Source of the DNA: a bacterium | GTDB taxonomy: Bacteria; Joyebacterota; Joyebacteria; Joyebacterales; Joyebacteraceae | Assembly (NCBI GenBank): GCA_025782395.1 | Contig: JALGZD010000004.1 | Location: forward strand, 1-64,000 | Reading direction: 5' to 3' | Length of the DNA: 64,000 bases | Shown here: positions 1 through 64,000 of the stretch, in pieces | How positions within the stretch are numbered: the stretch's first letter is position 1 | Layout: each line of letters begins with the position of its first letter | The notes under the pieces: model-generated | The model's database searches: none | Told to the model about the DNA's origin: nothing | What the model saw: the letters and a program-made list of their open reading frames with translations, nothing else | Made by a program: the position numbers and the translations under genes

Positions 1-64
1 TCTTGTTGGAGCGGCGTGTGGTCCGTCTGAAGCTCTCAGAGGCCAGGATCTTCTTCATCTGCCT

Positions 65-128
65 ATGGGTACTGGTGCCTAAGCAGGCCAGCTTCCTAAC
101 CCGGCTCGGTGGGTCAAGATGTACCCAT
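65..128 (+). other. Candidate structured leader RNA, three-way-junction-like
   Basis: Seen directly: ATGGGTAC at 65-72 is the exact reverse complement of GTACCCAT at 121-128. Between the arms lie GCCT-aagc-AGGC (77-88) and ACCC...GGGT (99-114, with an inner CCG/CGG option). Together these can fold as a closed stem with two internal hairpins. It lies upstream of the por genes, but also upstream of the candidate promoter, so it may belong to the 3' end of a preceding transcript. It matches no riboswitch class I recognise. Confidence 0.25.
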
Positions 129-156
129 GATTTGGCACACCCTATCTGCTTTGCTC

Positions 157-185
157 TTGACCGACGCATTTCATGGTGATAGCGT
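157..185 (+). promoter_or_regulatory. Candidate sigma70-type promoter for por operon
   Basis: TTGACC (157-162) is followed after 17 bases by TAGCGT (180-185), preceded by TG at 177-178 as in extended -10 elements. The -35 match is good and the -10 match poor, so this is a suggestion only. It would start transcription about 50 bases before porC. Confidence 0.3.
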
Positions 186-243
186 GTGAAGTTGATTTGT
201 CTCAGCGCGGGGTGGTTCCTGCGCCTGCAAGGAGGTTGTCACG

Positions 244-816
244 ATGGCGGAAATGTTGGAGATCCGGTGGCACGGGCGTGGAGGACAGGGAGCCAAGACG
301 GCCTCTCTGCTTCTGGCCCAGGCTGCCGCGATGGAGGGAAAGTACAGTCAGGGCTTTCCGGACTACGGGCCGGAGCGGATGGGTGCACCGATGCGTGGGT
401 TCAACAGGATCAGCGAAGAGCCCATCAGAGTCCACTGTGCCATCTACTCACCCAAGATCGTGGTGGTGCTGGATGATACCCTGATCAGCGCTGTGGATGT
501 TGCCTCGGGCATGCCGGAGGACGGGATCATCATCGTGAACACGCTGATGACCCCACAGCAGATCAGAAGTGAGCTGGGGCTTGAGGGGGGGACGATCTAC
601 ACGGTGAACGCGACCAGCATCGCGATCGATGAGATCGGAAGGCCTATTCCGAATTCACCGATGCTTGGTGCGCTCATCAAAGTGTCACCGTTCCTGGCGC
701 TTGATTCGGTGATCGATCAGATCACGAAGAAGTTCTCGCACGGCTTCAAGCCCGAGGTACTTGACGGCAACGTGCGCGCGATAAAGAGGGCGCACGAGGA
801 GGTGACGTCCGAATGA
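244..816 (+). CDS. porC: 2-oxoacid (pyruvate):ferredoxin oxidoreductase, gamma subunit
   Basis: Gamma subunit of the thiamine-diphosphate enzyme that converts pyruvate or a related 2-oxoacid plus CoA to acyl-CoA, CO2 and reduced ferredoxin in the cytoplasm. The 190-residue product has the family N-terminus with a glycine-rich RWHGRGGQGAKT segment (residues 8-19) followed by the conserved QGFPDYGPERMGAPM stretch. ATG 244 follows an AAGGAGG ribosome site. It overlaps porD by 4 bases and starts a gamma-delta-alpha-beta operon, the four-subunit arrangement typical of anaerobes and archaea. Substrate identity (pyruvate versus branched 2-oxoacids) cannot be read from sequence; pyruvate is assumed. 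Confidence 0.93.
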   Translation: MAEMLEIRWHGRGGQGAKTASLLLAQAAAMEGKYSQGFPDYGPERMGAPMRGFNRISEEPIRVHCAIYSPKIVVVLDDTLISAVDVASGMPEDGIIIVNTLMTPQQIRSELGLEGGTIYTVNATSIAIDEIGRPIPNSPMLGALIKVSPFLALDSVIDQITKKFSHGFKPEVLDGNVRAIKRAHEEVTSE

Positions 817-1112
817 GCGAAAAGTCGTGGAAGGAGATCCCCATCGGCGGGATCATTGAAGAAGCGGGAAACGCCGACACATACGAAACCGGTTCCTGGA
901 GGACGTATCGCCCGATCTGGGACGCGGAGAAATGCATTCACTGTCTTGCCTGCTGGATAGCCTGTCCCGACTCTGCGATTCTGCTGGAAGACGGGAAGAT
1001 GGTCGGCATCGACTACACACATTGCAAGGGATGCGGGATCTGCGCCGTCGAGTGTCCAGACAAGGTCAGCGCCTTTGAGATGGTTCTTGAGACTGAGGCA
1101 GCAGAGAACTAG
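813..1112 (+). CDS. porD: 2-oxoacid:ferredoxin oxidoreductase, delta (2x[4Fe-4S]) subunit
   Basis: Small electron-transfer subunit of the same oxidoreductase, 99 residues. Two ferredoxin-type cluster motifs are visible: C41-x2-C44-x2-C47-x3-C51-P and C71-x2-C74-x2-C77-x3-C81-P, which carry electrons from the catalytic beta subunit to external ferredoxin. The N-terminal 40 residues, including the GSWRTYRPIW segment, match the family. It is translationally coupled to porC (start within the last codons of porC). A 50-base gap separates it from porA. Confidence 0.93.
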   Translation: MSEKSWKEIPIGGIIEEAGNADTYETGSWRTYRPIWDAEKCIHCLACWIACPDSAILLEDGKMVGIDYTHCKGCGICAVECPDKVSAFEMVLETEAAEN

Positions 1113-1162
1113 GCGCACGCTGCAAAGCGCACAAGAGGAAGAGTGAGAAGGGAGACAGATTC

Positions 1163-2344
1163 GTGGCAAGGAGACTGACGCTCACGGGTAACGATGCGGC
1201 CGCGGAGGCCATGCGTCAGATCGATCCCGATGTGGTTACGTGTTTTCCGATCACGCCGCAGACCGAGTTGATGCACAAGTTCGCGGAGTTCGTGGCAGAC
1301 GGTGAAGTGAAAGCCGAGATGGTGCTGGTTGAATCAGAGCACAGTGCCATGAGTGCTGCAGTCGGTGCGGCTTCAGCCGGCGCAAGGGTCATGACTGCAA
1401 CTGCGGCAAACGGGCTCGCGCTCATGTGGGAGATTGTCTACATTGCGGCCTCGAACCGGCTTCCGATCGTGATGCCGGTTGTGAACCGGGCTCTGTCGGG
1501 GCCGATCAACATTCACTGTGATCACAGCGACACGATGGGTTGTCGCGACACGGGTTGGATCCAGCTCTATTCCGAGAACGCCCAGGAAGTCTATGACAAC
1601 ATCCTTCAGGCGGTGCTGATCGCCGAGAATCCGCACGTTCTTCTGCCGGTGATGGTGACCTTCGACGGATTTATCATCAGTCACACGGTGGAGGTAATGG
1701 ACGCTCTTGAGGACAAGGAGGCTTCGGACTGGGTCGGAGAATACGAGGCGAAGTATTCACTGATGAATACGGAGGATCCTGTCACATTCGGCCCACTCGA
1801 TCTTCAGGACTACTACTTCGAGCACAAGAGGCAGCAGATCGACGGCATGGACAACGCGGCGGCCGTCATCACGAGTGTGGGAGAAGCGTATGGAAAGCTG
1901 TCCGGCAGAACCTACGGGATGATTGAGGCTTACATGACCGACGACGCCGACTACATTGTCGTGGCGCTGGGGTCGACCTGTGGAACTGCGAAAGTCGTTG
2001 TCGATGAGATGAGAACCGAAGGGAAGCGGGTAGGGCTTCTGAAGATACGCTCCTTCCGTCCGTTCCCGCACGCTGAGATCATCGCGGCGCTCGCCTCGGC
2101 GAAGGCGGTCGCGGTCCTCGACAGGTCGGTATCGTTCGGTGCTCCCGGAGGCCCTGTGCACAAGGAGATCCTGGCCGCGCTCAGCGGAACCGGACACACT
2201 ACATCGATTGTCAACTATCTGTACGGTCTCGGCGGACGCGACATCTCCTTGAATCACATCCGCTCCGTCTTCGAAGAGCTCGAGACCGTAGCCGGCAAGA
2301 CCATCCCGGCGGACGAGGTCAGATTCATCGGACTGAGGGGCTAA
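1163..2344 (+). CDS. porA: 2-oxoacid (pyruvate):ferredoxin oxidoreductase, alpha subunit
   Basis: Alpha subunit, 393 residues, carrying the pyrimidine-binding part of the TPP site. The diagnostic PITPQTE motif is at residues 29-35, followed by VESEHSAMSAAVGAASAGARV and the HCDHSDTMGCRDTGW stretch that line the substrate and TPP pocket. The C-terminal third matches transketolase C-terminal-like domain II (VALGSTCGTAKVVVDEMR, then RSFRPFP). The start is GTG 1163; an A/G-rich segment GAAGGGAGA lies just upstream. The stop is 13 bases before porB. Confidence 0.94.
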   Translation: MARRLTLTGNDAAAEAMRQIDPDVVTCFPITPQTELMHKFAEFVADGEVKAEMVLVESEHSAMSAAVGAASAGARVMTATAANGLALMWEIVYIAASNRLPIVMPVVNRALSGPINIHCDHSDTMGCRDTGWIQLYSENAQEVYDNILQAVLIAENPHVLLPVMVTFDGFIISHTVEVMDALEDKEASDWVGEYEAKYSLMNTEDPVTFGPLDLQDYYFEHKRQQIDGMDNAAAVITSVGEAYGKLSGRTYGMIEAYMTDDADYIVVALGSTCGTAKVVVDEMRTEGKRVGLLKIRSFRPFPHAEIIAALASAKAVAVLDRSVSFGAPGGPVHKEILAALSGTGHTTSIVNYLYGLGGRDISLNHIRSVFEELETVAGKTIPADEVRFIGLRG

Positions 2345-2357
2345 GGAGGAAAACCAG

Positions 2358-3287
2358 ATGCCGGCAACGAAGCAACTGGCACAGCGGAAGGATCTCATGG
2401 CCGGAGGGCACCGCGCGTGCGCAGGGTGCCTCCCCATGACGGCTATGCGACAGATGCTCTTGGCCGCGGGTCAAGACACGGTGGTTGGATGCGCAACAGG
2501 TTGTGTGGAGGTCGTAACGACCATCTACCCATATACGGCGTGGAAGACACCGTTTATCCACAACGCTTTCGAGAACTCCGCGGCGACCATCAGCGGAGCC
2601 GAGGCAGCCTACACGTCACTGCGGAAGCAGGGGAAGATCGACAAAAAGATCAACTTCATTGCGGTAGGGGGTGACGGAGGCACATACGATATCGGTCTAC
2701 AAGCCCTGTCGGGAGCAATGGAGCGTGGTCACAACATGCTCTACATCTGCTACGACAACGAGGCATACATGAACACGGGGATTCAGAGGTCCGGTGGAAC
2801 ACCGAAGGGCACAGCCACCTCCACGACGCCCGCGGGAAAGGTGAGATCCGGGAAGACGCAGTTCGCGAAGCCGCTGACGGAGATCATGGTTGCCCACGAT
2901 ATCCCGTATGTGGCGCAGGCGACGCCGGGTTATCCCAAGGACTTCACCGACAAGGTTGAGAAGGCGCTTGCGATAGACGGTCCGGCTTTCATCAACGTGC
3001 TCACCCCCTGCACACGCGGCTGGCGGTATCCGCCTGAGCAGTCGATGGAGGTTGCGCGGCTTGCCGTAAACACATGTTTCTGGCCCTTGTTCGAAGTGGA
3101 GTACGGAGTGTTCAAGGTCAACAGAAAGCCGAAGGAGAAGTTCCCGGTTTCCAAGTGGCTCGAGGAACAAGGCCGATTCAGGCATCTGTTCAAGGAAGCG
3201 AACAAGGGAATCATTGACGAGATACAGGCTGAGGTGGACCGCAAGTGGGCGTGGCTCCTGAAGCGTGAGGAGTTGACTCAGGCCTAG
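2358..3287 (+). CDS. porB: 2-oxoacid (pyruvate):ferredoxin oxidoreductase, beta subunit
   Basis: Catalytic beta subunit, 309 residues. It binds the TPP diphosphate through GGDGGTYDIG (about residues 104-113) and a downstream NEAYMNTG segment. Family cysteines for the proximal [4Fe-4S] cluster are seen at C21-x2-C24 and around C45/C49. The sequence RSGGTPKGTATSTTPAGK is typical of pyruvate-type enzymes, which supports calling the complex POR rather than a 2-oxoglutarate enzyme. The start ATG follows AAGGAGGAAA. It is the last gene of the por set; pgsA follows 11 bases later, so co-transcription with the lipid genes is possible. Confidence 0.94.
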   Translation: MPATKQLAQRKDLMAGGHRACAGCLPMTAMRQMLLAAGQDTVVGCATGCVEVVTTIYPYTAWKTPFIHNAFENSAATISGAEAAYTSLRKQGKIDKKINFIAVGGDGGTYDIGLQALSGAMERGHNMLYICYDNEAYMNTGIQRSGGTPKGTATSTTPAGKVRSGKTQFAKPLTEIMVAHDIPYVAQATPGYPKDFTDKVEKALAIDGPAFINVLTPCTRGWRYPPEQSMEVARLAVNTCFWPLFEVEYGVFKVNRKPKEKFPVSKWLEEQGRFRHLFKEANKGIIDEIQAEVDRKWAWLLKREELTQA

Positions 3288-3298
3288 GTCGGCTTCAG

Positions 3299-3937
3299 GT
3301 GTTCCAACTGGAAGACCGTCTGGGGGGGTTCTTGAACTGGGCGAACGGACTGACGCTGGGACGACTGATTCTGGGGCCTGTGATCCTCTCAGTTCTGATG
3401 AGTGGTCGAGAGTGGTTGGCGTTTGCGCTTTTCGTCGTCGCCATGATCACCGATCTCTGCGATGGATACCTTGCCAGACGGTCCAACAGCGTGACCGAGC
3501 TCGGCAAGCTCATGGATCCGCTTGCTGACAAAGTGCTCGTTTCGCTCCTGCTACTGGCCTTCTGGCGCATGGGACTCAGATACGTCCCGTTCTGGATGGT
3601 TGCAGTGGTGATCGCACGCGAACTCCTGATTCTCGGATGCCGCACGGGCGTGCTGAAAAGTGGAGAAGGGTTCGTTACGAGCCGCGCCGCGAAGTGGAAG
3701 ACAGCTGTGCAGATGGGGTGGGTCGCCCTTGTGCTTCTTCACCTGGCGCTGATGGGCGAAACGGGCTTCCTCCTCTACAGCCAGGTTGCAGGAAGGTTTG
3801 AGTCCGTTCTCCTGTTTGTCGGGGGGGCCAGCGTTGCTCTTACCCTGCTGTCGGGCATAGAGTACATGATAAACGGCAGAGCTCTTTCAATGATCAGGAA
3901 CGGTGCGGATGCGGGTAAAACCCATGACGGGAGCTGA
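3299..3937 (+). CDS. pgsA: CDP-diacylglycerol-glycerol-3-phosphate 3-phosphatidyltransferase
   Basis: Membrane enzyme making phosphatidylglycerophosphate from CDP-diacylglycerol and glycerol-3-phosphate, the first step to phosphatidylglycerol. The CDP-alcohol phosphotransferase signature is intact: D55-G56-x2-A59-R60-x8-G69-x3-D73-x3-D77. Several hydrophobic segments (about residues 20-50, 80-105, 140-200) fit the family. The start at GTG 3299 has a weak ribosome site; TTG 3332, preceded by a G run and giving MNWANGLTLGRL, resembles the usual family N-terminus and could be the true start. It overlaps pgpA by 35 bases, and the next enzyme of the pathway is that neighbour. Confidence 0.88.
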   Translation: MFQLEDRLGGFLNWANGLTLGRLILGPVILSVLMSGREWLAFALFVVAMITDLCDGYLARRSNSVTELGKLMDPLADKVLVSLLLLAFWRMGLRYVPFWMVAVVIARELLILGCRTGVLKSGEGFVTSRAAKWKTAVQMGWVALVLLHLALMGETGFLLYSQVAGRFESVLLFVGGASVALTLLSGIEYMINGRALSMIRNGADAGKTHDGS

Positions 3938-4439
3938 TCTCTTGACGCCACGAAAACAGCGTTCGATCCACCCGCTCGTCTGGTTCATCGCCACTGGTGG
4001 CGGACTTGGATACTCGCCCCTTGCTCCGGGTACAGCGGGAACGCTGGGATGCGGTGTGCTGTTGTGGTTTCTGATGCCGAAGGATGTGATCGGGAGCGGG
4101 TCGCTCGCGATCTTCGTGCTGTCGATCTCGACTCTGGCTTTCATCGCTCTTTCCATATGGGCCTCGACAAAGGCCGAGGTCGTATTCGGCAACGACGCAT
4201 CGAAGATAGTTGTCGATGAGTTCGCCGGATATCTTGTGGCTGTCCTTTTTCTCCCAAAGACGCTGATCGTGTATATCGCAGCCTTTCTCCTGTTCAGGAT
4301 CCTCGATGTTCTCAAGCCGTTTCCCGCCGCGCGTGCCGAGACGCTCCCCGGAGGCGTGGGCATTGTCCTCGACGACCTGGTCGCGGGGATCTACGCCAAC
4401 ATCCTGATTCGCATTATGCTACTGGCGACGGGTCTCTAG
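3903..4439 (+). CDS. pgpA: Phosphatidylglycerophosphatase A
   Basis: Dephosphorylates phosphatidylglycerophosphate to phosphatidylglycerol in the inner membrane, directly after PgsA in the pathway. The 178-residue product has the PgpA hallmarks TGGGLGYSPLAPGTAGTLG near the N-terminus and KIVVDEFAGYLVAV in the middle, plus hydrophobic segments. The start is uncertain: GTG 3903, ATG 3924 or TTG 3943 are in frame inside the pgsA end, and the conserved region begins after all of them. The order pgsA-pgpA-cinA is seen in several bacterial groups. Confidence 0.88.
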   Translation: MRMRVKPMTGADLLTPRKQRSIHPLVWFIATGGGLGYSPLAPGTAGTLGCGVLLWFLMPKDVIGSGSLAIFVLSISTLAFIALSIWASTKAEVVFGNDASKIVVDEFAGYLVAVLFLPKTLIVYIAAFLLFRILDVLKPFPAARAETLPGGVGIVLDDLVAGIYANILIRIMLLATGL

Positions 4440-4463
4440 TAGATCATCGGGAGGTGAGCTTCC

Positions 4464-5729
4464 GTGAAGGCCGAGATCATCACAATCGGCAACGAGCTCC
4501 TGGAAACAGGACACGTCGATTTGAACTCCACCTTCCTTGGCGAGCACCTCACCGTCCTTGGCGCATCCGTGACCCGGGCCACGACAGTGCCCGATGCTCC
4601 CAAACTGATAAGCGAAGCACTCAAGAGCGCCATCGACAAGGCGGAAGTCGTCGTTGTTACGGGGGGGCTCGGACCCACCGGGGACGACCGGACGAAGCAA
4701 GCCATTGCACGTGCACTCGGGAGAAAGCTCGTGCTTGACGAGGATGTCCTGGCCGCGGTCAGGGCTCACTTTGAGAAACGTGGGCTTCCGATGCCTGAGT
4801 CGAATCTCTCGCAGGCCATGATGCCGGAGGGCGCCCGCGCGATCGGGAATCGTCTCGGAACTGCACCGGGGCTGCTTCTCAAACAAGGAGAGACGCTCGT
4901 TTTCATCTTGCCCGGTGTGCCGGCGGAGATGAGAGCCATGTTTGAAAGCTACGTTGGCCCTTATCTCGAGGGGCGAGGTCTCAGGAGACTGACGGAAGCG
5001 CGTCTCGTCAGAACTACGGGCCTTCCGGAATCGGTATTGTCCGAGCGGATAGGGAGGATTGCGAAGAGACTCGCTCGCGTCGAGGTGGCATACCTTCCCA
5101 AGGCGACCGGCGTCGATATCCGCATCACGGGCCGCGGCGAGACGCTGAGGAAGGCTAGGGTGGCGGCGGAGTCGGCACAGGAGCGGCTGGCGAACGAGCT
5201 GGGGGACTGCGTCTACGCACGAGGAGACGAGTCGTTGGAACAGGTTGTCGGCTATCTCCTCGCGATGAAGGGAAAGACGGTCTCCGTCGCAGAGTCGTGC
5301 ACCGGCGGACGGCTCGGGTGGACGCTGACGAGAATGCCGGGCAGTTCGGACTACTTCGTTGGCGGGATAATCGCATACTCGAACGACCTCAAGAAGCGAC
5401 TTCTGGGTGTGAAGGCGGGCATTCTGAAGCAGCACGGAGCGGTATCAGCAGAGACCGCGCGAGCGATGGCGGGAGGTGTCAGGACCAGGACACGCTCAGA
5501 CTACGGGATTGGTGTGACCGGTATTGCCGGACCCGGAGGCGGGAGTGAGGAGAGACCTGTCGGTCTGGTCTACATCGCGGTCTCCGGGCCACGGGGGGAG
5601 AAGGCGCGGGAGTTCCGCCTGGCGGGAGGCCGCGACAGCGTCCGGAAACAGGCCTGTCAGTCTGCTCTGGACATGCTGAGGAGGGTTCTCCTGAATCTCC
5701 CTGCAGACCCGGTGACGTCCCAGGAGTAG
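4464..5729 (+). CDS. cinA: CinA-like protein: MoCF-fold domain plus NMN amidohydrolase domain
   Basis: Two-domain CinA, 421 residues. The N-terminal molybdopterin-binding-like domain (residues 1 to about 170; GNELLETGHVDLNS near the start and TGGLGPTGDDRTKQA around 66-80) has ADP-ribose pyrophosphatase activity in studied homologues. The C-terminal domain (from about 255; VAESCTGGRLG near 275 and GVTGIAGPGGGS) is the PncC nicotinamide-mononucleotide amidase. It probably recycles NMN produced by NAD-dependent DNA ligase. GTG 4464 follows a strong GGGAGGTG ribosome site. Neighbouring recA agrees with the frequent cinA-recA linkage, in which cinA is also tied to competence. Confidence 0.92.
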   Translation: MKAEIITIGNELLETGHVDLNSTFLGEHLTVLGASVTRATTVPDAPKLISEALKSAIDKAEVVVVTGGLGPTGDDRTKQAIARALGRKLVLDEDVLAAVRAHFEKRGLPMPESNLSQAMMPEGARAIGNRLGTAPGLLLKQGETLVFILPGVPAEMRAMFESYVGPYLEGRGLRRLTEARLVRTTGLPESVLSERIGRIAKRLARVEVAYLPKATGVDIRITGRGETLRKARVAAESAQERLANELGDCVYARGDESLEQVVGYLLAMKGKTVSVAESCTGGRLGWTLTRMPGSSDYFVGGIIAYSNDLKKRLLGVKAGILKQHGAVSAETARAMAGGVRTRTRSDYGIGVTGIAGPGGGSEERPVGLVYIAVSGPRGEKAREFRLAGGRDSVRKQACQSALDMLRRVLLNLPADPVTSQE

Positions 5730-5732
5730 GTA

Positions 5733-6323
5733 ATGCTTGTAAGGACGTTCATCGCTTTGGAGTTGTCCGGGGCGCTCAAAAAGGGCATACTGAATTTGGC
5801 AAAGGAGCTTGAGCGTCGCGGGGTCCGGGCAAGCTGGGCCAGAGCCGGAACGCTTCACCTTACGCTCAAGTTTCTGGGAGATGTCGAAGAGGCCCTGATC
5901 CCGGACGTAGTCGCAGCGATTGCGCGCGCCGCGTCCGAGGTGTCTCCCTTTGCGTTCGACTCGCTCTCCGTGGGAGCTTTCCCATCGCCGAGACGGCCGC
6001 GCATTATCTGGCTCGGCGTGGAGCCCGTCGATGAGCTCTACGAGCTCCAGGGAGCGATCGAGCAGGAGCTGACCGTCCTCGGGTTTCCGAGAGAGAGGCG
6101 CCGCTTCAAGCCCCACATCACGATCGCGAGACTCCGGGAGCCACTTCGCTTGGGTGACGACCGGGAGACCGGGGGGATTCTCACTGATCTGGCTGCCCCT
6201 GATGAGAAGACATGGGTTGATGAGGTTGCGGTGATAAAGAGTACGCTCGCTGGGGGAGGCGCGATACACGAGTGTTTGGCTGTGGTGCCCCTCGGCGGGA
6301 CTCGAGGTTCTGTCCATCGATGA
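5733..6323 (+). CDS. thpR: RNA 2',3'-cyclic phosphodiesterase (2'-5' RNA ligase family)
   Basis: Member of the 2H phosphoesterase superfamily, 196 residues. Both catalytic HxTx motifs are present: H42-L-T44-L in LHLTLKFLG and H128-I-T130-I in FKPHITIAR. The family hydrolyses 2',3'-cyclic phosphates on RNA and can ligate 2'-5' ends in vitro; its in vivo substrate is unsettled. It starts 3 bases after cinA and lies 36 bases before recA, consistent with one transcript. Confidence 0.9.
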   Translation: MLVRTFIALELSGALKKGILNLAKELERRGVRASWARAGTLHLTLKFLGDVEEALIPDVVAAIARAASEVSPFAFDSLSVGAFPSPRRPRIIWLGVEPVDELYELQGAIEQELTVLGFPRERRRFKPHITIARLREPLRLGDDRETGGILTDLAAPDEKTWVDEVAVIKSTLAGGGAIHECLAVVPLGGTRGSVHR

Positions 6324-6359
6324 GAAGGCTCAGTAGCGGATCAGGAAGCGGAGGGAAAG

Positions 6360-7436
6360 ATGTCTCACGAGAAGGGAAAGATCAAGGCGCTCGAACTGGC
6401 CGTATCACAGATAGAGAAACAGTTCGGCAAGGGAGCCATAATGCGTCTGGGTTCGGATGAGGTTGGGGCGGGCATTGAGACAATACCGACGGGTTCACTG
6501 GTTCTCGACGTTGCTCTGGGTATCGGCGGGGTCCCGCGCGGGCGTGTCATTGAGGTGTTCGGGCCCGAGTCCTCGGGCAAGACTACGCTGGCGCTCTCCA
6601 TCATAGCGAATGCGCAGAGACTTGGAGGCGTTGCGGCCTTCATCGATGCGGAGCACGCCATGGATCCCGGATATGCACGGGCCCTCGGAGTGGACACGGA
6701 TGACCTCTTGATCTCGCAGCCGGATACGGGTGAGCAAGCGCTCGAAATCACGGAGATGCTGGTGCGAAGCGGAGCGGTCGACATAGTTGTGATCGACTCA
6801 GTTGCCGCCCTTGTCCCGCGGGCCGAGATAGAGGGCGAGATGGGCGACTCGCATGTCGGGTTGCAGGCGCGTCTCATGTCTCAGGCCTTGCGCAAGCTGG
6901 CAGGCGCCATCAGCAAATCGAAAACGTGCGTCGTCTTCATCAACCAGATACGCATGAAGATCGGCGTCATGTTTGGGAACCCGGAGACGACATCGGGAGG
7001 CAGGGCGCTCAAGTTCTACGCGAGTGTGCGTCTGGATATCCGGAGGATCGGCGCCATCAAGGTGGGCGATTCGATCGTCGGCAATCGCACCAAGGTCAAG
7101 GTAGTGAAGAACAAGGTTGCACCGCCGTTCAGGATCGCGGAGTTCGACCTTATCTACGGCAAAGGGATATCTCTCGAGGGTGATCTCCTGGACCTCGGAC
7201 TCGATGAGGGAGTCGTGTCGAGGAAGGGCACCTGGATGAGCTATGGCGAGCTTCAGCTGGGTCAAGGTAGAGAGAAGGCACGAGCATTCCTTGAGGAGAA
7301 CCCCGAGGTCAGCCGAAAGCTTGAACGTGAAATCCGGATGGCGGTTGGTCTCATACCACCGGATGAGGATCCCGGCCAGCCTGAGAACGGTGCGGACAAA
7401 GAGGTTGAGGAGCTGACCGTCGGTTCGACCAAGTAG
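6360..7436 (+). CDS. recA: Recombinase RecA
   Basis: DNA strand-exchange protein and SOS co-protease, 358 residues, close to the family norm. The Walker A motif [10 protein letters not shown] begins at residue 68. MAW-type segments follow: [24 protein letters not shown], the L2-region [19 protein letters not shown] and the C-terminal acidic tail. No LexA box was evident in the 36-base upstream gap, and the gene is probably read from an upstream promoter. recX follows directly, the classical regulator pair. Confidence 0.97.
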
Positions 7437-7458
7437 CCGTGACGATGAGCCCTGAGCT

Positions 7459-8151
7459 TTGACGGCGGCAAGCAGACAGAAGCGGCAACCAGTCGGTAGG
7501 ATCACGGCGATCCGGAGCGTCGAGGGAAGCTCGGCGCTCACGGTCTACGTGGATGGGCAACGCGCTTTCACTGTTTCTGCAGGCGTGGCCCGCAGAATGG
7601 GCCTGGCCGTGGGTGTTCAACTGGCAGACTCCGCGGGTCGTCTTCTTGCGGGTGACACCGAAGGGTCGGCAAAGAAAAGGCCGGACGACGAGAAGGCGCG
7701 CGAGGCGGCGCTCAGGCTTCTGAGCGTACGGGCGCGGAGCCGCTGGGAGCTTTCTGACCGGCTCAAGCGAAAGGGCTTCGACACGCCGACAAGAGATAGG
7801 GTCCTCTCTGTTCTTGAGGCTGCCGGGCTGGTTGATGATCGTGAGTTCGCCCGACTGTGGGCCGAGGAGCGTCTTCGCCTGCGGCCGGTTGGGAGAATGC
7901 TCCTCGTGAGTGAACTCCGGGCGAAGCGTGTCGCAGAGGAGACGATCGCGGCCACCGTTGATGAGGTGTACGAAGAGCACCGGGAGATAGATCTCGCTAC
8001 CGCAGTCCTGAAGAAACGTCTCGGTAGAATCGGGACGGCCGGTGACAGATGCGCAAGATCACGGCTCGAATCCCATCTGCTGCGGAGGGGCTTCTCCTTT
8101 GAGGTGGTGGCCGAGGCCATGAGGCAAATAGAGGGAGAGGTCAATGAGTAG
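7459..8151 (+). CDS. recX: Regulatory protein RecX
   Basis: Modulator of RecA filament stability, 230 residues. It has a basic N-terminal extension of roughly 75 residues and then helical repeats typical of RecX (ARSRWELSDRLKRKGF and AAGLVDDREFARLWAEERL). The final repeat includes RLESHLLRRGFSFEVVAEAMR. TTG 7459 is the most upstream start in frame and has only a weak ribosome site, so the first residues are uncertain. It overlaps alaS by 8 bases. Placement immediately after recA supports the assignment. Confidence 0.9.
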   Translation: MTAASRQKRQPVGRITAIRSVEGSSALTVYVDGQRAFTVSAGVARRMGLAVGVQLADSAGRLLAGDTEGSAKKRPDDEKAREAALRLLSVRARSRWELSDRLKRKGFDTPTRDRVLSVLEAAGLVDDREFARLWAEERLRLRPVGRMLLVSELRAKRVAEETIAATVDEVYEEHREIDLATAVLKKRLGRIGTAGDRCARSRLESHLLRRGFSFEVVAEAMRQIEGEVNE

Positions 8152-10849
8152 GGTCAGGACTTCGTCGGAAATACGAAGCGCGTTCATTGAGTATTTCTCG
8201 GAGCGGGGACATAAGGTGGTTCCCAGCGCGCCGCTGATCCCGAAGGACGATCCGACCCTTCTGTTCAACTCTGCGGGGATGGTCCCGTTCAAGCGGTACT
8301 ACACCATGGACGATCCGCCGATGAGGAGGGTCGTCTCGAGCCAGCGTTGTCTGAGGCTCTCCGACCTCGAGGAGGTCGGCCACAGCCCCTATCACGACAC
8401 GTTCTTTGAGATGCTCGGTAATTTCTCCTTCGGTGACTACTTCAAGAGGGAGGCCATCGAGTGGTGTTGGGATCTTGTTACCAACGTTTTCAGTATTCCC
8501 GTCGAGCCTCTGTGGATCACAGTTCACGAAACCGATGAAGAGGCTGCAGATATCTGGCGGAAGCGAATCGGTATCCCGGAGAAGAGGATTATCCCGCTGG
8601 GTGACAGAGACAATTTCTGGGGACCTGCGGGTGACTCAGGACCGTGCGGCCCTGACTCAGAGATCCACTTCGACATGGGCGAGGATACCGGTTGCGGACG
8701 CCCCGAGTGCAAGCCTGGGTGCGACTGCCGGCGCTTCTTCGAGCTCGGCAATCTCGTATTCCCTCAGTTCCTTCAGGCTCGCGACGGCACACGGGAGCTG
8801 CTCAAGCACCCGGGCGTTGATGTGGGAATGGGACTGGAGCGACTTGCGACAGTCGTTCAGGGAAAGGACACGATCTTCGCAACCGATCTCTTCATGCCTA
8901 TCGTAGAGGCGATACGTCGCGCTGCGGAGGAGTGTGGAGGCGGTGCGCCGAAGGATGAGATCGGTATCGATGTGTCCATAATCGCCGACCACGCAAGGGC
9001 GGTCACTTTCTCTGTTGCCGAGAACATCCTGCCGTCCAATGAGGGGCGGGGGTACGTCATCAGACGGCTCATCAGACGTGCCGTCAGGAGAGGGCTCTCG
9101 CTCGGCATCGAGGAGGCGTTCTTCTATAGGATTGCCGGAGTTGTCATCGACTCGATGGGGGAGGCGCATTCCCATCTTGTGTCCAGGCGCGAGCAGATAG
9201 CTCTGGCCATCAGGTCTGAGGAAGAGCGCTTTCAGTCGACTCTGGCTCAGGGGACGGCGCTCTTCGAGGAAATCGTTGAGCGCACATCTGCCGGCGGCGG
9301 GCGGATCATCAACGGTTACGACGCGTTCAAGCTGTATGACACATATGGGTTTCCCCTCGATCTGACTGAAGAGATGGCAAACGAGCGCGGACTCAACGTC
9401 GACGTGCCCACCTTTGAGGCGGCAATGAGCGAACAGAAATCGCGCGGCCGGAGAGCTTCAGCCTTCGCCGGGGCGGTGGACGGACACCGCAAATGGACCG
9501 ATGAGCTGAAGGAAGCTCTGCCACAATCCGAGTTCGTCGGATACCGACTCCAGTCCGGAGATCCTGAGCGGATGGAACGAGATGTGGTGGGTGTTTTCTC
9601 GGAGCCTGTGGCTGCCGTCGTGACTCGAGTCAGGAAAAGCGGCGACGAAGCACTCGTCGAGTTCGTGCTTGACAAGACACCGTTCTACGCTGAGTCCGGT
9701 GGGCAGGTGGCAGACACCGGTCGGGTGAGTGGAGGTGGGGTTCAGCTGGAGATCCTCAATGCGTATGCCGAAGAAGCGTGTACCGTGCACGTGGCGAGGT
9801 CCACAGGCGCGGCAGTCAGAGCGGGCAGCCATGTTCACGCGGAGGTGGATATCGCCAGGCGGTGTCGGATCGAAAAGAACCACACCGCCACTCATCTGCT
9901 TCAGGCGGCGCTGAGGAAAACGCTCGGTGATCACGTCCACCAGTCCGGATCCCGGGTAGGACCGGATCGCCTTCGGTTCGATTTCACGCATTTCCGGGCT
10001 CTCTCCGATGCGGAGATCGCGACAGCAGAGGAGATCGTCAACGCCTGGATCCGTTTGGATTCCCCGGTTCAGGATGAGGTCGTGAGTCTGGACCGCGCAA
10101 TATCGGAAGGTGCCATGGCTCTCTTCGGCGAGAAGTATGGGGAGAATGTCCGAACGGTTGCCATCAGCGACTCCAGTCTGGAACTCTGTGGTGGCACACA
10201 CGTACGGCGAACTGGAGAGATCGGAGCGTTCACGATCGTATCCGACTCGAGCGTTGCGGCGGGCGTCAGGAGGATAGAGGCGGTGACAGGTGAAGCCGCA
10301 CAGCTCAGAAGCAGAAAGGACGCCGAGCTCATATGCGTTCTGGCGGAGGCAGTCAGGGTTCAGCCGGATGAGCTTCTGGCGCGTGCGCTGGAGCTGGTCA
10401 GTGAAAACAGCCGGCTCCGGAAAGAGGCGGTCCGCTCACGGCAGGAAGCGGCCGGTGAATCGATAGGAGCATTGATCGATGGAGCGGTCGCTGTTGGAGA
10501 AGGCCGTGTTCGCGCCGTCGCAGGCCGTGTTGACGCCGGCGATATCCAGTCGCTGAGGGGGTTGGCCGACCGACTTCGGGAACGCCTGCAGACAGAAGGA
10601 GCGGGAGTGCTGGCGGCAGTGATTGACGGGAAGGTAGCGCTGATTGCTGTCGTAACGGACGATCTGTCGAAAGCCCGACGCCTGAAGGCAGGCGACCTTG
10701 TCAGTCGTGTGGCGGAGATGATTGGAGGGCGAGGTGGCGGGAAGTCTCACATGGCTCAGGCCGGCGGCGGCGATCCCGGGAGACTCGATGAGGCGCTGAA
10801 GAGCGTGCCCGATATCATCGGAGCGCTTCTCAACCACGCACGATCCTGA
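8144..10849 (+). CDS. alaS: Alanyl-tRNA synthetase
   Basis: Charges tRNA-Ala; 901 residues, slightly longer than the E. coli enzyme. The class II catalytic domain opens with RSAFIEYFSERGHKVVPSAP and contains FFEMLGNFSFGDYFK. The editing domain zinc ligands are seen as H580-x3-H584 (HTATHLLQ) and C682-x3-H686 (CGGTH). The C-Ala domain ends with GGRGGGKSHMAQAGG. A cysteine-rich insert (GCGRPECKPGCDC, about residues 184-196) in the catalytic domain is a known feature of some bacterial AlaRS lineages. Its start lies inside the recX end. Confidence 0.97.
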   Translation: MSRVRTSSEIRSAFIEYFSERGHKVVPSAPLIPKDDPTLLFNSAGMVPFKRYYTMDDPPMRRVVSSQRCLRLSDLEEVGHSPYHDTFFEMLGNFSFGDYFKREAIEWCWDLVTNVFSIPVEPLWITVHETDEEAADIWRKRIGIPEKRIIPLGDRDNFWGPAGDSGPCGPDSEIHFDMGEDTGCGRPECKPGCDCRRFFELGNLVFPQFLQARDGTRELLKHPGVDVGMGLERLATVVQGKDTIFATDLFMPIVEAIRRAAEECGGGAPKDEIGIDVSIIADHARAVTFSVAENILPSNEGRGYVIRRLIRRAVRRGLSLGIEEAFFYRIAGVVIDSMGEAHSHLVSRREQIALAIRSEEERFQSTLAQGTALFEEIVERTSAGGGRIINGYDAFKLYDTYGFPLDLTEEMANERGLNVDVPTFEAAMSEQKSRGRRASAFAGAVDGHRKWTDELKEALPQSEFVGYRLQSGDPERMERDVVGVFSEPVAAVVTRVRKSGDEALVEFVLDKTPFYAESGGQVADTGRVSGGGVQLEILNAYAEEACTVHVARSTGAAVRAGSHVHAEVDIARRCRIEKNHTATHLLQAALRKTLGDHVHQSGSRVGPDRLRFDFTHFRALSDAEIATAEEIVNAWIRLDSPVQDEVVSLDRAISEGAMALFGEKYGENVRTVAISDSSLELCGGTHVRRTGEIGAFTIVSDSSVAAGVRRIEAVTGEAAQLRSRKDAELICVLAEAVRVQPDELLARALELVSENSRLRKEAVRSRQEAAGESIGALIDGAVAVGEGRVRAVAGRVDAGDIQSLRGLADRLRERLQTEGAGVLAAVIDGKVALIAVVTDDLSKARRLKAGDLVSRVAEMIGGRGGGKSHMAQAGGGDPGRLDEALKSVPDIIGALLNHARS

Positions 10850-10869
10850 GATTCGAGAGGGCGAGACCA

Positions 10870-11616
10870 ATGGAACAGCCGGTTCTCACGCGAATCCACG
10901 AGAAACTCGCGGCACAGAGGGCCCTCTACCTGGTTCTTCTGGACCCCGACAGCTTCCCACCAGACGAGAACGCACGGTTGGCGGCCATGGCAGCCGATGG
11001 GGGGGCTGACATCATCCTTGTCGGCGGCAGTCTGTCTCTCAAAGGAGGGATGAGCGAGACGGTCAGGGAAGTGAAGCAGTCCTCCGGTCTACCGGTTGTT
11101 ATCTTCCCGGGGGATCTGGGTTTCGTTGTCCCTGAGGCCGACGCAGTTCTGTTTCTCTCGCTCGTCAGTGGGCGTAATCCGCAGCTTCTGATAGGTGAGC
11201 ACGTCAAGGCAGCGCCGGTACTGAGGAATATGGGGCTGGAGGCGATCCCGACGGCGTACATGTTGGTCGAGGGCGGGGCTACCACGTCCGTCGAGTTCAT
11301 GAGCGGCACGCGAGCGCTTCCCAGAAACAAACCGGATATCGCGATGGCTCACGCTCTCGCGGCCGAGTATCTCGGGATGCAGATCGCCTTTATGGATGCG
11401 GGCAGCGGAGCCGTGTCTCACGTACCTGAGGAGATGGTCCGGGCAGTCGCCGGCTACGTCGATATTCCTGTGATGGTAGGGGGTGGTATCAGGAAACCGG
11501 AAGCAGCTGCTATGCTTGTTGAGGCGGGTGCCCAGCTTATCGTGACTGGTGACGTTGTAGAGCGCACGGGGGATCTGGGACTGGTCTCTGAAATTGCACG
11601 GGCCATCCATGACTGA
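10870..11616 (+). CDS. Geranylgeranylglyceryl phosphate synthase-like (PcrB/GGGPS family)
   Basis: TIM-barrel prenyltransferase family that joins a polyprenyl diphosphate to sn-glycerol-1-phosphate, forming the ether bond typical of archaeal lipids. The 248-residue product shows the family motifs LVLLDPDSFPPDE, DIILVGGSLS, PTAYMLVEGGATTSVEFMS, FMDAGSGA and IPVMVGGGIRKPEAA. These resemble the group II enzymes of archaea and Bacteroidetes rather than the short Bacillus PcrB. It starts 21 bases after alaS with a GAGAGGGCGAG leader. No glycerol-1-phosphate dehydrogenase is visible in the window. Chain length of the prenyl donor cannot be read from sequence. Confidence 0.85.
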   Translation: MEQPVLTRIHEKLAAQRALYLVLLDPDSFPPDENARLAAMAADGGADIILVGGSLSLKGGMSETVREVKQSSGLPVVIFPGDLGFVVPEADAVLFLSLVSGRNPQLLIGEHVKAAPVLRNMGLEAIPTAYMLVEGGATTSVEFMSGTRALPRNKPDIAMAHALAAEYLGMQIAFMDAGSGAVSHVPEEMVRAVAGYVDIPVMVGGGIRKPEAAAMLVEAGAQLIVTGDVVERTGDLGLVSEIARAIHD

Positions 11617-11742
11617 AGCTCGTCGCAGGGAAAACGAGTCCGCGGGACGGAAAGGCACTCAGTACGACGTTTGTGATGTTCTCAGGCGTCATCCGCCGCA
11701 GAGGATCCATGGGTCCTGAGGCATCCGCAACCTGAAAGGTCG

Positions 11743-12816
11743 GTGATCGAGATCAAGGCTCTGGTACTCTCTGGAGGCAAGGGGACGCGCCTCAGACCGA
11801 TAACCCACACTAGCGCAAAGCAGCTTGTACCGATCGCCAACAAACCGATACTGTTCTACGGGCTGGAGGCGATCCGTTCAGCGGGTATTGTGGATGTGGG
11901 GATCGTGGTCGGTCAGACGGCGGCCGAAATCGAAGCGGCCGTGGGAGACGGCTCGGCGTTCGGTTTGAGAGTCACCTATCTACCTCAGGACGCTCCTCGC
12001 GGTCTGGCACACGCCGTCGCGATTGCCGAGGACTTCATGGGCAGGGAGTCGTTTGTCATGTACCTCGGTGACAATCTCATCATGGGCGGCATCACGGGTT
12101 TCGTGAACGAGTTCCAGAAGACGAAACCCAACGCGCAGATCCTGCTCGCACGCGTTCCGAATCCGTCCGAGTTCGGAGTGGCTGAACTGGACGGCGGGCA
12201 CGTCGTCCGGCTGGAGGAGAAGCCGGAGCATCCGGGATCCGATCTTGCTCTCGTCGGCGTCTATATGTTCGACGAGACTGTTTTCGAGGCCGTGCGCAGC
12301 ATCAGACCTTCGCAACGGAATGAACTGGAAATAACCGACGCCATCCAGGAGATGATCGACAGCAAACGAACCGTTCGCGCTCACGAGGTGACGGGTTGGT
12401 GGAAAGACACTGGAAAGCTTGATGACATCCTTGAGGCGAACCGCATGGTTCTTGAGACCCTGCAGGGGGAGAACCATGGGTTGGTCGATGCAGCTTCGCG
12501 GATCGATGGGAGCGTCGTCATCGAGGATGGAGCCGTGATTGAGGGGAGTGTTCTCAGGGGCCCCCTGATCATCGGGCGCGGATCGCGGATAGAGAGGTCG
12601 TACGTGGGACCGTTCACGTCGATCTACCACGATGTCGTCATCCACAACTCCGAGGTGGAACACAGTATTGTGCTCGAGAATTCCCGGATCGTTAACCTGG
12701 GTCAGCGCATGGAACGGAGTCTTATCGGGAAGGATGTGGAGATCGTCAAGAGCGGGACGATGCCACGCGCCTATCGGTTCATGGTCGGTGACGCGAGTCG
12801 CATCGAGGTGCCCTAG
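11743..12816 (+). CDS. rmlA: Glucose-1-phosphate thymidylyltransferase, long form
   Basis: Makes dTDP-glucose from glucose-1-phosphate and dTTP, the entry to dTDP-deoxysugars. The 357-residue product has the nucleotidyltransferase signature LVLSGGKGTRLRPIT at the N-terminus, YLGDNLI for metal and sugar binding, and a C-terminal left-handed beta-helix of hexapeptide-type repeats (DAASRIDGSVVIEDGAVIEGS onwards). The long form (about 355 residues) differs from the roughly 290-residue RmlA of classical rhamnose operons and is common in antibiotic- and glycan-sugar clusters. The start is GTG 11743. rmlD follows, but rmlB and rmlC are not in the window. Confidence 0.9.
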   Translation: MIEIKALVLSGGKGTRLRPITHTSAKQLVPIANKPILFYGLEAIRSAGIVDVGIVVGQTAAEIEAAVGDGSAFGLRVTYLPQDAPRGLAHAVAIAEDFMGRESFVMYLGDNLIMGGITGFVNEFQKTKPNAQILLARVPNPSEFGVAELDGGHVVRLEEKPEHPGSDLALVGVYMFDETVFEAVRSIRPSQRNELEITDAIQEMIDSKRTVRAHEVTGWWKDTGKLDDILEANRMVLETLQGENHGLVDAASRIDGSVVIEDGAVIEGSVLRGPLIIGRGSRIERSYVGPFTSIYHDVVIHNSEVEHSIVLENSRIVNLGQRMERSLIGKDVEIVKSGTMPRAYRFMVGDASRIEVP

Positions 12817-12834
12817 CGCGATACGAGGGAGCGA

Positions 12835-13686
12835 ATGAGCGATATCCTGGTAACAGGCGCACGCGGCATGCTCGGACGCGAGGTCGTACGAGCCTTGAGC
12901 AGCAGGCATGCAGTCGTTGGTGTAGACATCGAAGAGTTTGACATCCGTGATGCCGCTGCCACGCTGAACGCGATACGACGGACATCGCCCGATATCATTG
13001 TGAACTGCGCAGCGTACACGGACGTTGATGGAGCCGAGGCGAGGCGCGAGCTGGCCTTCGCAGTCAATGCGGACGGAGCCGGGAACGTCGCCCGAGCCGC
13101 TGGAGAGGTCGGCGCAGCCATCGTACACATCAGCACGGACTACGTGTTCGATGGGGAGAGCAAGTCGCCCTACAGGGAGAACGATACACCGAATCCGCTC
13201 AACATCTACGGCGAGTCCAAACTCGCGGGCGAGAAGGCAGTTGCCGAATCAGGCGCTCAGTACCTCACGCTGCGAACGGCTTGGCTCTACGGCCACGGTT
13301 CCCCGAACTTCGTCGAGACGATGCTCCGGCTCGCCGGAGAGCAGGAAAGCCTGAGAGTCGTTGACGACCAGGAAGGAATGCCGACCAGTGCCGCGGATCT
13401 TGCTATGATCATCGTGGACCTGCTGCCGACAGGTGTGCGGGGGGTGCTCAATGCTACGAACTCAGGAAGCTGTACGTGGTTCACATTCGCACGGCGCATC
13501 CTGGAGCTCTCAGGTGGTTCCGAGGTAGTCATCGAGCCCGTACGGACGGAGGAATTCACGCGTCCGGCGAAGCGTCCGAGACGATCTGTTCTGTCGCTTG
13601 TCCGGCTGACTGAGTCCCTCGGTTGGGAACCCCGGTCCTGGCAGGAGGCGTTGGCGGACTACCTCACGGAAAGGCAGGGGGGATGA
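12835..13686 (+). CDS. rmlD: dTDP-4-dehydrorhamnose reductase
   Basis: Short-chain reductase that completes dTDP-L-rhamnose or a related dTDP-6-deoxysugar, 283 residues. Seen: nucleotide-binding VTGARGMLGREVV at the N-terminus, VNCAAYTDVDGAE, the catalytic STDYVFDG segment, and NIYGESKLAGE with the YxxxK pair. It sits 18 bases after rmlA, and its stop overlaps the gmhA start (ATGA). Together with RmlA it indicates dTDP-sugar use in the surface glycans encoded downstream. Confidence 0.92.
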   Translation: MSDILVTGARGMLGREVVRALSSRHAVVGVDIEEFDIRDAAATLNAIRRTSPDIIVNCAAYTDVDGAEARRELAFAVNADGAGNVARAAGEVGAAIVHISTDYVFDGESKSPYRENDTPNPLNIYGESKLAGEKAVAESGAQYLTLRTAWLYGHGSPNFVETMLRLAGEQESLRVVDDQEGMPTSAADLAMIIVDLLPTGVRGVLNATNSGSCTWFTFARRILELSGGSEVVIEPVRTEEFTRPAKRPRRSVLSLVRLTESLGWEPRSWQEALADYLTERQGG

Positions 13687-14276
13687 GAGAAGACAGAGGC
13701 GCCTCGGCAGAGTGCATACGGACAGCGTTGGGTGATTCCTCAGATGTCCTGGCCAGGGCGGCCGACGCGCTTTCCGAAACCGGGGCGGCAGTCGCAGCGG
13801 CTCTCGTGGACGCCTTGAAAGCCGGAGGAAAGGTCCTCTTCTGCGGGAACGGAGGAAGCGCCGCAGATGCGCAGCACCTGGCAGCCGAACTCGCGGGGCG
13901 GCTCAGACTCGAGCGGCGCGCTCTCCCTGCGGTTGCACTGACAGTAAATGCTTCTACGCTGACGGCGGTAGCCAACGACTACGGATACGAAGCTGTATTC
14001 GCTCGACAGGTGGAGGGTTTGGGAAAGGGGGGCGATGTTCTGATTGGGATATCAACGAGTGGTTCATCAGCGAACGTGGTAGCAGCGTTGAAGGCGGCGA
14101 AGGCCGCGGGGCTTGTAACGGTCGGGCTCCTTGGTGAGAGCGGCGGTGCGATGGAGGAGTACTGTGATCATTTAGTGCGAGCGCCGTCTCGCGACACGCA
14201 GCGGATACAGGAGCTCCACATCGCAATCGGGCACGCGATCTGCGCGGTCGTTGAGGAGGAGCTCTTCAAGGGGTAG
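13683..14276 (+). CDS. gmhA: D-sedoheptulose-7-phosphate isomerase
   Basis: SIS-fold isomerase making D-glycero-D-manno-heptose-7-phosphate, the first committed step to ADP- or GDP-heptose for lipopolysaccharide or S-layer glycans. Family motifs: KVLFCGNGGSAADAQHLAAE, ISTSGSSANVVAAL and the C-terminal RIQELHIAIGH. ATG 13683 is chosen over an upstream in-frame TTG at 13623. It overlaps the rmlD stop as ATGA and has a G-rich ribosome site, giving 197 residues, close to family length. Its presence suggests heptose-containing surface sugars, consistent with the GT9 gene near 51.9 kb. Confidence 0.9.
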   Translation: MREDRGASAECIRTALGDSSDVLARAADALSETGAAVAAALVDALKAGGKVLFCGNGGSAADAQHLAAELAGRLRLERRALPAVALTVNASTLTAVANDYGYEAVFARQVEGLGKGGDVLIGISTSGSSANVVAALKAAKAAGLVTVGLLGESGGAMEEYCDHLVRAPSRDTQRIQELHIAIGHAICAVVEEELFKG

Positions 14277-14330
14277 GGAAGGACCTGAGATGTTGATATT
14301 GGGACGCCTGTGACATTGGAGGAAGCAGCC

Positions 14331-14945
14331 TTGGACCCGGTAATCATCGGAATAGCCGGCGGTACCGGCTCTGGAAAGACGACTGTTGCAAGGGAGGTCC
14401 TGAAGCACTTCCCGAGCGCCAGCGTTGCCACGATCCACCACGATTCGTACTATCTGGATAGGGGTCACCTGACACCGCGTGAGCGGGAGCTGATCAACTA
14501 CGATCACCCGGACGCTTTCGAGAACGAGCTTCTCCTGGACCATCTGAGGAAACTGAAGTCCGGACAGGCGGTAGAGAAACCGATCTACGATTACGAGACC
14601 CACACACGGAAGAAAGAGACCGTCACGGTTCGACCAGCGAGAATCATTCTTCTGGAGGGGATCATGGTTCTGGCTGAGCCGGATTTCCGCGGGCTTCTGG
14701 ACATAAAGCTCTACGTCGATACGGATGCCGACGAGAGGTTCATTCGCAGGCTCAGGCGAGACATCGTGAAGCGTGGGCGGAGTGTGGAGCAGGTCATTGA
14801 GCAGTACCTTAAGACGGTTCGACCGATGCACCTGCAGTTCGTTGAGCCAAGCAAGCGCTACGCGGATGTCGTAATTCCCGAGGGTGGCAAGAACACCGTC
14901 GCCGTCGACCTGATGGTGACGAAACTCAAGGACATCCTGTCCTGA
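14331..14945 (+). CDS. udk: Uridine kinase
   Basis: Phosphorylates uridine and cytidine to UMP and CMP for pyrimidine salvage. The P-loop [17 protein letters not shown] opens the protein, and [21 protein letters not shown] and [19 protein letters not shown] are family segments. GTG 14310 is possible, but TTG 14331 has GGAGGA (14318-14323) 7 bases upstream and puts the P-loop close to the N-terminus as usual, giving about 204 residues. It lies 22 bases before the UbiA gene. Confidence 0.9.
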
Positions 14946-14966
14946 CAGGTCGATCATGGAGGTCAA

Positions 14967-15860
14967 ATGGGAACGCTTGGCAGTCTGCTAAGGACGCTGA
15001 GACCAGATCAGTGGATCAAGAACCTGGTGTTGTTTGCCGGGCTCATCTTTGCGGGAGGCCTGACGGACCCCGAGCTGATCGGACTTGCGATTTCAGGGTT
15101 CATCGTGTTCTGCATGCTTTCGGGGGCAGTCTACGTCATCAATGACATGGTTGATCTTGAGAGCGATCGCAAGCATCCCGAGAAAAGGATACGTCCGCTT
15201 GCCTCGGGCGAACTCTCGATGGCCCTCGCAGCGACGGTGGCTGTAGGCGCCGCTGCCGGAGGACTTGCCTGGGCCTACAGCATCCATATGACCTTCGGAC
15301 ATGTGTCGCTGGGCTACCTCCTTCTGAATGTTCTGTACAGTTTGATCCTCAGACGCATGGTCATCCTCGATGTGATGTCGATCGCGATCGGATTCGTGCT
15401 CAGAGCTGCTGCCAGTGTTGAAGTGCTGCGAGTTGCCGCTCCTGATACCGAGCTATCTCCCTGGCTTCTTATCTGCACTTTCTTCCTGGCTCTCTTTCTC
15501 GGCCTCGGGAAGAGACGAGCGGAAAGCATCTCGCTCGGCGGGGACGCCGGAGGACACCGCGCAGCACTCGACCACTATCCGATCGTATTCGTTGACGGGC
15601 TCATCGGAATCGTTACGGCGTCGACGGTCATTTCATACTCCATCTATACTATCTGGCCCGGCACCGTGCAGAAGATCGGTAGTGCCGATTTGGTCTACAC
15701 GATTCCATTTGTGGTCTACGGCCTCTTCCGATATCTCTTCCTGGTTCTGGCCGGCGATGGTGGTGCCAAACCGTCAAAGGCACTTACTTCGGACACCCAC
15801 CTCGCAATAGCCGTTGTGCTTTGGGTCGGAGTAGTGATCTGCGTCCTCTATTCGTCGTAG
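14967..15860 (+). CDS. UbiA-family prenyltransferase, decaprenyl-phosphate phosphoribosyltransferase-like
   Basis: Polytopic membrane prenyltransferase, 297 residues with about eight hydrophobic segments. The N-terminal LRPDQWIKNLVLFAGLIFAG segment resembles decaprenyl-phosphate 5-phosphoribosyltransferase (Rv3806c-type), which transfers phosphoribose from PRPP to a polyprenyl phosphate. The aspartate motif NDMVDLESD and a second motif LGLGKRRAE are present. Known relatives feed decaprenyl-phosphate arabinose or ribose into cell-wall glycans. Alternative functions in the UbiA superfamily, including digeranylgeranylglyceryl phosphate synthase, cannot be excluded, given the GGGPS-like gene 4 kb upstream. 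The start ATG has GGAGG at the right distance. Confidence 0.8.
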   Translation: MGTLGSLLRTLRPDQWIKNLVLFAGLIFAGGLTDPELIGLAISGFIVFCMLSGAVYVINDMVDLESDRKHPEKRIRPLASGELSMALAATVAVGAAAGGLAWAYSIHMTFGHVSLGYLLLNVLYSLILRRMVILDVMSIAIGFVLRAAASVEVLRVAAPDTELSPWLLICTFFLALFLGLGKRRAESISLGGDAGGHRAALDHYPIVFVDGLIGIVTASTVISYSIYTIWPGTVQKIGSADLVYTIPFVVYGLFRYLFLVLAGDGGAKPSKALTSDTHLAIAVVLWVGVVICVLYSS

Positions 15861-15899
15861 CCGGTTGCCATACCTTCACGATCAGGACGGGGCGCATTC

Positions 15900-16775
15900 A
15901 TGAGGCGTATCCACATTGAGGCGCACGCCAAGGTCAACCTGGGACTCTCTGTAACGGGCGCAAGGCCCGATGGCTATCACGATATCGAGACGCTTTTCCA
16001 GACCATTTCTCTCTCGGACACGGTTTTTCTGGAAGCATCTAAGGCTGGGATCGGTCTCTCCTGCGAGGGGATTCAGGTGCCCGGGGGACCGTCGAATCTG
16101 GCTTGGCAGGCTGCCACGCTGTTGACGCGCGAGCTGGCGGCGCCGGCGATGTCCATTACTCTCTTCAAGAGGATCCCGGTGGGGGCGGGGCTCGGAGGCG
16201 GGAGTGCTGATGCGGCCGCCGTCCTCATGGGAGGACGCGCGCTGTTCGATCTTGAAGCATCGGACACGAAACTGATGTCACTGGCGCTCGAGATCGGTTC
16301 AGACGTGCCGTTCCTCCTCCGTGGGGGCACCGCCAGAGGCGTGGGTCGGGGGGAGATCCTGGAACCGGTAGCGCCCCTGTCCGGTTTCTGCTTGCTGCTT
16401 GTGACACCCGCCTTCAAGGTTCGGGCCGAAGATGCATATGCTCGGGTCAGAATCGGGTTGACAAGAGACGCGAGCTACACTAAACTCAACTCTTCAGCTA
16501 TCCGGGAAGGGGAGTTAGGGTCGCTCGTTACGGCGTTCCGGAATGACCTCGAGCCCGGCGTTGTTGCATGTTACCCCGAGGTAGGGGCGGTGAAGCAAGC
16601 GCTCCTTGATGCGGGCGTCCAGGCGGCTGTTATGTCCGGAAGTGGACCGACGGTGATTGGTTTGGTACGCTCTAGCGAGGAGGCGACATCTCTGTTGCCG
16701 CGCCTTGGGGGGCACGGATGGCAGATACATATCGTGGAGCCGATCGACTCCGGGTGTCGGGTCGAGGGCGCATAG
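15900..16775 (+). CDS. ispE: 4-diphosphocytidyl-2-C-methyl-D-erythritol kinase
   Basis: GHMP kinase of the MEP isoprenoid pathway, 291 residues. The N-terminus IEAHAKVNLGLSVTGARPDGYHDIETLFQ is cut here into the recognised pieces AKVNLGL and RPDGYHDI. The ATP loop is IPVGAGLGGGSADAAAV, and VMSGSGPTVIGL is the third GHMP motif. It shows that the cell makes isoprenoids by the MEP route, which supplies prenyl chains for the UbiA and GGGPS-like enzymes nearby. A typical ispE-spoVG-tRNA-prs gene order follows. Confidence 0.94.
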   Translation: MRRIHIEAHAKVNLGLSVTGARPDGYHDIETLFQTISLSDTVFLEASKAGIGLSCEGIQVPGGPSNLAWQAATLLTRELAAPAMSITLFKRIPVGAGLGGGSADAAAVLMGGRALFDLEASDTKLMSLALEIGSDVPFLLRGGTARGVGRGEILEPVAPLSGFCLLLVTPAFKVRAEDAYARVRIGLTRDASYTKLNSSAIREGELGSLVTAFRNDLEPGVVACYPEVGAVKQALLDAGVQAAVMSGSGPTVIGLVRSSEEATSLLPRLGGHGWQIHIVEPIDSGCRVEGA

Positions 16776-16862
16776 GAGCGTCGTGCTGAAGCGCGGCGGC
16801 GCAGTGTTGTGTGTCCCGGAAGCGATCCTGTCCCTTTCTTCAGGCAAAGGGCGGTGAGACGC

Positions 16863-17195
16863 ATGGAGATCACCGAGGTACGGTTGACGCTGCGTGACGA
16901 GGAACGTCTCAAGGCGTTTGTCAGCATCACATTCGACGACGCCTTTGTGATCAGAGGACTCAAAGTTATCGATGGCAACACGGGGCTGTTCGTTGCCATG
17001 CCTAGTCGCCGAAGGAAGGATGGCGAGTTCAGGGACATAGCGCACCCCATCAACAATGCGACCAGAGAAATGATCGAAGATGCCGTGATGGGGGAGTACA
17101 GACGCCAGCTCGAGGCGAGCATGCAGTCTGCGCCCACGAAGGACGCTGTGACACACGACCGTGTGCTGGTTCTCGCCGAGGAATACGACGAGTAA
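16863..17195 (+). CDS. spoVG: SpoVG family RNA/DNA-binding regulator
   Basis: Small regulator, 110 residues. The start ATG 16863 gives the family N-terminus [19 protein letters not shown]; the reading frame is open upstream to 16809 but without family similarity. The core [23 protein letters not shown] is diagnostic. SpoVG homologues bind nucleic acids and act as post-transcriptional regulators in several phyla; the target here is unknown. The acidic tail ([10 protein letters not shown]) is lineage-variable. It is followed by tRNA-Gln and prs. Confidence 0.93.
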
Positions 17196-17268
17196 GAGCG
17201 CACGTCCAGACCGACGTGCCGGGAAGACCGCCGGAATTGCGTGGTCGCATCAGCGATGGCGATGGCGC

Positions 17269-17342
17269 TGGGGCGTCGTCAAGTGGCAAGACACGGGACT
17301 TTGGCTCCCGGATCGGAGGTTCGAATCCTCCCGCCCCAGCCA
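17269..17342 (+). tRNA. tRNA-Gln (anticodon TTG)
   Basis: A cloverleaf can be drawn. The acceptor strand TGGGGCG (17269-17275) pairs with CGCCCCA (17332-17338). The anticodon stem CGGGA/TCCCG closes loop CTTTGGC with anticodon TTG, and the T-arm is GGAGG-TTCGAAT-CCTCC. The discriminator is G (17339) and CCA is encoded at 17340-17342. The sequence follows the bacterial glutamine tRNA consensus, and spoVG-tRNA-Gln-prs is a recurring gene order. Confidence 0.95.
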
Positions 17343-17352
17343 GACTGGGGCG
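17332..17352 (+). promoter_or_regulatory. Hairpin overlapping the tRNA-Gln 3' end
   Basis: CGCCCCAG (17332-17339) is perfectly complementary to CTGGGGCG (17345-17352), with a five-base loop CCAGA containing the CCA end. The downstream arm repeats the 5' acceptor strand of the tRNA including the preceding C (17268-17275). No T-run follows, so it is not a standard intrinsic terminator; it may affect 3' processing. Confidence 0.5.
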
Positions 17353-17388
17353 CTTGCACTGAGGCAGGAGTGAAAACTGGAGAGAGGT

Positions 17389-18321
17389 ATGCGTGACGAA
17401 CTGAGGCTCTTCACCGGAAACGCCAATCAAGAGCTTGCGGTTGAGATATGTGAGTACCTCAGCATCGGTCTTGGAGAGGCTGTCGTGGACAAGTTCAAGG
17501 ACGGGGAGATCCGCGTCAGCATCTCGGAGAACGTCAGAGGCGTTGATGCGTTCGTAGTCCAGCCGACCGGACCGCCGGCTGAGAACCTGCTTGAGCTACT
17601 CATTCTGCTCGACGCTCTGAAGCGGGCCTCCGCTCGCAGGATCACCGCTGTCATTCCGTATTTCGGCTATGCTCGCCAAGACAGAAAGGACCGTCCGCGT
17701 GTCGCGATTACGGCGAAACTCATCGCCAACCTCCTGACGAAGGCGGGAGCAGACAGGGTTCTCACGATGGACCTCCATGCTCCTCAGATCCAGGGTTTCT
17801 TCGATATACCACTCGATCACATCTACGCGGCCCCCGTACTGCTCAGATACTTCGACGAAGCCGTCAAGAACAATCTTGTCGTCATGGTACCTGATATCGG
17901 TAGCATTAAGATGGGGCGCGCCTTTGCCAAGAGACTCGGTGCTTCTCTGGGATTCGTCGATAAGAGACGACCGAAACCGGATGCGACGAAGGTCATGAAT
18001 GTGGTAGGCGACGTGGACGGCAAGCACGTGATCATGATTGACGACATAATCAGTACGGGCAGCACGCTTATAGAGGCGGCGCAGGCCATCAGGAAGCTGG
18101 GCGGAATCAGTATCACCGCGGGGGCCACTCATGCCGTGCTGGCCGGCGATGCTGTCCAGAAATTGACGGAGTCCATCATAGCTGAGGTGGTCGTAACGAA
18201 CACGCTCAGTGTCGCACGAAATGCGAGTTCGAAAATCAAGGTACTGTCGGTCGCGGAACTTCTTGGAGAAGCGATCGACAGGATTCACGAGGAGAAGTCC
18301 GTCAGTTCGCTCTTTGTCTGA
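17389..18321 (+). CDS. prs: Ribose-phosphate pyrophosphokinase
   Basis: Makes PRPP from ribose-5-phosphate and ATP, for nucleotide, histidine and NAD synthesis and perhaps as donor for the UbiA-family enzyme upstream. The 310-residue protein has the N-terminal LFTGNANQELAVEICEYL, KDGEIRVSISENVRG, the catalytic flexible loop region around YARQDRKDRPR, and the PRPP loop IMIDDIISTGSTL. The length is normal for class I enzymes. The start ATG has GAGAGG 5-6 bases upstream. Confidence 0.96.
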   Translation: MRDELRLFTGNANQELAVEICEYLSIGLGEAVVDKFKDGEIRVSISENVRGVDAFVVQPTGPPAENLLELLILLDALKRASARRITAVIPYFGYARQDRKDRPRVAITAKLIANLLTKAGADRVLTMDLHAPQIQGFFDIPLDHIYAAPVLLRYFDEAVKNNLVVMVPDIGSIKMGRAFAKRLGASLGFVDKRRPKPDATKVMNVVGDVDGKHVIMIDDIISTGSTLIEAAQAIRKLGGISITAGATHAVLAGDAVQKLTESIIAEVVVTNTLSVARNASSKIKVLSVAELLGEAIDRIHEEKSVSSLFV

Positions 18322-18330
18322 TGTGTGTTG

Positions 18331-18363
18331 CCGGGTGGCCACGGCGTCGTCCGTGTCACCCGG
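18331..18363 (+). promoter_or_regulatory. Hairpin in the prs-rplY interval
   Basis: CCGGGTG (18331-18337) pairs with CACCCGG (18357-18363), and inside it CACGG (18340-18344) pairs with CCGTG (18351-18355), leaving a six-base loop. No T-run follows. It lies 40 bases before the rplY start and may be a leader structure or processing site. Confidence 0.4.
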
Positions 18364-18402
18364 TTCCAGTTGAAAACCCATGTGAAACACGGAGACCAGA
18401 AA

Positions 18403-19080
18403 ATGGCAGTGGTGACGCTCAAGGTGGCAGCAAGGACGGCGCTCGGTACACAGGGCGCCAAGCGTGTTCGTCGGCAGGGATTGGTTCCGGCTATTCTCTA
18501 CGGCGAGAAGCAGGAAAACATGAATCTGGCGGTTGATGAGGCCGAGCTGAAGGCCGCTCTGTCGACGCCTGCAGGACGCAACGTGATCATCGAGCTGACT
18601 CCGGAAGGCGCCGAGATGACGCGTGTTGTGCTCAGAGAGATGACGAGAAACCCGATCACGCGTCAGGTCCTGCACGTCGACTTCCAGCGGATCTCGGAAC
18701 ACAAGCCCGTCAACATGAAAATCCCGGTGGTCCTGGTGGGGGAGTCTCCTGCTGTGAACGAGGGGCGCGGGATCCTGGATCACGCTATGCGAGTGCTCGA
18801 CATAAAGTGCCTGCCCAAGGATATTCCGGTGAACGTCGAGGTGGACATCAGCGAGCTTGAGATCGGGAACGTGATCCGCGTCAGTGACATCAAGATCCCG
18901 CACGTCGAGTTCCTGGATATCCCGGAACGTCCTGTTGTGGACATCCTTCTCCCGACCCTCTACGTGGAAGCGGAAGTTGAGGGCGAAGAACCTGTCGAAG
19001 GTGAGGCTCTCGCTGAGGGCGAGGTGGAAGCCGGTACCGCAGCAGCTGCTGAGGAGACTGGAGAGAAGACCGACAAGTAA
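18403..19080 (+). CDS. rplY: Ribosomal protein bL25, long (CTC) form
   Basis: 5S rRNA-binding protein of the large subunit. ATG 18403 (ribosome site GGAG at 18391) gives 225 residues with the family N-terminus VVTLKVAARTALGTQGAKRVRRQG and PAILYGEKQENMNLAV. The second beta-domain (VDFQRISEHKPVNMKIPVVLVGE, split by family-conserved positions) makes it the two-domain CTC type. The C-terminal 30 residues are an acidic, alanine-rich tail (EVEGEEPVEGEALAEGE). An in-frame extension back to 18325 is open but lacks similarity. pth follows, as in many bacteria. Confidence 0.93.
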   Translation: MAVVTLKVAARTALGTQGAKRVRRQGLVPAILYGEKQENMNLAVDEAELKAALSTPAGRNVIIELTPEGAEMTRVVLREMTRNPITRQVLHVDFQRISEHKPVNMKIPVVLVGESPAVNEGRGILDHAMRVLDIKCLPKDIPVNVEVDISELEIGNVIRVSDIKIPHVEFLDIPERPVVDILLPTLYVEAEVEGEEPVEGEALAEGEVEAGTAAAAEETGEKTDK

Positions 19081-19119
19081 TCGGGCACCAGTAGTCGAGA
19101 GAAGGGGACAACCAGGATC

Positions 19120-19713
19120 GTGGTGAGTGTCATAGTTGGACTCGGGAACCCCGGAGATGAGTACCGCCGGACTCGACACAACTCCGGTTTCCGCGTGGTG
19201 ACGGCGCTCGCTGAGGAACTGGGTGTTCAGATGCGGTCGAGCGGCGGAGACTATCTCATCGGCAAAGGAAATGCTTCGGGGCGGGACGTGTCACTTGTCC
19301 TGCCCCTTACATACATGAATCTCAGTGGACTCGCAGTCGCGGATCTTCTTGAGCAACGCGGGGAGAGTCCCAGCGTTCTTCTGATCGTGTGCGATGATGT
19401 GAACATGCCGCTGGGGTGGTTGCGGGTAAGAAGGGGGGGGGGGGACGGCGGAAACAGGGGGCTCCAGTCGATTATCCGAACGCTAGGTACTGAGGAGTTC
19501 GCGCGCCTCAGGCTCGGGCTTGGCGCACCTGCGAAAGGCCTGGACCTGACGGATTTCGTTCTCCAGGAGTTCACCGCCGACGAGGCTGCCATAGCTGCGG
19601 CGATGGAGGCTGAGGCCCGCGATGTTGCACGAAGTGTTGTTGTTGATGGATTGGATGCAGCGATGAACACGTACAACAAGAGGGTAGGGTCCGAAGGACC
19701 CACCGCCGCGTAG
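19120..19713 (+). CDS. pth: Peptidyl-tRNA hydrolase
   Basis: Releases peptides from prematurely dissociated peptidyl-tRNA; 197 residues. Motifs: VGLGNPGDEYRRTRHNSGF with the catalytic His in the TRHNSGF segment, PLTYMNLSG and VCDDVNMPLGWLRVR. In the usual GGHNGL segment this protein reads GGNRGL, a variation seen at the lid region. A run of 12 G bases (19433-19444) lies in the coding sequence just before that motif, encoding R-G-G-G; the frame stays open across it. The start GTG 19120 is chosen because it directly precedes VSVIVGLGNPG. Confidence 0.93.
   Translation: MVSVIVGLGNPGDEYRRTRHNSGFRVVTALAEELGVQMRSSGGDYLIGKGNASGRDVSLVLPLTYMNLSGLAVADLLEQRGESPSVLLIVCDDVNMPLGWLRVRRGGGDGGNRGLQSIIRTLGTEEFARLRLGLGAPAKGLDLTDFVLQEFTADEAAIAAAMEAEARDVARSVVVDGLDAAMNTYNKRVGSEGPTAA
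19433..19444 (+). repeat. Homopolymeric G12 tract inside pth
   Basis: Twelve consecutive G bases, the longest homopolymer I noticed in the window. It is within the pth reading frame, and the present length keeps the gene intact. Confidence 0.9.
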
Positions 19714-19721
19714 GAGGACGT

Positions 19722-21758
19722 ATGGGGCTGCTGGGACTTCCCTTGTTGTCGAGCGTTGTGGGGCTTCTCTTCGTAGTCTATCTCGTCTTCGATGTGCTGA
19801 GGAAGAGCCAGGGCAACGATGCCATGGTGCGCATTTCCGCCGCAATTCAGGAGGGGGCGAAGGCCTTCCTTAAGCGTGAGTACTTGTACGTCTCAATTCT
19901 GGTAGTTGGGGTGGCTGTGCTTATCGCGCTGGCGCCGACTCTGACCGGCAAGCCCGATCTGGTGCTCGGCTGGAGAACGTCGCTGACCTTCGTGCTTGGT
20001 GCGCTTGTCTCCGCTCTGGCTGGGTACGTCGGGATGAGCATCGCGACGCGCGCAAACGCGAGGACCACGCAGGCCGCCGCTGACGGTGGTGTCAAAGGAG
20101 CCCTCGCGGTGGCCATCTCATCCGGCTCCGTCATGGGCATGAGTGTCGCCAGCATGGCACTCCTGGGTTTGACTGTCGTCTATCTCATATTCAGGGAACC
20201 GGTGATAGTGAACGGATACGCAATGGGGGCCAGTCTTGTGGCGCTCTTCGCGCGCTCCGGCGGCGGACTCTTTACGAAGGGCGCCGATATGGCCGCCGAC
20301 CTCGTGGGGAAGGTCGAGGCGAATATCCCGGAGGACGATCCGCGCAACCCTGCCGTGATTGCCGACAACGTCGGTGACAATGTCGGGGACGTCGCGGGAC
20401 TGGGTGCCGACCTGCTTGAGTCGTACGTTGAATCGATCATCGCGAGCATGGCACTGGCAGCTGCTCTTGTTACTGTGGCAGAGACACGAACCACACTGAT
20501 GACGCTGCCGTTCTACATTGCCAGTGCCGGAATAATCGCGTCCATCATCGGGATCATGTTCGTGAAAGCCGTCGGCCGAAGGAATCCTCAGGGCGCCCTC
20601 ATGGGAGGCACGTACGTAGCCGCAGGGCTTACGGCGATCGCCAGCTTCTTCATCGTGAGCAGAATGGGCAGTGAGTTCAGTATCGCCGGAACGACATACG
20701 GGGTTCTGGGACCGTTCTACGCTACGCTTGCCGGAATCGCGAGCGGCGTGATCATAGGGTTCGTGAGCGAGTACTTCACGTCGGCGAAATACAAGCCTGT
20801 GAGAAACCTTGCGGCGGCATCGCAGACCGGACCTGCCATCACGATAACAGCAGGAACGGCGGTAGGAATGGCCAGCACCGCGGTGCCGGTCATCGTTCTT
20901 GGCGTTTCGATCATCGTCTCGCACCAGCTGGCCGGGATGTACGGCATCGCGATGGCGGCCTTCGGCATGCTGGCTACAACCGGCATGGTGGTTGCCGTTG
21001 ACGCATACGGCCCGGTGGCGGACAACGCAGGTGGTATCGCCGAGATGGCCGGTCTCGATCCGAAGGTGCGGGAGGTCACTGATAACCTTGATGCGGTCGG
21101 GAATACTACAGCCGCTATCGGCAAGGGCTTCGCGATCGGTTCTGCAGCGTTCGCGGCGATAGCATTGCTTTCGGCCTACATGGTCTCGGTCAAGATCAAT
21201 GTGATTGACATGGCGGACCCGAGAGTGATGGCGGGACTTCTCGTCGGCGGAATGCTGCCGTTCCTGTTTTCGTCCATGCTGTTGAAGGCTGTTTCTGGAG
21301 TGGCCTTCAAAATGATCGACGAGGTTCGGCGACAGTTCCGCGAGATCCCGGGTCTCCTCGAGGGCAAGGTCATGCCGGATTCGAAAACGTGCGTTGACAT
21401 AAGCACGAGAGGTGCGATCAAAGGGATGATGAAACCGGGGATCCTGGCAATCGTGGTGCCGGTCATGGTCGGGCTATACGATCCGAAGGCGCTGGCCGGA
21501 CTTCTGATCGGCGCGGTCGTCACCGGTGTTGTGCTCGGCATCCAGACCGCGAACTCCGGCGGTGCAATGGACAACGCGAAGAAATACATCGAAGAGGGGC
21601 ACTTCGGCGGAAAGGGCTCGGAAGCTCATAAGGCCTCTGTCATAGGGGATACGGTCGGGGATCCGTTGAAGGACACGGTCGGTCCATCGATCAATATTCT
21701 TATCAAGTTGATGTCCGTGATAGCTCTCGTTCTGGCCCCGCTTTTCATGAATGGCTAG
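19722..21758 (+). CDS. hppA: Membrane-bound pyrophosphatase, K+-dependent type
   Basis: Integral membrane enzyme coupling PPi hydrolysis to H+ and/or Na+ pumping, 678 residues with about 16 membrane helices. Substrate-binding segments: [20 protein letters not shown] and [20 protein letters not shown], each part of the family core, and a second aspartate-rich site [14 protein letters not shown] near the C-terminus. The K+ determinant reads G460-N-T-T-A464-A, Ala rather than the Lys of K+-independent enzymes. Whether it pumps H+ or Na+ cannot be settled by eye. The AGGAGG ribosome site precedes ATG 19722. Confidence 0.95.
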
Positions 21759-21790
21759 GGTTTGAACGAGGAATCGGGCAGGAGCAGTGC

Positions 21791-22885
21791 GTGTCCCTGG
21801 AGCTTGGCATAGTCGGACTCCCGAATGTGGGGAAGTCGACGCTGTTCAACGCGCTCGCCAGTGCGGAGGTGGCGTGCAGTAACTACCCGTTCTGCACGAT
21901 CCACGAGAACGTTGGTGTTGTGCCGGTTCCGGACGAGCGTCTCGAACGACTGGGCGAGCTGTTGCAGCCGGAGAAGCTGACGCCCGCGACGATACGCTTC
22001 GTGGATATCGCAGGACTTGTGAAGGGAGCCAGCAAGGGTGAGGGACTCGGAAACCGCTTCCTTGCGAGCATCCGTGAAGTTGACGCACTCGTTCATCTGG
22101 TGCGTTGCTTCGAGTCCGCAACCGTGAGCCACGTGGAGGGCACTCTCGATCCCAAGCGAGATCTGGACATCCTCAGAACGGAGCTGATTCTGTCGGATCT
22201 CGAAATGGCCGAGAAGAGCGTAAAGAAGATCCGCAAGGATGTCTCGAGGGGGGATGAGAAGGCAAGAGCAGGGCTTGCATCTCTCGAGAAAGCCATAGAG
22301 GGCCTCGAGCGCGGAGTTGATATCAGGAAGCTCGAGCTGTCTGAAAAGGAGCGACACGAGATCGCCGGGTACCGGTTCCTGACGGCTCTCGATTCGATCT
22401 ACGTGGCGAATATGGCCGAAAACGATCTGGGTGAAGGAGAGCGTCGTTGGGTGGAGCTGCTCTCAGCGGCGAGCGGGGAACCCCAGTGGAAAGTACTCGC
22501 GGTCTCATGCAAACTTGAGTCGGAGCTGGCATCGCTTTCATCCGAGGATCGCATCGAGGTCACGGCAGGTCTGGATCTCCCGGAGACAGGACTGCCCCGA
22601 TTGATACGCGCCAGCTATCGTCTTCTTGGGCTGGTGACGTTCTTCACGATCAAGGGAACCGAAGTAAGAGCCTGGACCATTGAAGATGGGATGGCGGTGG
22701 CCGAAGCGGCAGGCAAGATACACACTGACATGGAGAAGGGGTTTATCAGGGCGGAAGTGGTGAGCTACGACGACCTGATCGTGGCCGGTTCGATGCACGT
22801 TGCCAAGGAACACGGGCACGTCAGAACCGAGGGCCGCGATCATCCCGTACACGATGGGGATGTGGTCCTCATCCACTTCCATTAG
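21791..22885 (+). CDS. ychF: Redox-regulated ATPase YchF (OLA1 family)
   Basis: TRAFAC-class P-loop protein that prefers ATP and binds ribosomes, 364 residues. The G1 motif is GLPNVGKSTLFNAL, followed by CTIHENVGVVPVPDERL and VDIAGLVKGASKGEGLGNRFL. The NKxE-type G4 motif of GTPases is replaced (VANMAEND), as expected in this family. The C-terminal TGS-like domain contains LVTFFTIKGTEVRAWTI. The start is GTG 21791. It precedes the rpsF operon after a 165-base gap. Confidence 0.95.
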   Translation: MSLELGIVGLPNVGKSTLFNALASAEVACSNYPFCTIHENVGVVPVPDERLERLGELLQPEKLTPATIRFVDIAGLVKGASKGEGLGNRFLASIREVDALVHLVRCFESATVSHVEGTLDPKRDLDILRTELILSDLEMAEKSVKKIRKDVSRGDEKARAGLASLEKAIEGLERGVDIRKLELSEKERHEIAGYRFLTALDSIYVANMAENDLGEGERRWVELLSAASGEPQWKVLAVSCKLESELASLSSEDRIEVTAGLDLPETGLPRLIRASYRLLGLVTFFTIKGTEVRAWTIEDGMAVAEAAGKIHTDMEKGFIRAEVVSYDDLIVAGSMHVAKEHGHVRTEGRDHPVHDGDVVLIHFH

Positions 22886-22955
22886 CAGCGCGTCACCTGG
22901 ATGTGGTTCCGACCAGCGGTAACACGGGCCGGAGACAGTGGGTGATGCGAGAGGC

Positions 22956-23023
22956 GGGACCCCGGCAGGGGTGAAACAAAACACACACTGCCGGGTCTCC
23001 TCACCCCACCAGCGAGGTGGGGT
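22956..23023 (+). promoter_or_regulatory. Candidate S6-operon leader with two hairpins
   Basis: Two stems precede rpsF. The first pairs CCCGGCAG (22961-22968) with CTGCCGGG (22988-22995), extended by GGGA (22956-22959) with TCTC (22996-22999) around a bulged C at 22960. The second pairs ACCCCACC (23003-23010) with GGTGGGGT (23016-23023) around a five-base loop. Many bacteria have an autoregulatory RNA here that binds the S6:S18 complex; I cannot confirm the exact consensus, so the regulatory role is inference. Confidence 0.4.
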
Positions 23024-23050
23024 CAGATATCAGTCCGAGAGGAGGAAGTA

Positions 23051-23386
23051 ATGGAGAGATCTTATGAGGTGGCCTTCATCTTCAACCCAACCCTCGATGA
23101 TTCAGGGGTGGAGCAGATGATGGCGAAGATCGAGAAGATGGTAGAGAACGAGAGTGGGACGATCGACAAGTGGGAGCGATGGCCCAAGAGGCGGCTCGCT
23201 TTCGAGATCAAGAAGCATACGGAAGGCCACTACGCCTTTCTGAGGTTCCAAGTCGATCCTCAGGCGATTGAGAGACTCGTAGGGCTGCTTCGTCTCGATG
23301 AGACCGTGCTGAGGCACCTGGTAGTCAACATGGACGAATGGCTGGGCAACTTAACCACGGGCTTTTCCCACTCACGGAGGAACTGA
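23051..23386 (+). CDS. rpsF: Ribosomal protein bS6
   Basis: Small-subunit protein, 111 residues, that binds 16S rRNA with S18. N-terminus [20 protein letters not shown], the conserved [20 protein letters not shown] segment (given in part) and [14 protein letters not shown] fit the family. ATG 23051 follows GAGGAGGAAGTA. The stop overlaps the rpsR start by one base (TGATG), suggesting coupled translation of the S6/S18 pair. No ssb gene lies between them, unlike in many bacteria. Confidence 0.95.
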
Positions 23387-23622
23387 TGGCAAGGCACGAA
23401 CAACTAGGCAGGTTCTGCCGTCTCTGTCAGGACAAGGTAGAGCGTGTGGACTACAAGGATGAGAAGCGGCTCGCACGCTTCATCACAGAGCAGGGGAAGA
23501 TGGTCCCCCGCAGAGTGACCAGGACGTGCGGTCGGCACCAGAGGCAGCTGGCGGAGGCGATCAAGCGCGCCAGATTCATGGCGCTGCTGCCGTACGTGGG
23601 CAGACACCACAGACATGGGTAG
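23386..23622 (+). CDS. rpsR: Ribosomal protein uS18
   Basis: Small-subunit protein, 78 residues from ATG 23386, which overlaps the rpsF stop. It has the zinc-type signature with two cysteines (CRLCQDK) near the N-terminus and C-x2-H (TCGRHQRQL) later, then the basic [13 protein letters not shown] motif. The reading frame is open upstream to 23338, but similarity begins at the chosen start. It pairs with bS6 on the platform of the 30S subunit. Confidence 0.95.
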
Positions 23623-23655
23623 TCGGGCGGAGCGACGGTCTCGAGGAGGGCAACG

Positions 23656-24099
23656 ATGAAGATCATTCTGACACAGGACGTCCCGAGACTCGGTTCTGAA
23701 GGTGATCTGGTCACCGTGAGAAACGGGTACGGGAGGAATTTCCTCATACCGACTGGCAAGGCAATGGCGGCTACCGAAGCCAATCTGGCCAGGCTCAAAG
23801 ACATGGTCAAACTGAAGGACCTGCGTGTCCGGAAGGACTCACGCAATGCCAGAGCTGTGGCGGATCGACTCGCCGGCGTTTCGTGCACCGTCCGTGTGCA
23901 GGCCGATGAGGGTGATAGGCTCTACGGCTCTGTTGGACCGAGGGAGATAGCCACGGCACTTGAGGATCAGGGACTGGAGATCGACCAGACCTGGATCATC
24001 ATGGATGAACACATCAAGATGCTGGGCGTGTTTCCGGTCGCGATTCATCTGTTCAAAGACGTTGACGCCGAAATCAAGGTGTGGGTCATCAGAGAGTAG
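23656..24099 (+). CDS. rplI: Ribosomal protein bL9
   Basis: Large-subunit protein of 147 residues. The N-domain signature MKIILTQDVPRLGSEGDLVTV followed by NGYGRNFLIPTGKA is diagnostic (each piece given separately), then the connecting helix and C-domain ending in IHLFKDVDAEIKVWVI. It completes the rpsF-rpsR-rplI operon; the ribosome site GAGGAGGG precedes the ATG. Confidence 0.95.
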   Translation: MKIILTQDVPRLGSEGDLVTVRNGYGRNFLIPTGKAMAATEANLARLKDMVKLKDLRVRKDSRNARAVADRLAGVSCTVRVQADEGDRLYGSVGPREIATALEDQGLEIDQTWIIMDEHIKMLGVFPVAIHLFKDVDAEIKVWVIRE

Positions 24100-24169
24100 C
24101 CGGGTCACCACCGGACCAGGCGCGCACCGCGCTCCCGTGTGAGACCGATCAGGTGTCGAGGAGGAACGA

Positions 24170-25339
24170 ATGCTAGGCAAGACATTGGCGGCCACGTTGT
24201 CGGCGCTCCTTGTTGCGGGTCTGCTTCTTTCAGGATGTGGTGGGAGTGGGCGCGGGCAGGTCGTCGCCAGGGTGGGAGGCACGAGCATCACCCATGCTGA
24301 ACTAAGAGCCAAGCTCGCGGAGCTGCCCCCATTCACCCAGCAGCAGTTCTCCGGTCCAGACGGACTGATTGAGTTCCTGGATCGGGTGATCGAAGAGGAG
24401 GTCCTGTACCAGGCGGCCAAGCGAGCCGGCTACGATCGCGACCCGATGGTAGTCAGGACCGTTGAGGCTGTTCAGCGACGCTCCATGATTCAGGCCTACT
24501 ACAAGACCGAGATTGAAGGCGCGACCACTGTTCCTGAAGAGAAGGTGGTAGCGTACTACGACGAACATCCGGAGCTGTTCAAGCGGCCCGGTCGAGTCAA
24601 ATTCAGGCACATTCTGGTGGACACCCGGACGGAGGCCAGACAGGCGCGCAACCGGGTCATCGAGGGGCAGGATTTTGCGTCAGTGGCGCGCAAGCTCTCC
24701 AAGGATCCAGGATCGCGAGACGCAGGCGGACTCGTCGGCGCGCTGAACAAGGGCGACTCGCTCCCGAGTGCCGGAATGAGCGGCGCATTCATCGCGAGTC
24801 TGTTCGATGGGACTGTCGGACAGGTCTCGGAGCCCCTCCGCTCCGACAAGGGATGGCACATCGTCAGGATCGAGGAGTTGAGCCAAGAGGGTGTGAAACC
24901 GCTCGATGAGGTGCGCGCTCGAATCGTCGACAGCCTCATGCCGGCTGAGACACGTGAGTACTATCTTCAGATGCTCGAGCAGCTTAAGTCGCAGCTGAAT
25001 GCGACTGTGAACGAGGCGGCCTTCAGAAAGCAGCCTCGCAGTGAGGAAGAGCTCTTCACACTTGCTCAGGATACGGAAGACCCCTACAGGAGGCTCGGAT
25101 ACTACTCAGAGCTGGTTATTCAGTTCCCCGACGGTGAGCACGCCGCTGAGGCACAGTTCATGGTAGGTTTCATTCAGGCCGAGGAGCTTGGTGACTTCGA
25201 CGCGGCAAGGAAGGCGCTTCAGCGGATGCTTGACAAGTACCCGGATGCCGAACTGCGTGAATCGGCCGAGTGGATGCTCAAGAACATGGGCAAGGAAGCG
25301 CCACCGTTTGACGACAGTGACTTGATCTCTTCCGAGTAG
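24170..25339 (+). CDS. Parvulin-type peptidyl-prolyl isomerase lipoprotein
   Basis: Extracytoplasmic folding factor of the PrsA/SurA kind, 389 residues. The N-terminal signal ends in a lipobox (LLLSGCGG, Cys about residue 23), so it is probably a lipoprotein. A SurA-N-like helical region follows. The PpiC domain lies at about residues 140-245: KFRHILVDTRTEARQARN, ARKLSKDPGSRDAGGLVG and SDKGWHIVRIEEL. The C-terminal 100 residues (YYSELVIQFPDGEHAAEAQF and following) look like tetratricopeptide-type helices, which is unusual for PrsA. ATG 24170 has GGAGG in front. It probably assists outer-membrane or secreted proteins. Confidence 0.88.
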   Translation: MLGKTLAATLSALLVAGLLLSGCGGSGRGQVVARVGGTSITHAELRAKLAELPPFTQQQFSGPDGLIEFLDRVIEEEVLYQAAKRAGYDRDPMVVRTVEAVQRRSMIQAYYKTEIEGATTVPEEKVVAYYDEHPELFKRPGRVKFRHILVDTRTEARQARNRVIEGQDFASVARKLSKDPGSRDAGGLVGALNKGDSLPSAGMSGAFIASLFDGTVGQVSEPLRSDKGWHIVRIEELSQEGVKPLDEVRARIVDSLMPAETREYYLQMLEQLKSQLNATVNEAAFRKQPRSEEELFTLAQDTEDPYRRLGYYSELVIQFPDGEHAAEAQFMVGFIQAEELGDFDAARKALQRMLDKYPDAELRESAEWMLKNMGKEAPPFDDSDLISSE

Positions 25340-25374
25340 CCGCGCCAAGGTTCACTCAGCGGAGGACGAGCAGT

Positions 25375-26688
25375 ATGTATCCCGTCGTTGCGGTAACGGC
25401 AGTCTTCGTAGTTACCTACTACTTCATCGTTACCGAGAGAATCAACAGAACGACAATAGCCCTGGCAGGCGCGCTGGCTGTGTTGCTCCTGCCGGGGCTT
25501 GCGCTTACCCAGAAAGAGGCGATCGGTTTCATCGATTTCAACACGCTTGGCCTCTTGGTGGGAATGATGCTCATTGTCGCAGTGCTCAAGAGGACGGGCG
25601 TCTTTCGATACCTGGCGCTCACGGTGGCACAGCAGGGGCGCGGGCGGATCTTTCTCATCTTTGCGGGGTTCGGGACAATAACGGCTGTGGCTTCAGCCCT
25701 GATCGACAATGTGACCACGGTTCTGATGATCGTTCCAGTTATCTATCTTATCGCCGATCTCATGGGCAAGAGCGCCGTGCCGTTCCTGGTAATGGAGATT
25801 GTCATGGCGAACATCGGCGGCATGGCCACTATGATCGGCGATCCACCCAATATCCTCATTGGGAGTCGCGCGCTGATTCCGCCGCTCGGAGAACATCTGA
25901 CCTTCATCGATTTCATTGTTCACCTCGGCCCGCTGGCAGTTCTCTCTCTGGTTGTTGCGCTCATCTATCTGCGCTTCTGGAGTGGAAGGGAGTTCTTCCG
26001 GCCGCCTGATGAGAAAAAGATGGTTGCCCTGGCATCGATGGATGCGAAACAGGCGATAAGGGACCGTGGGCTCCTCTCAAGATCAGGCGGCGTTCTCGGT
26101 ATTGTTCTTTTGGGCTTTCTCCTTCATCACCAGATGGGGCTTCAGCCCGCCACTGTGGCAATGGCGGGTGCTGCTCTGCTCCTCATTGTCACGCGAATCG
26201 ACCCGCAGGAAATCTTCGTGGAAGTCGAGTGGCCTGTGCTGTTCTTCTTCATTGGTCTGTTTGTGCTCGTCGGTGCGCTCGACAAGGTGGGAGTTGTGGC
26301 GTTCCTCGCGGGTCGTTTTCTCGCTATCTCCGACAATCCTCAGATTCTCATAGTACTGCTCCTGTGGGGAACGGCTGTGATCGGGTCCCTTCTGTCGGCC
26401 GTTCCCACGGTTACCGTGCTGATCCCGCTCGTTCAGGTCGTGGTGAATCACTTCTCGAACTCGGGTTCGCCCGAACTCGCCCATGCGTTCTGGTGGGCTC
26501 TTGCGTCGGGCGCGTGCCTTGGGGGAAACGGGACGATCGTGGGAGCTGCGGCGAACCTGGCCGTGCTTGGACTATCTCAGAAACAGCGCGAGCCGCTCAC
26601 GTTCGCTGTCTTCGCCCGGGCGGGAATCCCGCTGACCGCGATCTGCCTCTCAGTCGCAAGCATCTACATCCTTCTTCGGTACACATAG
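25375..26688 (+). CDS. ArsB/NhaD-family (SLC13-like) transporter
   Basis: Polytopic inner-membrane transporter, 437 residues with about 11-12 hydrophobic segments. Family marks include DNVTTVLMIVPVIYLIADL, the loop MATMIGDPPNILIGS and a repeat-like C-terminal counterpart GGNGTIVGAAANLAVLGL. These characterise the ArsB/NhaD/P-protein branch of the ion transporter superfamily. Substrate is open: arsenite, Na+/H+ or a small anion are all known in the group, and no arsR/arsC lies nearby. A long hairpin follows the stop. Confidence 0.85.
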   Translation: MYPVVAVTAVFVVTYYFIVTERINRTTIALAGALAVLLLPGLALTQKEAIGFIDFNTLGLLVGMMLIVAVLKRTGVFRYLALTVAQQGRGRIFLIFAGFGTITAVASALIDNVTTVLMIVPVIYLIADLMGKSAVPFLVMEIVMANIGGMATMIGDPPNILIGSRALIPPLGEHLTFIDFIVHLGPLAVLSLVVALIYLRFWSGREFFRPPDEKKMVALASMDAKQAIRDRGLLSRSGGVLGIVLLGFLLHHQMGLQPATVAMAGAALLLIVTRIDPQEIFVEVEWPVLFFFIGLFVLVGALDKVGVVAFLAGRFLAISDNPQILIVLLLWGTAVIGSLLSAVPTVTVLIPLVQVVVNHFSNSGSPELAHAFWWALASGACLGGNGTIVGAAANLAVLGLSQKQREPLTFAVFARAGIPLTAICLSVASIYILLRYT

Positions 26689-26711
26689 AAGGGAACAGGG
26701 TGGTGGAACGA

Positions 26712-26745
26712 AACGGCGGGCACGCCCGCAGGGCTGCCCGCCGTT
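26712..26745. terminator. Shared hairpin terminator between convergent genes
   Basis: AACGGCGGGCA (26712-26722) and TGCCCGCCGTT (26735-26745) form a perfect 11-bp stem. The loop can add GCCC-gca-GGGC. It lies between the transporter (plus strand) and the secreted-protein gene (minus strand), so it can serve both directions. No long T-run follows on either strand. Confidence 0.7.
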
Positions 26746-26770
26746 GTGGATCCTGATCAAGGCTCTGCTG

Positions 26771-27997
26771 TTATCTGTAGAGCGCCTTGAGCTTGCCCCA
26801 TGTGGTCATCTCGACCGCTGAACCCGTCCAGTCCTCGAGCCAGATGTCATCCAGCATGATTCCTGCGCCACCGGCTGCTCCAGGACCACAGCCGTTGTCG
26901 GTGGTGTGGAACGTCAGCCTGAACTGGAACATCGTACCGGGCAGGAACGCGGTAATGTCGGTACCGGCGATGCCTGCTGTGCCCCAACCATCACACTGCC
27001 CGAAGTCACCCCACCACGCGCCGGTGAGATACCAGCCCGATCCGCCGTCCACGGAGACTTCCTCGGTCCAGTAGTCATTGTCCACCGTAGGAACCTCGGC
27101 GTGTACCAGGAACCGGAGCGTACACATCGTGCTCCCGACGATGCTGACCTGTGGCGAAAGCAGGGAATTGTTGAGATTCGGCGGCACGAGAGATGTGTCC
27201 GCGTCGTCGCCACACCACCAGCTCGTGGGATCGCTGTAGGCGGGACACGCCCTTGTGATCTGATGCCAGTAGTCGCCTGCGGATGCGGGCACGGCGGGTG
27301 TGCAGAGGCCACCGCCTTCGCAGTCGTCGTAGAAGTAGACGGCGCCGCCGTAGAAATCGAAGACCTTGACGTTGTCGACGTGGAATGCGCCACCGTCTGA
27401 ATCGTAGTTGCCGTCTGCGTCCGACCAGGCTCCGTCAGAGATGAAGTGAAAACGGGCCCGGACAGGATTGTCGTAGCTTGCCATGATAAAGCCGTAGTCG
27501 CCGAGATCCTGCCAGCCCCCACTTGACCCGTCGTAGCCTGCATTGAGGTTGACGTAGGCGCCGAGGCTCTCAGCCTGGACATATGTGAAGTCGTATCCCG
27601 GCTCGGAGTCATAACGGTAGGCGAATGTGAGGACGGGATAGTAGGCTGCGGTGACATCAACATCCGGGATCACAAGAAGCTGGTCCCAGCTATTCCCGTA
27701 GCCGTCGCCACTCGCGAAGGCCGCGTTGAGTTCACCACACCACCAGGAGTATGTGCCCTGGAATGCGTAATATGTGTCAAGATGAAACTTCGGCGTGGCG
27801 GTCGCCGTGTTGTCCGTGTGCGTCCAACCATTGGTCCCGTTCTCCATGTCGTCGAAGAAAAGGATGATCGGGCTGCGAACGCCGTCGCCGGGCACACTCG
27901 TGGTGTAGTCGGCTTCCTGCATGCGAGCTACACTCGACACCGTGGGGGCCATCAGTGTGATGGCAAGCACGAACACGAATACAGTATTCTTGCGCAT
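26771..27997 (-). CDS. Secreted protein with internal duplication, function unknown
   Basis: Predicted exported protein, 408 residues, the only clear minus-strand gene. The N-terminus MRKNTVFVFVLAITLMAPTV is a signal peptide. Two copies of a roughly 175-residue module follow: each starts FFDD or FYDD (residues 47 and 222), contains SWWCG (84-88 and 259-263) and ends in a DD/DN-rich strand (FHVDNVKVFD, IMLDDIWLED). This looks like tandem jelly-roll domains of the MAM or immune-inhibitor-A type, but the family is not certain. It ends in the short motif TTWGKLKALYR. Start ATG has AGGAGAAG upstream. It is aromatic- and glycine-rich, as in cell-surface proteins. Confidence 0.85.
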   Translation of the reverse strand: MRKNTVFVFVLAITLMAPTVSSVARMQEADYTTSVPGDGVRSPIILFFDDMENGTNGWTHTDNTATATPKFHLDTYYAFQGTYSWWCGELNAAFASGDGYGNSWDQLLVIPDVDVTAAYYPVLTFAYRYDSEPGYDFTYVQAESLGAYVNLNAGYDGSSGGWQDLGDYGFIMASYDNPVRARFHFISDGAWSDADGNYDSDGGAFHVDNVKVFDFYGGAVYFYDDCEGGGLCTPAVPASAGDYWHQITRACPAYSDPTSWWCGDDADTSLVPPNLNNSLLSPQVSIVGSTMCTLRFLVHAEVPTVDNDYWTEEVSVDGGSGWYLTGAWWGDFGQCDGWGTAGIAGTDITAFLPGTMFQFRLTFHTTDNGCGPGAAGGAGIMLDDIWLEDWTGSAVEMTTWGKLKALYR

Positions 27998-28294
27998 GGT
28001 TCTTCTCCTGTCGTTGACTGATCCTCTTCGGAACTCGTGGAGGCGGTGCCTCCCTCTGTCACCAGTCCGGGGTTTCTGCCGGTCCCGGACGAGCCGGGGT
28101 CGCTCTTAGCTCTGTCCAGTTTGCCTCCTTCTGCGCCCTGCGCCGTCGAGATGCCTTCCTCCTTGATGTCACTGGTACGTGAGTATGCAAGCGATGTGCC
28201 AAGGAAAGCCCATGACAGCGGCATCTCCACCCGATCTGGAGGAGATCTCAAGCAGAGAACGCACCGTTCAGTCGTCTCTTCCGGAACATGTGCA

Positions 28295-28346
28295 GCATGA
28301 GGGGGCGCAAGGCGTCGCAGAGTGCGAATCCCCCCGTGCATCATGC
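28295..28346 (+). other. Candidate structured RNA element
   Basis: GCATGA (28295-28300) pairs with TCATGC (28341-28346), GGGGG (28301-28305) with CCCCC, and CGCA (28306-28309) with TGCG (28323-28326), giving one long interrupted stem of about 15 pairs in 52 bases. Bulges AAT and CGTGCA fall on the 3' side. The strand of transcription is unknown and no known RNA family is recognised. Confidence 0.35.
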
Positions 28347-28381
28347 CGTCGTCGGATGAGGAGACGAATGCCCGAAATCTC

Positions 28382-28409
28382 TTGACCAGCTGCGACATGG
28401 CAGGATAAC
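28382..28409 (+). promoter_or_regulatory. Candidate promoter for selA
   Basis: TTGACC (28382-28387), a 16-base spacer and GATAAC (28404-28409) give five of six and four of six consensus matches. A transcript from here would have a leader of about 100 bases including the 28467-28492 hairpin. Confidence 0.4.
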
Positions 28410-28466
28410 CTGACGCCGCTGACCTTGCGTCGCCGGAGCGCATCCGCGAGTCGGGGCGGCCCACTT

Positions 28467-28492
28467 GCCTGCAGCCGGTTCCGACTGCAGGC
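28467..28492 (+). promoter_or_regulatory. Hairpin in selA leader
   Basis: GCCTGCAG (28467-28474) pairs perfectly with CTGCAGGC (28485-28492) around a ten-base loop that can add CGG/CCG pairs. It ends 28 bases before the proposed selA start. A role in translation control is possible but unproven; no T-run follows. Confidence 0.45.
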
Positions 28493-28520
28493 CTCTCACA
28501 CAATCCCGGGGAAGACCGCT

Positions 28521-29939
28521 TTGCAGGAGATACAGGACGACGCTTTGAAGGCGATTCCTTCCGTCGAATCCGCGTTGAAGCATCTGAGCTCGTCTGCCCT
28601 CGGGAAGAACCATCCCCGGAGCATGCTGACGCGCTCCGTGCAGAGGGTTCTTGCCGGCGCGCGCGCTTCGATCCGCTCCGGGAGACACGCGTACGGGAGT
28701 ACTTTGGAGGAGATCCGAGAGTCGATCATAGAGGAAGTCGAGCGTGAGGTAAGAACACTTGCTCTGAGGGCACTTGTGCCCGTGCTGAACGCGACGGGAG
28801 TGATCCTGCATACGAATCTTGGCCGCTCGCCGCTCCCCGCTGCCGCGATCGAAGCGATCGGAGAGACGGCGGGCGCCTACTCGAATCTCGAGTTCGACCT
28901 TGTTCGGGGAACGAGAGGCAAGCGTGACCTCTTGGTCCTCGATGCTCTGTGTGTCCTGACCGGAGCCGAGGATGCGCTGGTCGTCAACAACAACGCAGCG
29001 GCTGTACTCCTGGCAATCAACACCCTTGCGCTTGGTCGTGAAGTAATCGTCTCGCGCGGTGAGCTGATCGAAATCGGAGGTTCGTTTCGCTTGCCCGAAG
29101 TCCTTGAGCGCGGGGGAGCGACGATGGTCGAAGTGGGAACGACCAACCGGACCTCGCTCGCGGATTTCGAAGGCGCTCTGAATCATCGGACCGGCGCTCT
29201 CTTGAGTGCTCACTGGAGCAACTATTCGATCGAGGGATTTGTGTCGCGCGTCGACGTCCGGGATCTGGTGCGGCTCGGAGACAGGTACGGTATCCCAGTG
29301 ATACACGACCTCGGAAGCGGAGTACTCGTGGACGTTGACGTGCTCAATATGCCCGGTGAGATGACTGTGGGCGAGAGCGTGTCGGCGGGTGCTCACGTAG
29401 TGACGTTCAGCGGAGACAAGATGCTCGGCGGGCCTCAGGCGGGGATCGCGGTCGGCACCGTCGAGACCATTGCAAGGATGAGAAGAAACCCACTGATGCG
29501 AGCGTTGAGACCCGGGAAGCAGATCCTGGCTGCACTTCAGGCAACGCTCGGTCTCTACCTGGACGGTGGTCGATCGACTGAGATACCGGTTCTGCGCATG
29601 ATCGGGGTTTCCCTGGAGGAACTCCAGGCCAGGTCTGAGAAGGTGGCTGCAGGCCTGCAGGAGCGCGTCGGTAAAGCAGCGGACATTAAGGTGCGCGAGC
29701 TCGTGGCGCGCGTCGGCGGAGGAGCAGCGCCTGGAAGCGAGATCCCGAGTGTTGGACTGGAACTGACCAATTTCTCCTGCTCGGCAGGAGCGTTCTCTGC
29801 AAAGCTGCGCGCCGGGCGTCCGCCGGTGATCGGACGCATCGTGGGGGAGACGGTTCTTCTCGATCTGCGGACCGTGCCTGCAGAACAGGACTCAGTCCTG
29901 ATCGATGCCGTGGCAGAGGTGTTGATGAACGATGCCTGA
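28521..29939 (+). CDS. selA: L-seryl-tRNA(Sec) selenium transferase
   Basis: PLP enzyme converting seryl-tRNA(Sec) to selenocysteinyl-tRNA(Sec). TTG 28521 with GGGGAAG 6-7 bases upstream gives 472 residues, near family length; an in-frame TTG at 28425 would add 32 residues without similarity. Motifs: LNATGVILHTNLGRSPLP, VVNNNAAAVLL and the PLP-lysine segment TFSGDKMLGGPQAG (Lys about residue 300). The N-terminal IPSVESALKHL matches the tRNA-binding domain. selB, selD and tRNA-Sec are absent from the window, so they should be elsewhere. The 3' end overlaps the next gene by 8 bases. Confidence 0.93.
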   Translation: MQEIQDDALKAIPSVESALKHLSSSALGKNHPRSMLTRSVQRVLAGARASIRSGRHAYGSTLEEIRESIIEEVEREVRTLALRALVPVLNATGVILHTNLGRSPLPAAAIEAIGETAGAYSNLEFDLVRGTRGKRDLLVLDALCVLTGAEDALVVNNNAAAVLLAINTLALGREVIVSRGELIEIGGSFRLPEVLERGGATMVEVGTTNRTSLADFEGALNHRTGALLSAHWSNYSIEGFVSRVDVRDLVRLGDRYGIPVIHDLGSGVLVDVDVLNMPGEMTVGESVSAGAHVVTFSGDKMLGGPQAGIAVGTVETIARMRRNPLMRALRPGKQILAALQATLGLYLDGGRSTEIPVLRMIGVSLEELQARSEKVAAGLQERVGKAADIKVRELVARVGGGAAPGSEIPSVGLELTNFSCSAGAFSAKLRAGRPPVIGRIVGETVLLDLRTVPAEQDSVLIDAVAEVLMNDA

Positions 29940-31608
29940 CGACAGATCCGAGAGGGTGGAGGAGCGAGAACCGATGGTTGGGACAATCAAGATTGCTCTC
30001 GGGGATACCCCGGAGTGGCCGGTTCCTGTGAGACCCGTCCTTGACGATGTCGTCGGAGGATGGATGCCTGACCTCGAGAAAGCGCTTCTTAAGTGCAGGG
30101 GTTCAGTCATCGGCATCTCGGGAAACGATACGTTGCTCACAGCATCGATCGCTTCGACGGTCGCGGCCTGGATCGGCGCGCGAGGCAGACAGGTTACGCT
30201 GATCGACGCGAGTCTCGAGACCCCGGTTATTGCGAAGGCCCTCCTTGATGATGGTGACGAGGGCGTCGTTGATGCCGTTCTGTTCGGTGTCTCGACATCA
30301 GTCGTCGCGCGACGGACACTGGCTGCGAACGTGACGCTTGTGACCGCAGGCTCGCGGCCGATATCTACGAGCCGCGTCCTTGGGGCAGACGCGTTCCGCG
30401 TGGTTCTCGACAAACTTGCCCGCGATGGGGCGCTCGTCCTTGTCGTACTTCCTCGCGAGGATCTGGGGCGCGCGCTGTGGTTCCTCGATTCTGTGGTTGC
30501 AGTCGGCCGCACTGTGGAAGAGATATCTTCTGTCGAGGATGCCCTGGCGCATTCGGTGCGCCCTGGGCTGACGGACATCGTGCGACTTCTCGTGAGCCTC
30601 CCATGCATGACCCCTCCAGAGGAACGACGCATCACGATTGAGGCGACTCGTGATGGAGTGGTTTCCAGCGATGTCACCTTCGATGAAACGGTTCCCAGCG
30701 CAGACGAGCATCCCGATGTCACAAGCGGAGTTGTGACGGCGGGGAAGACGGCGGAGGCAGCGGCGAGCGAATCACCGGGTTCGGAGGGACCGCGCAGAGA
30801 TGAGAAGACTGGAGACGTAGCTGTCGTAGCGGTCGAATCGGATGCAGCTGAGCGATCTTCCCCCGACGCGGTGACGGGAAGTGACTTTGCGACAAAGCGA
30901 GAACCTGCTGGAGCTCGTGTCGTGCCGGAAACGGGGAGGCGGAATCGCTGGGTAGTTCCTGTTGTCGCAGTTCTGGTTGTCGCATCTCTGGGAGGCGCGT
31001 GGAAGTGCGGGTTCTTCGGGGGCCGTGGCACTGTGACGTCGGAGAACGGCGAGCTGTCGGCTGAGATGTCAGGAAGCACGGTTGAGTCGGGAGTGGCAGC
31101 GGACACTGCCATCGTGACGGCAGGATCCGATAGAGACCTGACCGGACTGACACTTGCGGAAGGCGATTCCCCTGGCTCGCCGGCTGAGAGAGAAACGGCA
31201 GGATCGCTCGGGGAAATCACGCGAGCTGACGATGATGAGACGCGAAGTGGAGCGGAGACTGATCGCACGAGCCAGGGGTTGGATACCTATCAGTCAAGAG
31301 GTGGTGAACCGGCGCTCGACTGGCCGCCCGCAGCCGTCGGTCTCTATGTTGTTTTCACGAGTTCGCACAGGCGTGAGACTGCTGCATACTATGAGATGGA
31401 CGCGTTTCTCGAGTCGGGTTTTCCTGCGATAGTTGTCCCGGTGGAACTCGGTGAGTCCGGAGCTTGGTACAGAGTAGCAGTCGACGTAGGTTTTGAGACA
31501 GTCGGTGAAGCTGTGGACCTTCTTGTCGCAGTGAAGGAACTCGGTTATGAAGGTGCGTGGATTGAGAGACTTCGTCAGCCGACGACGGATGTAGATTCCG
31601 GCGAGTAG
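29932..31608 (+). CDS. SPOR-domain membrane protein with a degenerate ParA/MinD-like N-terminus
   Basis: 558 residues; no named family recognised as a whole. Residues about 55-230 look like a ParA/MinD-type Rossmann ATPase (SVIGISGNDTLLTASIASTV, VTLIDASLETPVIAKAL, DGALVLVVLP), but the P-loop lysines are missing, so nucleotide binding is doubtful. A low-complexity, Ser/Glu/Thr-rich stretch follows, one membrane segment at about 341-360 (VVPVVAVLVVASLGGAW), another disordered region, and a C-terminal SPOR-like domain (AVGLYVVFTSSHRRETAAYY onwards), which in other proteins binds denuded peptidoglycan at division sites. Start overlaps the selA stop; smc begins 8 bases later. A role linking chromosome and division is speculative. 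Confidence 0.75.
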   Translation: MPDDRSERVEEREPMVGTIKIALGDTPEWPVPVRPVLDDVVGGWMPDLEKALLKCRGSVIGISGNDTLLTASIASTVAAWIGARGRQVTLIDASLETPVIAKALLDDGDEGVVDAVLFGVSTSVVARRTLAANVTLVTAGSRPISTSRVLGADAFRVVLDKLARDGALVLVVLPREDLGRALWFLDSVVAVGRTVEEISSVEDALAHSVRPGLTDIVRLLVSLPCMTPPEERRITIEATRDGVVSSDVTFDETVPSADEHPDVTSGVVTAGKTAEAAASESPGSEGPRRDEKTGDVAVVAVESDAAERSSPDAVTGSDFATKREPAGARVVPETGRRNRWVVPVVAVLVVASLGGAWKCGFFGGRGTVTSENGELSAEMSGSTVESGVAADTAIVTAGSDRDLTGLTLAEGDSPGSPAERETAGSLGEITRADDDETRSGAETDRTSQGLDTYQSRGGEPALDWPPAAVGLYVVFTSSHRRETAAYYEMDAFLESGFPAIVVPVELGESGAWYRVAVDVGFETVGEAVDLLVAVKELGYEGAWIERLRQPTTDVDSGE

Positions 31609-31616
31609 GAGGACAC

Positions 31617-34600
31617 GTGCATCTCGATAAACTGGAGATCTTCGGCTTCAAGTCGTTTGCGCACAAGCTGTCGCTCGAGTTCGGTCCAGGCATCACGGGG
31701 GTTGTCGGACCTAACGGTTGTGGTAAGACCAACATTGCCGACGCCATACGATGGGTACTCGGAGAGCAGAGCGCCAGCGAGCTTCGCGGCGCGAGCATGT
31801 CCGATGTGATCTTCAATGGGACGAAGAAGCGGAAGCGGTTGGGACGGGCAGAGGTCACGTTGACCATAGACAACAGCGCCGGCTACCTACCCATCGATTA
31901 TTCAGAGATTCTTATTGGCCGGAAGGTCTACCGATCGGGTGAGAGCGAGTACTCGATCAACAAGTCGATATGTCGTCTCCGCGACATCCACGACCTCTTT
32001 CTCGACACGGGCATAGGGACACGAACCTACTCGCTGATTGAACGCAAGATGGTCGACTCGGTTCTCTCCGATTCTGCCGGACATCGTCGGTTCATGTTTG
32101 AAGAGGCCGCCGGGATAATGAAGTACAAGGTTCGCAAGCGATCGGCGCTGAACAAACTCAATGCAACCGAGTCGGACATGCAGCGTGTGGCAGATATCAT
32201 CGGAGAAGTGGAAAAGCAGGTACGCTCGCTCAAGCGACAGCTTTCGCAGGCACGACGGCACCGACGCTACACGGATGAGCTGAAGGGTATCGAGATACTT
32301 CTCGCTCGCCACGACTACGCCGAGTGGGAACAGGTCCGGAACGGGTCCCGCGAGCGTGCAGTCGTTCTCCGGCAGAAGCTGAGCGCTCTCGATGAGGTCC
32401 TGAACCGAGACGAGGAAACAACGGACGCGATACGGGCTGAGTTGCGTGGGAAGGATCAGGTGCTGGGGACTCTCGATGGGGAGATTGCTGAATTCGAGGA
32501 CCGGATGCGGAATCTTGCGGATGGCCTCCTTGTGACGCGCGAGCGCGTGAGGTCATCACAGAGCCGCGCAGAGGAACTCGATCTGGAAGCAACCGACGCC
32601 AGAGCTGACCTCTCTGCGAGCCTGGAGAAGGCGGAACGACTCGAAGCCGAAGTGAAAAGCGCCGCGGCTGCGGTCGATGAACTCGGGGCCGAGCTTGTTG
32701 GGAAATCCAAGCTCCTGGAGAGCATTGAGAAAGAGCACCGGATACTCCAGAGAGATGTAGCGGGCCAGAAGCAAACGAGGCTCAAAGGACTGGAGAGCTC
32801 AGCGGGAATCAAAGGCGAGCTTGAGAGTTTCCGTGCGAGACTGGATGACCTCATGCGCGAACACGTCGAGATCGAGGCCGCTCTCGCCACGGCGCGAGCG
32901 GAGCTGTCAGAGAAAGAGACGCGCATCCTTGAAGCTCTGGAGGAAGAGAAGCTGTTGATCCATTCATCCGGAACCGCACGCGCCGATGAGAAAGCAAACT
33001 CCGCCGGTCTGGACAGGGCTCGCGAGGAGTTGTTGAGCGCTCGCGAGAGAGAAGCCAGGGTTGGAGGGGAGCTGGCCTCGGCGCGCCACAAGCTTGAACT
33101 ACTGACCGAAATCAGGGACGGCTACGGTGGCTACCAGGACGGCGTCCGTGCCCTCCTTTCCGACAGATCGCACGAGATCGCAGGACTCCTCGGAACGGTC
33201 GGGGACATCCTGAATGTCGAGCCCTCGATGGCTCGTGCCCTTGAAGCCGCTCTTGCCGGCACCGTTCAATACGTCGTAACGAATGATGTGTCCTCGGCGC
33301 GCGCGGGTATCGCCCATCTCGCGGACGGTGAGCTCGGCCGAGCCACGTTCATCCCGCTTTCCGAACTCGATTCAGTCATCCATCGCAGAATCCCGAACGA
33401 GCTCCTCTCCAGCGACGGCGTGCTCGGGAGTTGCGAGGAGTTCGTCAGGTGTGCGGACGAACACGGTACCCTCGCTTCATTCCTTCTCGAGGGGGCGGTG
33501 GTGGTCGAGGATCTCGATCGCGCTGCAGATCTGGCACGCCGCTTCGCCAGTGCCGGTCTCGCATTCGTCACCCGGAACGGCGAAATGGTTTCATCATCAG
33601 GGCTTCTGGGGGGAGGTCGGGTGTCGAGTAACGATGCGGGACTCCTCAGAAGAACGGAACGCGTCGAGAACGCACGGCACGAGCTGGCAAGGCTCGAATC
33701 CGAGCTCGCTGCCGCCATGGCCGCCGTCTCAAAGCACTCGTCCAACGTCGAGCATCTATCGAGTGATGCAAGATCGGCCGGAGCGTTGGTGGAGCAGGCG
33801 GAGGCGGATCTCTGGGACGCCAAGAGAAAGGTCACGGAGCTGGAGCTGGCCAGGACAAGCATCGCTGAGAGAGCCGACGAGCTGGCCGGGCGCAGGGACG
33901 GACTCGCACAACGGATGATGGCAACCAGAACGGAGATCGGCGGCATTGCACAACGCCTGGCGGGTCTCTCGAAGGGAGAAGATGAGGCAGGTGAGCGTCT
34001 TCACGTCCTGCAGAGAAGCTTCGAAGACGCCGAGAAGGCAAAAGAGAGAGCGCTTGAGGCACAGAGGGCAGCCGAGATCGGGGTGGCGTCATCGCTGGCG
34101 AATCTGAGGCAGCTGAGGGCCGAACGGATGCAGCTCGCGGAAGCCGCTACGACGGTTCGCTCGGCGATTGAGAGGAGAACTGCGGAGCGTAGCGAACAGA
34201 TCCGGATAGCGGAGGAGCTTGCCTCCAGGATCGAGGAAGATCACGATGCTCTCGGTAGACTCCGGGTGAAGAGGGATGAGCTTACGTCTCAGCGCGAGAG
34301 CACGCGCGCTGAGACGCACTCGCGTCGCGCCAAGATTGAGAAGATTACCGACGCCAACCGCGAAGCCCGTGAATCTCGAGAGCGACTCCAGAGAGAACTG
34401 CACGAGATCGAGCTCCGGGAGACTGAGCTCAGGGGAAGAAGCGAAGCGCTCGCGGCCCGGACTCGCGAGGACTACGGGATTGAGCTCGCCGACACTGCCG
34501 CTTACGATGACACAGCCGAGGATGCAGTTACCGATCTGGACGCTGCGAGGCAAGAGGTCGAGAGAATCAAAGTGCGGCTGCGGTCGATGGGACCGGTCAA

Positions 34601-35228
34601 TCTGCTCGCCCTTGATGAATACGATGAGGAAAGCAAGAGACTGCAGTTCCTGAAGGCGCAGTACGAGGATCTCGAGAAGTCGCGGACGATGCTCACTGAG
34701 GCGATTGAGGAGATCAATGTCACAGCGAAGGAGATGTTCGTACAGACGTTTGAACTCGTCCGTGGGAATTTCGCGGGCATGTTCGCCCGCCTCTTCGAAG
34801 GAGGCGAGGCTGATCTCAGGCTTCTCGAGCCGAACGATCCTCTGAATTCAGCGATCGAGATTGTCGCCAGCCCGCGCGAGAAGAAGCTGGGCCGATTGAG
34901 CCTCCTGTCCGGAGGAGAGCGGGCGCTTACCGCAATAGCGCTGCTGTTCGCGATCTATCTCGTTAAGCCCTCGCCTTTCTGCATCCTCGATGAGGTCGAT
35001 GCGCCGCTCGATGACGCAAACGTCAAGCGCTTCATCAGGATGCTGCGGGAGTTCTCCGACAGAACGCAGTTCATCATCATCAGCCACAACAAGGTCACCA
35101 TGGAGGCCACCGACAGGCTCTATGGCGTCACGATGGAAGAGTCCGGGGTCTCGAAGGTCGTCTCCGTGCGGCTCGACGGGATGGGAAACGAGGTCAGAAG
35201 TGAGGAGATCGCTTACGAGACTGTTTAG
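31617..35228 (+). CDS. smc: Chromosome segregation ATPase Smc
   Basis: Condensin ATPase, 1203 residues, normal length. The N-terminal ABC half has LEIFGFKSFAHKLSLEF and Walker A GPNGCGKTNIADAI. Two long coiled coils flank the hinge (about residues 500-665; GYGGYQDGVRALL and LADGELGRATFIPLSEL). The C-terminal half carries the signature LLSGGERALTAIALLFAIYL and Walker B CILDEVDAPLDD. It starts with GTG 31617, close behind the SPOR gene (TAGGAGGAC ribosome site), and overlaps ftsY. scpA and scpB are not in the window. Confidence 0.96.
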   Translation: MHLDKLEIFGFKSFAHKLSLEFGPGITGVVGPNGCGKTNIADAIRWVLGEQSASELRGASMSDVIFNGTKKRKRLGRAEVTLTIDNSAGYLPIDYSEILIGRKVYRSGESEYSINKSICRLRDIHDLFLDTGIGTRTYSLIERKMVDSVLSDSAGHRRFMFEEAAGIMKYKVRKRSALNKLNATESDMQRVADIIGEVEKQVRSLKRQLSQARRHRRYTDELKGIEILLARHDYAEWEQVRNGSRERAVVLRQKLSALDEVLNRDEETTDAIRAELRGKDQVLGTLDGEIAEFEDRMRNLADGLLVTRERVRSSQSRAEELDLEATDARADLSASLEKAERLEAEVKSAAAAVDELGAELVGKSKLLESIEKEHRILQRDVAGQKQTRLKGLESSAGIKGELESFRARLDDLMREHVEIEAALATARAELSEKETRILEALEEEKLLIHSSGTARADEKANSAGLDRAREELLSAREREARVGGELASARHKLELLTEIRDGYGGYQDGVRALLSDRSHEIAGLLGTVGDILNVEPSMARALEAALAGTVQYVVTNDVSSARAGIAHLADGELGRATFIPLSELDSVIHRRIPNELLSSDGVLGSCEEFVRCADEHGTLASFLLEGAVVVEDLDRAADLARRFASAGLAFVTRNGEMVSSSGLLGGGRVSSNDAGLLRRTERVENARHELARLESELAAAMAAVSKHSSNVEHLSSDARSAGALVEQAEADLWDAKRKVTELELARTSIAERADELAGRRDGLAQRMMATRTEIGGIAQRLAGLSKGEDEAGERLHVLQRSFEDAEKAKERALEAQRAAEIGVASSLANLRQLRAERMQLAEAATTVRSAIERRTAERSEQIRIAEELASRIEEDHDALGRLRVKRDELTSQRESTRAETHSRRAKIEKITDANREARESRERLQRELHEIELRETELRGRSEALAARTREDYGIELADTAAYDDTAEDAVTDLDAARQEVERIKVRLRSMGPVNLLALDEYDEESKRLQFLKAQYEDLEKSRTMLTEAIEEINVTAKEMFVQTFELVRGNFAGMFARLFEGGEADLRLLEPNDPLNSAIEIVASPREKKLGRLSLLSGGERALTAIALLFAIYLVKPSPFCILDEVDAPLDDANVKRFIRMLREFSDRTQFIIISHNKVTMEATDRLYGVTMEESGVSKVVSVRLDGMGNEVRSEEIAYETV

Positions 35229-36165
35229 CGGTCTCGGGAAGACGCGGGCAGCCATCCTGGATGGTCTGAGAAGTGCGCTTGCCAACTCCGGAGCTCTCGA
35301 CGCCGATGCACTCGAGTCCATCGAGGAAACGTTGATTGCTGCAGACGTAGGAGTCGAGACGGCACTGCGCCTGGTGGAACTCCTGAGGGAGAACGCTGGA
35401 GATATCTCGTCGGGGGGTGTCGACGCTGCCGTAGACCTCATCGCCGGGGAAATCGAGCAGATACTCAAGAGCGCAGGGACGACGCGAGACGGCGCAGAGC
35501 GCGCGCGCCCGCATGTCATCATGGTCGTCGGTGTCAACGGAACCGGAAAGACGACGACGATAGGAAAACTCGCGGCGCTCGAGATGCGTGCTGGGCGGAG
35601 CATCATGCTGGCGGCGGCCGACACTTTCAGAGCGGCGGCCCGTGAGCAGTTGGCTGTGTGGGCAGAACGAAGCGGCTCGCAGCTCATTGCGGGTGAGGAG
35701 GGGGGGGATCCGGCGGCTGTAGCTTTCGATGCGCTGGACGCCGCTATCGCCAGGGGCGTGGATGTCCTGATAGTCGACACGGCGGGGCGGCTTCACACAC
35801 AGAAGAACCTGCTCGAGGAATTGATCAAGATCCGACGCGTGCTGGGGAAGCGAATGCCGGGAGCCCCTCACGAAGTCCTGCTGGTTATCGATGCCAACAC
35901 CGGTCAGAACGCTCTTTCGCAGGCGAAGCTCTTCCATGAGGCGGTCGAGATCAGCGGGATTGCTCTGACGAAGCTCGACGGAACCGCGAGAGGTGGGATC
36001 GCCGTGGCGATCGCCCGCGAATTCGCGATTCCGGTTCAGTTCGTTGGACTCGGAGAGACTGTCGAGGACATCGAGCTGTTCGACCCGGAGGCATTTGCGA
36101 GTGCCCTGGTAAGATCGAACGGGGGAGGGAACGACCATCCGGCAGGCTCTTCTCCGAGCGCTTGA
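35200..36165 (+). CDS. ftsY: Signal recognition particle receptor FtsY
   Basis: SRP receptor GTPase for co-translational membrane targeting. GTG 35200, inside the 3' end of smc, is taken as start, giving 321 residues (MRRSLTRLFSGLGKTRAAI); the frame is open further upstream but only as an smc shadow. The N domain (ALESIEETLIAADVGVETAL) is followed by the G domain: GVNGTGKTTTIGKLA, DTFRAAAREQL, DTAGRLHTQKNLLEEL, TKLDGTARGG and FVGLGETVEDIELF. The usual acidic N-terminal A domain is absent, as in many bacteria. smc-ftsY adjacency is a common bacterial arrangement. Confidence 0.94.
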   Translation: MRRSLTRLFSGLGKTRAAILDGLRSALANSGALDADALESIEETLIAADVGVETALRLVELLRENAGDISSGGVDAAVDLIAGEIEQILKSAGTTRDGAERARPHVIMVVGVNGTGKTTTIGKLAALEMRAGRSIMLAAADTFRAAAREQLAVWAERSGSQLIAGEEGGDPAAVAFDALDAAIARGVDVLIVDTAGRLHTQKNLLEELIKIRRVLGKRMPGAPHEVLLVIDANTGQNALSQAKLFHEAVEISGIALTKLDGTARGGIAVAIAREFAIPVQFVGLGETVEDIELFDPEAFASALVRSNGGGNDHPAGSSPSA

Positions 36166-36190
36166 CAGTTCCGCTGCTCCATGGTAAGTT
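36162..36190 (+). promoter_or_regulatory. Candidate promoter for the riboflavin operon
   Basis: TTGACA (36162-36167), a perfect -35 match overlapping the ftsY stop, is followed after 17 bases by TAAGTT (36185-36190), a weak -10. The A/T-rich stretch just downstream leads straight into the FMN riboswitch. Confidence 0.5.
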
Positions 36191-36211
36191 GTACATTAGT
36201 TGAATATACCA

Positions 36212-36324
36212 TTCCTTCGGGGCGGGGCGAAATTCCCCACCGGCGGTGATAGCCCGCGAGCGGCACGTCCGCAGAGCCTGTGAAATCCAGGCGCCGACAG
36301 TGAGAGTCTGGACGGAAGAAGGAA
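36212..36324 (+). promoter_or_regulatory. FMN riboswitch (RFN element)
   Basis: The conserved RFN core is clear: GGGGCGGGGCGAAATTCCCC, then ACCGGCGGTGATAGCCCGCGAGC (split here as two parts of the consensus), GTGAAATCC and GCCGACAGTGAGAGTCTGGA. The closing P1 stem pairs TTCCTTC (36212-36218) with GAAGGAA (36318-36324). By family knowledge it senses flavin mononucleotide and lowers expression of the following rib genes. Confidence 0.97.
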
Positions 36325-36359
36325 CACGGTAACCGGTCCAGGTGCTGGTTCCGGCTATG

Positions 36360-36385
36360 AGCCCCGACAATGGGGCTTTTTGTTT
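36360..36385 (+). terminator. Riboswitch-associated intrinsic terminator
   Basis: AGCCCC (36360-36365) and GGGGCT (36372-36377) form a stem with loop GACAAT, followed by TTTTTGTTT. Placed 36 bases after the FMN aptamer and 95 before ribD, it is the likely expression platform, giving transcription attenuation when FMN is bound. Confidence 0.88.
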
Positions 36386-36479
36386 GCCTCGCTTCGTCGG
36401 CACCGCGCGGCTCGGCAAGTATCATGAATCGAGGCTACGCGGCGGGTGCGGCCGGTGAGGGATCGGCCCGGGGGACAGG

Positions 36480-37583
36480 ATGCACAGGGAGTACATGAGG
36501 ACAGCGCTTGCCCTGGCTGAGAAGGGCCGAGGGTACACGAGTCCCAACCCGCGGGTCGGGGCCGTCCTCGTTCGAGATGGTCAAGTGGTGGGACGGGGAT
36601 TCCATGAGCGGTACGGTGGAAATCACGCGGAGGTGAACGCCCTGGCCGAGGCGGGGGAACGCGCGCGCGGCGCTACTCTCTTTGTGACCTTGGAACCGTG
36701 TTCAATATGGGGGAAGACTCCGCCGTGCACAGAGGCGATCATCACCGCCGGCATCACACGGGTCGTCGTTCCTATTGAGGATCCGAATCCCGAGATCGCT
36801 GGGCGCGGTCTGGCGGCGCTTCGCAGAGCGGGCGTTGAAGTGGAGCTTGGGCTGCTCCGGGATGAAGCAATCCGCCTGAATGCTCCGTATCTGAAGTTCA
36901 GGAGAACGGGTTTTCCGTATGTCCATCTGAAACTCGCCGTCTCGCTCGATGGGCGTGTTGCAACCAGGGACGGGGGACCGCTCGCCATCTCGTCCGACGA
37001 GTCCCGCGCCCTTGTACACCGGATGCGTTCCGAAGCGGACGCAGTGCTGATAGGGATAGGCACCGTTCTGACCGACAATCCGCGCCTGACAGACCGACGT
37101 CCTGAGGGCGGGAAGCGCCAGCCTGCGCGGATCGTGGTCGACTCGACGCTCAGGACGCCGGAGACCGCCAAGCTGCTCGTTGGCACAGGAGAACACAGGA
37201 CTATCATTGCGGCGAGGCTTGAGACGCCCGCTGAACGGCGTGAAGGGATTGAACGAGCCGGAGCTGAACTCTGGACGGCTGCAGCCGGAGATGGCGGGCT
37301 GGATCTCGAAGAGGTCCTTCGGCGCGCAGCCGGAGAAGGCTTTATCGATATTCTGTGTGAGGGGGGACCGCGCCTGGCCACTTCACTCCTGAACGCCGGC
37401 TTCATCGACAGGATCTCCTTCTTCGTTGCGCCCTCTTTGATTGGAGCAGACGCGCCGGGGGCGTTGGGAAGGCTACAGTTCGACGACATCATCTTCTCAG
37501 AAGGGCAGTGGACGACTGTCGGCTCCGATGCGCTTTTTGAGGCTGATATCAGGCGACCGGGTGGAACCGAGGCGGGGAGGTAG
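36480..37583 (+). CDS. ribD: Bifunctional pyrimidine deaminase/reductase
   Basis: Carries out deamination and ribosyl reduction of the first pyrimidine intermediates in riboflavin synthesis; 367 residues. The N-terminal zinc deaminase domain has H49-A-E51 and PCSIWGKTPPCTEAII. The C-terminal reductase domain begins near residue 147 (PYVHLKLAVSLDGRVAT) and includes GIGTVLTDNPRLTDR and CEGGPRLATSLL. ATG 36480 follows GGGGGACAGG. It is first in ribD-ribE-ribBA-ribH under the FMN riboswitch and overlaps or abuts ribE. Confidence 0.95.
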   Translation: MHREYMRTALALAEKGRGYTSPNPRVGAVLVRDGQVVGRGFHERYGGNHAEVNALAEAGERARGATLFVTLEPCSIWGKTPPCTEAIITAGITRVVVPIEDPNPEIAGRGLAALRRAGVEVELGLLRDEAIRLNAPYLKFRRTGFPYVHLKLAVSLDGRVATRDGGPLAISSDESRALVHRMRSEADAVLIGIGTVLTDNPRLTDRRPEGGKRQPARIVVDSTLRTPETAKLLVGTGEHRTIIAARLETPAERREGIERAGAELWTAAAGDGGLDLEEVLRRAAGEGFIDILCEGGPRLATSLLNAGFIDRISFFVAPSLIGADAPGALGRLQFDDIIFSEGQWTTVGSDALFEADIRRPGGTEAGR

Positions 37584-37588
37584 TGTTC

Positions 37589-38257
37589 TTGTTTACCGGA
37601 CTCGTAGAAACGACGGGACAGATCACGACCGTGGCGCGCACTGACGCCGGGGCTTCGGTCACGGTGGCTGCTCCTTTCGCGTCGGAGCTTTCCCACGGCG
37701 AGAGTGTGGCGCTGAATGGAGTCTGCCTCACCGTCACCAGAACGGCCGCCGAGGCTTTCACAGTCGATGTTGTCCCCCAGACCTTGAGCCTGACAACACT
37801 CGACAAGCTCAGACCCGGCGCGGCGGTCAATCTGGAAAGAGCGCTCAGGCTTGGCGACAGACTCGGCGGACACATGGTGACCGGCCATGTGGACGGAACA
37901 GCCAGGATCGTAAGGATGACACGTTCCGGACAGAAAACGGAGCTTGTGATTGAGCTCAAGCAGGAGTCCATCAAATACGTTGTTCCACGCGGCTCGATTA
38001 CGGTTGACGGTGCGAGTCTGACGGTCGCGAGTATCTCGGGACGAACTGTCACGGTCGCCCTGATCCCCGAGACACTGCGCACGACGGTCGCCGGCGACTA
38101 TCGAACGGGGATGGCTGTGAACATGGAGACGGACATACTGGCCAGGCACATAGAGAGGCTTCTGGAAGCACGGGAGGATTCTGCGGGGCTTCAGACCGCG
38201 AATCGCAAGGACGCACTCACCATAGAGAGGCTCAGAGAGCTTGGACTCGTGGAGTGA
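37589..38257 (+). CDS. ribE: Riboflavin synthase, alpha chain
   Basis: Dismutates two 6,7-dimethyl-8-ribityllumazine molecules to riboflavin. TTG 37589 gives the classic [11 protein letters not shown] start and has GGAGG (37576-37580) 8 bases upstream; GTG 37583 is in frame but too close to that site. Two lumazine-binding repeats are visible: [14 protein letters not shown] and [14 protein letters not shown], with [14 protein letters not shown] between. About 222 residues, normal for the family. Confidence 0.94.
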
Positions 38258-38264
38258 ATGTGGC

Positions 38265-39614
38265 ATGGACGCTTACCGAGCAGTCGAGAACGCACTGAAC
38301 GCCATCACAGACGGCAAGATGGTCCTGGTGGTCGATGATGAAACGCGCGAAAACGAGGGTGATCTCATCATGGCGGCCGAGAAGGTTACCCCGGCTGCAA
38401 TCAACTTCATCGCCCGGGAGGGGCGCGGCCTCATATGTGTGGCGATGACGGGGGAACGTCTTGACGAGCTGGATCTGCACCCGATGGTGGCAGACAACAC
38501 CTCGCGAATGAACACGGCCTTTGCGATATCGGTCGACGCTGTGGAAGGAACCACAACCGGCATATCTGCGCAGGATCGTTCATTGACCGTGCAGGCCCTG
38601 GTCGCGTCGGAAACACGATCGGTCGATCTCGCGCGGCCGGGTCATGTGTTTCCGCTTCGTGCTGCCGTCGGTGGTGTCCTCAGGCGTGCAGGTCACACGG
38701 AAGCTGCCGTCGATCTTGCCGGGCTCGCCGGCCTCAAGCCGGCCGGCCTCCTCTGTGAAGTCATGAGCGATGACGGCAGCATGGCGCGTCTTCCGGAGCT
38801 TCGGGAGATGTCAGAGCGCTTCGGCCTGATGCTGGTGAGCATAAAGGACCTCATCGGCTACCGACAGCGGACCGAGCGACTTGTGCGTCGCGTAGTGACG
38901 ACTACGCTTCCGACCCGCTACGGAGAATTCAAGCTGTGCTTGTATGAGAACGACATAGACGACCATGAGCATCTGGCTCTGGTGAAGGGGAGACCCGGAC
39001 CCGAGCAGGATGTTCTCGTCCGCGTTCACTCAGAGTGCCTGACCGGGGACGTCTTCGGCTCCAGGCGCTGCGACTGCGGAGACCAGCTCCACGCGGCACT
39101 CAAGATGATCGATGATGAAGGAGAAGGCGTCTTCCTCTACATGCGACAGGAAGGACGCGGCATAGGACTGAGCAACAAGCTCAGGGCTTACGAGTTGCAG
39201 GACAGGGGACGCGACACCGTCGAGGCGAACGAAGAACTGGGCTTTCCGGCCGATCTCAGAGACTATGGGATCGGCGCGCAGATCCTCGCTGACCTCGGGG
39301 TCGGACGGATCAGGCTGATTACCAACAACCCGAAGAAGATAGTGGGCCTCGAGGGTTACGGCTTGGAAATCATCGATCGTATCCCGATCGAGATCCCGCC
39401 GACGGAGTGCAATCGCCAGTACCTTGCGACCAAGCGCGACAAGCTCGGCCACTATCTCCAGGCAGACGTGTGTGCAGACGAGAGGACAGAGGGGGATTGT
39501 GGGGAGGGGATCGTCCGCCCTCCGGGCAGGTTCGCGCGCCCTCCGGGCAGGTTCGGCAGCCCTGCGGGCGGATTGACAGTTGCAAAGCACACCAAGGAGG
39601 AGACGGATGAGTAA
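38265..39614 (+). CDS. ribBA: 3,4-dihydroxy-2-butanone-4-phosphate synthase / GTP cyclohydrolase II
   Basis: Bifunctional enzyme supplying both precursors of riboflavin; 449 residues from ATG 38265, which follows GGAG at 38251. RibB half: [18 protein letters not shown] and [17 protein letters not shown]. RibA half: [20 protein letters not shown] with the zinc cysteines, [13 protein letters not shown] and [15 protein letters not shown]. The last 35 or so residues are an extra tail with the heptad [21 protein letters not shown], encoded by 21-bp near-repeats. The stop overlaps the ribH start. Confidence 0.93.
39516..39576 (+). repeat. 21-bp tandem repeats in the ribBA 3' end
   Basis: CGCCCTCCGGGCAGGTTCG occurs at 39516-39534 and again at 39537-39555 (period 21), then a diverged third copy to about 39576. 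Each unit contains a GCCC/GGGC palindrome. They encode three heptapeptides beyond the conserved RibA domain. Confidence 0.85.
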
Positions 39615-40074
39615 GGTGTACGAGGGACACATCACCGGTGAAGAACGGAAGATCGGGATCGTCGTGTCGCGCTTCAATGAGTTCATCTCCGGGCGTCTGC
39701 TCGAAGGCGCGATGGACTGTCTCAGACGGCACGGTGTCGACGATAAGGAGATCACTATCGCTTGGGTGCCGGGCGCGTTCGACATACCCGCCGTCGCAAA
39801 GAGAATGGGTGACTCGAGCGCTTACGATGCAGTAATATGCCTTGGTGCGGTCATCCGCGGGGCCACACCGCATTTCGACTACGTTGCTGCCGAGGTCGCG
39901 AAGGGCGTTGCCCAAGCCGGAATGCAGTCGGGAGTACCGACTGTCTTTGGTGTGATCACGGCTGACAGCCTCGAGCAGGCGATCGAGCGGGCCGGGAGCA
40001 AGGCAGGCAATCGCGGGTACGACGCCGGACTTGCGGCTCTGGAACTCGCCGATCTTTACGCAAGGATGGGGTAG
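39607..40074 (+). CDS. ribH: 6,7-dimethyl-8-ribityllumazine synthase
   Basis: Condenses the RibB product with the pyrimidine from RibD; 155 residues, an icosahedral or pentameric enzyme in relatives. ATG 39607 (GGAGGAG upstream) overlaps the ribBA stop. Motifs: [51 protein letters not shown] and [24 protein letters not shown] (in part). Final biosynthetic gene of the rib operon; nusB follows by one base. Confidence 0.95.
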
Positions 40075-40075
40075 A

Positions 40076-40516
40076 GTGTCAGGTGAGAAGCACCCAAGCG
40101 GGGGCAGGCGCAGAGAAGGGCGCGAATTGGCTCTGAAGTTCCTCTATCGAGAGGAGCTGACGGGCGTCTCTGAGGGTGCTATCCCCGGTCTTGACGAGGC
40201 CAGAAATGTGGCACTCGCCTTTTCCACATCTCTCGTCAACGGCGTCCGTGAGCACTTGGCTGAGATCGACCGTGCCATAACTGCTGCCAGCGAGCACTGG
40301 GAGATATCCCGGATGGGAGCCGTCGATCGCACCATTCTCCGGATCGGCGTCTTTGAGCTCCTGTTTCTCCCGGACAACCCTGTGGCGGTTGTCATCAATG
40401 AGGCTGTAGAGATTGCCGGGAAGTACAGTTCTGATGAGTGCGGACGCTTCGTGAACGGTGTGCTCGATCACATTGCCCGCGAGGCAAGGGGAGGCGAGTG
40501 CGCTACATCATCCTGA
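40076..40516 (+). CDS. nusB: Transcription antitermination factor NusB
   Basis: All-helical protein that with NusE binds boxA RNA in rRNA operons; 146 residues from GTG 40076. Family segments: REGRELALKFLYREELTG, ITAASEHWEISRMGAVDRTI (in part), PVAVVINEAVEIAGKYSSDE and FVNGVLDHIAREA. ribH-nusB linkage is widespread. The upstream open frame inside ribH is not coding. It overlaps the next gene by 19 bases. Confidence 0.93.
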   Translation: MSGEKHPSGGRRREGRELALKFLYREELTGVSEGAIPGLDEARNVALAFSTSLVNGVREHLAEIDRAITAASEHWEISRMGAVDRTILRIGVFELLFLPDNPVAVVINEAVEIAGKYSSDECGRFVNGVLDHIAREARGGECATSS

Positions 40517-41223
40517 GTGACATCCACGGCAACCTCGAGGCCATGACGGCCGTTCTTGATAGAGCGAAAGATCTCAAGCCGGACGGGTACATCTGCCTCG
40601 GCGACATCGTGGGCTACGGCGCCTCGCCCGAGGAGGTCGTGGAGCTTGTCCGGGAACTTGATCCCATCGCAGTTATGGGCAACCACGACAGTGCAGTCCT
40701 GAACGACAGAGAAGCGTTCGCATTCAACAAACAAGCCAGAGACGCTGTGTCGTGGACCCGTTCCCACATCTCGGAGGAGTCACGCCAGTACCTCAGGAGC
40801 CTTCCGCTGGTTCGCAGGCTCGACTCGGTTTTGTGCGTTCATGCCTCACCGTCCAAACCGGCGGAGTGGGGCTATCTTCTGAGTGCCGCCGCAACCGTGG
40901 ACCAGTTCACCGCTTTTGACGAGCCTGTGTGCCTGATAGGCCACTCCCACTGTCCCCTTATCGTGAAGATGACGGAATACGGCCCGACAGAACTGAAGGG
41001 ACCGACTGAGTGGCTTGCGGCCGACGGACGCTACATTATTAACGTCGGCAGTGTCGGGCAGCCGCGCGACGGCGACCCGCGCGCTGCGTTCGGCCTTCTG
41101 GACCTAGATGATCGCGTCGTCACTCTCCTCCGGGTCAAGTATGACGTGGCCACTGCCAGAGAGCGCATTATCAGCGCTGGGCTGCCGGCCTTACTGGGTG
41201 AGAGGCTTCTGAACGGAAGTTGA
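40498..41223 (+). CDS. Calcineurin-like metallophosphoesterase
   Basis: Phosphoesterase of the YfcE/MJ0936-like group, 241 residues. The dimetal motifs are complete: SDIHGN near the N-terminus, GDIVGYG, GNHDSAV, VHASP and GHSHCP. Its substrate is unknown; relatives act as phosphodiesterases or protein phosphatases. GTG 40498 with GGGGAGG upstream is chosen; it lies inside the nusB end, indicating coupling. It sits between the rib/nus genes and the glycan block. Confidence 0.88.
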   Translation: MRYIILSDIHGNLEAMTAVLDRAKDLKPDGYICLGDIVGYGASPEEVVELVRELDPIAVMGNHDSAVLNDREAFAFNKQARDAVSWTRSHISEESRQYLRSLPLVRRLDSVLCVHASPSKPAEWGYLLSAAATVDQFTAFDEPVCLIGHSHCPLIVKMTEYGPTELKGPTEWLAADGRYIINVGSVGQPRDGDPRAAFGLLDLDDRVVTLLRVKYDVATARERIISAGLPALLGERLLNGS

Positions 41224-41241
41224 CATGCTGGAGAGGCGCCC

Positions 41242-42126
41242 ATGATCACCGTGAGCATCGGCATCATGGCCTACAACGAGGAGCGCAACATTCGGCGCCT
41301 CCTGGAGGCCCTTGCAGCCCAGAGGCTCGTGAAGGTCGACATCCGCCGGATCATCGTTGTTTCGAGCGGATCGACCGATCGCACCGACGAACTCGTGACT
41401 AAATGGGCGGAGCGCGATCCTCGCGTCGAACTTGTGGTGCAACCCGAGCGGAGAGGAAAATCTTCAGCTATCAACCTTTTTCTGGAGAGGGCCGACGCCG
41501 ACGTGTTCGTACTCGAAAGCGGTGACACGATTCCCGCCGCGGACTGCATCGAGCGGATGGTCGTCCCCTTCGAAAACCCGGAGGTCGGCATGGCCGGAGG
41601 GCGTCCGACCCCTGTCGACGATCCTGAGACCTTCATGGGGTTCGTCGTGCACATGCTCTGGCGCCTTCATCACAAGCTGGCGCTCAAATCGCCGAAGCTG
41701 GGCGAGATCATCGCGTTCAGGTCTTTCGTCGAGCAGATCCCGCCCGAGAGCGCGGTTGACGAAGCCAGTATTGAAGCGATCGTGACGGATCGCGGCCTCC
41801 GGCTCGTCTATGTGCCTGAGGCTATCGTCTACAACAAGGGCGCATCGACGGTCAGCGACTTCCTGAAGCAGCGGCGACGGATCTACGCCGGCCATCTCTG
41901 GCTCGAGCGGGAGCACTCATACAGCGTGTCGACGAAGAGCATCGGGGGAATATTCGGCGTCCTGCTCGACGACCTTGAGTGGCGCCCAAGGGTAGTCGCG
42001 TGGACGATCGGCGGCATATGGCTGGAGTTCGTTGGCCGGATGCTTGGGGTAATCGACTACCGGATTCTCAAGAAGAACCCGTATACCTGGGAAGTCGCCG
42101 AGTCGACCAAGAACCTGAGAGCGTAA
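41242..42126 (+). CDS. Family 2 glycosyltransferase, first gene of glycan block
   Basis: GT-A-type transferase, 294 residues. The N-terminus VSIGIMAYNEERNIRRLLEAL and VVSSGSTDRTDEL are typical GT2 nucleotide-sugar-binding motifs. The acceptor-side metal motif expected as DxD reads LESGDTIP (about residue 92), a non-canonical form. The C-terminal QRRRIYAGHLWLER resembles the QxxRW-like region of processive GT2 enzymes. A weakly hydrophobic tail may bind the membrane. Only 4 bases separate it from the radical-SAM gene, suggesting a joint function. Confidence 0.82.
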   Translation: MITVSIGIMAYNEERNIRRLLEALAAQRLVKVDIRRIIVVSSGSTDRTDELVTKWAERDPRVELVVQPERRGKSSAINLFLERADADVFVLESGDTIPAADCIERMVVPFENPEVGMAGGRPTPVDDPETFMGFVVHMLWRLHHKLALKSPKLGEIIAFRSFVEQIPPESAVDEASIEAIVTDRGLRLVYVPEAIVYNKGASTVSDFLKQRRRIYAGHLWLEREHSYSVSTKSIGGIFGVLLDDLEWRPRVVAWTIGGIWLEFVGRMLGVIDYRILKKNPYTWEVAESTKNLRA

Positions 42127-42130
42127 TCAG

Positions 42131-43246
42131 ATGCTGAAGCTCCTGACATCGATACCGCTCTATCACTCTATGAGGCGCACCGGGTGGCCCCGGCTGCTGC
42201 CACTGAATGTCACTGTCAGCGTTACCTACCGCTGCAACTCACGGTGCCTCACGTGCAATGTCTACAATCGGAAGGCGGACGAGTTCACGGTGGAGGAGTT
42301 CGACAGAACGTTCGCCTCGATGGGAAAGACTCCTTACTGGTTCACAATGAGCGGCGGTGAGCCGTTCCTGCGCAGGGATCTGGTCGACATCTGCGAAAGC
42401 GCCTGGCGACGCACCCGACCAGCCATAATCAACATTCCGACCAACGGGATACTTACGGACCGTATCCCGACCATGGTGGAAGAGATAGCAGCACGCTGCC
42501 CGGGAACCGAAGTGATAATCAACCTCTCTCTTGATGATATCGGGCAGCACCACGATCTGATCCGGGGCGTCCCCGGGAATTTCGAGAAGGCGATCGGCAC
42601 ATACAACGGACTCAGGAACCTCAAGGCCGACAACCTCACACTTGGCATACACACCGTTATCTCAGTGCACAACGTTGAGCGTCTCCCCAAGATCTATGAA
42701 TACGTCACAAGGGAGCTCGCCCCCGACTCATTCATAACGGAGATAGCGGAGGAACGGGTTGAGCTTGACACTGTTGGAAGCAAGGTAACACCCGCCCCGG
42801 CTGATTACGCAGCGGCAGTGGATTTTCTGACGGCGAGGCTTCACGAGCAGCGGTTCCGTGGAATCTCACGCGTCACGCAGTCGTTTCGTGCGCGCTACTA
42901 CGGGCTCGTGAAGCGCTTTCTCAATGAGCATCGGCAGATCATCCCGTGCTACGCGGGCTTTGCATCGGGACAGATTGCGCCGGACGGCGATGTCTGGTTC
43001 TGCTGCATTGAGGCGAGATCCGTCGGGAATCTGCGCGACTCGGACTACGATTTCCCCTCTATCTGGTTCGGTGAGAGAGCGCAGGCGCTGAGAAATCGAG
43101 TGCGGACGGGAGCCTGTTCCTGCCCGTTGGCGAATGCGGGATACACCAACATGCTGATGCACGTTCCGACGCTTGCCGCCGTGGGGTGGGAGATCGTGAC
43201 GCGACAACCGCCCGGTGGGAAGCAACAGGCGAATGTGGAGGATTGA
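42131..43246 (+). CDS. Radical SAM protein with SPASM-like cysteine-rich C-terminus
   Basis: SAM-cleaving iron-sulfur enzyme, 371 residues. The radical SAM cluster motif is C-x3-C-x2-C in YRCNSRCLTCNVY (about residues 36-44), followed by TMSGGEPFLRRDLVDI, the GGEP motif. The C-terminal part has CYAGF, WFCCIEARSVGNL and a final CSCPLA, which resembles auxiliary-cluster (SPASM or twitch) binding. Relatives modify peptides, sugars or lipids; the substrate here is unknown. It overlaps the DUF362-like gene by one base. Confidence 0.85.
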   Translation: MLKLLTSIPLYHSMRRTGWPRLLPLNVTVSVTYRCNSRCLTCNVYNRKADEFTVEEFDRTFASMGKTPYWFTMSGGEPFLRRDLVDICESAWRRTRPAIINIPTNGILTDRIPTMVEEIAARCPGTEVIINLSLDDIGQHHDLIRGVPGNFEKAIGTYNGLRNLKADNLTLGIHTVISVHNVERLPKIYEYVTRELAPDSFITEIAEERVELDTVGSKVTPAPADYAAAVDFLTARLHEQRFRGISRVTQSFRARYYGLVKRFLNEHRQIIPCYAGFASGQIAPDGDVWFCCIEARSVGNLRDSDYDFPSIWFGERAQALRNRVRTGACSCPLANAGYTNMLMHVPTLAAVGWEIVTRQPPGGKQQANVED

Positions 43247-44385
43247 TGGCGGTCTTTCTTGAGGAGATCCGGAAGTACCGGACTTCGCGCATTGTTGCCG
43301 CTCTTGAGCGGGCGACCGATTCGCTCAACCTGGATTTCTCGCAGAAGCGGAGCGCTCTCATCAAGCCGAACCTTGTGACCGGGAAGCGCCCCAGATCGGC
43401 GGTCGTGACACACCCTTGTGTTACCGAGGCGGTGGTCGTGTTTCTGAGAGAGCGCGGCGTCACTGAGATAACGATAGCGGATGGACCGGGGATCGGTCTC
43501 GACTCCGACTGGGTCTTTGAGAAATCAGGCTACACGGCGCTTGCCCGGAAGCTCGATGTGCCTCTCGTAAGCTTCAACGACCTGCCAAGAAGGACGAGGA
43601 CCTGGAAATACGGAGAGATAGGCGTTCCCGAGCTTCTGGAAGATGTCGATCTCTACGTGAATGTCCCAAAGCTCAAGACACACGGCTACTCAACGATGAC
43701 GCTCTCAATCAAGAACCACAAGGGCATGCTCTCGCAGGAGGACAAGAAACTGGATCACCAACTGGGCCTGCACGAGCCGCTTGTCGAGCAGGCGAAGCTG
43801 AGACCTGCAGACCTTATTGTGCTGGACGGAATAGTCGGTCTTGAGGGCGACGGGCCTTTGAATGGCAGACCCGTGCGGTCCGGGATCTTCGCCGTGTCCA
43901 CCAACATGCTCGAACTGGACGCTGCGGCTGCCGGATTGGCAGGCATCGATCCTCGCGAGATAGCGCATCTCAGAATCGCCGAAGAGCAAGGCCTTGGGAC
44001 GCTCAGTCCCGAGATCATCGGGAGCGCACCGAGACACTCGTTTATGCGCGCCAATGAGAAATTCGGCCGCGTCGCAAGGATCTACTCGTGGCGCGATCCG
44101 ACGGCTTGCTCCATGTGCATAGATGCGTTCAGTGGGGCGGTTTCGCTCGCGGTGAAGGACCCGCGCAACTGGTTTACATTGGCACCGAAACTACTTTACT
44201 GGGGGCTGATCGGGAGACTCCACATTCTCCAGGGAAGGCACGCAAAGCTTCCTCAGGCCAAGGGGAAGGTCATCTGCTTCGGGAAGTGCACGCGTGACAT
44301 GGCGAAGAGAGAGGGCCTGGTTCACGTGCCCGGCTGCCCTCCGACAGTGCACGATGTCGTCAAGACGCTCAGGAGGGAACTCTAG
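43246..44385 (+). CDS. DUF362-like protein with cysteine-rich C-terminus
   Basis: 379 residues from ATG 43246, which overlaps the radical-SAM stop (TGATG). The N-terminal core, with IKPNLVTGKRPRSAVVTHP, ITIADGPGIG and VNVPKLKTHGYSTMTLSIKN (in part), matches the DUF362 family, whose role is not established. The C-terminus has PTACSMCIDAF, CFGKCTRD and VPGCPPT, cysteine patterns that might bind an iron-sulfur cluster. A hydrophobic stretch near LLYWGLIGRLHIL is short. Tight coupling to a radical-SAM protein suggests a shared redox function (inference). Confidence 0.8.
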   Translation: MAVFLEEIRKYRTSRIVAALERATDSLNLDFSQKRSALIKPNLVTGKRPRSAVVTHPCVTEAVVVFLRERGVTEITIADGPGIGLDSDWVFEKSGYTALARKLDVPLVSFNDLPRRTRTWKYGEIGVPELLEDVDLYVNVPKLKTHGYSTMTLSIKNHKGMLSQEDKKLDHQLGLHEPLVEQAKLRPADLIVLDGIVGLEGDGPLNGRPVRSGIFAVSTNMLELDAAAAGLAGIDPREIAHLRIAEEQGLGTLSPEIIGSAPRHSFMRANEKFGRVARIYSWRDPTACSMCIDAFSGAVSLAVKDPRNWFTLAPKLLYWGLIGRLHILQGRHAKLPQAKGKVICFGKCTRDMAKREGLVHVPGCPPTVHDVVKTLRREL

Positions 44386-44388
44386 GAA

Positions 44389-45231
44389 ATGCCGGCCATC
44401 GACAGAGACACAGGACTCGGTACGACGTATGAGCGTCTGGCAGTCGCCATGATGCTGGAACGATTCGCTGACCGCTATCAGGTGCGGTCGGTCCTTGAAG
44501 GACCAAATGACGGGATAACCGGGATTCGAGGTCTGAACAGCATCCCGCTTGCCCAGGTGGGAGCCTCGGTCGAGCTCCTGCTCGGCGATCCCGATGAGGT
44601 GACGCTCGCTGAGAAGATCTGGGACGGCCTGGAACTCACTGACCGCGTGAAGATCCGGCACGCGCCGGACGGCAGACTCGCGGTAGCGCCCAAATCGTTC
44701 GACCTCGTGTGGAGCTTCAACGCCATACCGCAGGCGCGAGAGCCTGAGCGTCTCATCGCGGAAATGTGCGGCGCGAGCAGGCGCTTTGTGATGATCTTCG
44801 TTTCGAACACCCTGAACTACGGGTTCGCCATCCATCGGCTGCATCACGTTGCAGCCGGGGAACCGTGGAGTCACGGTGACATAGGCGCAATGAACACCAG
44901 GATGATAGCTGATCGTCTCGGCGAGCAGGGCTTCAGAGTGATCGAGAGGCTCGTCGTGGATACTCCCTGGTGGCCCGACATAGACTCTCCGATCGAGGAG
45001 GTAGCGGCCACTTTCCTTCCGTTCCTGAAACGCTTTCTCAGCGCGTCGAAGCGTCTGGATCATTACACCTGGACAGGCGAGAGCTTGCCGTACTTCCAGC
45101 CGGACAGACGAGCTGAACTGCTGCGCGAGATAGGAAAGCACTTCGCGATCGAACGGGCCCGCTTTTTCCCGCTTCGCATCCTCTTCGCGCACCATCGCGG
45201 CATCATCGCTGAGCGAAAGGATGGTTCTTGA
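44389..45231 (+). CDS. SAM-dependent methyltransferase-like protein
   Basis: 280 residues. It shows a class I methyltransferase-like layout: SVLEGPNDGITGIRGLNSIP as a glycine-containing first loop, VELLLGDPDE as strand two, and FDLVWSFNAIPQA as the post-motif II segment. The canonical GxGxG is not clean, so activity is uncertain. Start ATG is 3 bases after the DUF362-like gene, and the stop overlaps the next start (TTGA). Its substrate is unknown; context suggests a lipid- or sugar-linked metabolite. Confidence 0.65.
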   Translation: MPAIDRDTGLGTTYERLAVAMMLERFADRYQVRSVLEGPNDGITGIRGLNSIPLAQVGASVELLLGDPDEVTLAEKIWDGLELTDRVKIRHAPDGRLAVAPKSFDLVWSFNAIPQAREPERLIAEMCGASRRFVMIFVSNTLNYGFAIHRLHHVAAGEPWSHGDIGAMNTRMIADRLGEQGFRVIERLVVDTPWWPDIDSPIEEVAATFLPFLKRFLSASKRLDHYTWTGESLPYFQPDRRAELLREIGKHFAIERARFFPLRILFAHHRGIIAERKDGS

Positions 45232-46232
45232 ACAACCGCGCCAAGATAGCGCTGGCGCTCCTGGCTGGAGTGCTGCTTCTTTTTCTCGCTCTCAGAGGCG
45301 TTGATCTCGATCACGTGCGCGCAATCATGGGCCAAGCAAGCCCGCCCGTCCTCGTGATCGCGCTTGCTGTCTACCTGAGCGCGTACTTCGTCAGAAGTCT
45401 CAGATGGCGGCTGATCCTCAAACCGATTCAGCCGGTCTCCGTATCCGAATCGTTCTTCATGCTGATGGCGGGCTACTTCCTGAACTACATCGTCCCCATA
45501 CGCGCGGGCGAGGTTGCAAAGTCCTTTTTTCTCAAGCGACTCAAGGGACTCCCGATAGCCGTGAGTTTGCCCACGGTCTTTCTCGATAAGCTCCTGGAGC
45601 TTTTCTCTGTGCTGCTTGTGATCGTCCTGGTACCGGTTCTATCGGTGCGCCTGTCGGGATCGCTATCGTCGCTTCTAATCGGCGTAGTAACGGTCTTCGT
45701 GATCGCCGTCGGTCTTCTCACTCTCGCTGTGAGAAACGGCGACGCGACGGCGCACGTCGTCACCCGGCTGTTCTCATGGCTCCCTGAGAGACTGCACGAT
45801 CGCTTGTCTTCCTGGATCAGCCTCTTTGTTGACGGACTGAGTGTGGCGAGAACAAACGCGCGCAACGTCTGGTCGCTTCTGGCTCTCACGGGTGCGGCCG
45901 TTACGCTGGACGCAGTCTACTTCTCGCTCATGTTTCGGGCCTTCTCGATCGATGTCGCTTTCCCGACGGTGCTTTTCGGGTATACTCTCATATCGCTCTC
46001 GTACATTTTCCCGACACCACCGGCGCAGATAGGCTACAACGAGGCGATCATGGGGCTCATATTTGCAGGTGGTCTGGGTATGGCGCGCGCCGAGGTCACG
46101 GCTGTGATGCTGGTGGCACACGTTCTGACAGGTCTGCTTGTGACGGGTGTCGGTCTTGGGTCGTTCGCGGCGATGAGCATCAAGGTAACGGAGAGCTTCC
46201 GGCGGATCGGAAAGAACCCGGAAGAGAGGTAG
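45228..46232 (+). CDS. Lysylphosphatidylglycerol synthase TM-region (UPF0104) membrane protein
   Basis: Polytopic membrane protein of 334 residues with about eight hydrophobic segments. SAYFVRSLRWRLILKPI and the NYIVPIRAGEVAKSFFLKR segment are the typical signature of the MprF flippase-like domain family, without a synthase domain. Many glycan clusters carry such a protein; the transported lipid is unknown. The start is TTG 45228 inside the preceding stop. Confidence 0.85.
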   Translation: MNNRAKIALALLAGVLLLFLALRGVDLDHVRAIMGQASPPVLVIALAVYLSAYFVRSLRWRLILKPIQPVSVSESFFMLMAGYFLNYIVPIRAGEVAKSFFLKRLKGLPIAVSLPTVFLDKLLELFSVLLVIVLVPVLSVRLSGSLSSLLIGVVTVFVIAVGLLTLAVRNGDATAHVVTRLFSWLPERLHDRLSSWISLFVDGLSVARTNARNVWSLLALTGAAVTLDAVYFSLMFRAFSIDVAFPTVLFGYTLISLSYIFPTPPAQIGYNEAIMGLIFAGGLGMARAEVTAVMLVAHVLTGLLVTGVGLGSFAAMSIKVTESFRRIGKNPEER

Positions 46233-46238
46233 AAAAAA

Positions 46239-47177
46239 GTGGCTAACTATCTCGTGACCGGCGTGGCCGGTTTCATCGGATCGCATGTCGCCGAGCGTCT
46301 GATAAAGCGCGGCAACTCGGTCCGGGGGGTTGACTGCTTCACGAACTACTACGCCCGGTCTCTCAAGGAGAAGAATCTCTCCGAGCTCCTGGAGAGCCCT
46401 CGTTTTGTGTTGGATGAGCTCGATCTGTCGTCGGCCGATCTCGGCTCTGTGCTCGAGGAGGTAGATGCGGTCTGCCATCTTGCGGCTCAGGCAGGCGTGA
46501 GGGCGAGCTGGGGGAGGAGTTTCGAGACCTACATCGACTGCAACATCGCGGCTACGCAGCGCCTTCTGGAGGCCTGCAAGGGGAGATCTCTTGCGCGCTT
46601 CGTCTATGCCTCTTCTTCGTCGGTCTACGGTGAGACCGACGATCTCCCCATGCGCGAGCGAGGCGCAACGTGTCCGGTGTCGCCGTACGGCGTCACGAAG
46701 CTGGCCGCGGAACACCTCGCAGTGCTGTATCACAGGAACTACGGTCTACCCACCGTGTCGCTCAGGTTCTTCACGGTGTATGGTCCCAGACAGCGACCGG
46801 ATATGGCCTTCAACAAGTTCATCTCGGCGACGCTCTCCGGTCGCCCCGTCGAGATATACGGAGACGGGAAGCAGACACGTGATTTCACGTTCGTAGATGA
46901 CATAGTCGACGGGGTAGTGCGTGCGCTGGAGAACGGACCTCCAGGTGAGGTTTTCAATCTGGGTGGCGGGAGCCGCGTAACCCTGAATGAGGCTATCGAC
47001 ACGCTGGAGCGCGTGATGGGGATGAAAATCAATCGGCAGTACGAAACCCCGCAGAAGGGCGACGTCAGTAACACGCTTGCAGACAACAGCAAGGCACAAA
47101 ACGAGCTGGGATTCGCCCCCTCGGTTGGGCTGGAGGAGGGGCTGGCTCGCGAATTCGAGTGGCTGAAATCCCTCTAG
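46239..47177 (+). CDS. NAD-dependent sugar epimerase (UDP-glucose/glucuronate 4-epimerase-like)
   Basis: Extended short-chain dehydrogenase, 312 residues. NAD site VTGVAGFIGSHVAERL, the catalytic YASSSSVYGE and SPYGVTKLAAE (YxxxK), and FTVYGPRQRPDMAF with RDFTFVDDIVDGV are typical of UDP-hexose and UDP-glucuronate 4-epimerases. The exact sugar cannot be assigned by eye. The start is GTG 46239 after an A-rich AGAGGT leader. It presumably supplies an activated sugar to the glycosyltransferases that follow. Confidence 0.88.
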   Translation: MANYLVTGVAGFIGSHVAERLIKRGNSVRGVDCFTNYYARSLKEKNLSELLESPRFVLDELDLSSADLGSVLEEVDAVCHLAAQAGVRASWGRSFETYIDCNIAATQRLLEACKGRSLARFVYASSSSVYGETDDLPMRERGATCPVSPYGVTKLAAEHLAVLYHRNYGLPTVSLRFFTVYGPRQRPDMAFNKFISATLSGRPVEIYGDGKQTRDFTFVDDIVDGVVRALENGPPGEVFNLGGGSRVTLNEAIDTLERVMGMKINRQYETPQKGDVSNTLADNSKAQNELGFAPSVGLEEGLAREFEWLKSL

Positions 47178-47216
47178 CGTTTGCCACCTGCGTTTCTGAC
47201 ACGGGAGATGAGTCAG

Positions 47217-48161
47217 ATGGATGTCACCATACTGGTACCGCTCTACAACGAAACAGAGAGCCTTCGGGAGCTCTACGATGCTGTGCAGGCAGGCATGTCA
47301 CCTCTCGACATCAGCTGGGAGGTTCTCTTCGTGAACGACGGGAGCACCGACTCTTCCATGGATGTTCTGCGAGAGCTGTACGACGAATATGACAACGTCG
47401 GTGTGATCACGTTCGGCCGCAATCTCGGCAAGTCCGCCGCCATGTCGGTCGGGTTCAGGGAGGCGACGGGACGAGTAGTGGTCACCATGGACGCCGACCT
47501 CCAAGACGATCCGGCCGAGATCCCGCAGATGCTCGAGCGTATTGACGAAGGATTCGATCTCGTCTCGGGCTGGAAGAAGGAGCGAAAGGATCCTCTTTCG
47601 AAGCGCCTTCCGTCCAAACTGTTCAACTGGGCGACGGGACTGGTATCAGGTGTGCATCTTCACGACATGAACTGTGGTCTCAAGGCTTACAGGCACGAAG
47701 TCGTCAAGACAATCAAGGTCTACGGTGAACTCCACCGCTACACACCCGTTCTCGCGCACTTTGCGGGTTTCTCTGTCACAGAGATTCCGGTGCGCCATCA
47801 CCCTCGGCGCTTTGGGCAGTCAAAATTCGGCGCTGAACGGTTTCTTCGGGGCTTTTTCGATCTCCTGACGGTTCTTTTCCTCAGGCGTTATGCTACGAGG
47901 CCCCTTCACCTGTTCGGCATGCTTGGAACCGCTCTTTTCGCGGGCGGCCTCGGAATCGGCATCTACCTGACGATCGTCAAGATCGCCGGGGGGGTCATAG
48001 GCAGGAGACCGCTGTTGACCCTCGGGATTCTCCTCATGGTCCTTGGAGTGCAGGTTGTTTCGTTCGGACTTCTCGGCGAAATGCTGGCGAATCTACGAAG
48101 TGATGAGATGGACTATCCGATCCGGGAGCACCTGGTGCGCAGTGGCGACGCTACGAAGTAG
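47217..48161 (+). CDS. Membrane GT2 enzyme, polyprenyl-phosphate sugar synthase type
   Basis: 314 residues from ATG 47217, with GGGAG 9 bases upstream; ATG 47208 and TTG 47181 are alternatives. GT2 motifs VTILVPLYNETESLRELY, LFVNDGSTDSS and VVTMDADLQDDPAEIP are followed by HHPRRFGQSKFGAERF and two C-terminal membrane segments. This is the GtrB/ArnC/DPM1-with-anchor layout that loads a sugar onto a polyprenyl phosphate. A second DPM-like gene lies at 58605. Confidence 0.9.
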   Translation: MDVTILVPLYNETESLRELYDAVQAGMSPLDISWEVLFVNDGSTDSSMDVLRELYDEYDNVGVITFGRNLGKSAAMSVGFREATGRVVVTMDADLQDDPAEIPQMLERIDEGFDLVSGWKKERKDPLSKRLPSKLFNWATGLVSGVHLHDMNCGLKAYRHEVVKTIKVYGELHRYTPVLAHFAGFSVTEIPVRHHPRRFGQSKFGAERFLRGFFDLLTVLFLRRYATRPLHLFGMLGTALFAGGLGIGIYLTIVKIAGGVIGRRPLLTLGILLMVLGVQVVSFGLLGEMLANLRSDEMDYPIREHLVRSGDATK

Positions 48162-48247
48162 GACAGGATACAGGGCGTTTGCGATCCCACGTCGGCACGA
48201 TTCCCGGCGTTCGTTTTCTGCTACGGCATCCTCTCAAGGATCATCGA

Positions 48248-49453
48248 ATGCGCGGCAAGATTATCCCACTCGATGAAGGAGCCGGCGTGCGCGTGGCCGT
48301 GGTTGGCCCGGCTTACCCCTTGAGAGGCGGCAACGCGCTCTTCGTAGCCCACCTGGTGGATAGTCTCAGCTCGGATCACGATGTCTACGTCGTATCCTAC
48401 AGTCGCTTGTATCCGTCTCTTCTTTTTCCCGGCAAGACGCAGATGAACCTGAGCCGGGACCCTGTCAAGACGACGGCATCGAGACAGCTGATCGATTCCA
48501 TCAGTCCCGTGAGCTGGGTGCGAGCGGCCCGCTGGATGGCGGTGCCTGCGCGAAGGCCTGCTCTAGTCATATTCACGTGGTGGAACCCGTTCTTCGGACC
48601 CTGCCTCGGTGTGATCGCGCGCTTGATGAAGAGATGGACGGGTGCCGGCATCGTCTTCGTAGCCGAAAATGTAGTCTCCCACGAAAACAGGTTCGTCGAC
48701 AGATTCCTGACCCGGTTTGCCCTCTCGGCAGCCGATTACTTCCTCGTTCTCTCGGGTGTTGTGGCGAGCAGGATCCAGTGCCTCTTTCCCGGAATCCCTG
48801 TGAGACAGGCTGCTCTGCCGATATACAACTGCTACAGGAATCAGGAAGGGCTGCAGCGCGGGGAGAGACCAACGTCCCGCAAGCAAGAGCTTCAGCTGGA
48901 CCGACCTCAAGTCCTGTTCTTCGGCTATGTCCGGGAGTACAAGGGACTCAAGTACCTGATCGAAGCGATGCCGGCCGTTCTTGCGCAGGTAGATGTCGAC
49001 CTCATGATTGTTGGTGAGTTCTACGACGACAGGGATCACTACGAGAGACTGATAGACACCCTGGGAATCAGGCAACGCGTGACTGTGGTCGCGGAGCACG
49101 TTCCTGACGAGGCTGTGGGCAGGTATTTCGGGGCCGCTGACCTCGTGGTACTGCCGTACGTGTCTGCGACTCAGAGCGGCATTGCACAGATAGCCTATGC
49201 TTTTGGCGTACCTGTCGTCAGTACAAACGTAGGAGGACTCCCGGAAGTGGTCGCGGACGGGAAAACGGGCTACATTGTGAGTCCGGGCGATCCGGAAGCG
49301 CTCGCCGAAGCGATAGTCCGCTTCTTCACAAGCGGAGACGCGGAACGCATGCGTTCCAACGTGAAGGACGAGACGCGGCGTGACCGCGCAGGAGAACTCA
49401 TGAGACGAGCTGTCCGTGACTTCATTGAGATGGAGAGCACGCAGCGTGAGTAG
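48248..49453 (+). CDS. Family 4 glycosyltransferase
   Basis: GT-B enzyme, about 401 residues from ATG 48248 (AAGGAT upstream); TTG 48179 would lengthen it. VAVVGPAYPLRGGNALFVAH is the N-domain start; the C domain has VLFFGYVREYKGLKYLIEA, AADLVVLPYVSATQSGIAQIA and GVPVVSTNVGGLPEVV, the classic GT4 donor-site region. The acceptor is unknown. It follows the polyprenyl-sugar synthase with an 86-base gap. Confidence 0.88.
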   Translation: MRGKIIPLDEGAGVRVAVVGPAYPLRGGNALFVAHLVDSLSSDHDVYVVSYSRLYPSLLFPGKTQMNLSRDPVKTTASRQLIDSISPVSWVRAARWMAVPARRPALVIFTWWNPFFGPCLGVIARLMKRWTGAGIVFVAENVVSHENRFVDRFLTRFALSAADYFLVLSGVVASRIQCLFPGIPVRQAALPIYNCYRNQEGLQRGERPTSRKQELQLDRPQVLFFGYVREYKGLKYLIEAMPAVLAQVDVDLMIVGEFYDDRDHYERLIDTLGIRQRVTVVAEHVPDEAVGRYFGAADLVVLPYVSATQSGIAQIAYAFGVPVVSTNVGGLPEVVADGKTGYIVSPGDPEALAEAIVRFFTSGDAERMRSNVKDETRRDRAGELMRRAVRDFIEMESTQRE

Positions 49454-49490
49454 ACCGTCCGCGTATTCAGTGAGGCAGGAAGCAGACGGC

Positions 49491-50399
49491 ATGAGCAAAC
49501 CGTCCGTCTATGCCGTTGTCATCAACTGGAACGGCCTGGGCGTCATCGGTGACTGCCTGCGGTCGCTGGAGAGATCCGACTACGAGGACCTTACAACGCT
49601 GGTCGTAGACAACGCATCGACGGACGGATCACCTGATCTCATCAGGAAGTCGTTTCGAAGCGTTCGGCTCGTGGAAACCGGCGAGAATCTGAGGTACGCA
49701 GGCGGCGCCAATACCGGATTAAGGCTGGCCCTTGAGAGCGGGGCGGACTACGTGCTTCTCCTGAACAACGACATCGAGATTGCCCCGGATGCCATCTCAG
49801 AGCTGATCCGTGTTGCCGCGAATCGTCGCGACGCTGCTCTGCTTGGCCCCAAGATCTACTACCACGAGCCGCGGGATCTCATCTGGTCGATGGGCGGCAG
49901 CGTATCCTTCTGGAGCGGCAAGATCTCTCACCTCGGGTTGAGGAGTCGAGACGTGGGACAGTACGAACGAGTGACCGATGTCGACTACCTCACAGGATGC
50001 GCACTGTTCGTGCCCGTGGCAACACTCAGATCTGTAGGGTATCTTGATGAGAGCTACCATATGTACAATGAGGACACGGACTGGTGCGCCAGGGCCGGGA
50101 GACTCGGCCTCAAGTGTGTCGTCGTACCTTCCGCTCATCTCTGGCACAAGGTCTCCACGAGTTCCGGTGGAGGGCTGACACCATACAAGGTGTATCATCG
50201 TATCAGGAGCACTATGGCGTTCTTCAGGCGCTACGCGCGCCCGTATCACTGGTTCGGGATCATCCCGGCCACCGCGGTGAGAACGCTGGGCTTCGCGCTG
50301 AAGGGACTCGTGACGGGGAAACGGGAGAACGTCTCCGCCGCCGTGCGAGGTGCGCTGGACGCTGCTGGGAAGAAGGGGAGGACAGAGAGATATGGCTAG
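49491..50399 (+). CDS. Family 2 glycosyltransferase (rhamnosyltransferase-like)
   Basis: 302 residues from ATG 49491 (AGGAAG upstream). AVVINWNGLGVIGDCLRSLE, VVDNASTDGSPDLI and LLLNNDIEIAPDA are the marks of WcaA/rhamnosyltransferase-type GT2 enzymes, and YHMYNEDTDWCARAGRLGL is the acceptor-side ED-D-WC motif. The C-terminal basic helices are probably membrane-proximal. With rmlA and rmlD 36 kb upstream it could use dTDP-rhamnose, but this is inference. It overlaps the next gene by 8 bases. Confidence 0.87.
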   Translation: MSKPSVYAVVINWNGLGVIGDCLRSLERSDYEDLTTLVVDNASTDGSPDLIRKSFRSVRLVETGENLRYAGGANTGLRLALESGADYVLLLNNDIEIAPDAISELIRVAANRRDAALLGPKIYYHEPRDLIWSMGGSVSFWSGKISHLGLRSRDVGQYERVTDVDYLTGCALFVPVATLRSVGYLDESYHMYNEDTDWCARAGRLGLKCVVVPSAHLWHKVSTSSGGGLTPYKVYHRIRSTMAFFRRYARPYHWFGIIPATAVRTLGFALKGLVTGKRENVSAAVRGALDAAGKKGRTERYG

Positions 50400-51840
50400 A
50401 CGGTTCCTCCCTGCAGCCGGGGGTTCGACAAGAGGGAGCATACGTGTCACGCGCGGATGCGGCTCCCCTGCGCTCTGTGTCGCGGCTATGCTTGTTGTCA
50501 TCACGACGCTCCTTGTCGGCATACTTGCAGGGTGCTCGAGTCCCGGGCGCGACACGAGCGTGTCCCCCACGAGACTCATCATCTTCGGAATCGATGCCGC
50601 CAACTGGAACGTGCTCACCCCGATGCTCGAGGCGGGGGAGCTACCCAACATCGCAAGCCTGTTGCGTCGGGGGTCCTACGGCGTGCTGAAAAGCGGTGTG
50701 CCGATCCAGTCTCCTCAGATGTGGACGAGCATCGCAACGGGCGTCGTCCCCGAACGGCACGGCATCACGCGGTTTGTCGCGGAGCTGCCCGGGGGAACCA
50801 AGGAAGTCCCGGTAACGAACAACATGCGGCGGGTCAAGGCGTTCTGGAATATCCTTTCCGAGAGGAAGATCTCTGTCGGCATCGTGGGATGGTGGCCGAG
50901 CTGGCCGGTCGATGAGGTCGAGGGATTCATGATCGCCCAGAGAGCGTGGCCGGTGAACTGGAGCTTGCACGGCATTCCGTTCGGCGCAGCACGTGACCGC
51001 GAGGGACGACTTGTCACGGACGATTTCCCCGGGCGAACCTGGCCGGAGTCGCTCTACGAAGAGTTCGAGACTTTCGTCGTGACTGAGGAGGATGTAACGA
51101 CGCGGGAACTCGACCAGTTCTTCGCGGATTCCCGTTTCACTGATCCTGCCAGACAGTTCCATGCGCGCTGGGTCTATGCCAAGGACAAGACGTTCGCTGA
51201 TGCGGGGTTACATTTTCTCGTGAAGGAACGGCCGGACGTCTTTGCCGTATACCTGCAGGGAACGGACGTCGTCTCCCACTACTACTGGGGCTACCAGGAG
51301 GATGAGGGATTCGCGGTCAGACCGGATGACGCTCGCACGTACGGACGCGTAGTGAAAAACTATTACGCTTTCATCGACAGAGCGATAGGACGCTACCTGG
51401 AGGTCGTCGATGACAGGACGGCCATCCTGATAATCTCCGACCACGGCTTTGAAACGAAACCTGACCTCAAGCTCCGCTGGGAACGCGGAGAGAGGATTCG
51501 CACAGAGGAGGGTGGGAAGGACGTCCCCTGGGACCACGGAATCGACGGAGTCATCATCTTTGCCGGTCCCGGAGTGAAGGCCGAACACCGCATTGTGGGG
51601 AAGCCGTCGGTTGTCGATGTGACGCCGACCGTTCTTGCATATCTCGGGCTCCCGGCGGCTGAGGACATGGACGGACGACCTCTGACCGAGTGCTTCGAAG
51701 AGAGCTTTCTCAGTGAACACCCGATTGTGTGGATTCCTACATACGAGACCGGGGAAGCGCTGGGAAGTGAGTTCCCGATCGAGTCACCGATCGATGAGGG
51801 CATCCGGGAAAAGTTGAGGTCGCTCGGCTACATCGAGTAG
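50392..51840 (+). CDS. Alkaline-phosphatase-superfamily lipoprotein (phosphodiesterase type)
   Basis: 482 residues from ATG 50392. A long N-terminal signal ends in the lipobox LAGC (Cys about residue 57). The type I phosphodiesterase/nucleotide pyrophosphatase fold is indicated by IIFGIDAANWNVLTPMLE, the nucleophile region SPQMWTSIATGVVPERHGIT, ISDHGFETKP and PWDHGIDGVIIF. Substrates in the family include nucleotides, phospholipids and phospho-glycans. It ends in LRSLGYIE, exactly like the second copy at 52977, so the two are paralogues. Confidence 0.85.
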   Translation: MARRFLPAAGGSTRGSIRVTRGCGSPALCVAAMLVVITTLLVGILAGCSSPGRDTSVSPTRLIIFGIDAANWNVLTPMLEAGELPNIASLLRRGSYGVLKSGVPIQSPQMWTSIATGVVPERHGITRFVAELPGGTKEVPVTNNMRRVKAFWNILSERKISVGIVGWWPSWPVDEVEGFMIAQRAWPVNWSLHGIPFGAARDREGRLVTDDFPGRTWPESLYEEFETFVVTEEDVTTRELDQFFADSRFTDPARQFHARWVYAKDKTFADAGLHFLVKERPDVFAVYLQGTDVVSHYYWGYQEDEGFAVRPDDARTYGRVVKNYYAFIDRAIGRYLEVVDDRTAILIISDHGFETKPDLKLRWERGERIRTEEGGKDVPWDHGIDGVIIFAGPGVKAEHRIVGKPSVVDVTPTVLAYLGLPAAEDMDGRPLTECFEESFLSEHPIVWIPTYETGEALGSEFPIESPIDEGIREKLRSLGYIE

Positions 51841-51862
51841 TCGCTGCGATCGGAGGAATCTG

Positions 51863-52972
51863 ATGGCAGATACCGTGCGATTCGATTGCAGGTTCTATCT
51901 GGGGGACCGCCCCTGTCGCTGGGGCGGGGAGTGCGATGGGTGTACTTACTATCAGCCCATGGGAACGAGGTTCCTGATCATCAAGCTCGCCGCAGCTGGG
52001 GACGTTCTGCGCACCACGTCGATCCTGGAGCCGCTGAAACGGAAATACCCTGAATCACATGTCACCTGGGTGACAGACGCGAACGCCCTGCCGCTCATTG
52101 CCTTGAATCCATACATCGACCGCGCTGTGCCTCTTGGGTTTGAGGCCGCGCTGACTCTCCTGGCTCAACGCTTCGACGTGGTCATCTGCCTCGACAAGGA
52201 GCCTCGCGCGGGCGCTCTCATGAATCTCATCAAGGCCGATCGCAAGCTGGGTTTCGGACTCTCGGAATGGGGGACGATCGAGCCCGTGAGCGCGGGAGCC
52301 CAGTACGATTTCCAGCTTGGACTATCGGACGACAGAAAATTCAACGAGAACAGGAAAGGCTACCCCGAGATCTTCTGCCAGATCGCCGACGTCGACTACG
52401 CCGGCGAGCCGTACGTGCTCGTGCTTCCCGATCAATCCATCGAATACGCGAACAGATTCGTCCGCGAGCTTGGTCCTGAGACGCCTCTCGTCGGTCTCAA
52501 TGTAGGAGCAGGCCGTGTGTTCGCAAACAAGGCGTGGACGCCGTCCGGCTACGCGGCTCTTGCGGTCCGGATCAGCGATGATCTCGGAGGAACAGCTCTG
52601 CTCCTCGGCGGTGCTGATGAGCAGAGGAGTATCGCGGATATCGTTTCGCTCTCCAAAGGAGCGGCGATCGCCGGGGGACAGCACACGCTTCTGGACTTCG
52701 CAGCGATCGTAGGCAAGCTGGACGCTCTCGTCACCGGCGATACGATGGCCCTGCATCTCGCTGTGGCGCTGCGGGTCCCGGTCGTGGCACTCTTTGGTCC
52801 AACCGCTTGTCAGGAGATAGAGCTGTTTGGTCTTGGCTCCAAAGTAACTACGACGGTCGACTGTGCGCCGTGCTATCGCAGATCGTGTGATCTGAGTCCC
52901 TCATGCATGGACGCCATCGGGGTAGATGATGTCTTCACGGCGTTGGTCAAGACGTTGGAATCCAGGGACTAG
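51863..52972 (+). CDS. Family 9 glycosyltransferase (heptosyltransferase-like) with N-terminal Cys cluster
   Basis: 369 residues. The GT9 core starts with RFLIIKLAAAGDVLRTTSIL and contains VGLNVGAGRVFANKAW, GDTMALHLAVALRVPVVALF (in part) and FGPTA, typical of LPS heptosyltransferases. Before it is a cysteine-rich lead-in, FDCRFYLGDRPCRWGGECDGC, here about residues 6-26 and containing 4 Cys; a second group (CAPCYRRSCDLSPSC) lies near the C-terminus. A metal-binding role is possible. With gmhA present, a heptose donor is plausible. Confidence 0.85.
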   Translation: MADTVRFDCRFYLGDRPCRWGGECDGCTYYQPMGTRFLIIKLAAAGDVLRTTSILEPLKRKYPESHVTWVTDANALPLIALNPYIDRAVPLGFEAALTLLAQRFDVVICLDKEPRAGALMNLIKADRKLGFGLSEWGTIEPVSAGAQYDFQLGLSDDRKFNENRKGYPEIFCQIADVDYAGEPYVLVLPDQSIEYANRFVRELGPETPLVGLNVGAGRVFANKAWTPSGYAALAVRISDDLGGTALLLGGADEQRSIADIVSLSKGAAIAGGQHTLLDFAAIVGKLDALVTGDTMALHLAVALRVPVVALFGPTACQEIELFGLGSKVTTTVDCAPCYRRSCDLSPSCMDAIGVDDVFTALVKTLESRD

Positions 52973-52976
52973 CGAG

Positions 52977-54761
52977 ATGAGACACAAGAAGCAGACAGAA
53001 ACGGGAACGAGGTCGATCCTGCTCCGCGTTCCCCTCTTCGCACTGGGTTTCGCCATTGCTATCGGGGCGTACCTGGGAGCGTTCGGGGTGCAAACGAGCG
53101 GCTTCACCATGGCCCTTGCTACAATACAGATCATCCGCATCCTCTGTGGGTGCGTGCTCTGTTATCTTCTGCTCGGGCTACTTGCGGTCTTGCCCATGCT
53201 GTTCGGCGCCGCAAGAAAGACCGACATCTCCCGCGCTGAGAGACGTATGGTCTTCGCCATGACGACGGTGACGGTCTGGGTGTTTTCCACGCTCGCCTTC
53301 CTGCCTGTGAAGGGTTCCGAGACATTCGTTCGCGCGGGCACGCTGACCACCTTCCAGCTTAACATGATCGGGGTGGCTGTCGTGCTCGTGGGAGGCCTTC
53401 TGCTCGGCTGGGTGACCGCGCTCATCGGTGTGCAGCTTCTCGCGCTGTTGAGAAACACTCTTACGAAGAGGGGGATGCACACCGTCGGAATCACCGCTCT
53501 TCTTATCGCCGTGCTCATACTGGCGATGGGGCCATCGCTGCGGTCAGGCGCGCGTCCACGGTTCTCGCTGCCTGCGGGGACAACACCCACCGGGATGCCG
53601 CGCGTTGTGGTGATCGGCGTGGACGGGTGTGACTGGGAGATGCTGGGCCCTCTGGTTGAGGCCGGCGAACTTCCGAACTTCGAGAGGCTGATGGAGCGTG
53701 GTTGGCACGGTCCTCTGCTTAGTTCGGAACCGATGATATCGCCCAGAATATGGACTACGATAGCGACGGGGAAGGTGCCGGACAAGCACGGGATTCTCGG
53801 TTTCGTCGACCTGAACGGCGTTCCCGTGAATGCGGCAATGAGAAGCGCACCGGCCATATGGGAGATAGTCTCGGGCTATGGTGGGATCGTAGGTGTGATC
53901 GGGTGGTACGTGACGTGGCCGGCTGACGATGTCAACGGCTTCATGATTTCGGATCGCGTCCACTCACTCATGAGAGGCCCTTTGCAGATCCTGCACACTA
54001 TTGAAGGACAACCGACAAACGAACGACTTCGCTCGTTCGGCTCGTTTGCGTTCGATGCAGGCTACAAGCGTCTTGATACAGGCAACAAGCGATACCAGCA
54101 GAACAGAATAGTCGACGAGCCGTTGAGATGGGGGTACCTGAGGGATGAGATCTATGCCGGCATGGCCGACGTCTTCATCCCGCGGTACGACCCAAACTTC
54201 TCAGCCATCTATCTCAGAGGCATCGATTTCGTACAGCATTTCTTCTGGCAGTACTCGGATCCGGAGCCGTTCGGGTCTGTGACACCGGAAGACATCAGGG
54301 CCTACGGAGATGTTATCCCAAACTACTACAGATACACAGACCGTTTGTTGGGCAGGTTGCTCGAATCCGTGGGAGACGACACGAATGTGCTTCTGGTCTC
54401 CGACCACGGCTTCCAGCCTCGCCTGGAACTCAACCCGAGCATGCCCCAGCTCACGGGCATGCATCACGAGCACGGTGTCATCATAGGCGCCGGCCCCGCC
54501 TTCCAGCGGCTCGGCCGATTCGACGACGCCACGATCCTCGATGTCGCTCCAACCTGTCTCGCGGTGCTGGGGCTGGCGGTACCGGATGACATGGACGGTC
54601 GCATTCTCCTTGAGACGATCCGCCCGAGCCATTTTGAGCGGTATCCTCTGAACTCAGTAGCAAGCTACGACTCGGCCATCGCCAGAGAGAGCGAGGAACT
54701 CGGTTCGACCATGGACGAATCGATCAAGGAACAGCTCAGATCCCTTGGCTACATCGAGTAG
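52977..54761 (+). CDS. Membrane-anchored alkaline-phosphatase-superfamily protein
   Basis: 594 residues from ATG 52977. The first 200 residues hold about five membrane helices (LLRVPLFALGFAIAIGAYLG, ILCGCVLCYLLLGLLAVLP and others). The periplasmic domain then parallels the 50392 gene: VVVIGVDGCDWEMLGPLVE, SPRIWTTIATGKVPDKHGI, VSDHGFQPRLELNP, MHHEHGVIIGAGP and the identical end LRSLGYIE. Topology (membrane domain plus phosphatase-like domain) recalls phosphoethanolamine or glycerol-phosphate transferases, but the motifs fit phosphodiesterases better. Substrate unknown. Confidence 0.85.
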   Translation: MRHKKQTETGTRSILLRVPLFALGFAIAIGAYLGAFGVQTSGFTMALATIQIIRILCGCVLCYLLLGLLAVLPMLFGAARKTDISRAERRMVFAMTTVTVWVFSTLAFLPVKGSETFVRAGTLTTFQLNMIGVAVVLVGGLLLGWVTALIGVQLLALLRNTLTKRGMHTVGITALLIAVLILAMGPSLRSGARPRFSLPAGTTPTGMPRVVVIGVDGCDWEMLGPLVEAGELPNFERLMERGWHGPLLSSEPMISPRIWTTIATGKVPDKHGILGFVDLNGVPVNAAMRSAPAIWEIVSGYGGIVGVIGWYVTWPADDVNGFMISDRVHSLMRGPLQILHTIEGQPTNERLRSFGSFAFDAGYKRLDTGNKRYQQNRIVDEPLRWGYLRDEIYAGMADVFIPRYDPNFSAIYLRGIDFVQHFFWQYSDPEPFGSVTPEDIRAYGDVIPNYYRYTDRLLGRLLESVGDDTNVLLVSDHGFQPRLELNPSMPQLTGMHHEHGVIIGAGPAFQRLGRFDDATILDVAPTCLAVLGLAVPDDMDGRILLETIRPSHFERYPLNSVASYDSAIARESEELGSTMDESIKEQLRSLGYIE

Positions 54762-54767
54762 GACGAC

Positions 54768-56069
54768 TTGCATCCCAGTCCTGGAGGGCCCTTGCGTGCA
54801 TTGACAGGACCAAGGAGCAGCGGAGCTCACGTCAGGATAGGCTCTGTCTTCGGAATCGTCCTCGTGGCAGCCCTGCTCCAGGTCCTCAGCCAGATGCTCT
54901 TGGCAAGGGGGCTTCCGAAAGAGTCCGTCGGGATCGTCTCCCTTCTTCTTGGAGCTCTTCCGCTCCTGTCGACGATTTCCCTGCTTGGCCAGAACTCCGC
55001 AACTGTACGATTCATCGCTCGTTCATCCGGCGAAACCTACAACATCCGAGCGCACGTTCAGCGGATACTCACCGTGGTCGTGCCGCTCAGCATCGCCGTG
55101 GGTGTCATCGCCGGCCTGTTCTACGCATTGACGTTTCTGTCGGTGTTGACACTTGTCGTCCTGGTAGCCTCGCAGAACGTCGTGCTCCTCGTAAGCGGGG
55201 TGGAGCGGGCGCGGCACCACTACGAACGAGCCATGCTCTGGAGACAGATGCCCGTCATCTTGACGGCACTGTTGTTCTCAGTTGCTTTTCTGGCCACGCA
55301 TATGGATCTCATCTCTGTCCAATGGTCACTTGTCCTGGCGTTCGGAGTCTGGGGAGGCTGGCTCGCGTTTAAGGCTACGAGTCGTTCCTCGAGCAAAGGT
55401 ACTGAAGGCTCCGGAGATCTTCGGGACGTTCCGTCATCCGTGCTCAGAGAGGGGCTTCTGTTCCTGGGGACGGGGCTTTCGCTCTCGGTGATGGTCGGAC
55501 TCGACAAACTCATCATCGGCAAGATGTTGACCTATTCCGACCTCGCGATCTATGCCACCGTCTTCGCTACGATGAAGGGGTTCGACTTCCTCTTCTATTC
55601 CATCGGATATGTCCTCATGCCCAGCGCCGGCAGGATGGCGCGGGTCCGCCTCGGTCGCCATTTCGGCGGCATTGCCCTTCTAGCTGTTGCGCTCTCTTCA
55701 GCCTACTTTTTCTTCGGCGACGACGCAGTGCACATCCTGTATGCAGGGCGCTACGACTCAGGTTCGTATCTGATACTTCCTTTCATCTTGTCCGGCGTGT
55801 TCAAGCTGTTTTACTCTATTCCAGCCAGCTTCATCGGCGGACGTCTGCCACGAGTCGCCGTGAAGCAGTTCATGTGGCTGAACTTCGGAACGATGGCGGT
55901 CAACATCGTGCTCGATATCGTTCTCATACTGAGGATGGGACTGATGGGAGCAGCGGTGGCAACAGCCATCGCATGGGGGATGCGTCTGGCAGGCGGAATG
56001 CTGGTACTGGCGCGACACCGTTCTCATCTCGGTGAGATATCGGAGAGCGAGCCCACCAACGGATTCTGA
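54768..56069 (+). CDS. Polysaccharide flippase, Wzx/MurJ-like (MOP superfamily)
   Basis: 433 residues, about 12 membrane helices. Start TTG 54768; the first 20 residues are polar and similarity begins near GSVFGIVLVAALLQVLSQML. The layout of paired helical bundles and the GMRLAGGMLVLARHRSHLGE tail fit oligosaccharide flippases of the O-antigen and capsule type. It would move a lipid-linked repeat unit to the outer leaflet. No wzy-type polymerase is evident unless the next gene serves that role. Confidence 0.82.
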   Translation: MHPSPGGPLRALTGPRSSGAHVRIGSVFGIVLVAALLQVLSQMLLARGLPKESVGIVSLLLGALPLLSTISLLGQNSATVRFIARSSGETYNIRAHVQRILTVVVPLSIAVGVIAGLFYALTFLSVLTLVVLVASQNVVLLVSGVERARHHYERAMLWRQMPVILTALLFSVAFLATHMDLISVQWSLVLAFGVWGGWLAFKATSRSSSKGTEGSGDLRDVPSSVLREGLLFLGTGLSLSVMVGLDKLIIGKMLTYSDLAIYATVFATMKGFDFLFYSIGYVLMPSAGRMARVRLGRHFGGIALLAVALSSAYFFFGDDAVHILYAGRYDSGSYLILPFILSGVFKLFYSIPASFIGGRLPRVAVKQFMWLNFGTMAVNIVLDIVLILRMGLMGAAVATAIAWGMRLAGGMLVLARHRSHLGEISESEPTNGF

Positions 56070-56120
56070 GATTTCCGTCTATCCGAACAACCTGATGACT
56101 AATGCATGAGGGAGACGTGA

Positions 56121-58604
56121 ATGCCTCACAAACAGGGAAAAGGGGCGCCCCGCAGACGCCCGAGAACGGGCAGTGCGAGCGCGAGGACACAGAACGACCG
56201 TCCAGACCGTAGCCCGACCGCACGGGAGACGGCTATGAGCGGCCGATCTGTCTTCGGCAGCAGAGCCACGCTCATCTCACTCGCCATGATCATCGGCATA
56301 GGCCTGATCTACTTTCACCGGGTCATATTCGGGGGTGAGATCCTCACCGGCGGTGACGTGCTGGCCGGAGCTGCCATATTCGAGGACTACGCGACTGAAC
56401 GGATAGCGAGCGGACAGCTACCGCTCTGGAACCCCTACATATTCTCCGGGATGCCTTTCCTTGAGAGCATGACCTGGAACGGGATCGTATACCCCAGCTA
56501 CTGGATCCGGAGGTTCCTTGAGAGCGTCCCCGGTGTCACGCTCCCGAGACTCTTCTTCCTGGTTCTCCACTACATCGTGGCGGGAGTGGGCACATTCTTC
56601 TTTCTTCGGTCGAGGAAGGTCGGTCACGCTGGTGCTGTTACCGCAGCCGCAGCGTTCATGCTCTCTCCTCATCTGGTGGGACTTGCCACAATAGGTCATG
56701 GCGGGAAGGTCCTGAGCGCCGCCTACATCCCTCTGGTTCTCCTGGCCGCGTTCAGGCTGCTCGAGACGGGACAGCGCCGGTGGGTGGCCATCCTTGCGAC
56801 TGTGGGGGGATTGCAGTTCCTTGCGCGACACGTTCAGGTCAGCTACTACACGTGGCTCGCCGTGGGACTTCTTCTGATCTTCTACCTCATTACCGCGCGA
56901 CGCGATGGCGAGCGCCCTGGCGCGTTGTTCCTGAAGACCGGACAGCTCGTGACGGCCGGAATCCTTGCCGCGACGTTGGCAGCCGTTCTTCTCTTGCCGT
57001 TGATGAGTTACTCTGACCTCTCCACGCGGGTGGGCCAGGCGGGGGGTATGGGATTCGCGCAAGCCACTATGTGGTCATTCCACCCAACGGAGTTGGCGAC
57101 ATTGCTCGTACCGTCGGCTCTTGGGCTCTCAAACGAGACCTACTGGGGAACGATGCCGTTTCAGCAGGTCTCACACTATGTCGGATATGTCGTTCTTGCC
57201 CTGGCTGCTATCGCGGCTTTCCGAAAGAGGGATCGTGACGTCCGCTTCCTTCTGGTTCTCGCAGCTGTCGGCATCTTCCTTTCGTTTGGTCGCCACATCG
57301 GTCCCGTCTATCGTCTTATGTACAACCTGCTGCCGGGATTCAATCGCTTCCGCGTTCCTGCGCTCTTTCTTCTTCTGTCTCAGTTTTCGCTTGCGGCTTT
57401 GGCCGGACACGGTGTGAGTGCTCTCTTGAGGGAGGAGAACGCGTGCGGGACCCTCTCCAGGGAGAAAGAACCCGGGGCGGCGAGAGCAGGATGGCTACAT
57501 TGGGCAATCGGCACGGCGGCAGTTGGAATCGGCGTAGGGGTAGTGGTGATGCTGTCCCGCTCGTCCATCGAACAGACTGCCTCGGCGTCCCTGATGGCGA
57601 AGCACACGGGTGTTGCGGCCTCCGCACTCAGACAGGTAGGAGCCAGGGCTGCAACGATGGCCGCAAGAGACGCCGGCATACTGATAGCCTTCGCTGCAGC
57701 GACAGGCGTCGCCATCTTTGTAGCCTCTACGAGAAAACTCGCCGGCTGGATCGTGGCAGTGCTGTTGGTGGGGCTCGTGGTATGGGATGTCTCGACCGTG
57801 AACGCGCGTTTCCTTCACCCGGAACCGATGAGATCACTCTCATCTTATTTTCCGGAGACGCCGACAGTCAGCTATCTGAAAGAGCAACCCGGCGTTTTCA
57901 GAGTGGCACCTCTGGGAGAGAGCTTCTCCTCAAACGAGTGGATGTACCACCGGATCGAATCGATTGGGGGGTACCATCCAGCGAAGCTTCAAACGTACAA
58001 CCGCCTTCTGGAACAACTCGGACTCGGTAACCTGAAGTTCCTTGCCCTTACGAACGTGCGCTATCTCGTCGGACCCGAGCACGAGCTCGGACACCCGGCG
58101 TTCAGGATGGTCGCACCGCGCGTTCATGAGAATCTTGCGGCAATGCCGCGCGTATTCCTCATGGGCAGCGCCAAGACCGTGCGGTCCAAACATGTCGCTC
58201 TGGGCGAACTCGCCACCGACGGGTTCAACCCCGCTGCGTACGCCATCGTCGACCGAGAGCTGCCCGGTCCCGTCGAAGAGGTAGGGAATAGTAGCGTCCA
58301 GCTCATTTCGCACTCACCCGAAAGAATCGTTGTAACTGCAGAAATCATGCGACCTTGTCTTCTCGTTTTCTCTGAGATATACTACCCACGAGGGTGGAAG
58401 GCGTTCGTCGATGATCAAGAGACCTGTATCTACCGGACGAACTACGCCTTCCGCTCGGTATATCTCGAACCGGGGAATCACACGGTCGTCATGAGCTACA
58501 CGGCCGAAGGACTCCGGTCCGGGCTTGTTGTTTCTGTACTCTCGGCACTCATCATCGCGCTCTTGTGGGCGCTCCCAACCAGAGGCGGGAACCGGAGAGA
58601 ATAG
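56121..58604 (+). CDS. Large YfhO-like membrane protein (GT-C-type candidate)
   Basis: 827 residues: a basic, disordered N-terminus of about 45 residues, roughly 12-13 membrane helices to about residue 560, and a C-terminal domain of about 250 residues (SYLKEQPGVFRVAPLGESFS, ERIVVTAEIMRPCLLVFSEIY in part, YYPRGWKAFVDDQE). The YPRGWKAFVDD-like segment and the topology are typical of YfhO/bacterial membrane glycosyltransferase homologues. Known relatives help add glycosyl groups to lipoteichoic acid using polyprenyl-phosphate sugars. It directly precedes a polyprenol-phosphate-mannose synthase-like gene, with no gap. Confidence 0.85.
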   Translation: MPHKQGKGAPRRRPRTGSASARTQNDRPDRSPTARETAMSGRSVFGSRATLISLAMIIGIGLIYFHRVIFGGEILTGGDVLAGAAIFEDYATERIASGQLPLWNPYIFSGMPFLESMTWNGIVYPSYWIRRFLESVPGVTLPRLFFLVLHYIVAGVGTFFFLRSRKVGHAGAVTAAAAFMLSPHLVGLATIGHGGKVLSAAYIPLVLLAAFRLLETGQRRWVAILATVGGLQFLARHVQVSYYTWLAVGLLLIFYLITARRDGERPGALFLKTGQLVTAGILAATLAAVLLLPLMSYSDLSTRVGQAGGMGFAQATMWSFHPTELATLLVPSALGLSNETYWGTMPFQQVSHYVGYVVLALAAIAAFRKRDRDVRFLLVLAAVGIFLSFGRHIGPVYRLMYNLLPGFNRFRVPALFLLLSQFSLAALAGHGVSALLREENACGTLSREKEPGAARAGWLHWAIGTAAVGIGVGVVVMLSRSSIEQTASASLMAKHTGVAASALRQVGARAATMAARDAGILIAFAAATGVAIFVASTRKLAGWIVAVLLVGLVVWDVSTVNARFLHPEPMRSLSSYFPETPTVSYLKEQPGVFRVAPLGESFSSNEWMYHRIESIGGYHPAKLQTYNRLLEQLGLGNLKFLALTNVRYLVGPEHELGHPAFRMVAPRVHENLAAMPRVFLMGSAKTVRSKHVALGELATDGFNPAAYAIVDRELPGPVEEVGNSSVQLISHSPERIVVTAEIMRPCLLVFSEIYYPRGWKAFVDDQETCIYRTNYAFRSVYLEPGNHTVVMSYTAEGLRSGLVVSVLSALIIALLWALPTRGGNRRE

Positions 58605-59318
58605 ATGAAGCTCATGGTCATCGTTCCGACCTACAACGAGCGGGAGAACCTGGCCAATCTGGCGCCACTGGTGCTGTCTCAATTGCCGGATGTTCAGCTT
58701 CTTGTGGTGGACGACGGATCGCCTGACGGAACCGGCGAGCTGGCTGACAGGCTGGCGGCTGAAGATGACCGTGTGCATGTCATACACCGCCCGACGAAGA
58801 TGGGACTTGGATCCGCGTACGTCCAGGGCTTCCACTACGCTCTGGGCACCGACGCGGACCTCATCGTCCAGATGGACGCCGATTTCTCTCACGAGCCGGC
58901 CGTGATCCCCGATCTTGTGCGACAGGCCGAGAACTATGACGTGGTTCTGGGATCCCGCTATATCACGGGTGCCAATGTCGTGAACTGGCCTCTCAGGCGT
59001 CTTTTCCTAAGCTACTTCGCGAATGTCTACACGCACATCATCACGGGACTTCCAGTGAGGGATTCTACCGGCGGTTTCAAGTGCTTCAGAAGGAACGTGC
59101 TGGCAAGCATCGATCTCGATGCCATCAGATCGGACGGTTACTCGTTCCAGATTGAAGTGAACTTCCGGTGCTGGAGAAAGGGCTTCTCCATCTACGAGAT
59201 CCCGATCGTCTTTGTGGACCGACACGCGGGAACGTCCAAGATGTCCAGACGGATCGTGTGGGAAGCAATGTGGCTCGTATGGCGTCTGCGGCTTGACCGG
59301 ATACTGAGGAGAATGTGA
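58605..59318 (+). CDS. Polyprenol-monophosphomannose synthase-like GT2
   Basis: 237 residues without membrane anchor. MKLMVIVPTYNERENLANLA, LLVVDDGSPDGTGELADRLA and IVQMDADFSHEPAVIPDLV are the family DPM1/Ppm1 motifs; GSRYITGANVVNWPLRRLFL follows. It transfers mannose, or another sugar, from GDP-sugar to a polyprenyl phosphate. ATG 58605 begins the base after the YfhO-like stop, so the two are a coupled donor-and-transferase pair. GTGA overlap joins it to the next gene. Confidence 0.9.
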   Translation: MKLMVIVPTYNERENLANLAPLVLSQLPDVQLLVVDDGSPDGTGELADRLAAEDDRVHVIHRPTKMGLGSAYVQGFHYALGTDADLIVQMDADFSHEPAVIPDLVRQAENYDVVLGSRYITGANVVNWPLRRLFLSYFANVYTHIITGLPVRDSTGGFKCFRRNVLASIDLDAIRSDGYSFQIEVNFRCWRKGFSIYEIPIVFVDRHAGTSKMSRRIVWEAMWLVWRLRLDRILRRM

Positions 59319-61471
59319 GCTCTCGCGGAGGATCTTTCGACCTCTCGATCGTGATCGTCGGCTACAATAGCCGTCCTGACCTCGATGGTTGTCTTCGGGC
59401 AATAGAGGCATCGCTCGATGCGGTCACCAGCGAGACGATTGTGATCGACAACGCGTCGTCAGACGGGACCGTGAGCCTGGTCAAGCGGGAGTTCAAATGG
59501 GTCAGGCTATTTGAGAACTCCAGCAATGTGGGATTGGCGAGGGCCGTTAACAGGGGCATCAGAGAGGCAAAGGGGCACTACGTCCTTGTCCTGAACCCGG
59601 ATATCCAGATCCGGAGCGGTTCGCTCGACGCTCTGGTCGCGTTCATGGACAGTCACAGCGACGTCGGGATGGCGGGGGCGAAGCTCCTCAACACGGATGG
59701 GAGCCTTCAGTACTCGTGTCGCGCATTCTACACGTTCTGGACTCTCGTTCTGAGAAGGACCTTTCTCGGAACACTGTTCAAGCATAGCCGGACAATCCAA
59801 CGGCATCTGATGCTCGACTACGACCACGAAACACCGCGCGAAGTAGACTGGATACTGGGCGCATGCATGCTGACGCGGCGCGATGCTCTGGCTGATGTAG
59901 GTCCGATGGACGAGCGCTTCTTTCTCTACTTCGAGGACGTGGACTGGTGCTACAGGATGTGGCGCGGCGGATGGAAGGTCTGCTACGTTCCGGCATCGGT
60001 CATGACGCACCGCCATGCAAGAGAGAGCGCTGGATCAGGTATCAGCCGGCAACTTGTGTCCCATCTGCTCTCGCTCGCACACTTCTATGAGAAGTGGGGA
60101 GGGTTCATCTACGCTTTGAAGAGACACAGACGAATCCTCAGGACGTCACTCCTTCTGATCTCAGATGTGGTGGCCATCAACGCGGGCTTTGCGTTTGCGT
60201 ACCTGCTTCGCTCCAGCCTACGCGGTCTCCTGGCCAAACCTCTTTTCGGCGTGGAGATCTATGGGGCTTTCCTGGTCTTTTCGAACATCATGTTCCTGGT
60301 CACGTTTGCCTTCTTTGGGCTCTATCATGGCAGACAGGAGCGCGAACCCTGGGCCGACACATTCCTGCGGCTGACTCGGGCGTCAGCAGTGGCCGCCATC
60401 ATCCTGATGGCCAGCACGTTCCTTGCCTCCACAATTGTCTATTCGCGCCTGCTCGTCGGAGCGTTCAGCCTGCTCGTGGTCATTCTGGCGTCGATCCAGC
60501 GAGGGGGACTCAGACTGCTCCACAACCAGATCAGGGCGGGAAGCTTCGATCTGGCGCGAGTCGCCGTCGTTGGAACCGGAAGAACGGCAGTCCGTCTTGC
60601 GGAACGGATTGCATCCCGTCCGGCTCTTGGTTACGATCTCGTAGGACTCGTGGACCCCGGACTGGGCAAGCGTGAGCCATCAGCGATCCCCGTTATCGGT
60701 ATGCTCGAGAACCTCATCGACCTTGTCGATGCCCAGAGGCTGGAGGAAATCATATTCGCCGATCCCGAGCTGCCGAACTCGGAGATTTCGGACTTTCTGC
60801 TGCGGGCCAGACGGAGTACGGTAGATGTGAGGTTGGTCTCGGGGCTGACGGGAATCATGACGCAGCGGGCGCGGGTTGAGGAGTTCCTCGACACGCCCGT
60901 CGTGACGTTTGAGCGGGAGGCCCTCCTGGGTACGAAGGGAGGGGTGAAGCGCGCTCTGGACATCGGGGGCGCGGCCGTTCTGCTGACGTTATGGTCGCCG
61001 ATACTGGCGGTGTCTGCTCTCGTATCAAAAGCGACGCGGGGGCGCGGGCCGATCACGCGCAGCGTGCGTGCGGGCCGGAACCAGGTGGAATACCAGATGC
61101 TCACGCTTCATCCCGAGGACGCAGAGTCCGCCCTCAGACGCTTCATCGTGCGGCACGGTCTGAACGGGTTCCCGGCACTTGTGAACGTCCTCCGGGGCGA
61201 CATGAGTCTCGTGGGGCCCGAACCTCTTGTGCCTGCGGTAGCCGACAGGTGCGACACAAGGTCGCGCGTCAGGTTCGACGCAAGACCCGGGATCGTTGGG
61301 CTCGCTCGGATTGCCGGAAGTGGAACGTATTCTGGTGATGACGCCGCAACACGTGATGACAGCGCAACGGCTCTGGATGCCTACTACGTTCAGAACTGGT
61401 CACTCGGAAGTGATCTGCGGATCGTGCTGCGCTGGCTTCTCCGCTGTGCCGGGGGACGCTCAGGATATTGA
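59315..61471 (+). CDS. GT2 fused to WbaP-like phosphoglycosyltransferase with degenerate motifs
   Basis: 718 residues combining a GT2 transferase (1 to about 250: LSIVIVGYNSRPDLDGCL, VIDNASSDGT, EDVDWCYRMWRGGW), four membrane segments (about 270-385), a Rossmann domain (VAVVGTGRTAVRLAERI) and a polyprenyl glycosylphosphotransferase domain (about 550-718, GDMSLVGPEPLVP and DAYYVQNWSLGSDLRI). Key PGT signatures are eroded: KFRSM reads as MLTLH and SLDELPQL as GLNGFPAL, so initiating activity is doubtful. Fusion of a rhamnosyl-type GT2 to a PGT is unusual. Start GTG 59315 overlaps the preceding stop. Confidence 0.82.
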   Translation: MSSRGGSFDLSIVIVGYNSRPDLDGCLRAIEASLDAVTSETIVIDNASSDGTVSLVKREFKWVRLFENSSNVGLARAVNRGIREAKGHYVLVLNPDIQIRSGSLDALVAFMDSHSDVGMAGAKLLNTDGSLQYSCRAFYTFWTLVLRRTFLGTLFKHSRTIQRHLMLDYDHETPREVDWILGACMLTRRDALADVGPMDERFFLYFEDVDWCYRMWRGGWKVCYVPASVMTHRHARESAGSGISRQLVSHLLSLAHFYEKWGGFIYALKRHRRILRTSLLLISDVVAINAGFAFAYLLRSSLRGLLAKPLFGVEIYGAFLVFSNIMFLVTFAFFGLYHGRQEREPWADTFLRLTRASAVAAIILMASTFLASTIVYSRLLVGAFSLLVVILASIQRGGLRLLHNQIRAGSFDLARVAVVGTGRTAVRLAERIASRPALGYDLVGLVDPGLGKREPSAIPVIGMLENLIDLVDAQRLEEIIFADPELPNSEISDFLLRARRSTVDVRLVSGLTGIMTQRARVEEFLDTPVVTFEREALLGTKGGVKRALDIGGAAVLLTLWSPILAVSALVSKATRGRGPITRSVRAGRNQVEYQMLTLHPEDAESALRRFIVRHGLNGFPALVNVLRGDMSLVGPEPLVPAVADRCDTRSRVRFDARPGIVGLARIAGSGTYSGDDAATRDDSATALDAYYVQNWSLGSDLRIVLRWLLRCAGGRSGY

Positions 61472-61525
61472 GACGTTCAGGACGTTGAATGGAGCAACAC
61501 AACACTGATGGAGGTGTTTGAACCC

Positions 61526-62866
61526 ATGCGCAGTGTCTCACTCGCGCTCGCCATACTGGCCGCCACCCTCTCCTGGGCAACCGGTTCTGCCGTAGCCGAC
61601 GATTGGGAGACCGTCGACACTCCCAATGATGTCAAGATCTTCGACACGGACATCCAGGGAAGCACAATCTGGTTTTCGACCCACGGTGAAGGTCTCGTCG
61701 GATATGACGGGAACAGCTGGGTTACCCACAAGACCGAGGACGGCGGAATCCGGAGGAATACCTGGAACTACCGGGTGTACGTAGACAGCGGAGGCCGCAA
61801 GTGGATCACGAGGGACAGCGATCTGACCATAGACTGCCTCGATGACAACGGGACATTCTCGAACAAGACCGATGATTCATGGTCGTACTACAGCTACCCG
61901 GACGACCTCGCCAACAACAGGGTCTTTTCCGCTGCTGAGGATCTGAGCGGGCGCGTCTGGTTTGGTATGCGCGACGAGAATCACAGCCGCACAGGCACCC
62001 TCGAGCTCTTTATCGACCATGGCGATACGGTCGAGTGGGTGCACTACGATAACGCGTGGAGTCCTGATTCCACGTGTTTCGCTGACGACGACGTGCGAGC
62101 TCTGGTTGTCGACCAGGACGGCCGACTCTGGATCGGCTACAACGCGGCAGGGATCGATGTGTGGGACTACGGTGATCCCCTCGTGTTCGCAGACGACACG
62201 TGGCTTCACTACGGCGAGGACAGTGGACTGCCAGACGATCAAGTGCACACGCTCGCCCTCGGAAGTGACGGCCGCGTGTGGGTTGGAACACTCGGAGGCC
62301 TCGGTGTTTTCAACGCCGCTTCCGAAAGCTGGGCGACGGTGGAGGAACTCCCCGGGAATCAGGTGCGAGCACTCGCAGAAGACGGGCAGGGGCACATGTG
62401 GGTCGGAACCAACGAGGGCGTCGCGATGCTCTACGGGAATCTTGGAATCGCGTCCACATATGACGAATCGGACGGCCTGGCTGACAGTCGAATAGACCAC
62501 ATTGCAGTAGACAAGGCCAGCGGCGATGTCTGGGCGGTTTCGGTGAATGAACTCATCGATGATACCGAACTCAATCTCTTCAGGTCAGGAATCGTCGCTG
62601 GGATGGGCAACCTGTTCGTCTACCCGAATCCCTGGCGGGAAGATGAATCGGCTCAGATGGTGCAGATCTATGGTGCGCCCGAGACATCAGAGGTGGAAGT
62701 CCTCGATCTGAGCGGGCAGCTGATGGCCAGGCTTGAACCGAGCGAGCCGTATATCTGGGATTCCCTTGACGATTCGTTTGATGAAGTGCCGAGTGGCGTC
62801 TACATCCTTAGAGTCGAGCTTCCGAACGGCGACGTTCAGTTCCTGAAGGTCGCCATCATCCGCTAG
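61526..62866 (+). CDS. Secreted beta-propeller protein with FlgD/T9SS-like C-terminal domain
   Basis: 446 residues from ATG 61526, which has GGAGGTG 9 bases upstream and gives a clear signal peptide (MRSVSLALAILAATLSWATG). Repeats of the two-component-regulator-propeller type follow: GRVWFGM, GRLWIGYN, GRVWVGTLGGLGVF and GHMWVGTNEGVAML. The C-terminal 85 residues (LFVYPNPWREDES, VEVLDLSGQLMARL, VPSGVYILRVEL) match the FlgD Ig-like/T9SS-type sorting domain common in FCB bacteria. Such proteins lie on or outside the outer membrane. Its place in a glycan cluster may be coincidental. Confidence 0.85.
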   Translation: MRSVSLALAILAATLSWATGSAVADDWETVDTPNDVKIFDTDIQGSTIWFSTHGEGLVGYDGNSWVTHKTEDGGIRRNTWNYRVYVDSGGRKWITRDSDLTIDCLDDNGTFSNKTDDSWSYYSYPDDLANNRVFSAAEDLSGRVWFGMRDENHSRTGTLELFIDHGDTVEWVHYDNAWSPDSTCFADDDVRALVVDQDGRLWIGYNAAGIDVWDYGDPLVFADDTWLHYGEDSGLPDDQVHTLALGSDGRVWVGTLGGLGVFNAASESWATVEELPGNQVRALAEDGQGHMWVGTNEGVAMLYGNLGIASTYDESDGLADSRIDHIAVDKASGDVWAVSVNELIDDTELNLFRSGIVAGMGNLFVYPNPWREDESAQMVQIYGAPETSEVEVLDLSGQLMARLEPSEPYIWDSLDDSFDEVPSGVYILRVELPNGDVQFLKVAIIR

Positions 62867-62940
62867 GCAACGCACATCCAGGATTTCGGCTGACTCCGGG
62901 AGCCTCAGAAGGCGGTGCGACGAAAGGCAGCAGAGAGACC

Positions 62941-64000
62941 ATGGGGCGGGATCAAGACGAATCAAGAGCCGTGATCGTTGGAGCGGGTGCGGCCGGTCGC
63001 ATGGTGGCCGAGGAGATGCGTCTACGACCCGAGCACGGCTACAGAGTGGTCGGATTCCTGGACGACGATCCGGGCAAGCAAGGCCGCGAGATCTCCGACA
63101 TCCCGGTCCTGGGATCGATCAGCGATCTGTGCGAGATCATCAAGGTACAGAGTATCAGCGAGATCGTGATCGCCATGCCGTCCGCATCGGGACGTTCGAT
63201 TCGCGAGGTTGTCAAACTCTGTGAAGAGGCTGGGACTTCCTTCAAGATTGTTCCGGGCGTGTGGGAGATCATCCTCGGTGATGTGACGATCAACCAACTG
63301 CGAGAGGTCAGACCGGAGGATCTTCTGGGTCGCGAGACGGTTTCTCTCGATCAGGAAGAGATGATCGGGTACCTCGCCGGCAAGCGGGTTCTGGTCACGG
63401 GAGCGGGCGGATCAATCGGATCGGAACTGGCAAGGCAGGTGGCTGCCTTCAGTCCCGGGCATGTCCTTCTAATGGGTCGTGGTGAGAACAGCATCTACGC
63501 CATCGACCAGGAGATAGGGCAGTACTATCCGTATGTGAAGAGATCCGCCATCATCAGTAGCATCAGCGACGCCCACGCAGTGGAGAATGTCTTCCGTACC
63601 TATCGTCCTCAGATCGTCTTCCACGCTGCGGCTCACAAGCATGTGCATCTGATGCAGGCGTACCCTGACGAGGCCATAAAGAACAACGTGATCGGCACCC
63701 GCATCCTGGTGGACGCGGCCGTGCGCTACGGAGCCGAACGTCTCGTGATGCTGTCGACCGACAAGGCAGTGAGACCGAGGGGCGCCATGGGAGCATCGAA
63801 GCGACTGGCGGAGTCCATCCTCGTCGAACGTGCAGCGCACGGATGCGACACGAAGCTGATGGCCGTTCGATTCGGCAACGTCCTTGCCAGCAGGGGAAGC
63901 GTCGTGCCGCTTTTCCGTCAGCAGATTCGCCTCGGCGGACCCGTGACGGTCACGCATCCGGACGTCACCAGGTATTTCATGACCATCAGAGAAGCAGCGC
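62941..64000 (+). CDS. CapD/FlaA1-like nucleotide-sugar 4,6-dehydratase, partial at window end
   Basis: The frame is open from ATG 62941 to the window end (353 codons), so the gene is truncated by the window, not by mutation. An N-terminal Rossmann domain (VIVGAGAAGRMVAEEM, FLDDDPGKQG) precedes a second one, KRVLVTGAGGSIGSELARQ, with HAAAHKHVHLM, STDKAVRPRGAMGASKRLAE and VRFGNVLASRGSVVPLF. These mark UDP-GlcNAc-type 4,6-dehydratases (FlaA1, PglF, WbpM). The four membrane helices of long PglF or WbpM proteins are missing at the N-terminus. It probably supplies an amino-dideoxysugar to the glycan. Confidence 0.88.
   Translation, partial: MGRDQDESRAVIVGAGAAGRMVAEEMRLRPEHGYRVVGFLDDDPGKQGREISDIPVLGSISDLCEIIKVQSISEIVIAMPSASGRSIREVVKLCEEAGTSFKIVPGVWEIILGDVTINQLREVRPEDLLGRETVSLDQEEMIGYLAGKRVLVTGAGGSIGSELARQVAAFSPGHVLLMGRGENSIYAIDQEIGQYYPYVKRSAIISSISDAHAVENVFRTYRPQIVFHAAAHKHVHLMQAYPDEAIKNNVIGTRILVDAAVRYGAERLVMLSTDKAVRPRGAMGASKRLAESILVERAAHGCDTKLMAVRFGNVLASRGSVVPLFRQQIRLGGPVTVTHPDVTRYFMTIREAA

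Follow-up and report, generated by a model that had tools for sequence, protein, structure and literature searches.

A conserved glycosyltransferase–radical SAM gene pair and its DUF362 and methyltransferase-fold partners in Candidatus Eisenbacteria and other phyla

The stretch of DNA analysed here (64,000 nucleotides; the window) comes from a Candidatus Eisenbacteria genome and contains a gene cassette that is a conserved, undescribed unit common to about ten bacterial and archaeal phyla. Its natural core is the pair formed by gene A, encoding a GT2 glycosyltransferase, and gene B, encoding a radical SAM protein; the genes that recur as its partners are the DUF362 gene C, gene D and those for a sugar epimerase and for DPM-like GT2s, and the boundary drawn after gene E is arbitrary. 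Computation shows that the genes are linked and co-occur, which domains they encode, and which cysteines and folds the proteins have. Our best reading, to which we assign a probability of about 45%, is that the module built around A and B may carry out a radical-based modification of a saccharide that is made by the GT2 and is probably linked to a lipid. A literature search returned no paper joining the module's genes, including DUF362 with radical SAM proteins and radical SAM proteins with a glycosyltransferase in Cloacimonadota.

Organization of the locus

The cassette and the two genes that follow it, which lie beyond the region covered by the first-pass annotation, are arranged as follows.

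41242..42126, + strand: gene A, GT2, 294 aa (PF00535, 1.6e-25)
42131..43246, + strand: gene B, radical SAM protein with a twitch/SPASM-like C-terminal domain, 371 aa (PF04055, PF13186)
43246..44385, + strand: gene C, DUF362 protein, 379 aa (PF04015, 5.5e-45)
44389..45231, + strand: gene D, predicted class I SAM-methyltransferase fold, unnamed family, 280 aa (AF2, Foldseek)
45228..46232, + strand: gene E, flippase-like/LPG_synthase_TM membrane protein, 334 aa (PF03706, 8.8e-42)
46239..47177, + strand: gene F, NAD-dependent sugar epimerase/dehydratase (PF01370/PF16363)
47181..48161, + strand: gene G, polyprenyl-phosphate (DPM/ArnC-like) GT2 (NF007986)

As first described, genes A to E are consecutive and separated by gaps or overlaps of 4 bases or fewer (A/B, +4; B/C, -1; C/D, +3; D/E, -4); E and F are 6 bases apart, and F and G 3. 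The start of C is likely the ATG at 43246, which has GGAGG ahead of it, and an upstream GTG at 43186 was passed over in its favour. The first-pass annotation had taken the tight spacing to indicate one transcript and one pathway. Because F and G downstream and rib/nusB genes upstream belong to the same run with similar gaps, neither can be inferred from spacing; the same-strand run extends for about 25 kb, from ribD to at least position 61471, with about ten equally closely spaced glycan genes downstream, and we therefore ruled out spacing as proof of one pathway. A promoter/terminator consensus scan gave one promoter match where two were expected and was uninformative for promoters. What stands of the original claim is that the linkage of A to E is more than chance, as documented by the conserved neighbourhood and by co-occurrence.

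Conservation and co-occurrence across phyla

The gene order A-B-C-D-E is fixed in all genomes of the family whose contigs allow the comparison. Outside the family, A was detected in 13 of 366 genomes, B (scored as an orthologue above 290 bits) in 13, and both in 12 (p = 1.7e-20); at the family level, eight of nine are shared (p = 2.4e-13). Among the loci fetched with B (n = 82), A shares the strand of B in 63 of 63 and is no more than 500 nt away in 59. Outside the family, A and B usually lie side by side, and the lineages with both genes include Eisenbacteria, Chloroflexota, Cloacimonadota, Armatimonadota, Nitrospirota, Omnitrophota, Firestonebacteria, Actinomycetota and, among the archaea, Methanoperedens. 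Two Calditrichota-type genomes (G092, G233) encode A and B in non-adjacent positions, and some Ktedonobacteria copies of B have no A nearby. In Calditrichota, a geranylgeranyl-reductase-like gene adjoins B.

Orthologues of C are present in 6 of the 366 genomes, five of which also carry B (p = 1.3e-6). C and D lie next to A and B in Methanoperedens (42% and 28%) and in genome G148, C adjoins B in Methanomassiliicoccales, and C and D are adjacent in G373. Among about 77 B loci, C is near B in 19 and D in 22, many of these from one family, and an F-type epimerase is part of the same gene cluster in 25. DPM-like GT2s, epimerases, GT9 and YfhO are recurrent neighbours of A or B, the DPM-like GT2s in other phyla too. 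At four loci (L066, L127, L141 and L226), genes for B12-binding radical SAM proteins lie next to the cassette. L226 also has a gene inserted between D and C; it was considered as a second D, but this was rejected because it encodes a second radical SAM/SPASM protein. The A-B pair of Cloacimonadota is flanked by nusB and non-glycan genes with no C, D or E nearby, and a local surface glycan is therefore not a general feature.

The first-pass annotation had named comparison of gene neighbourhoods in related genomes as the test of its reading. In this comparison the order is kept in relatives and A and B are linked across phyla, and the reading, which is partly supported overall, withstood its own test. 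Its view that the genes depart from a standard polysaccharide set is also supported, and we found no known pathway to which the radical SAM protein B belongs instead.

Features of the encoded proteins

For A, hydropathy analysis predicted no transmembrane segment; the protein has a conserved KQRRRIYxGH motif in which Q210 and R211-R213 are invariant in 16 sequences across phyla. B belongs to the radical SAM superfamily, with matches above cut-off to PF04055 (9.9e-12) and to the SPASM family PF13186 (8.2e-8). Cysteine conservation in B was determined from an alignment of 80 relatives, which highlights two groups of residues.

42233..42256, + strand: CxxxCxxC radical-SAM cluster motif of B (C35, C39, C42), invariant in 80/80
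42947..43123, + strand: predicted auxiliary-cluster cysteines of B, C273-x18-C292-x36-C329-x-C331, all four invariant in 80/80

C291 is kept in 79 of the 80 relatives, and the barrel cysteine C123, in 59, is not universal. The radical SAM domain and extra C-terminal cysteines of the earlier description are thus present (C273, C291, C292, C329 and C331), while the SPASM label had to be narrowed: SPASM is defined by a seven-cysteine motif and two auxiliary clusters (PMC6231123), this motif is absent from B, which has just C273, C291/C292, C329 and C331 in its C-terminal part, and we rejected B as a full SPASM enzyme because the cysteine count is too low despite the PF13186 match. The pattern (80/80 sequences) fits a truncated SPASM, or twitch, domain holding one auxiliary cluster and, judged from sequence, B resembles radical SAM enzymes of the twitch type. 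The nearest solved structure by sequence is SkfB (6efn, 1.4e-9, radical SAM domain only). Similar to SkfB, the twitch dehydrogenase BtrN (PMC6231123) and HygY, B combines CxxxCxxC with four cysteines near its C-terminus that would suit a single auxiliary cluster, and it shares a CxC pair with SkfB; however, it forms a separate family that scores far under every NCBIfam cut-off shown, and its C123 is variable. NeoN is a radical SAM glycoside epimerase, and HygY is a twitch epimerase in which a dehydrogenase activity is latent (PMC10991966 and a title that it cites).

C is a clear DUF362 member (PF04015, 154 bits against a cut-off of 24) and, based on its predicted structure and profile comparisons, is a two-domain protein in which a LarA-like fold precedes a tail homologous to the [4Fe-4S] domains of NuoB and [NiFe]-hydrogenase small subunits.

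43681..43758, + strand: H146-x9-K156-x14-H171 of C, aligned by profile to LarA His174 (catalytic), Lys184 (cofactor link) and His200 (Ni ligand)
44107..44343, + strand: C-terminal CxxC...GxC...GCPP domain of C, NuoB/[NiFe]-hydrogenase small-subunit type (hhalign, shuffles)

The AF2 model of C has a mean pLDDT of 91.9, and its best 11 Foldseek matches are all from the LarA family (top E 1.5e-7), as partial matches with a TM-score of about 0.4. Pfam places DUF362 and DUF2088 in one clan, CL0471 (PMC11770544). K156 and H171 are invariant and H146 nearly so in 23 sequences, and C scores 35.0 against the LarA profile versus 16.0±2.8 in shuffles, with a profile probability of 23-28%. C differs from the LarA superfamily in its extra Fe-S-type tail and in keeping one of the two catalytic histidines, with no counterpart of His108 in the profile alignment. 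In addition, LarC was not found and LarE did not exceed its cut-off in the window genome (G000) and five family genomes that are at least 90% complete (G005, G006, G008, G009 and G011), all of which carry C; because these cofactor proteins are missing, C probably does not use the nickel-pincer nucleotide (NPN) cofactor.

A search of solved structures with the whole DUF362 profile gave weak matches headed by hydrogenase small subunits (E 0.25), which prompted a test of the tail (C288, C291, C348 and C364), a cysteine-rich region that had already been picked out in the first-pass annotation. Its CxxC, GxC and GCPP cysteines follow the NuoB/hydrogenase small-subunit order together with beta-alpha-beta elements of the proximal [4Fe-4S] domain, it matches PF01058 proteins by hhalign (96%, E 4.7e-9), and its score of 55.4 versus 22.2±2.3 in motif-kept shuffles indicates that the similarity goes beyond the motif. 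In contrast to these proteins, the tail is reduced in length, to about 80 residues, is fused to DUF362 and lies below the PF01058 gathering score (11.7 bits versus 27; sub-threshold matches in 9 of 23 members), and the cassette encodes no hydrogenase or complex I partner. To our knowledge, a LarA-like fold joined to a hydrogenase-like iron-sulfur domain is a combination without known function.

D matches no Pfam or NCBIfam family. Its AF2 model (mean pLDDT 87.2) has a class I SAM methyltransferase fold according to Foldseek (AtmM, 5.8e-11, plus many methyltransferases), in agreement with the initial description as methyltransferase-like, and a 28-member alignment has VLEGPxDGITGI where the classical SAM motif I has GxGxG. 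E is above the TIGR00374 cut-off; because such membrane proteins are common in glycan loci, E is weak evidence. G matches NF007986 at 186.7 bits, under the equivalog cut-off.

Proposed pathway and alternative explanations

In our working model, we infer in which order the steps follow, that the acceptor is a lipid, what type of reaction takes place and how electrons flow. A would attach a sugar to an acceptor that most likely is associated with the membrane (polyprenyl or other lipid), and B would take hydrogen from the resulting glycoside by 5'-deoxyadenosyl-radical chemistry. The auxiliary cluster of B would assist in oxidising the substrate radical or re-forming it, in a dehydrogenation, epimerisation or ring rearrangement. 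D may methylate the product or an intermediate, C may perform or feed a second redox step for which the NPN cofactor would not be needed in the window genome, and F may supply or alter the sugar. In Eisenbacteria, E would act with the DPM-like GT, flippase, YfhO-like and phosphoglycosyltransferase genes further downstream to move the product and build it into a surface glycan. Several observations described above weigh against this model: A lacks a predicted transmembrane segment, the Cloacimonadota pair stands apart from glycan genes, C and D are restricted to part of the lineages, A and B are separated in the Calditrichota-type genomes, and some Ktedonobacteria copies of B have no nearby A.

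The closest functional analogue, and together with BtrN, NeoN and HygY a precedent for the model, is the synthesis of bacteriohopanetetrol cyclitol ether by HpnI (GT), HpnK and HpnJ (radical SAM) (PMC12583986), in which a GT glycosylates a lipid, a radical SAM enzyme goes on to rework the attached sugar and the genes are inherited together. This analogy, the solitary A-B pair of Cloacimonadota, the geranylgeranyl-reductase-like neighbour in Calditrichota and the adjoining B12-binding radical SAM genes are consistent with the A-B core making a modified membrane glycolipid head group (cyclitol-ether- or calditol-like), with the Eisenbacteria polysaccharide genes as a secondary association. We regard this as a possible, though tentative, explanation: the cassette occurs in both bacteria and archaea, whose membrane lipids differ, epimerases, DPM-like GT2s and GT9 recur near it, no HpnK equivalent was recognised in it, and no HpnI/HpnJ model is among the 21 NCBIfam families listed for A or the best 25 of 41 for B. 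That the five genes are an accidental slice of a polysaccharide locus without a common pathway is unlikely; the long same-strand run with its equally small gaps and the frequency of E and F in polysaccharide loci would fit, but co-occurrence and repeated adjacency across phyla argue against it, and for A and B themselves the co-occurrence test refutes it.

The LarA family matches, the common Pfam clan and the alignment of the lysine that links the cofactor, the histidine that binds nickel and one catalytic histidine would suit C as a LarA-type NPN-dependent epimerase acting on a pathway sugar acid, yet the missing His108 equivalent, the low profile probability and, above all for our downgrading of an NPN-dependent racemase, the missing LarC/LarE make this improbable. 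A mycofactocin-like system, in which B is a SPASM-class peptide (RiPP) maturase and A glycosylates the peptide, shares with MftC/MftF the combination of a radical SAM/SPASM protein with a GT2, and B matches mycofactocin and other peptide radical SAM families, with A weakly matching MftF, but all these scores are far under cut-offs. The incomplete SPASM motif also disfavours this system, as does the A-to-E interval, which has no space to house a precursor gene. Moreover, of 333 small ORFs lying up to 3 kb from B at 28 loci, none resembles one in another locus; the lack of a conserved precursor peptide speaks against a peptide product, and we consider this explanation very improbable.

The analysis defines a transphylum gene module and offers a testable A-with-B pairing for a radical SAM family lacking an assigned function. 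It also turns DUF362 into a concrete structural hypothesis, a LarA-like fold with a hydrogenase-like Fe-S domain. A more far-reaching and doubtful proposal is that C-type DUF362 proteins might be a new class of redox enzymes, with a LarA-like site that works without the NPN cofactor, an on-board NuoB-type [4Fe-4S] cluster, a radical SAM partner and a lipid-linked sugar as substrate. If true, this would point to a class of membrane or surface glycoconjugates new to bacteria and archaea.

Linkage of the five genes within and beyond the family

41242-46232, + strand: A–E gene set, comprising A (GT2), B (radical SAM), C (DUF362), D (unnamed) and E (LPG_synthase_TM/flippase-like)

As the first-pass annotation had described, the five consecutive genes are separated by gaps or overlaps of at most 4 bases; they lie head to tail with computed intergenic gaps of +4, -1, +3 and -4, and the start of C is most likely the ATG at 43246. 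That annotation also took the close spacing to point to one transcript and one pathway, an argument that we abandon because an equally tight run continues without a clear break on either side, with ribD-ribE-ribBA-ribH-nusB-phosphoesterase upstream of A and genes for an epimerase, a DPM-like GT2, GT4, GT2, phosphodiesterases, GT9, a Wzx-like protein, YfhO, GT2 and a GT2-phosphoglycosyltransferase fusion downstream of E. The identity of RibH was confirmed by Pfam; the names RibD, RibE, RibBA, NusB and FtsY are presumed from our reading of the sequences. The fusion (59315-61471, +) is a single polypeptide that carries both a GT2 domain and a CoA_binding_3/Bac_transf polyprenyl-phosphate sugar transferase, and the GT9 gene is flanked by two type I phosphodiesterase-superfamily proteins (50350-51840 and 52926-54761, +), one lipoprotein-like and the other with N-terminal membrane segments. 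An FMN riboswitch (RF00050; 36209-36327, +; 107 bits) lies ahead of ribD, and an Rfam V_AS9 match opposite ribBA (38365-38468, -) is probably a coding-sequence artefact.

By B, the closest named relatives of the window's genome (2.9 Mb, 231 contigs) are Candidatus Eisenbacteria MAGs (B 86–87% identical). Throughout this family the order A-B-C-D-E is retained wherever contigs permit, accompanied by the rib/nusB genes and by F–K, the downstream genes starting with a sugar epimerase/dehydratase (F) and the DPM-like GT2 (G). The five genes are thus a conserved neighbourhood in relatives, and the linkage of A and B reaches further. We fetched 80 named B-bearing loci outside the family and added two; A (E <= 1e-50) was present in 63 of these 82, always on the same strand as B, within 500 nt in 59 and within 60 nt in 45. 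Because loci picked by B are a selected sample, we also analyzed 366 unselected genomes outside the family: A and B (>290 bits, a cut set after scores were seen) each occurred in 13, and both in 12 (p = 1.7e-20; p = 2.4e-13 after collapse to families, which takes out relatedness only in part). When every B match at E <= 1e-70 was counted, B was present in 19 genomes and the overlap remained 12/13 (p = 6e-17). An accidental grouping is therefore excluded for A and B. C (E <= 1e-40) occurred in six of the 366 genomes, five of which also had B at E <= 1e-70 (p = 1.3e-6).

Partner genes across lineages

In the archaeal Methanoperedens, the opposite strand carries C (42%) and then D (28%) after A-B, and in Methanomassiliicoccales C (40%) accompanies B. 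The order in genome G148 is GT9-A-B-D-second radical SAM/SPASM-C-B12-type radical SAM-DPM-like GT2; G104 and locus L127 have A-B-D-D-C, then two more B12-binding-type radical SAM genes (one Pfam-verified). Such B12-binding-type genes adjoin the cassette in L066, L127, L141 and L226. Epimerases, D or flippase-like genes accompany A-B in Chloroflexota and Acidimicrobiia. Ktedonobacteria have B copies without a nearby A (L108, L114, L116, L117) alongside copies with A, and in Calditrichota-type genomes (L067, L132, L146, L237) a geranylgeranyl-reductase-like flavoprotein adjoins B in place of A. On a tree of 80 B proteins, several deep forks of which are weakly supported, adjacency to C required 5 changes compared with 17.3 in shuffles, indicating repeated gain or loss of C.

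Cloacimonadota have the order ribH-nusB-A-B, with C, D and E absent nearby. Because of this order, and because ribD, with the FMN riboswitch ahead of it, and the cassette lie in one same-strand run in the window, flavin control of A-B is conceivable. L152, titled Armatimonadota, falls within Cloacimonadota with an identical nusB-A-B order and is probably a mis-assigned MAG.

Folds and cysteines of the cassette proteins

For C, the AF2 model was confident (mean pLDDT 91.9) and its first eleven Foldseek matches in the PDB were all LarA-family enzymes (best 1.5e-7), in agreement with the Pfam clan CL0471 shared by the DUF362 and LarA families (PMC11770544). The C and LarA profiles scored 35.0 (shuffled columns 16.0 +- 2.8), with a low hhalign probability of 23–28%. 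In the profile alignment H146, K156 and H171 of C align with LarA His174, Lys184 and His200, where we take Lys184 and His200 to be the LarA numbering. The roles of the LarA-type lysine and histidines have been described, and an Isosphaera LarA-type enzyme has Lys183/His199, consistent with the presumed numbering (PMC12611868). The tail of C matched PF01058 proteins (hhalign 96%, E 4.7e-9; score 55.4, cysteine-motif-preserving shuffles at most 28.9), and nine of 23 members of the C family matched PF01058 below threshold.

The LarA-like fold would suit an epimerase dependent on the nickel-pincer nucleotide. This role is disfavoured because LarC and LarE, which make the cofactor, were not found in six C-bearing genomes (the window's, G005, G006, G008, G009 and G011); judging by this gene content, C probably does not use the nucleotide there. 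Incompleteness of the MAGs is a possible but unlikely cause of the absence, since each of the six is at least 90% complete. Each of the six also encodes a member of the LarA family in which the H/K/H motif is complete (L188:856-2100, C218 in the window's genome, and relatives).

B had been annotated as a radical-SAM/SPASM protein with extra C-terminal cysteines. The cysteines stand, as CxxxCxxC, SGGEP and cysteines 273, 292, 329 and 331 are invariant in 80 sequences; a full SPASM label does not, as the seven-cysteine motif was not found in this alignment. Given its lack, B would be expected to carry one twitch-type auxiliary cluster, as in BtrN or SkfB (PMC6231123). Only 59 of the 80 sequences have C123, which could serve as a hydrogen donor; on this count a dehydrogenase or a rearrangement enzyme would be slightly more likely than an epimerase.

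No family library searched named D. Its AF2 model (pLDDT 87.2) and Foldseek matches to AtmM (E 5.8e-11) and many others identify a predicted class I methyltransferase fold, bearing out the annotation of D as methyltransferase-like; motif I is unusual (VLEGPxDGITGI) and invariant residues lie near both ends. A is a non-membrane GT2 whose conserved segment KQRRRIYxGH bears some resemblance, we presume, to the QxxRW motif found in certain membrane-associated GT2s.

A proposed pathway of sugar remodelling

The gene linkage, folds and cysteines are documented; what the cassette acts on, the use of a lipid acceptor, the type of reaction and the path of the electrons are inferred. The product may alternatively be a free membrane glycolipid or a peptide; a precursor, as a peptide product would need, was looked for near the cassette and none was found. 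Among the open-licence papers searched, none combined DUF362 and radical SAM; within this literature the gene combination appears new, its component families being known, as does the two-domain reading of C. HpnI/HpnJ provide a precedent for a glycosyltransferase and a radical SAM enzyme acting on a lipid-linked sugar (PMC12583986), and we propose that the cassette works on this principle, whether or not it belongs to that family. In the best-supported account, A would load a sugar, B would remodel it by radical chemistry, D would methylate and C would perform a second redox step.
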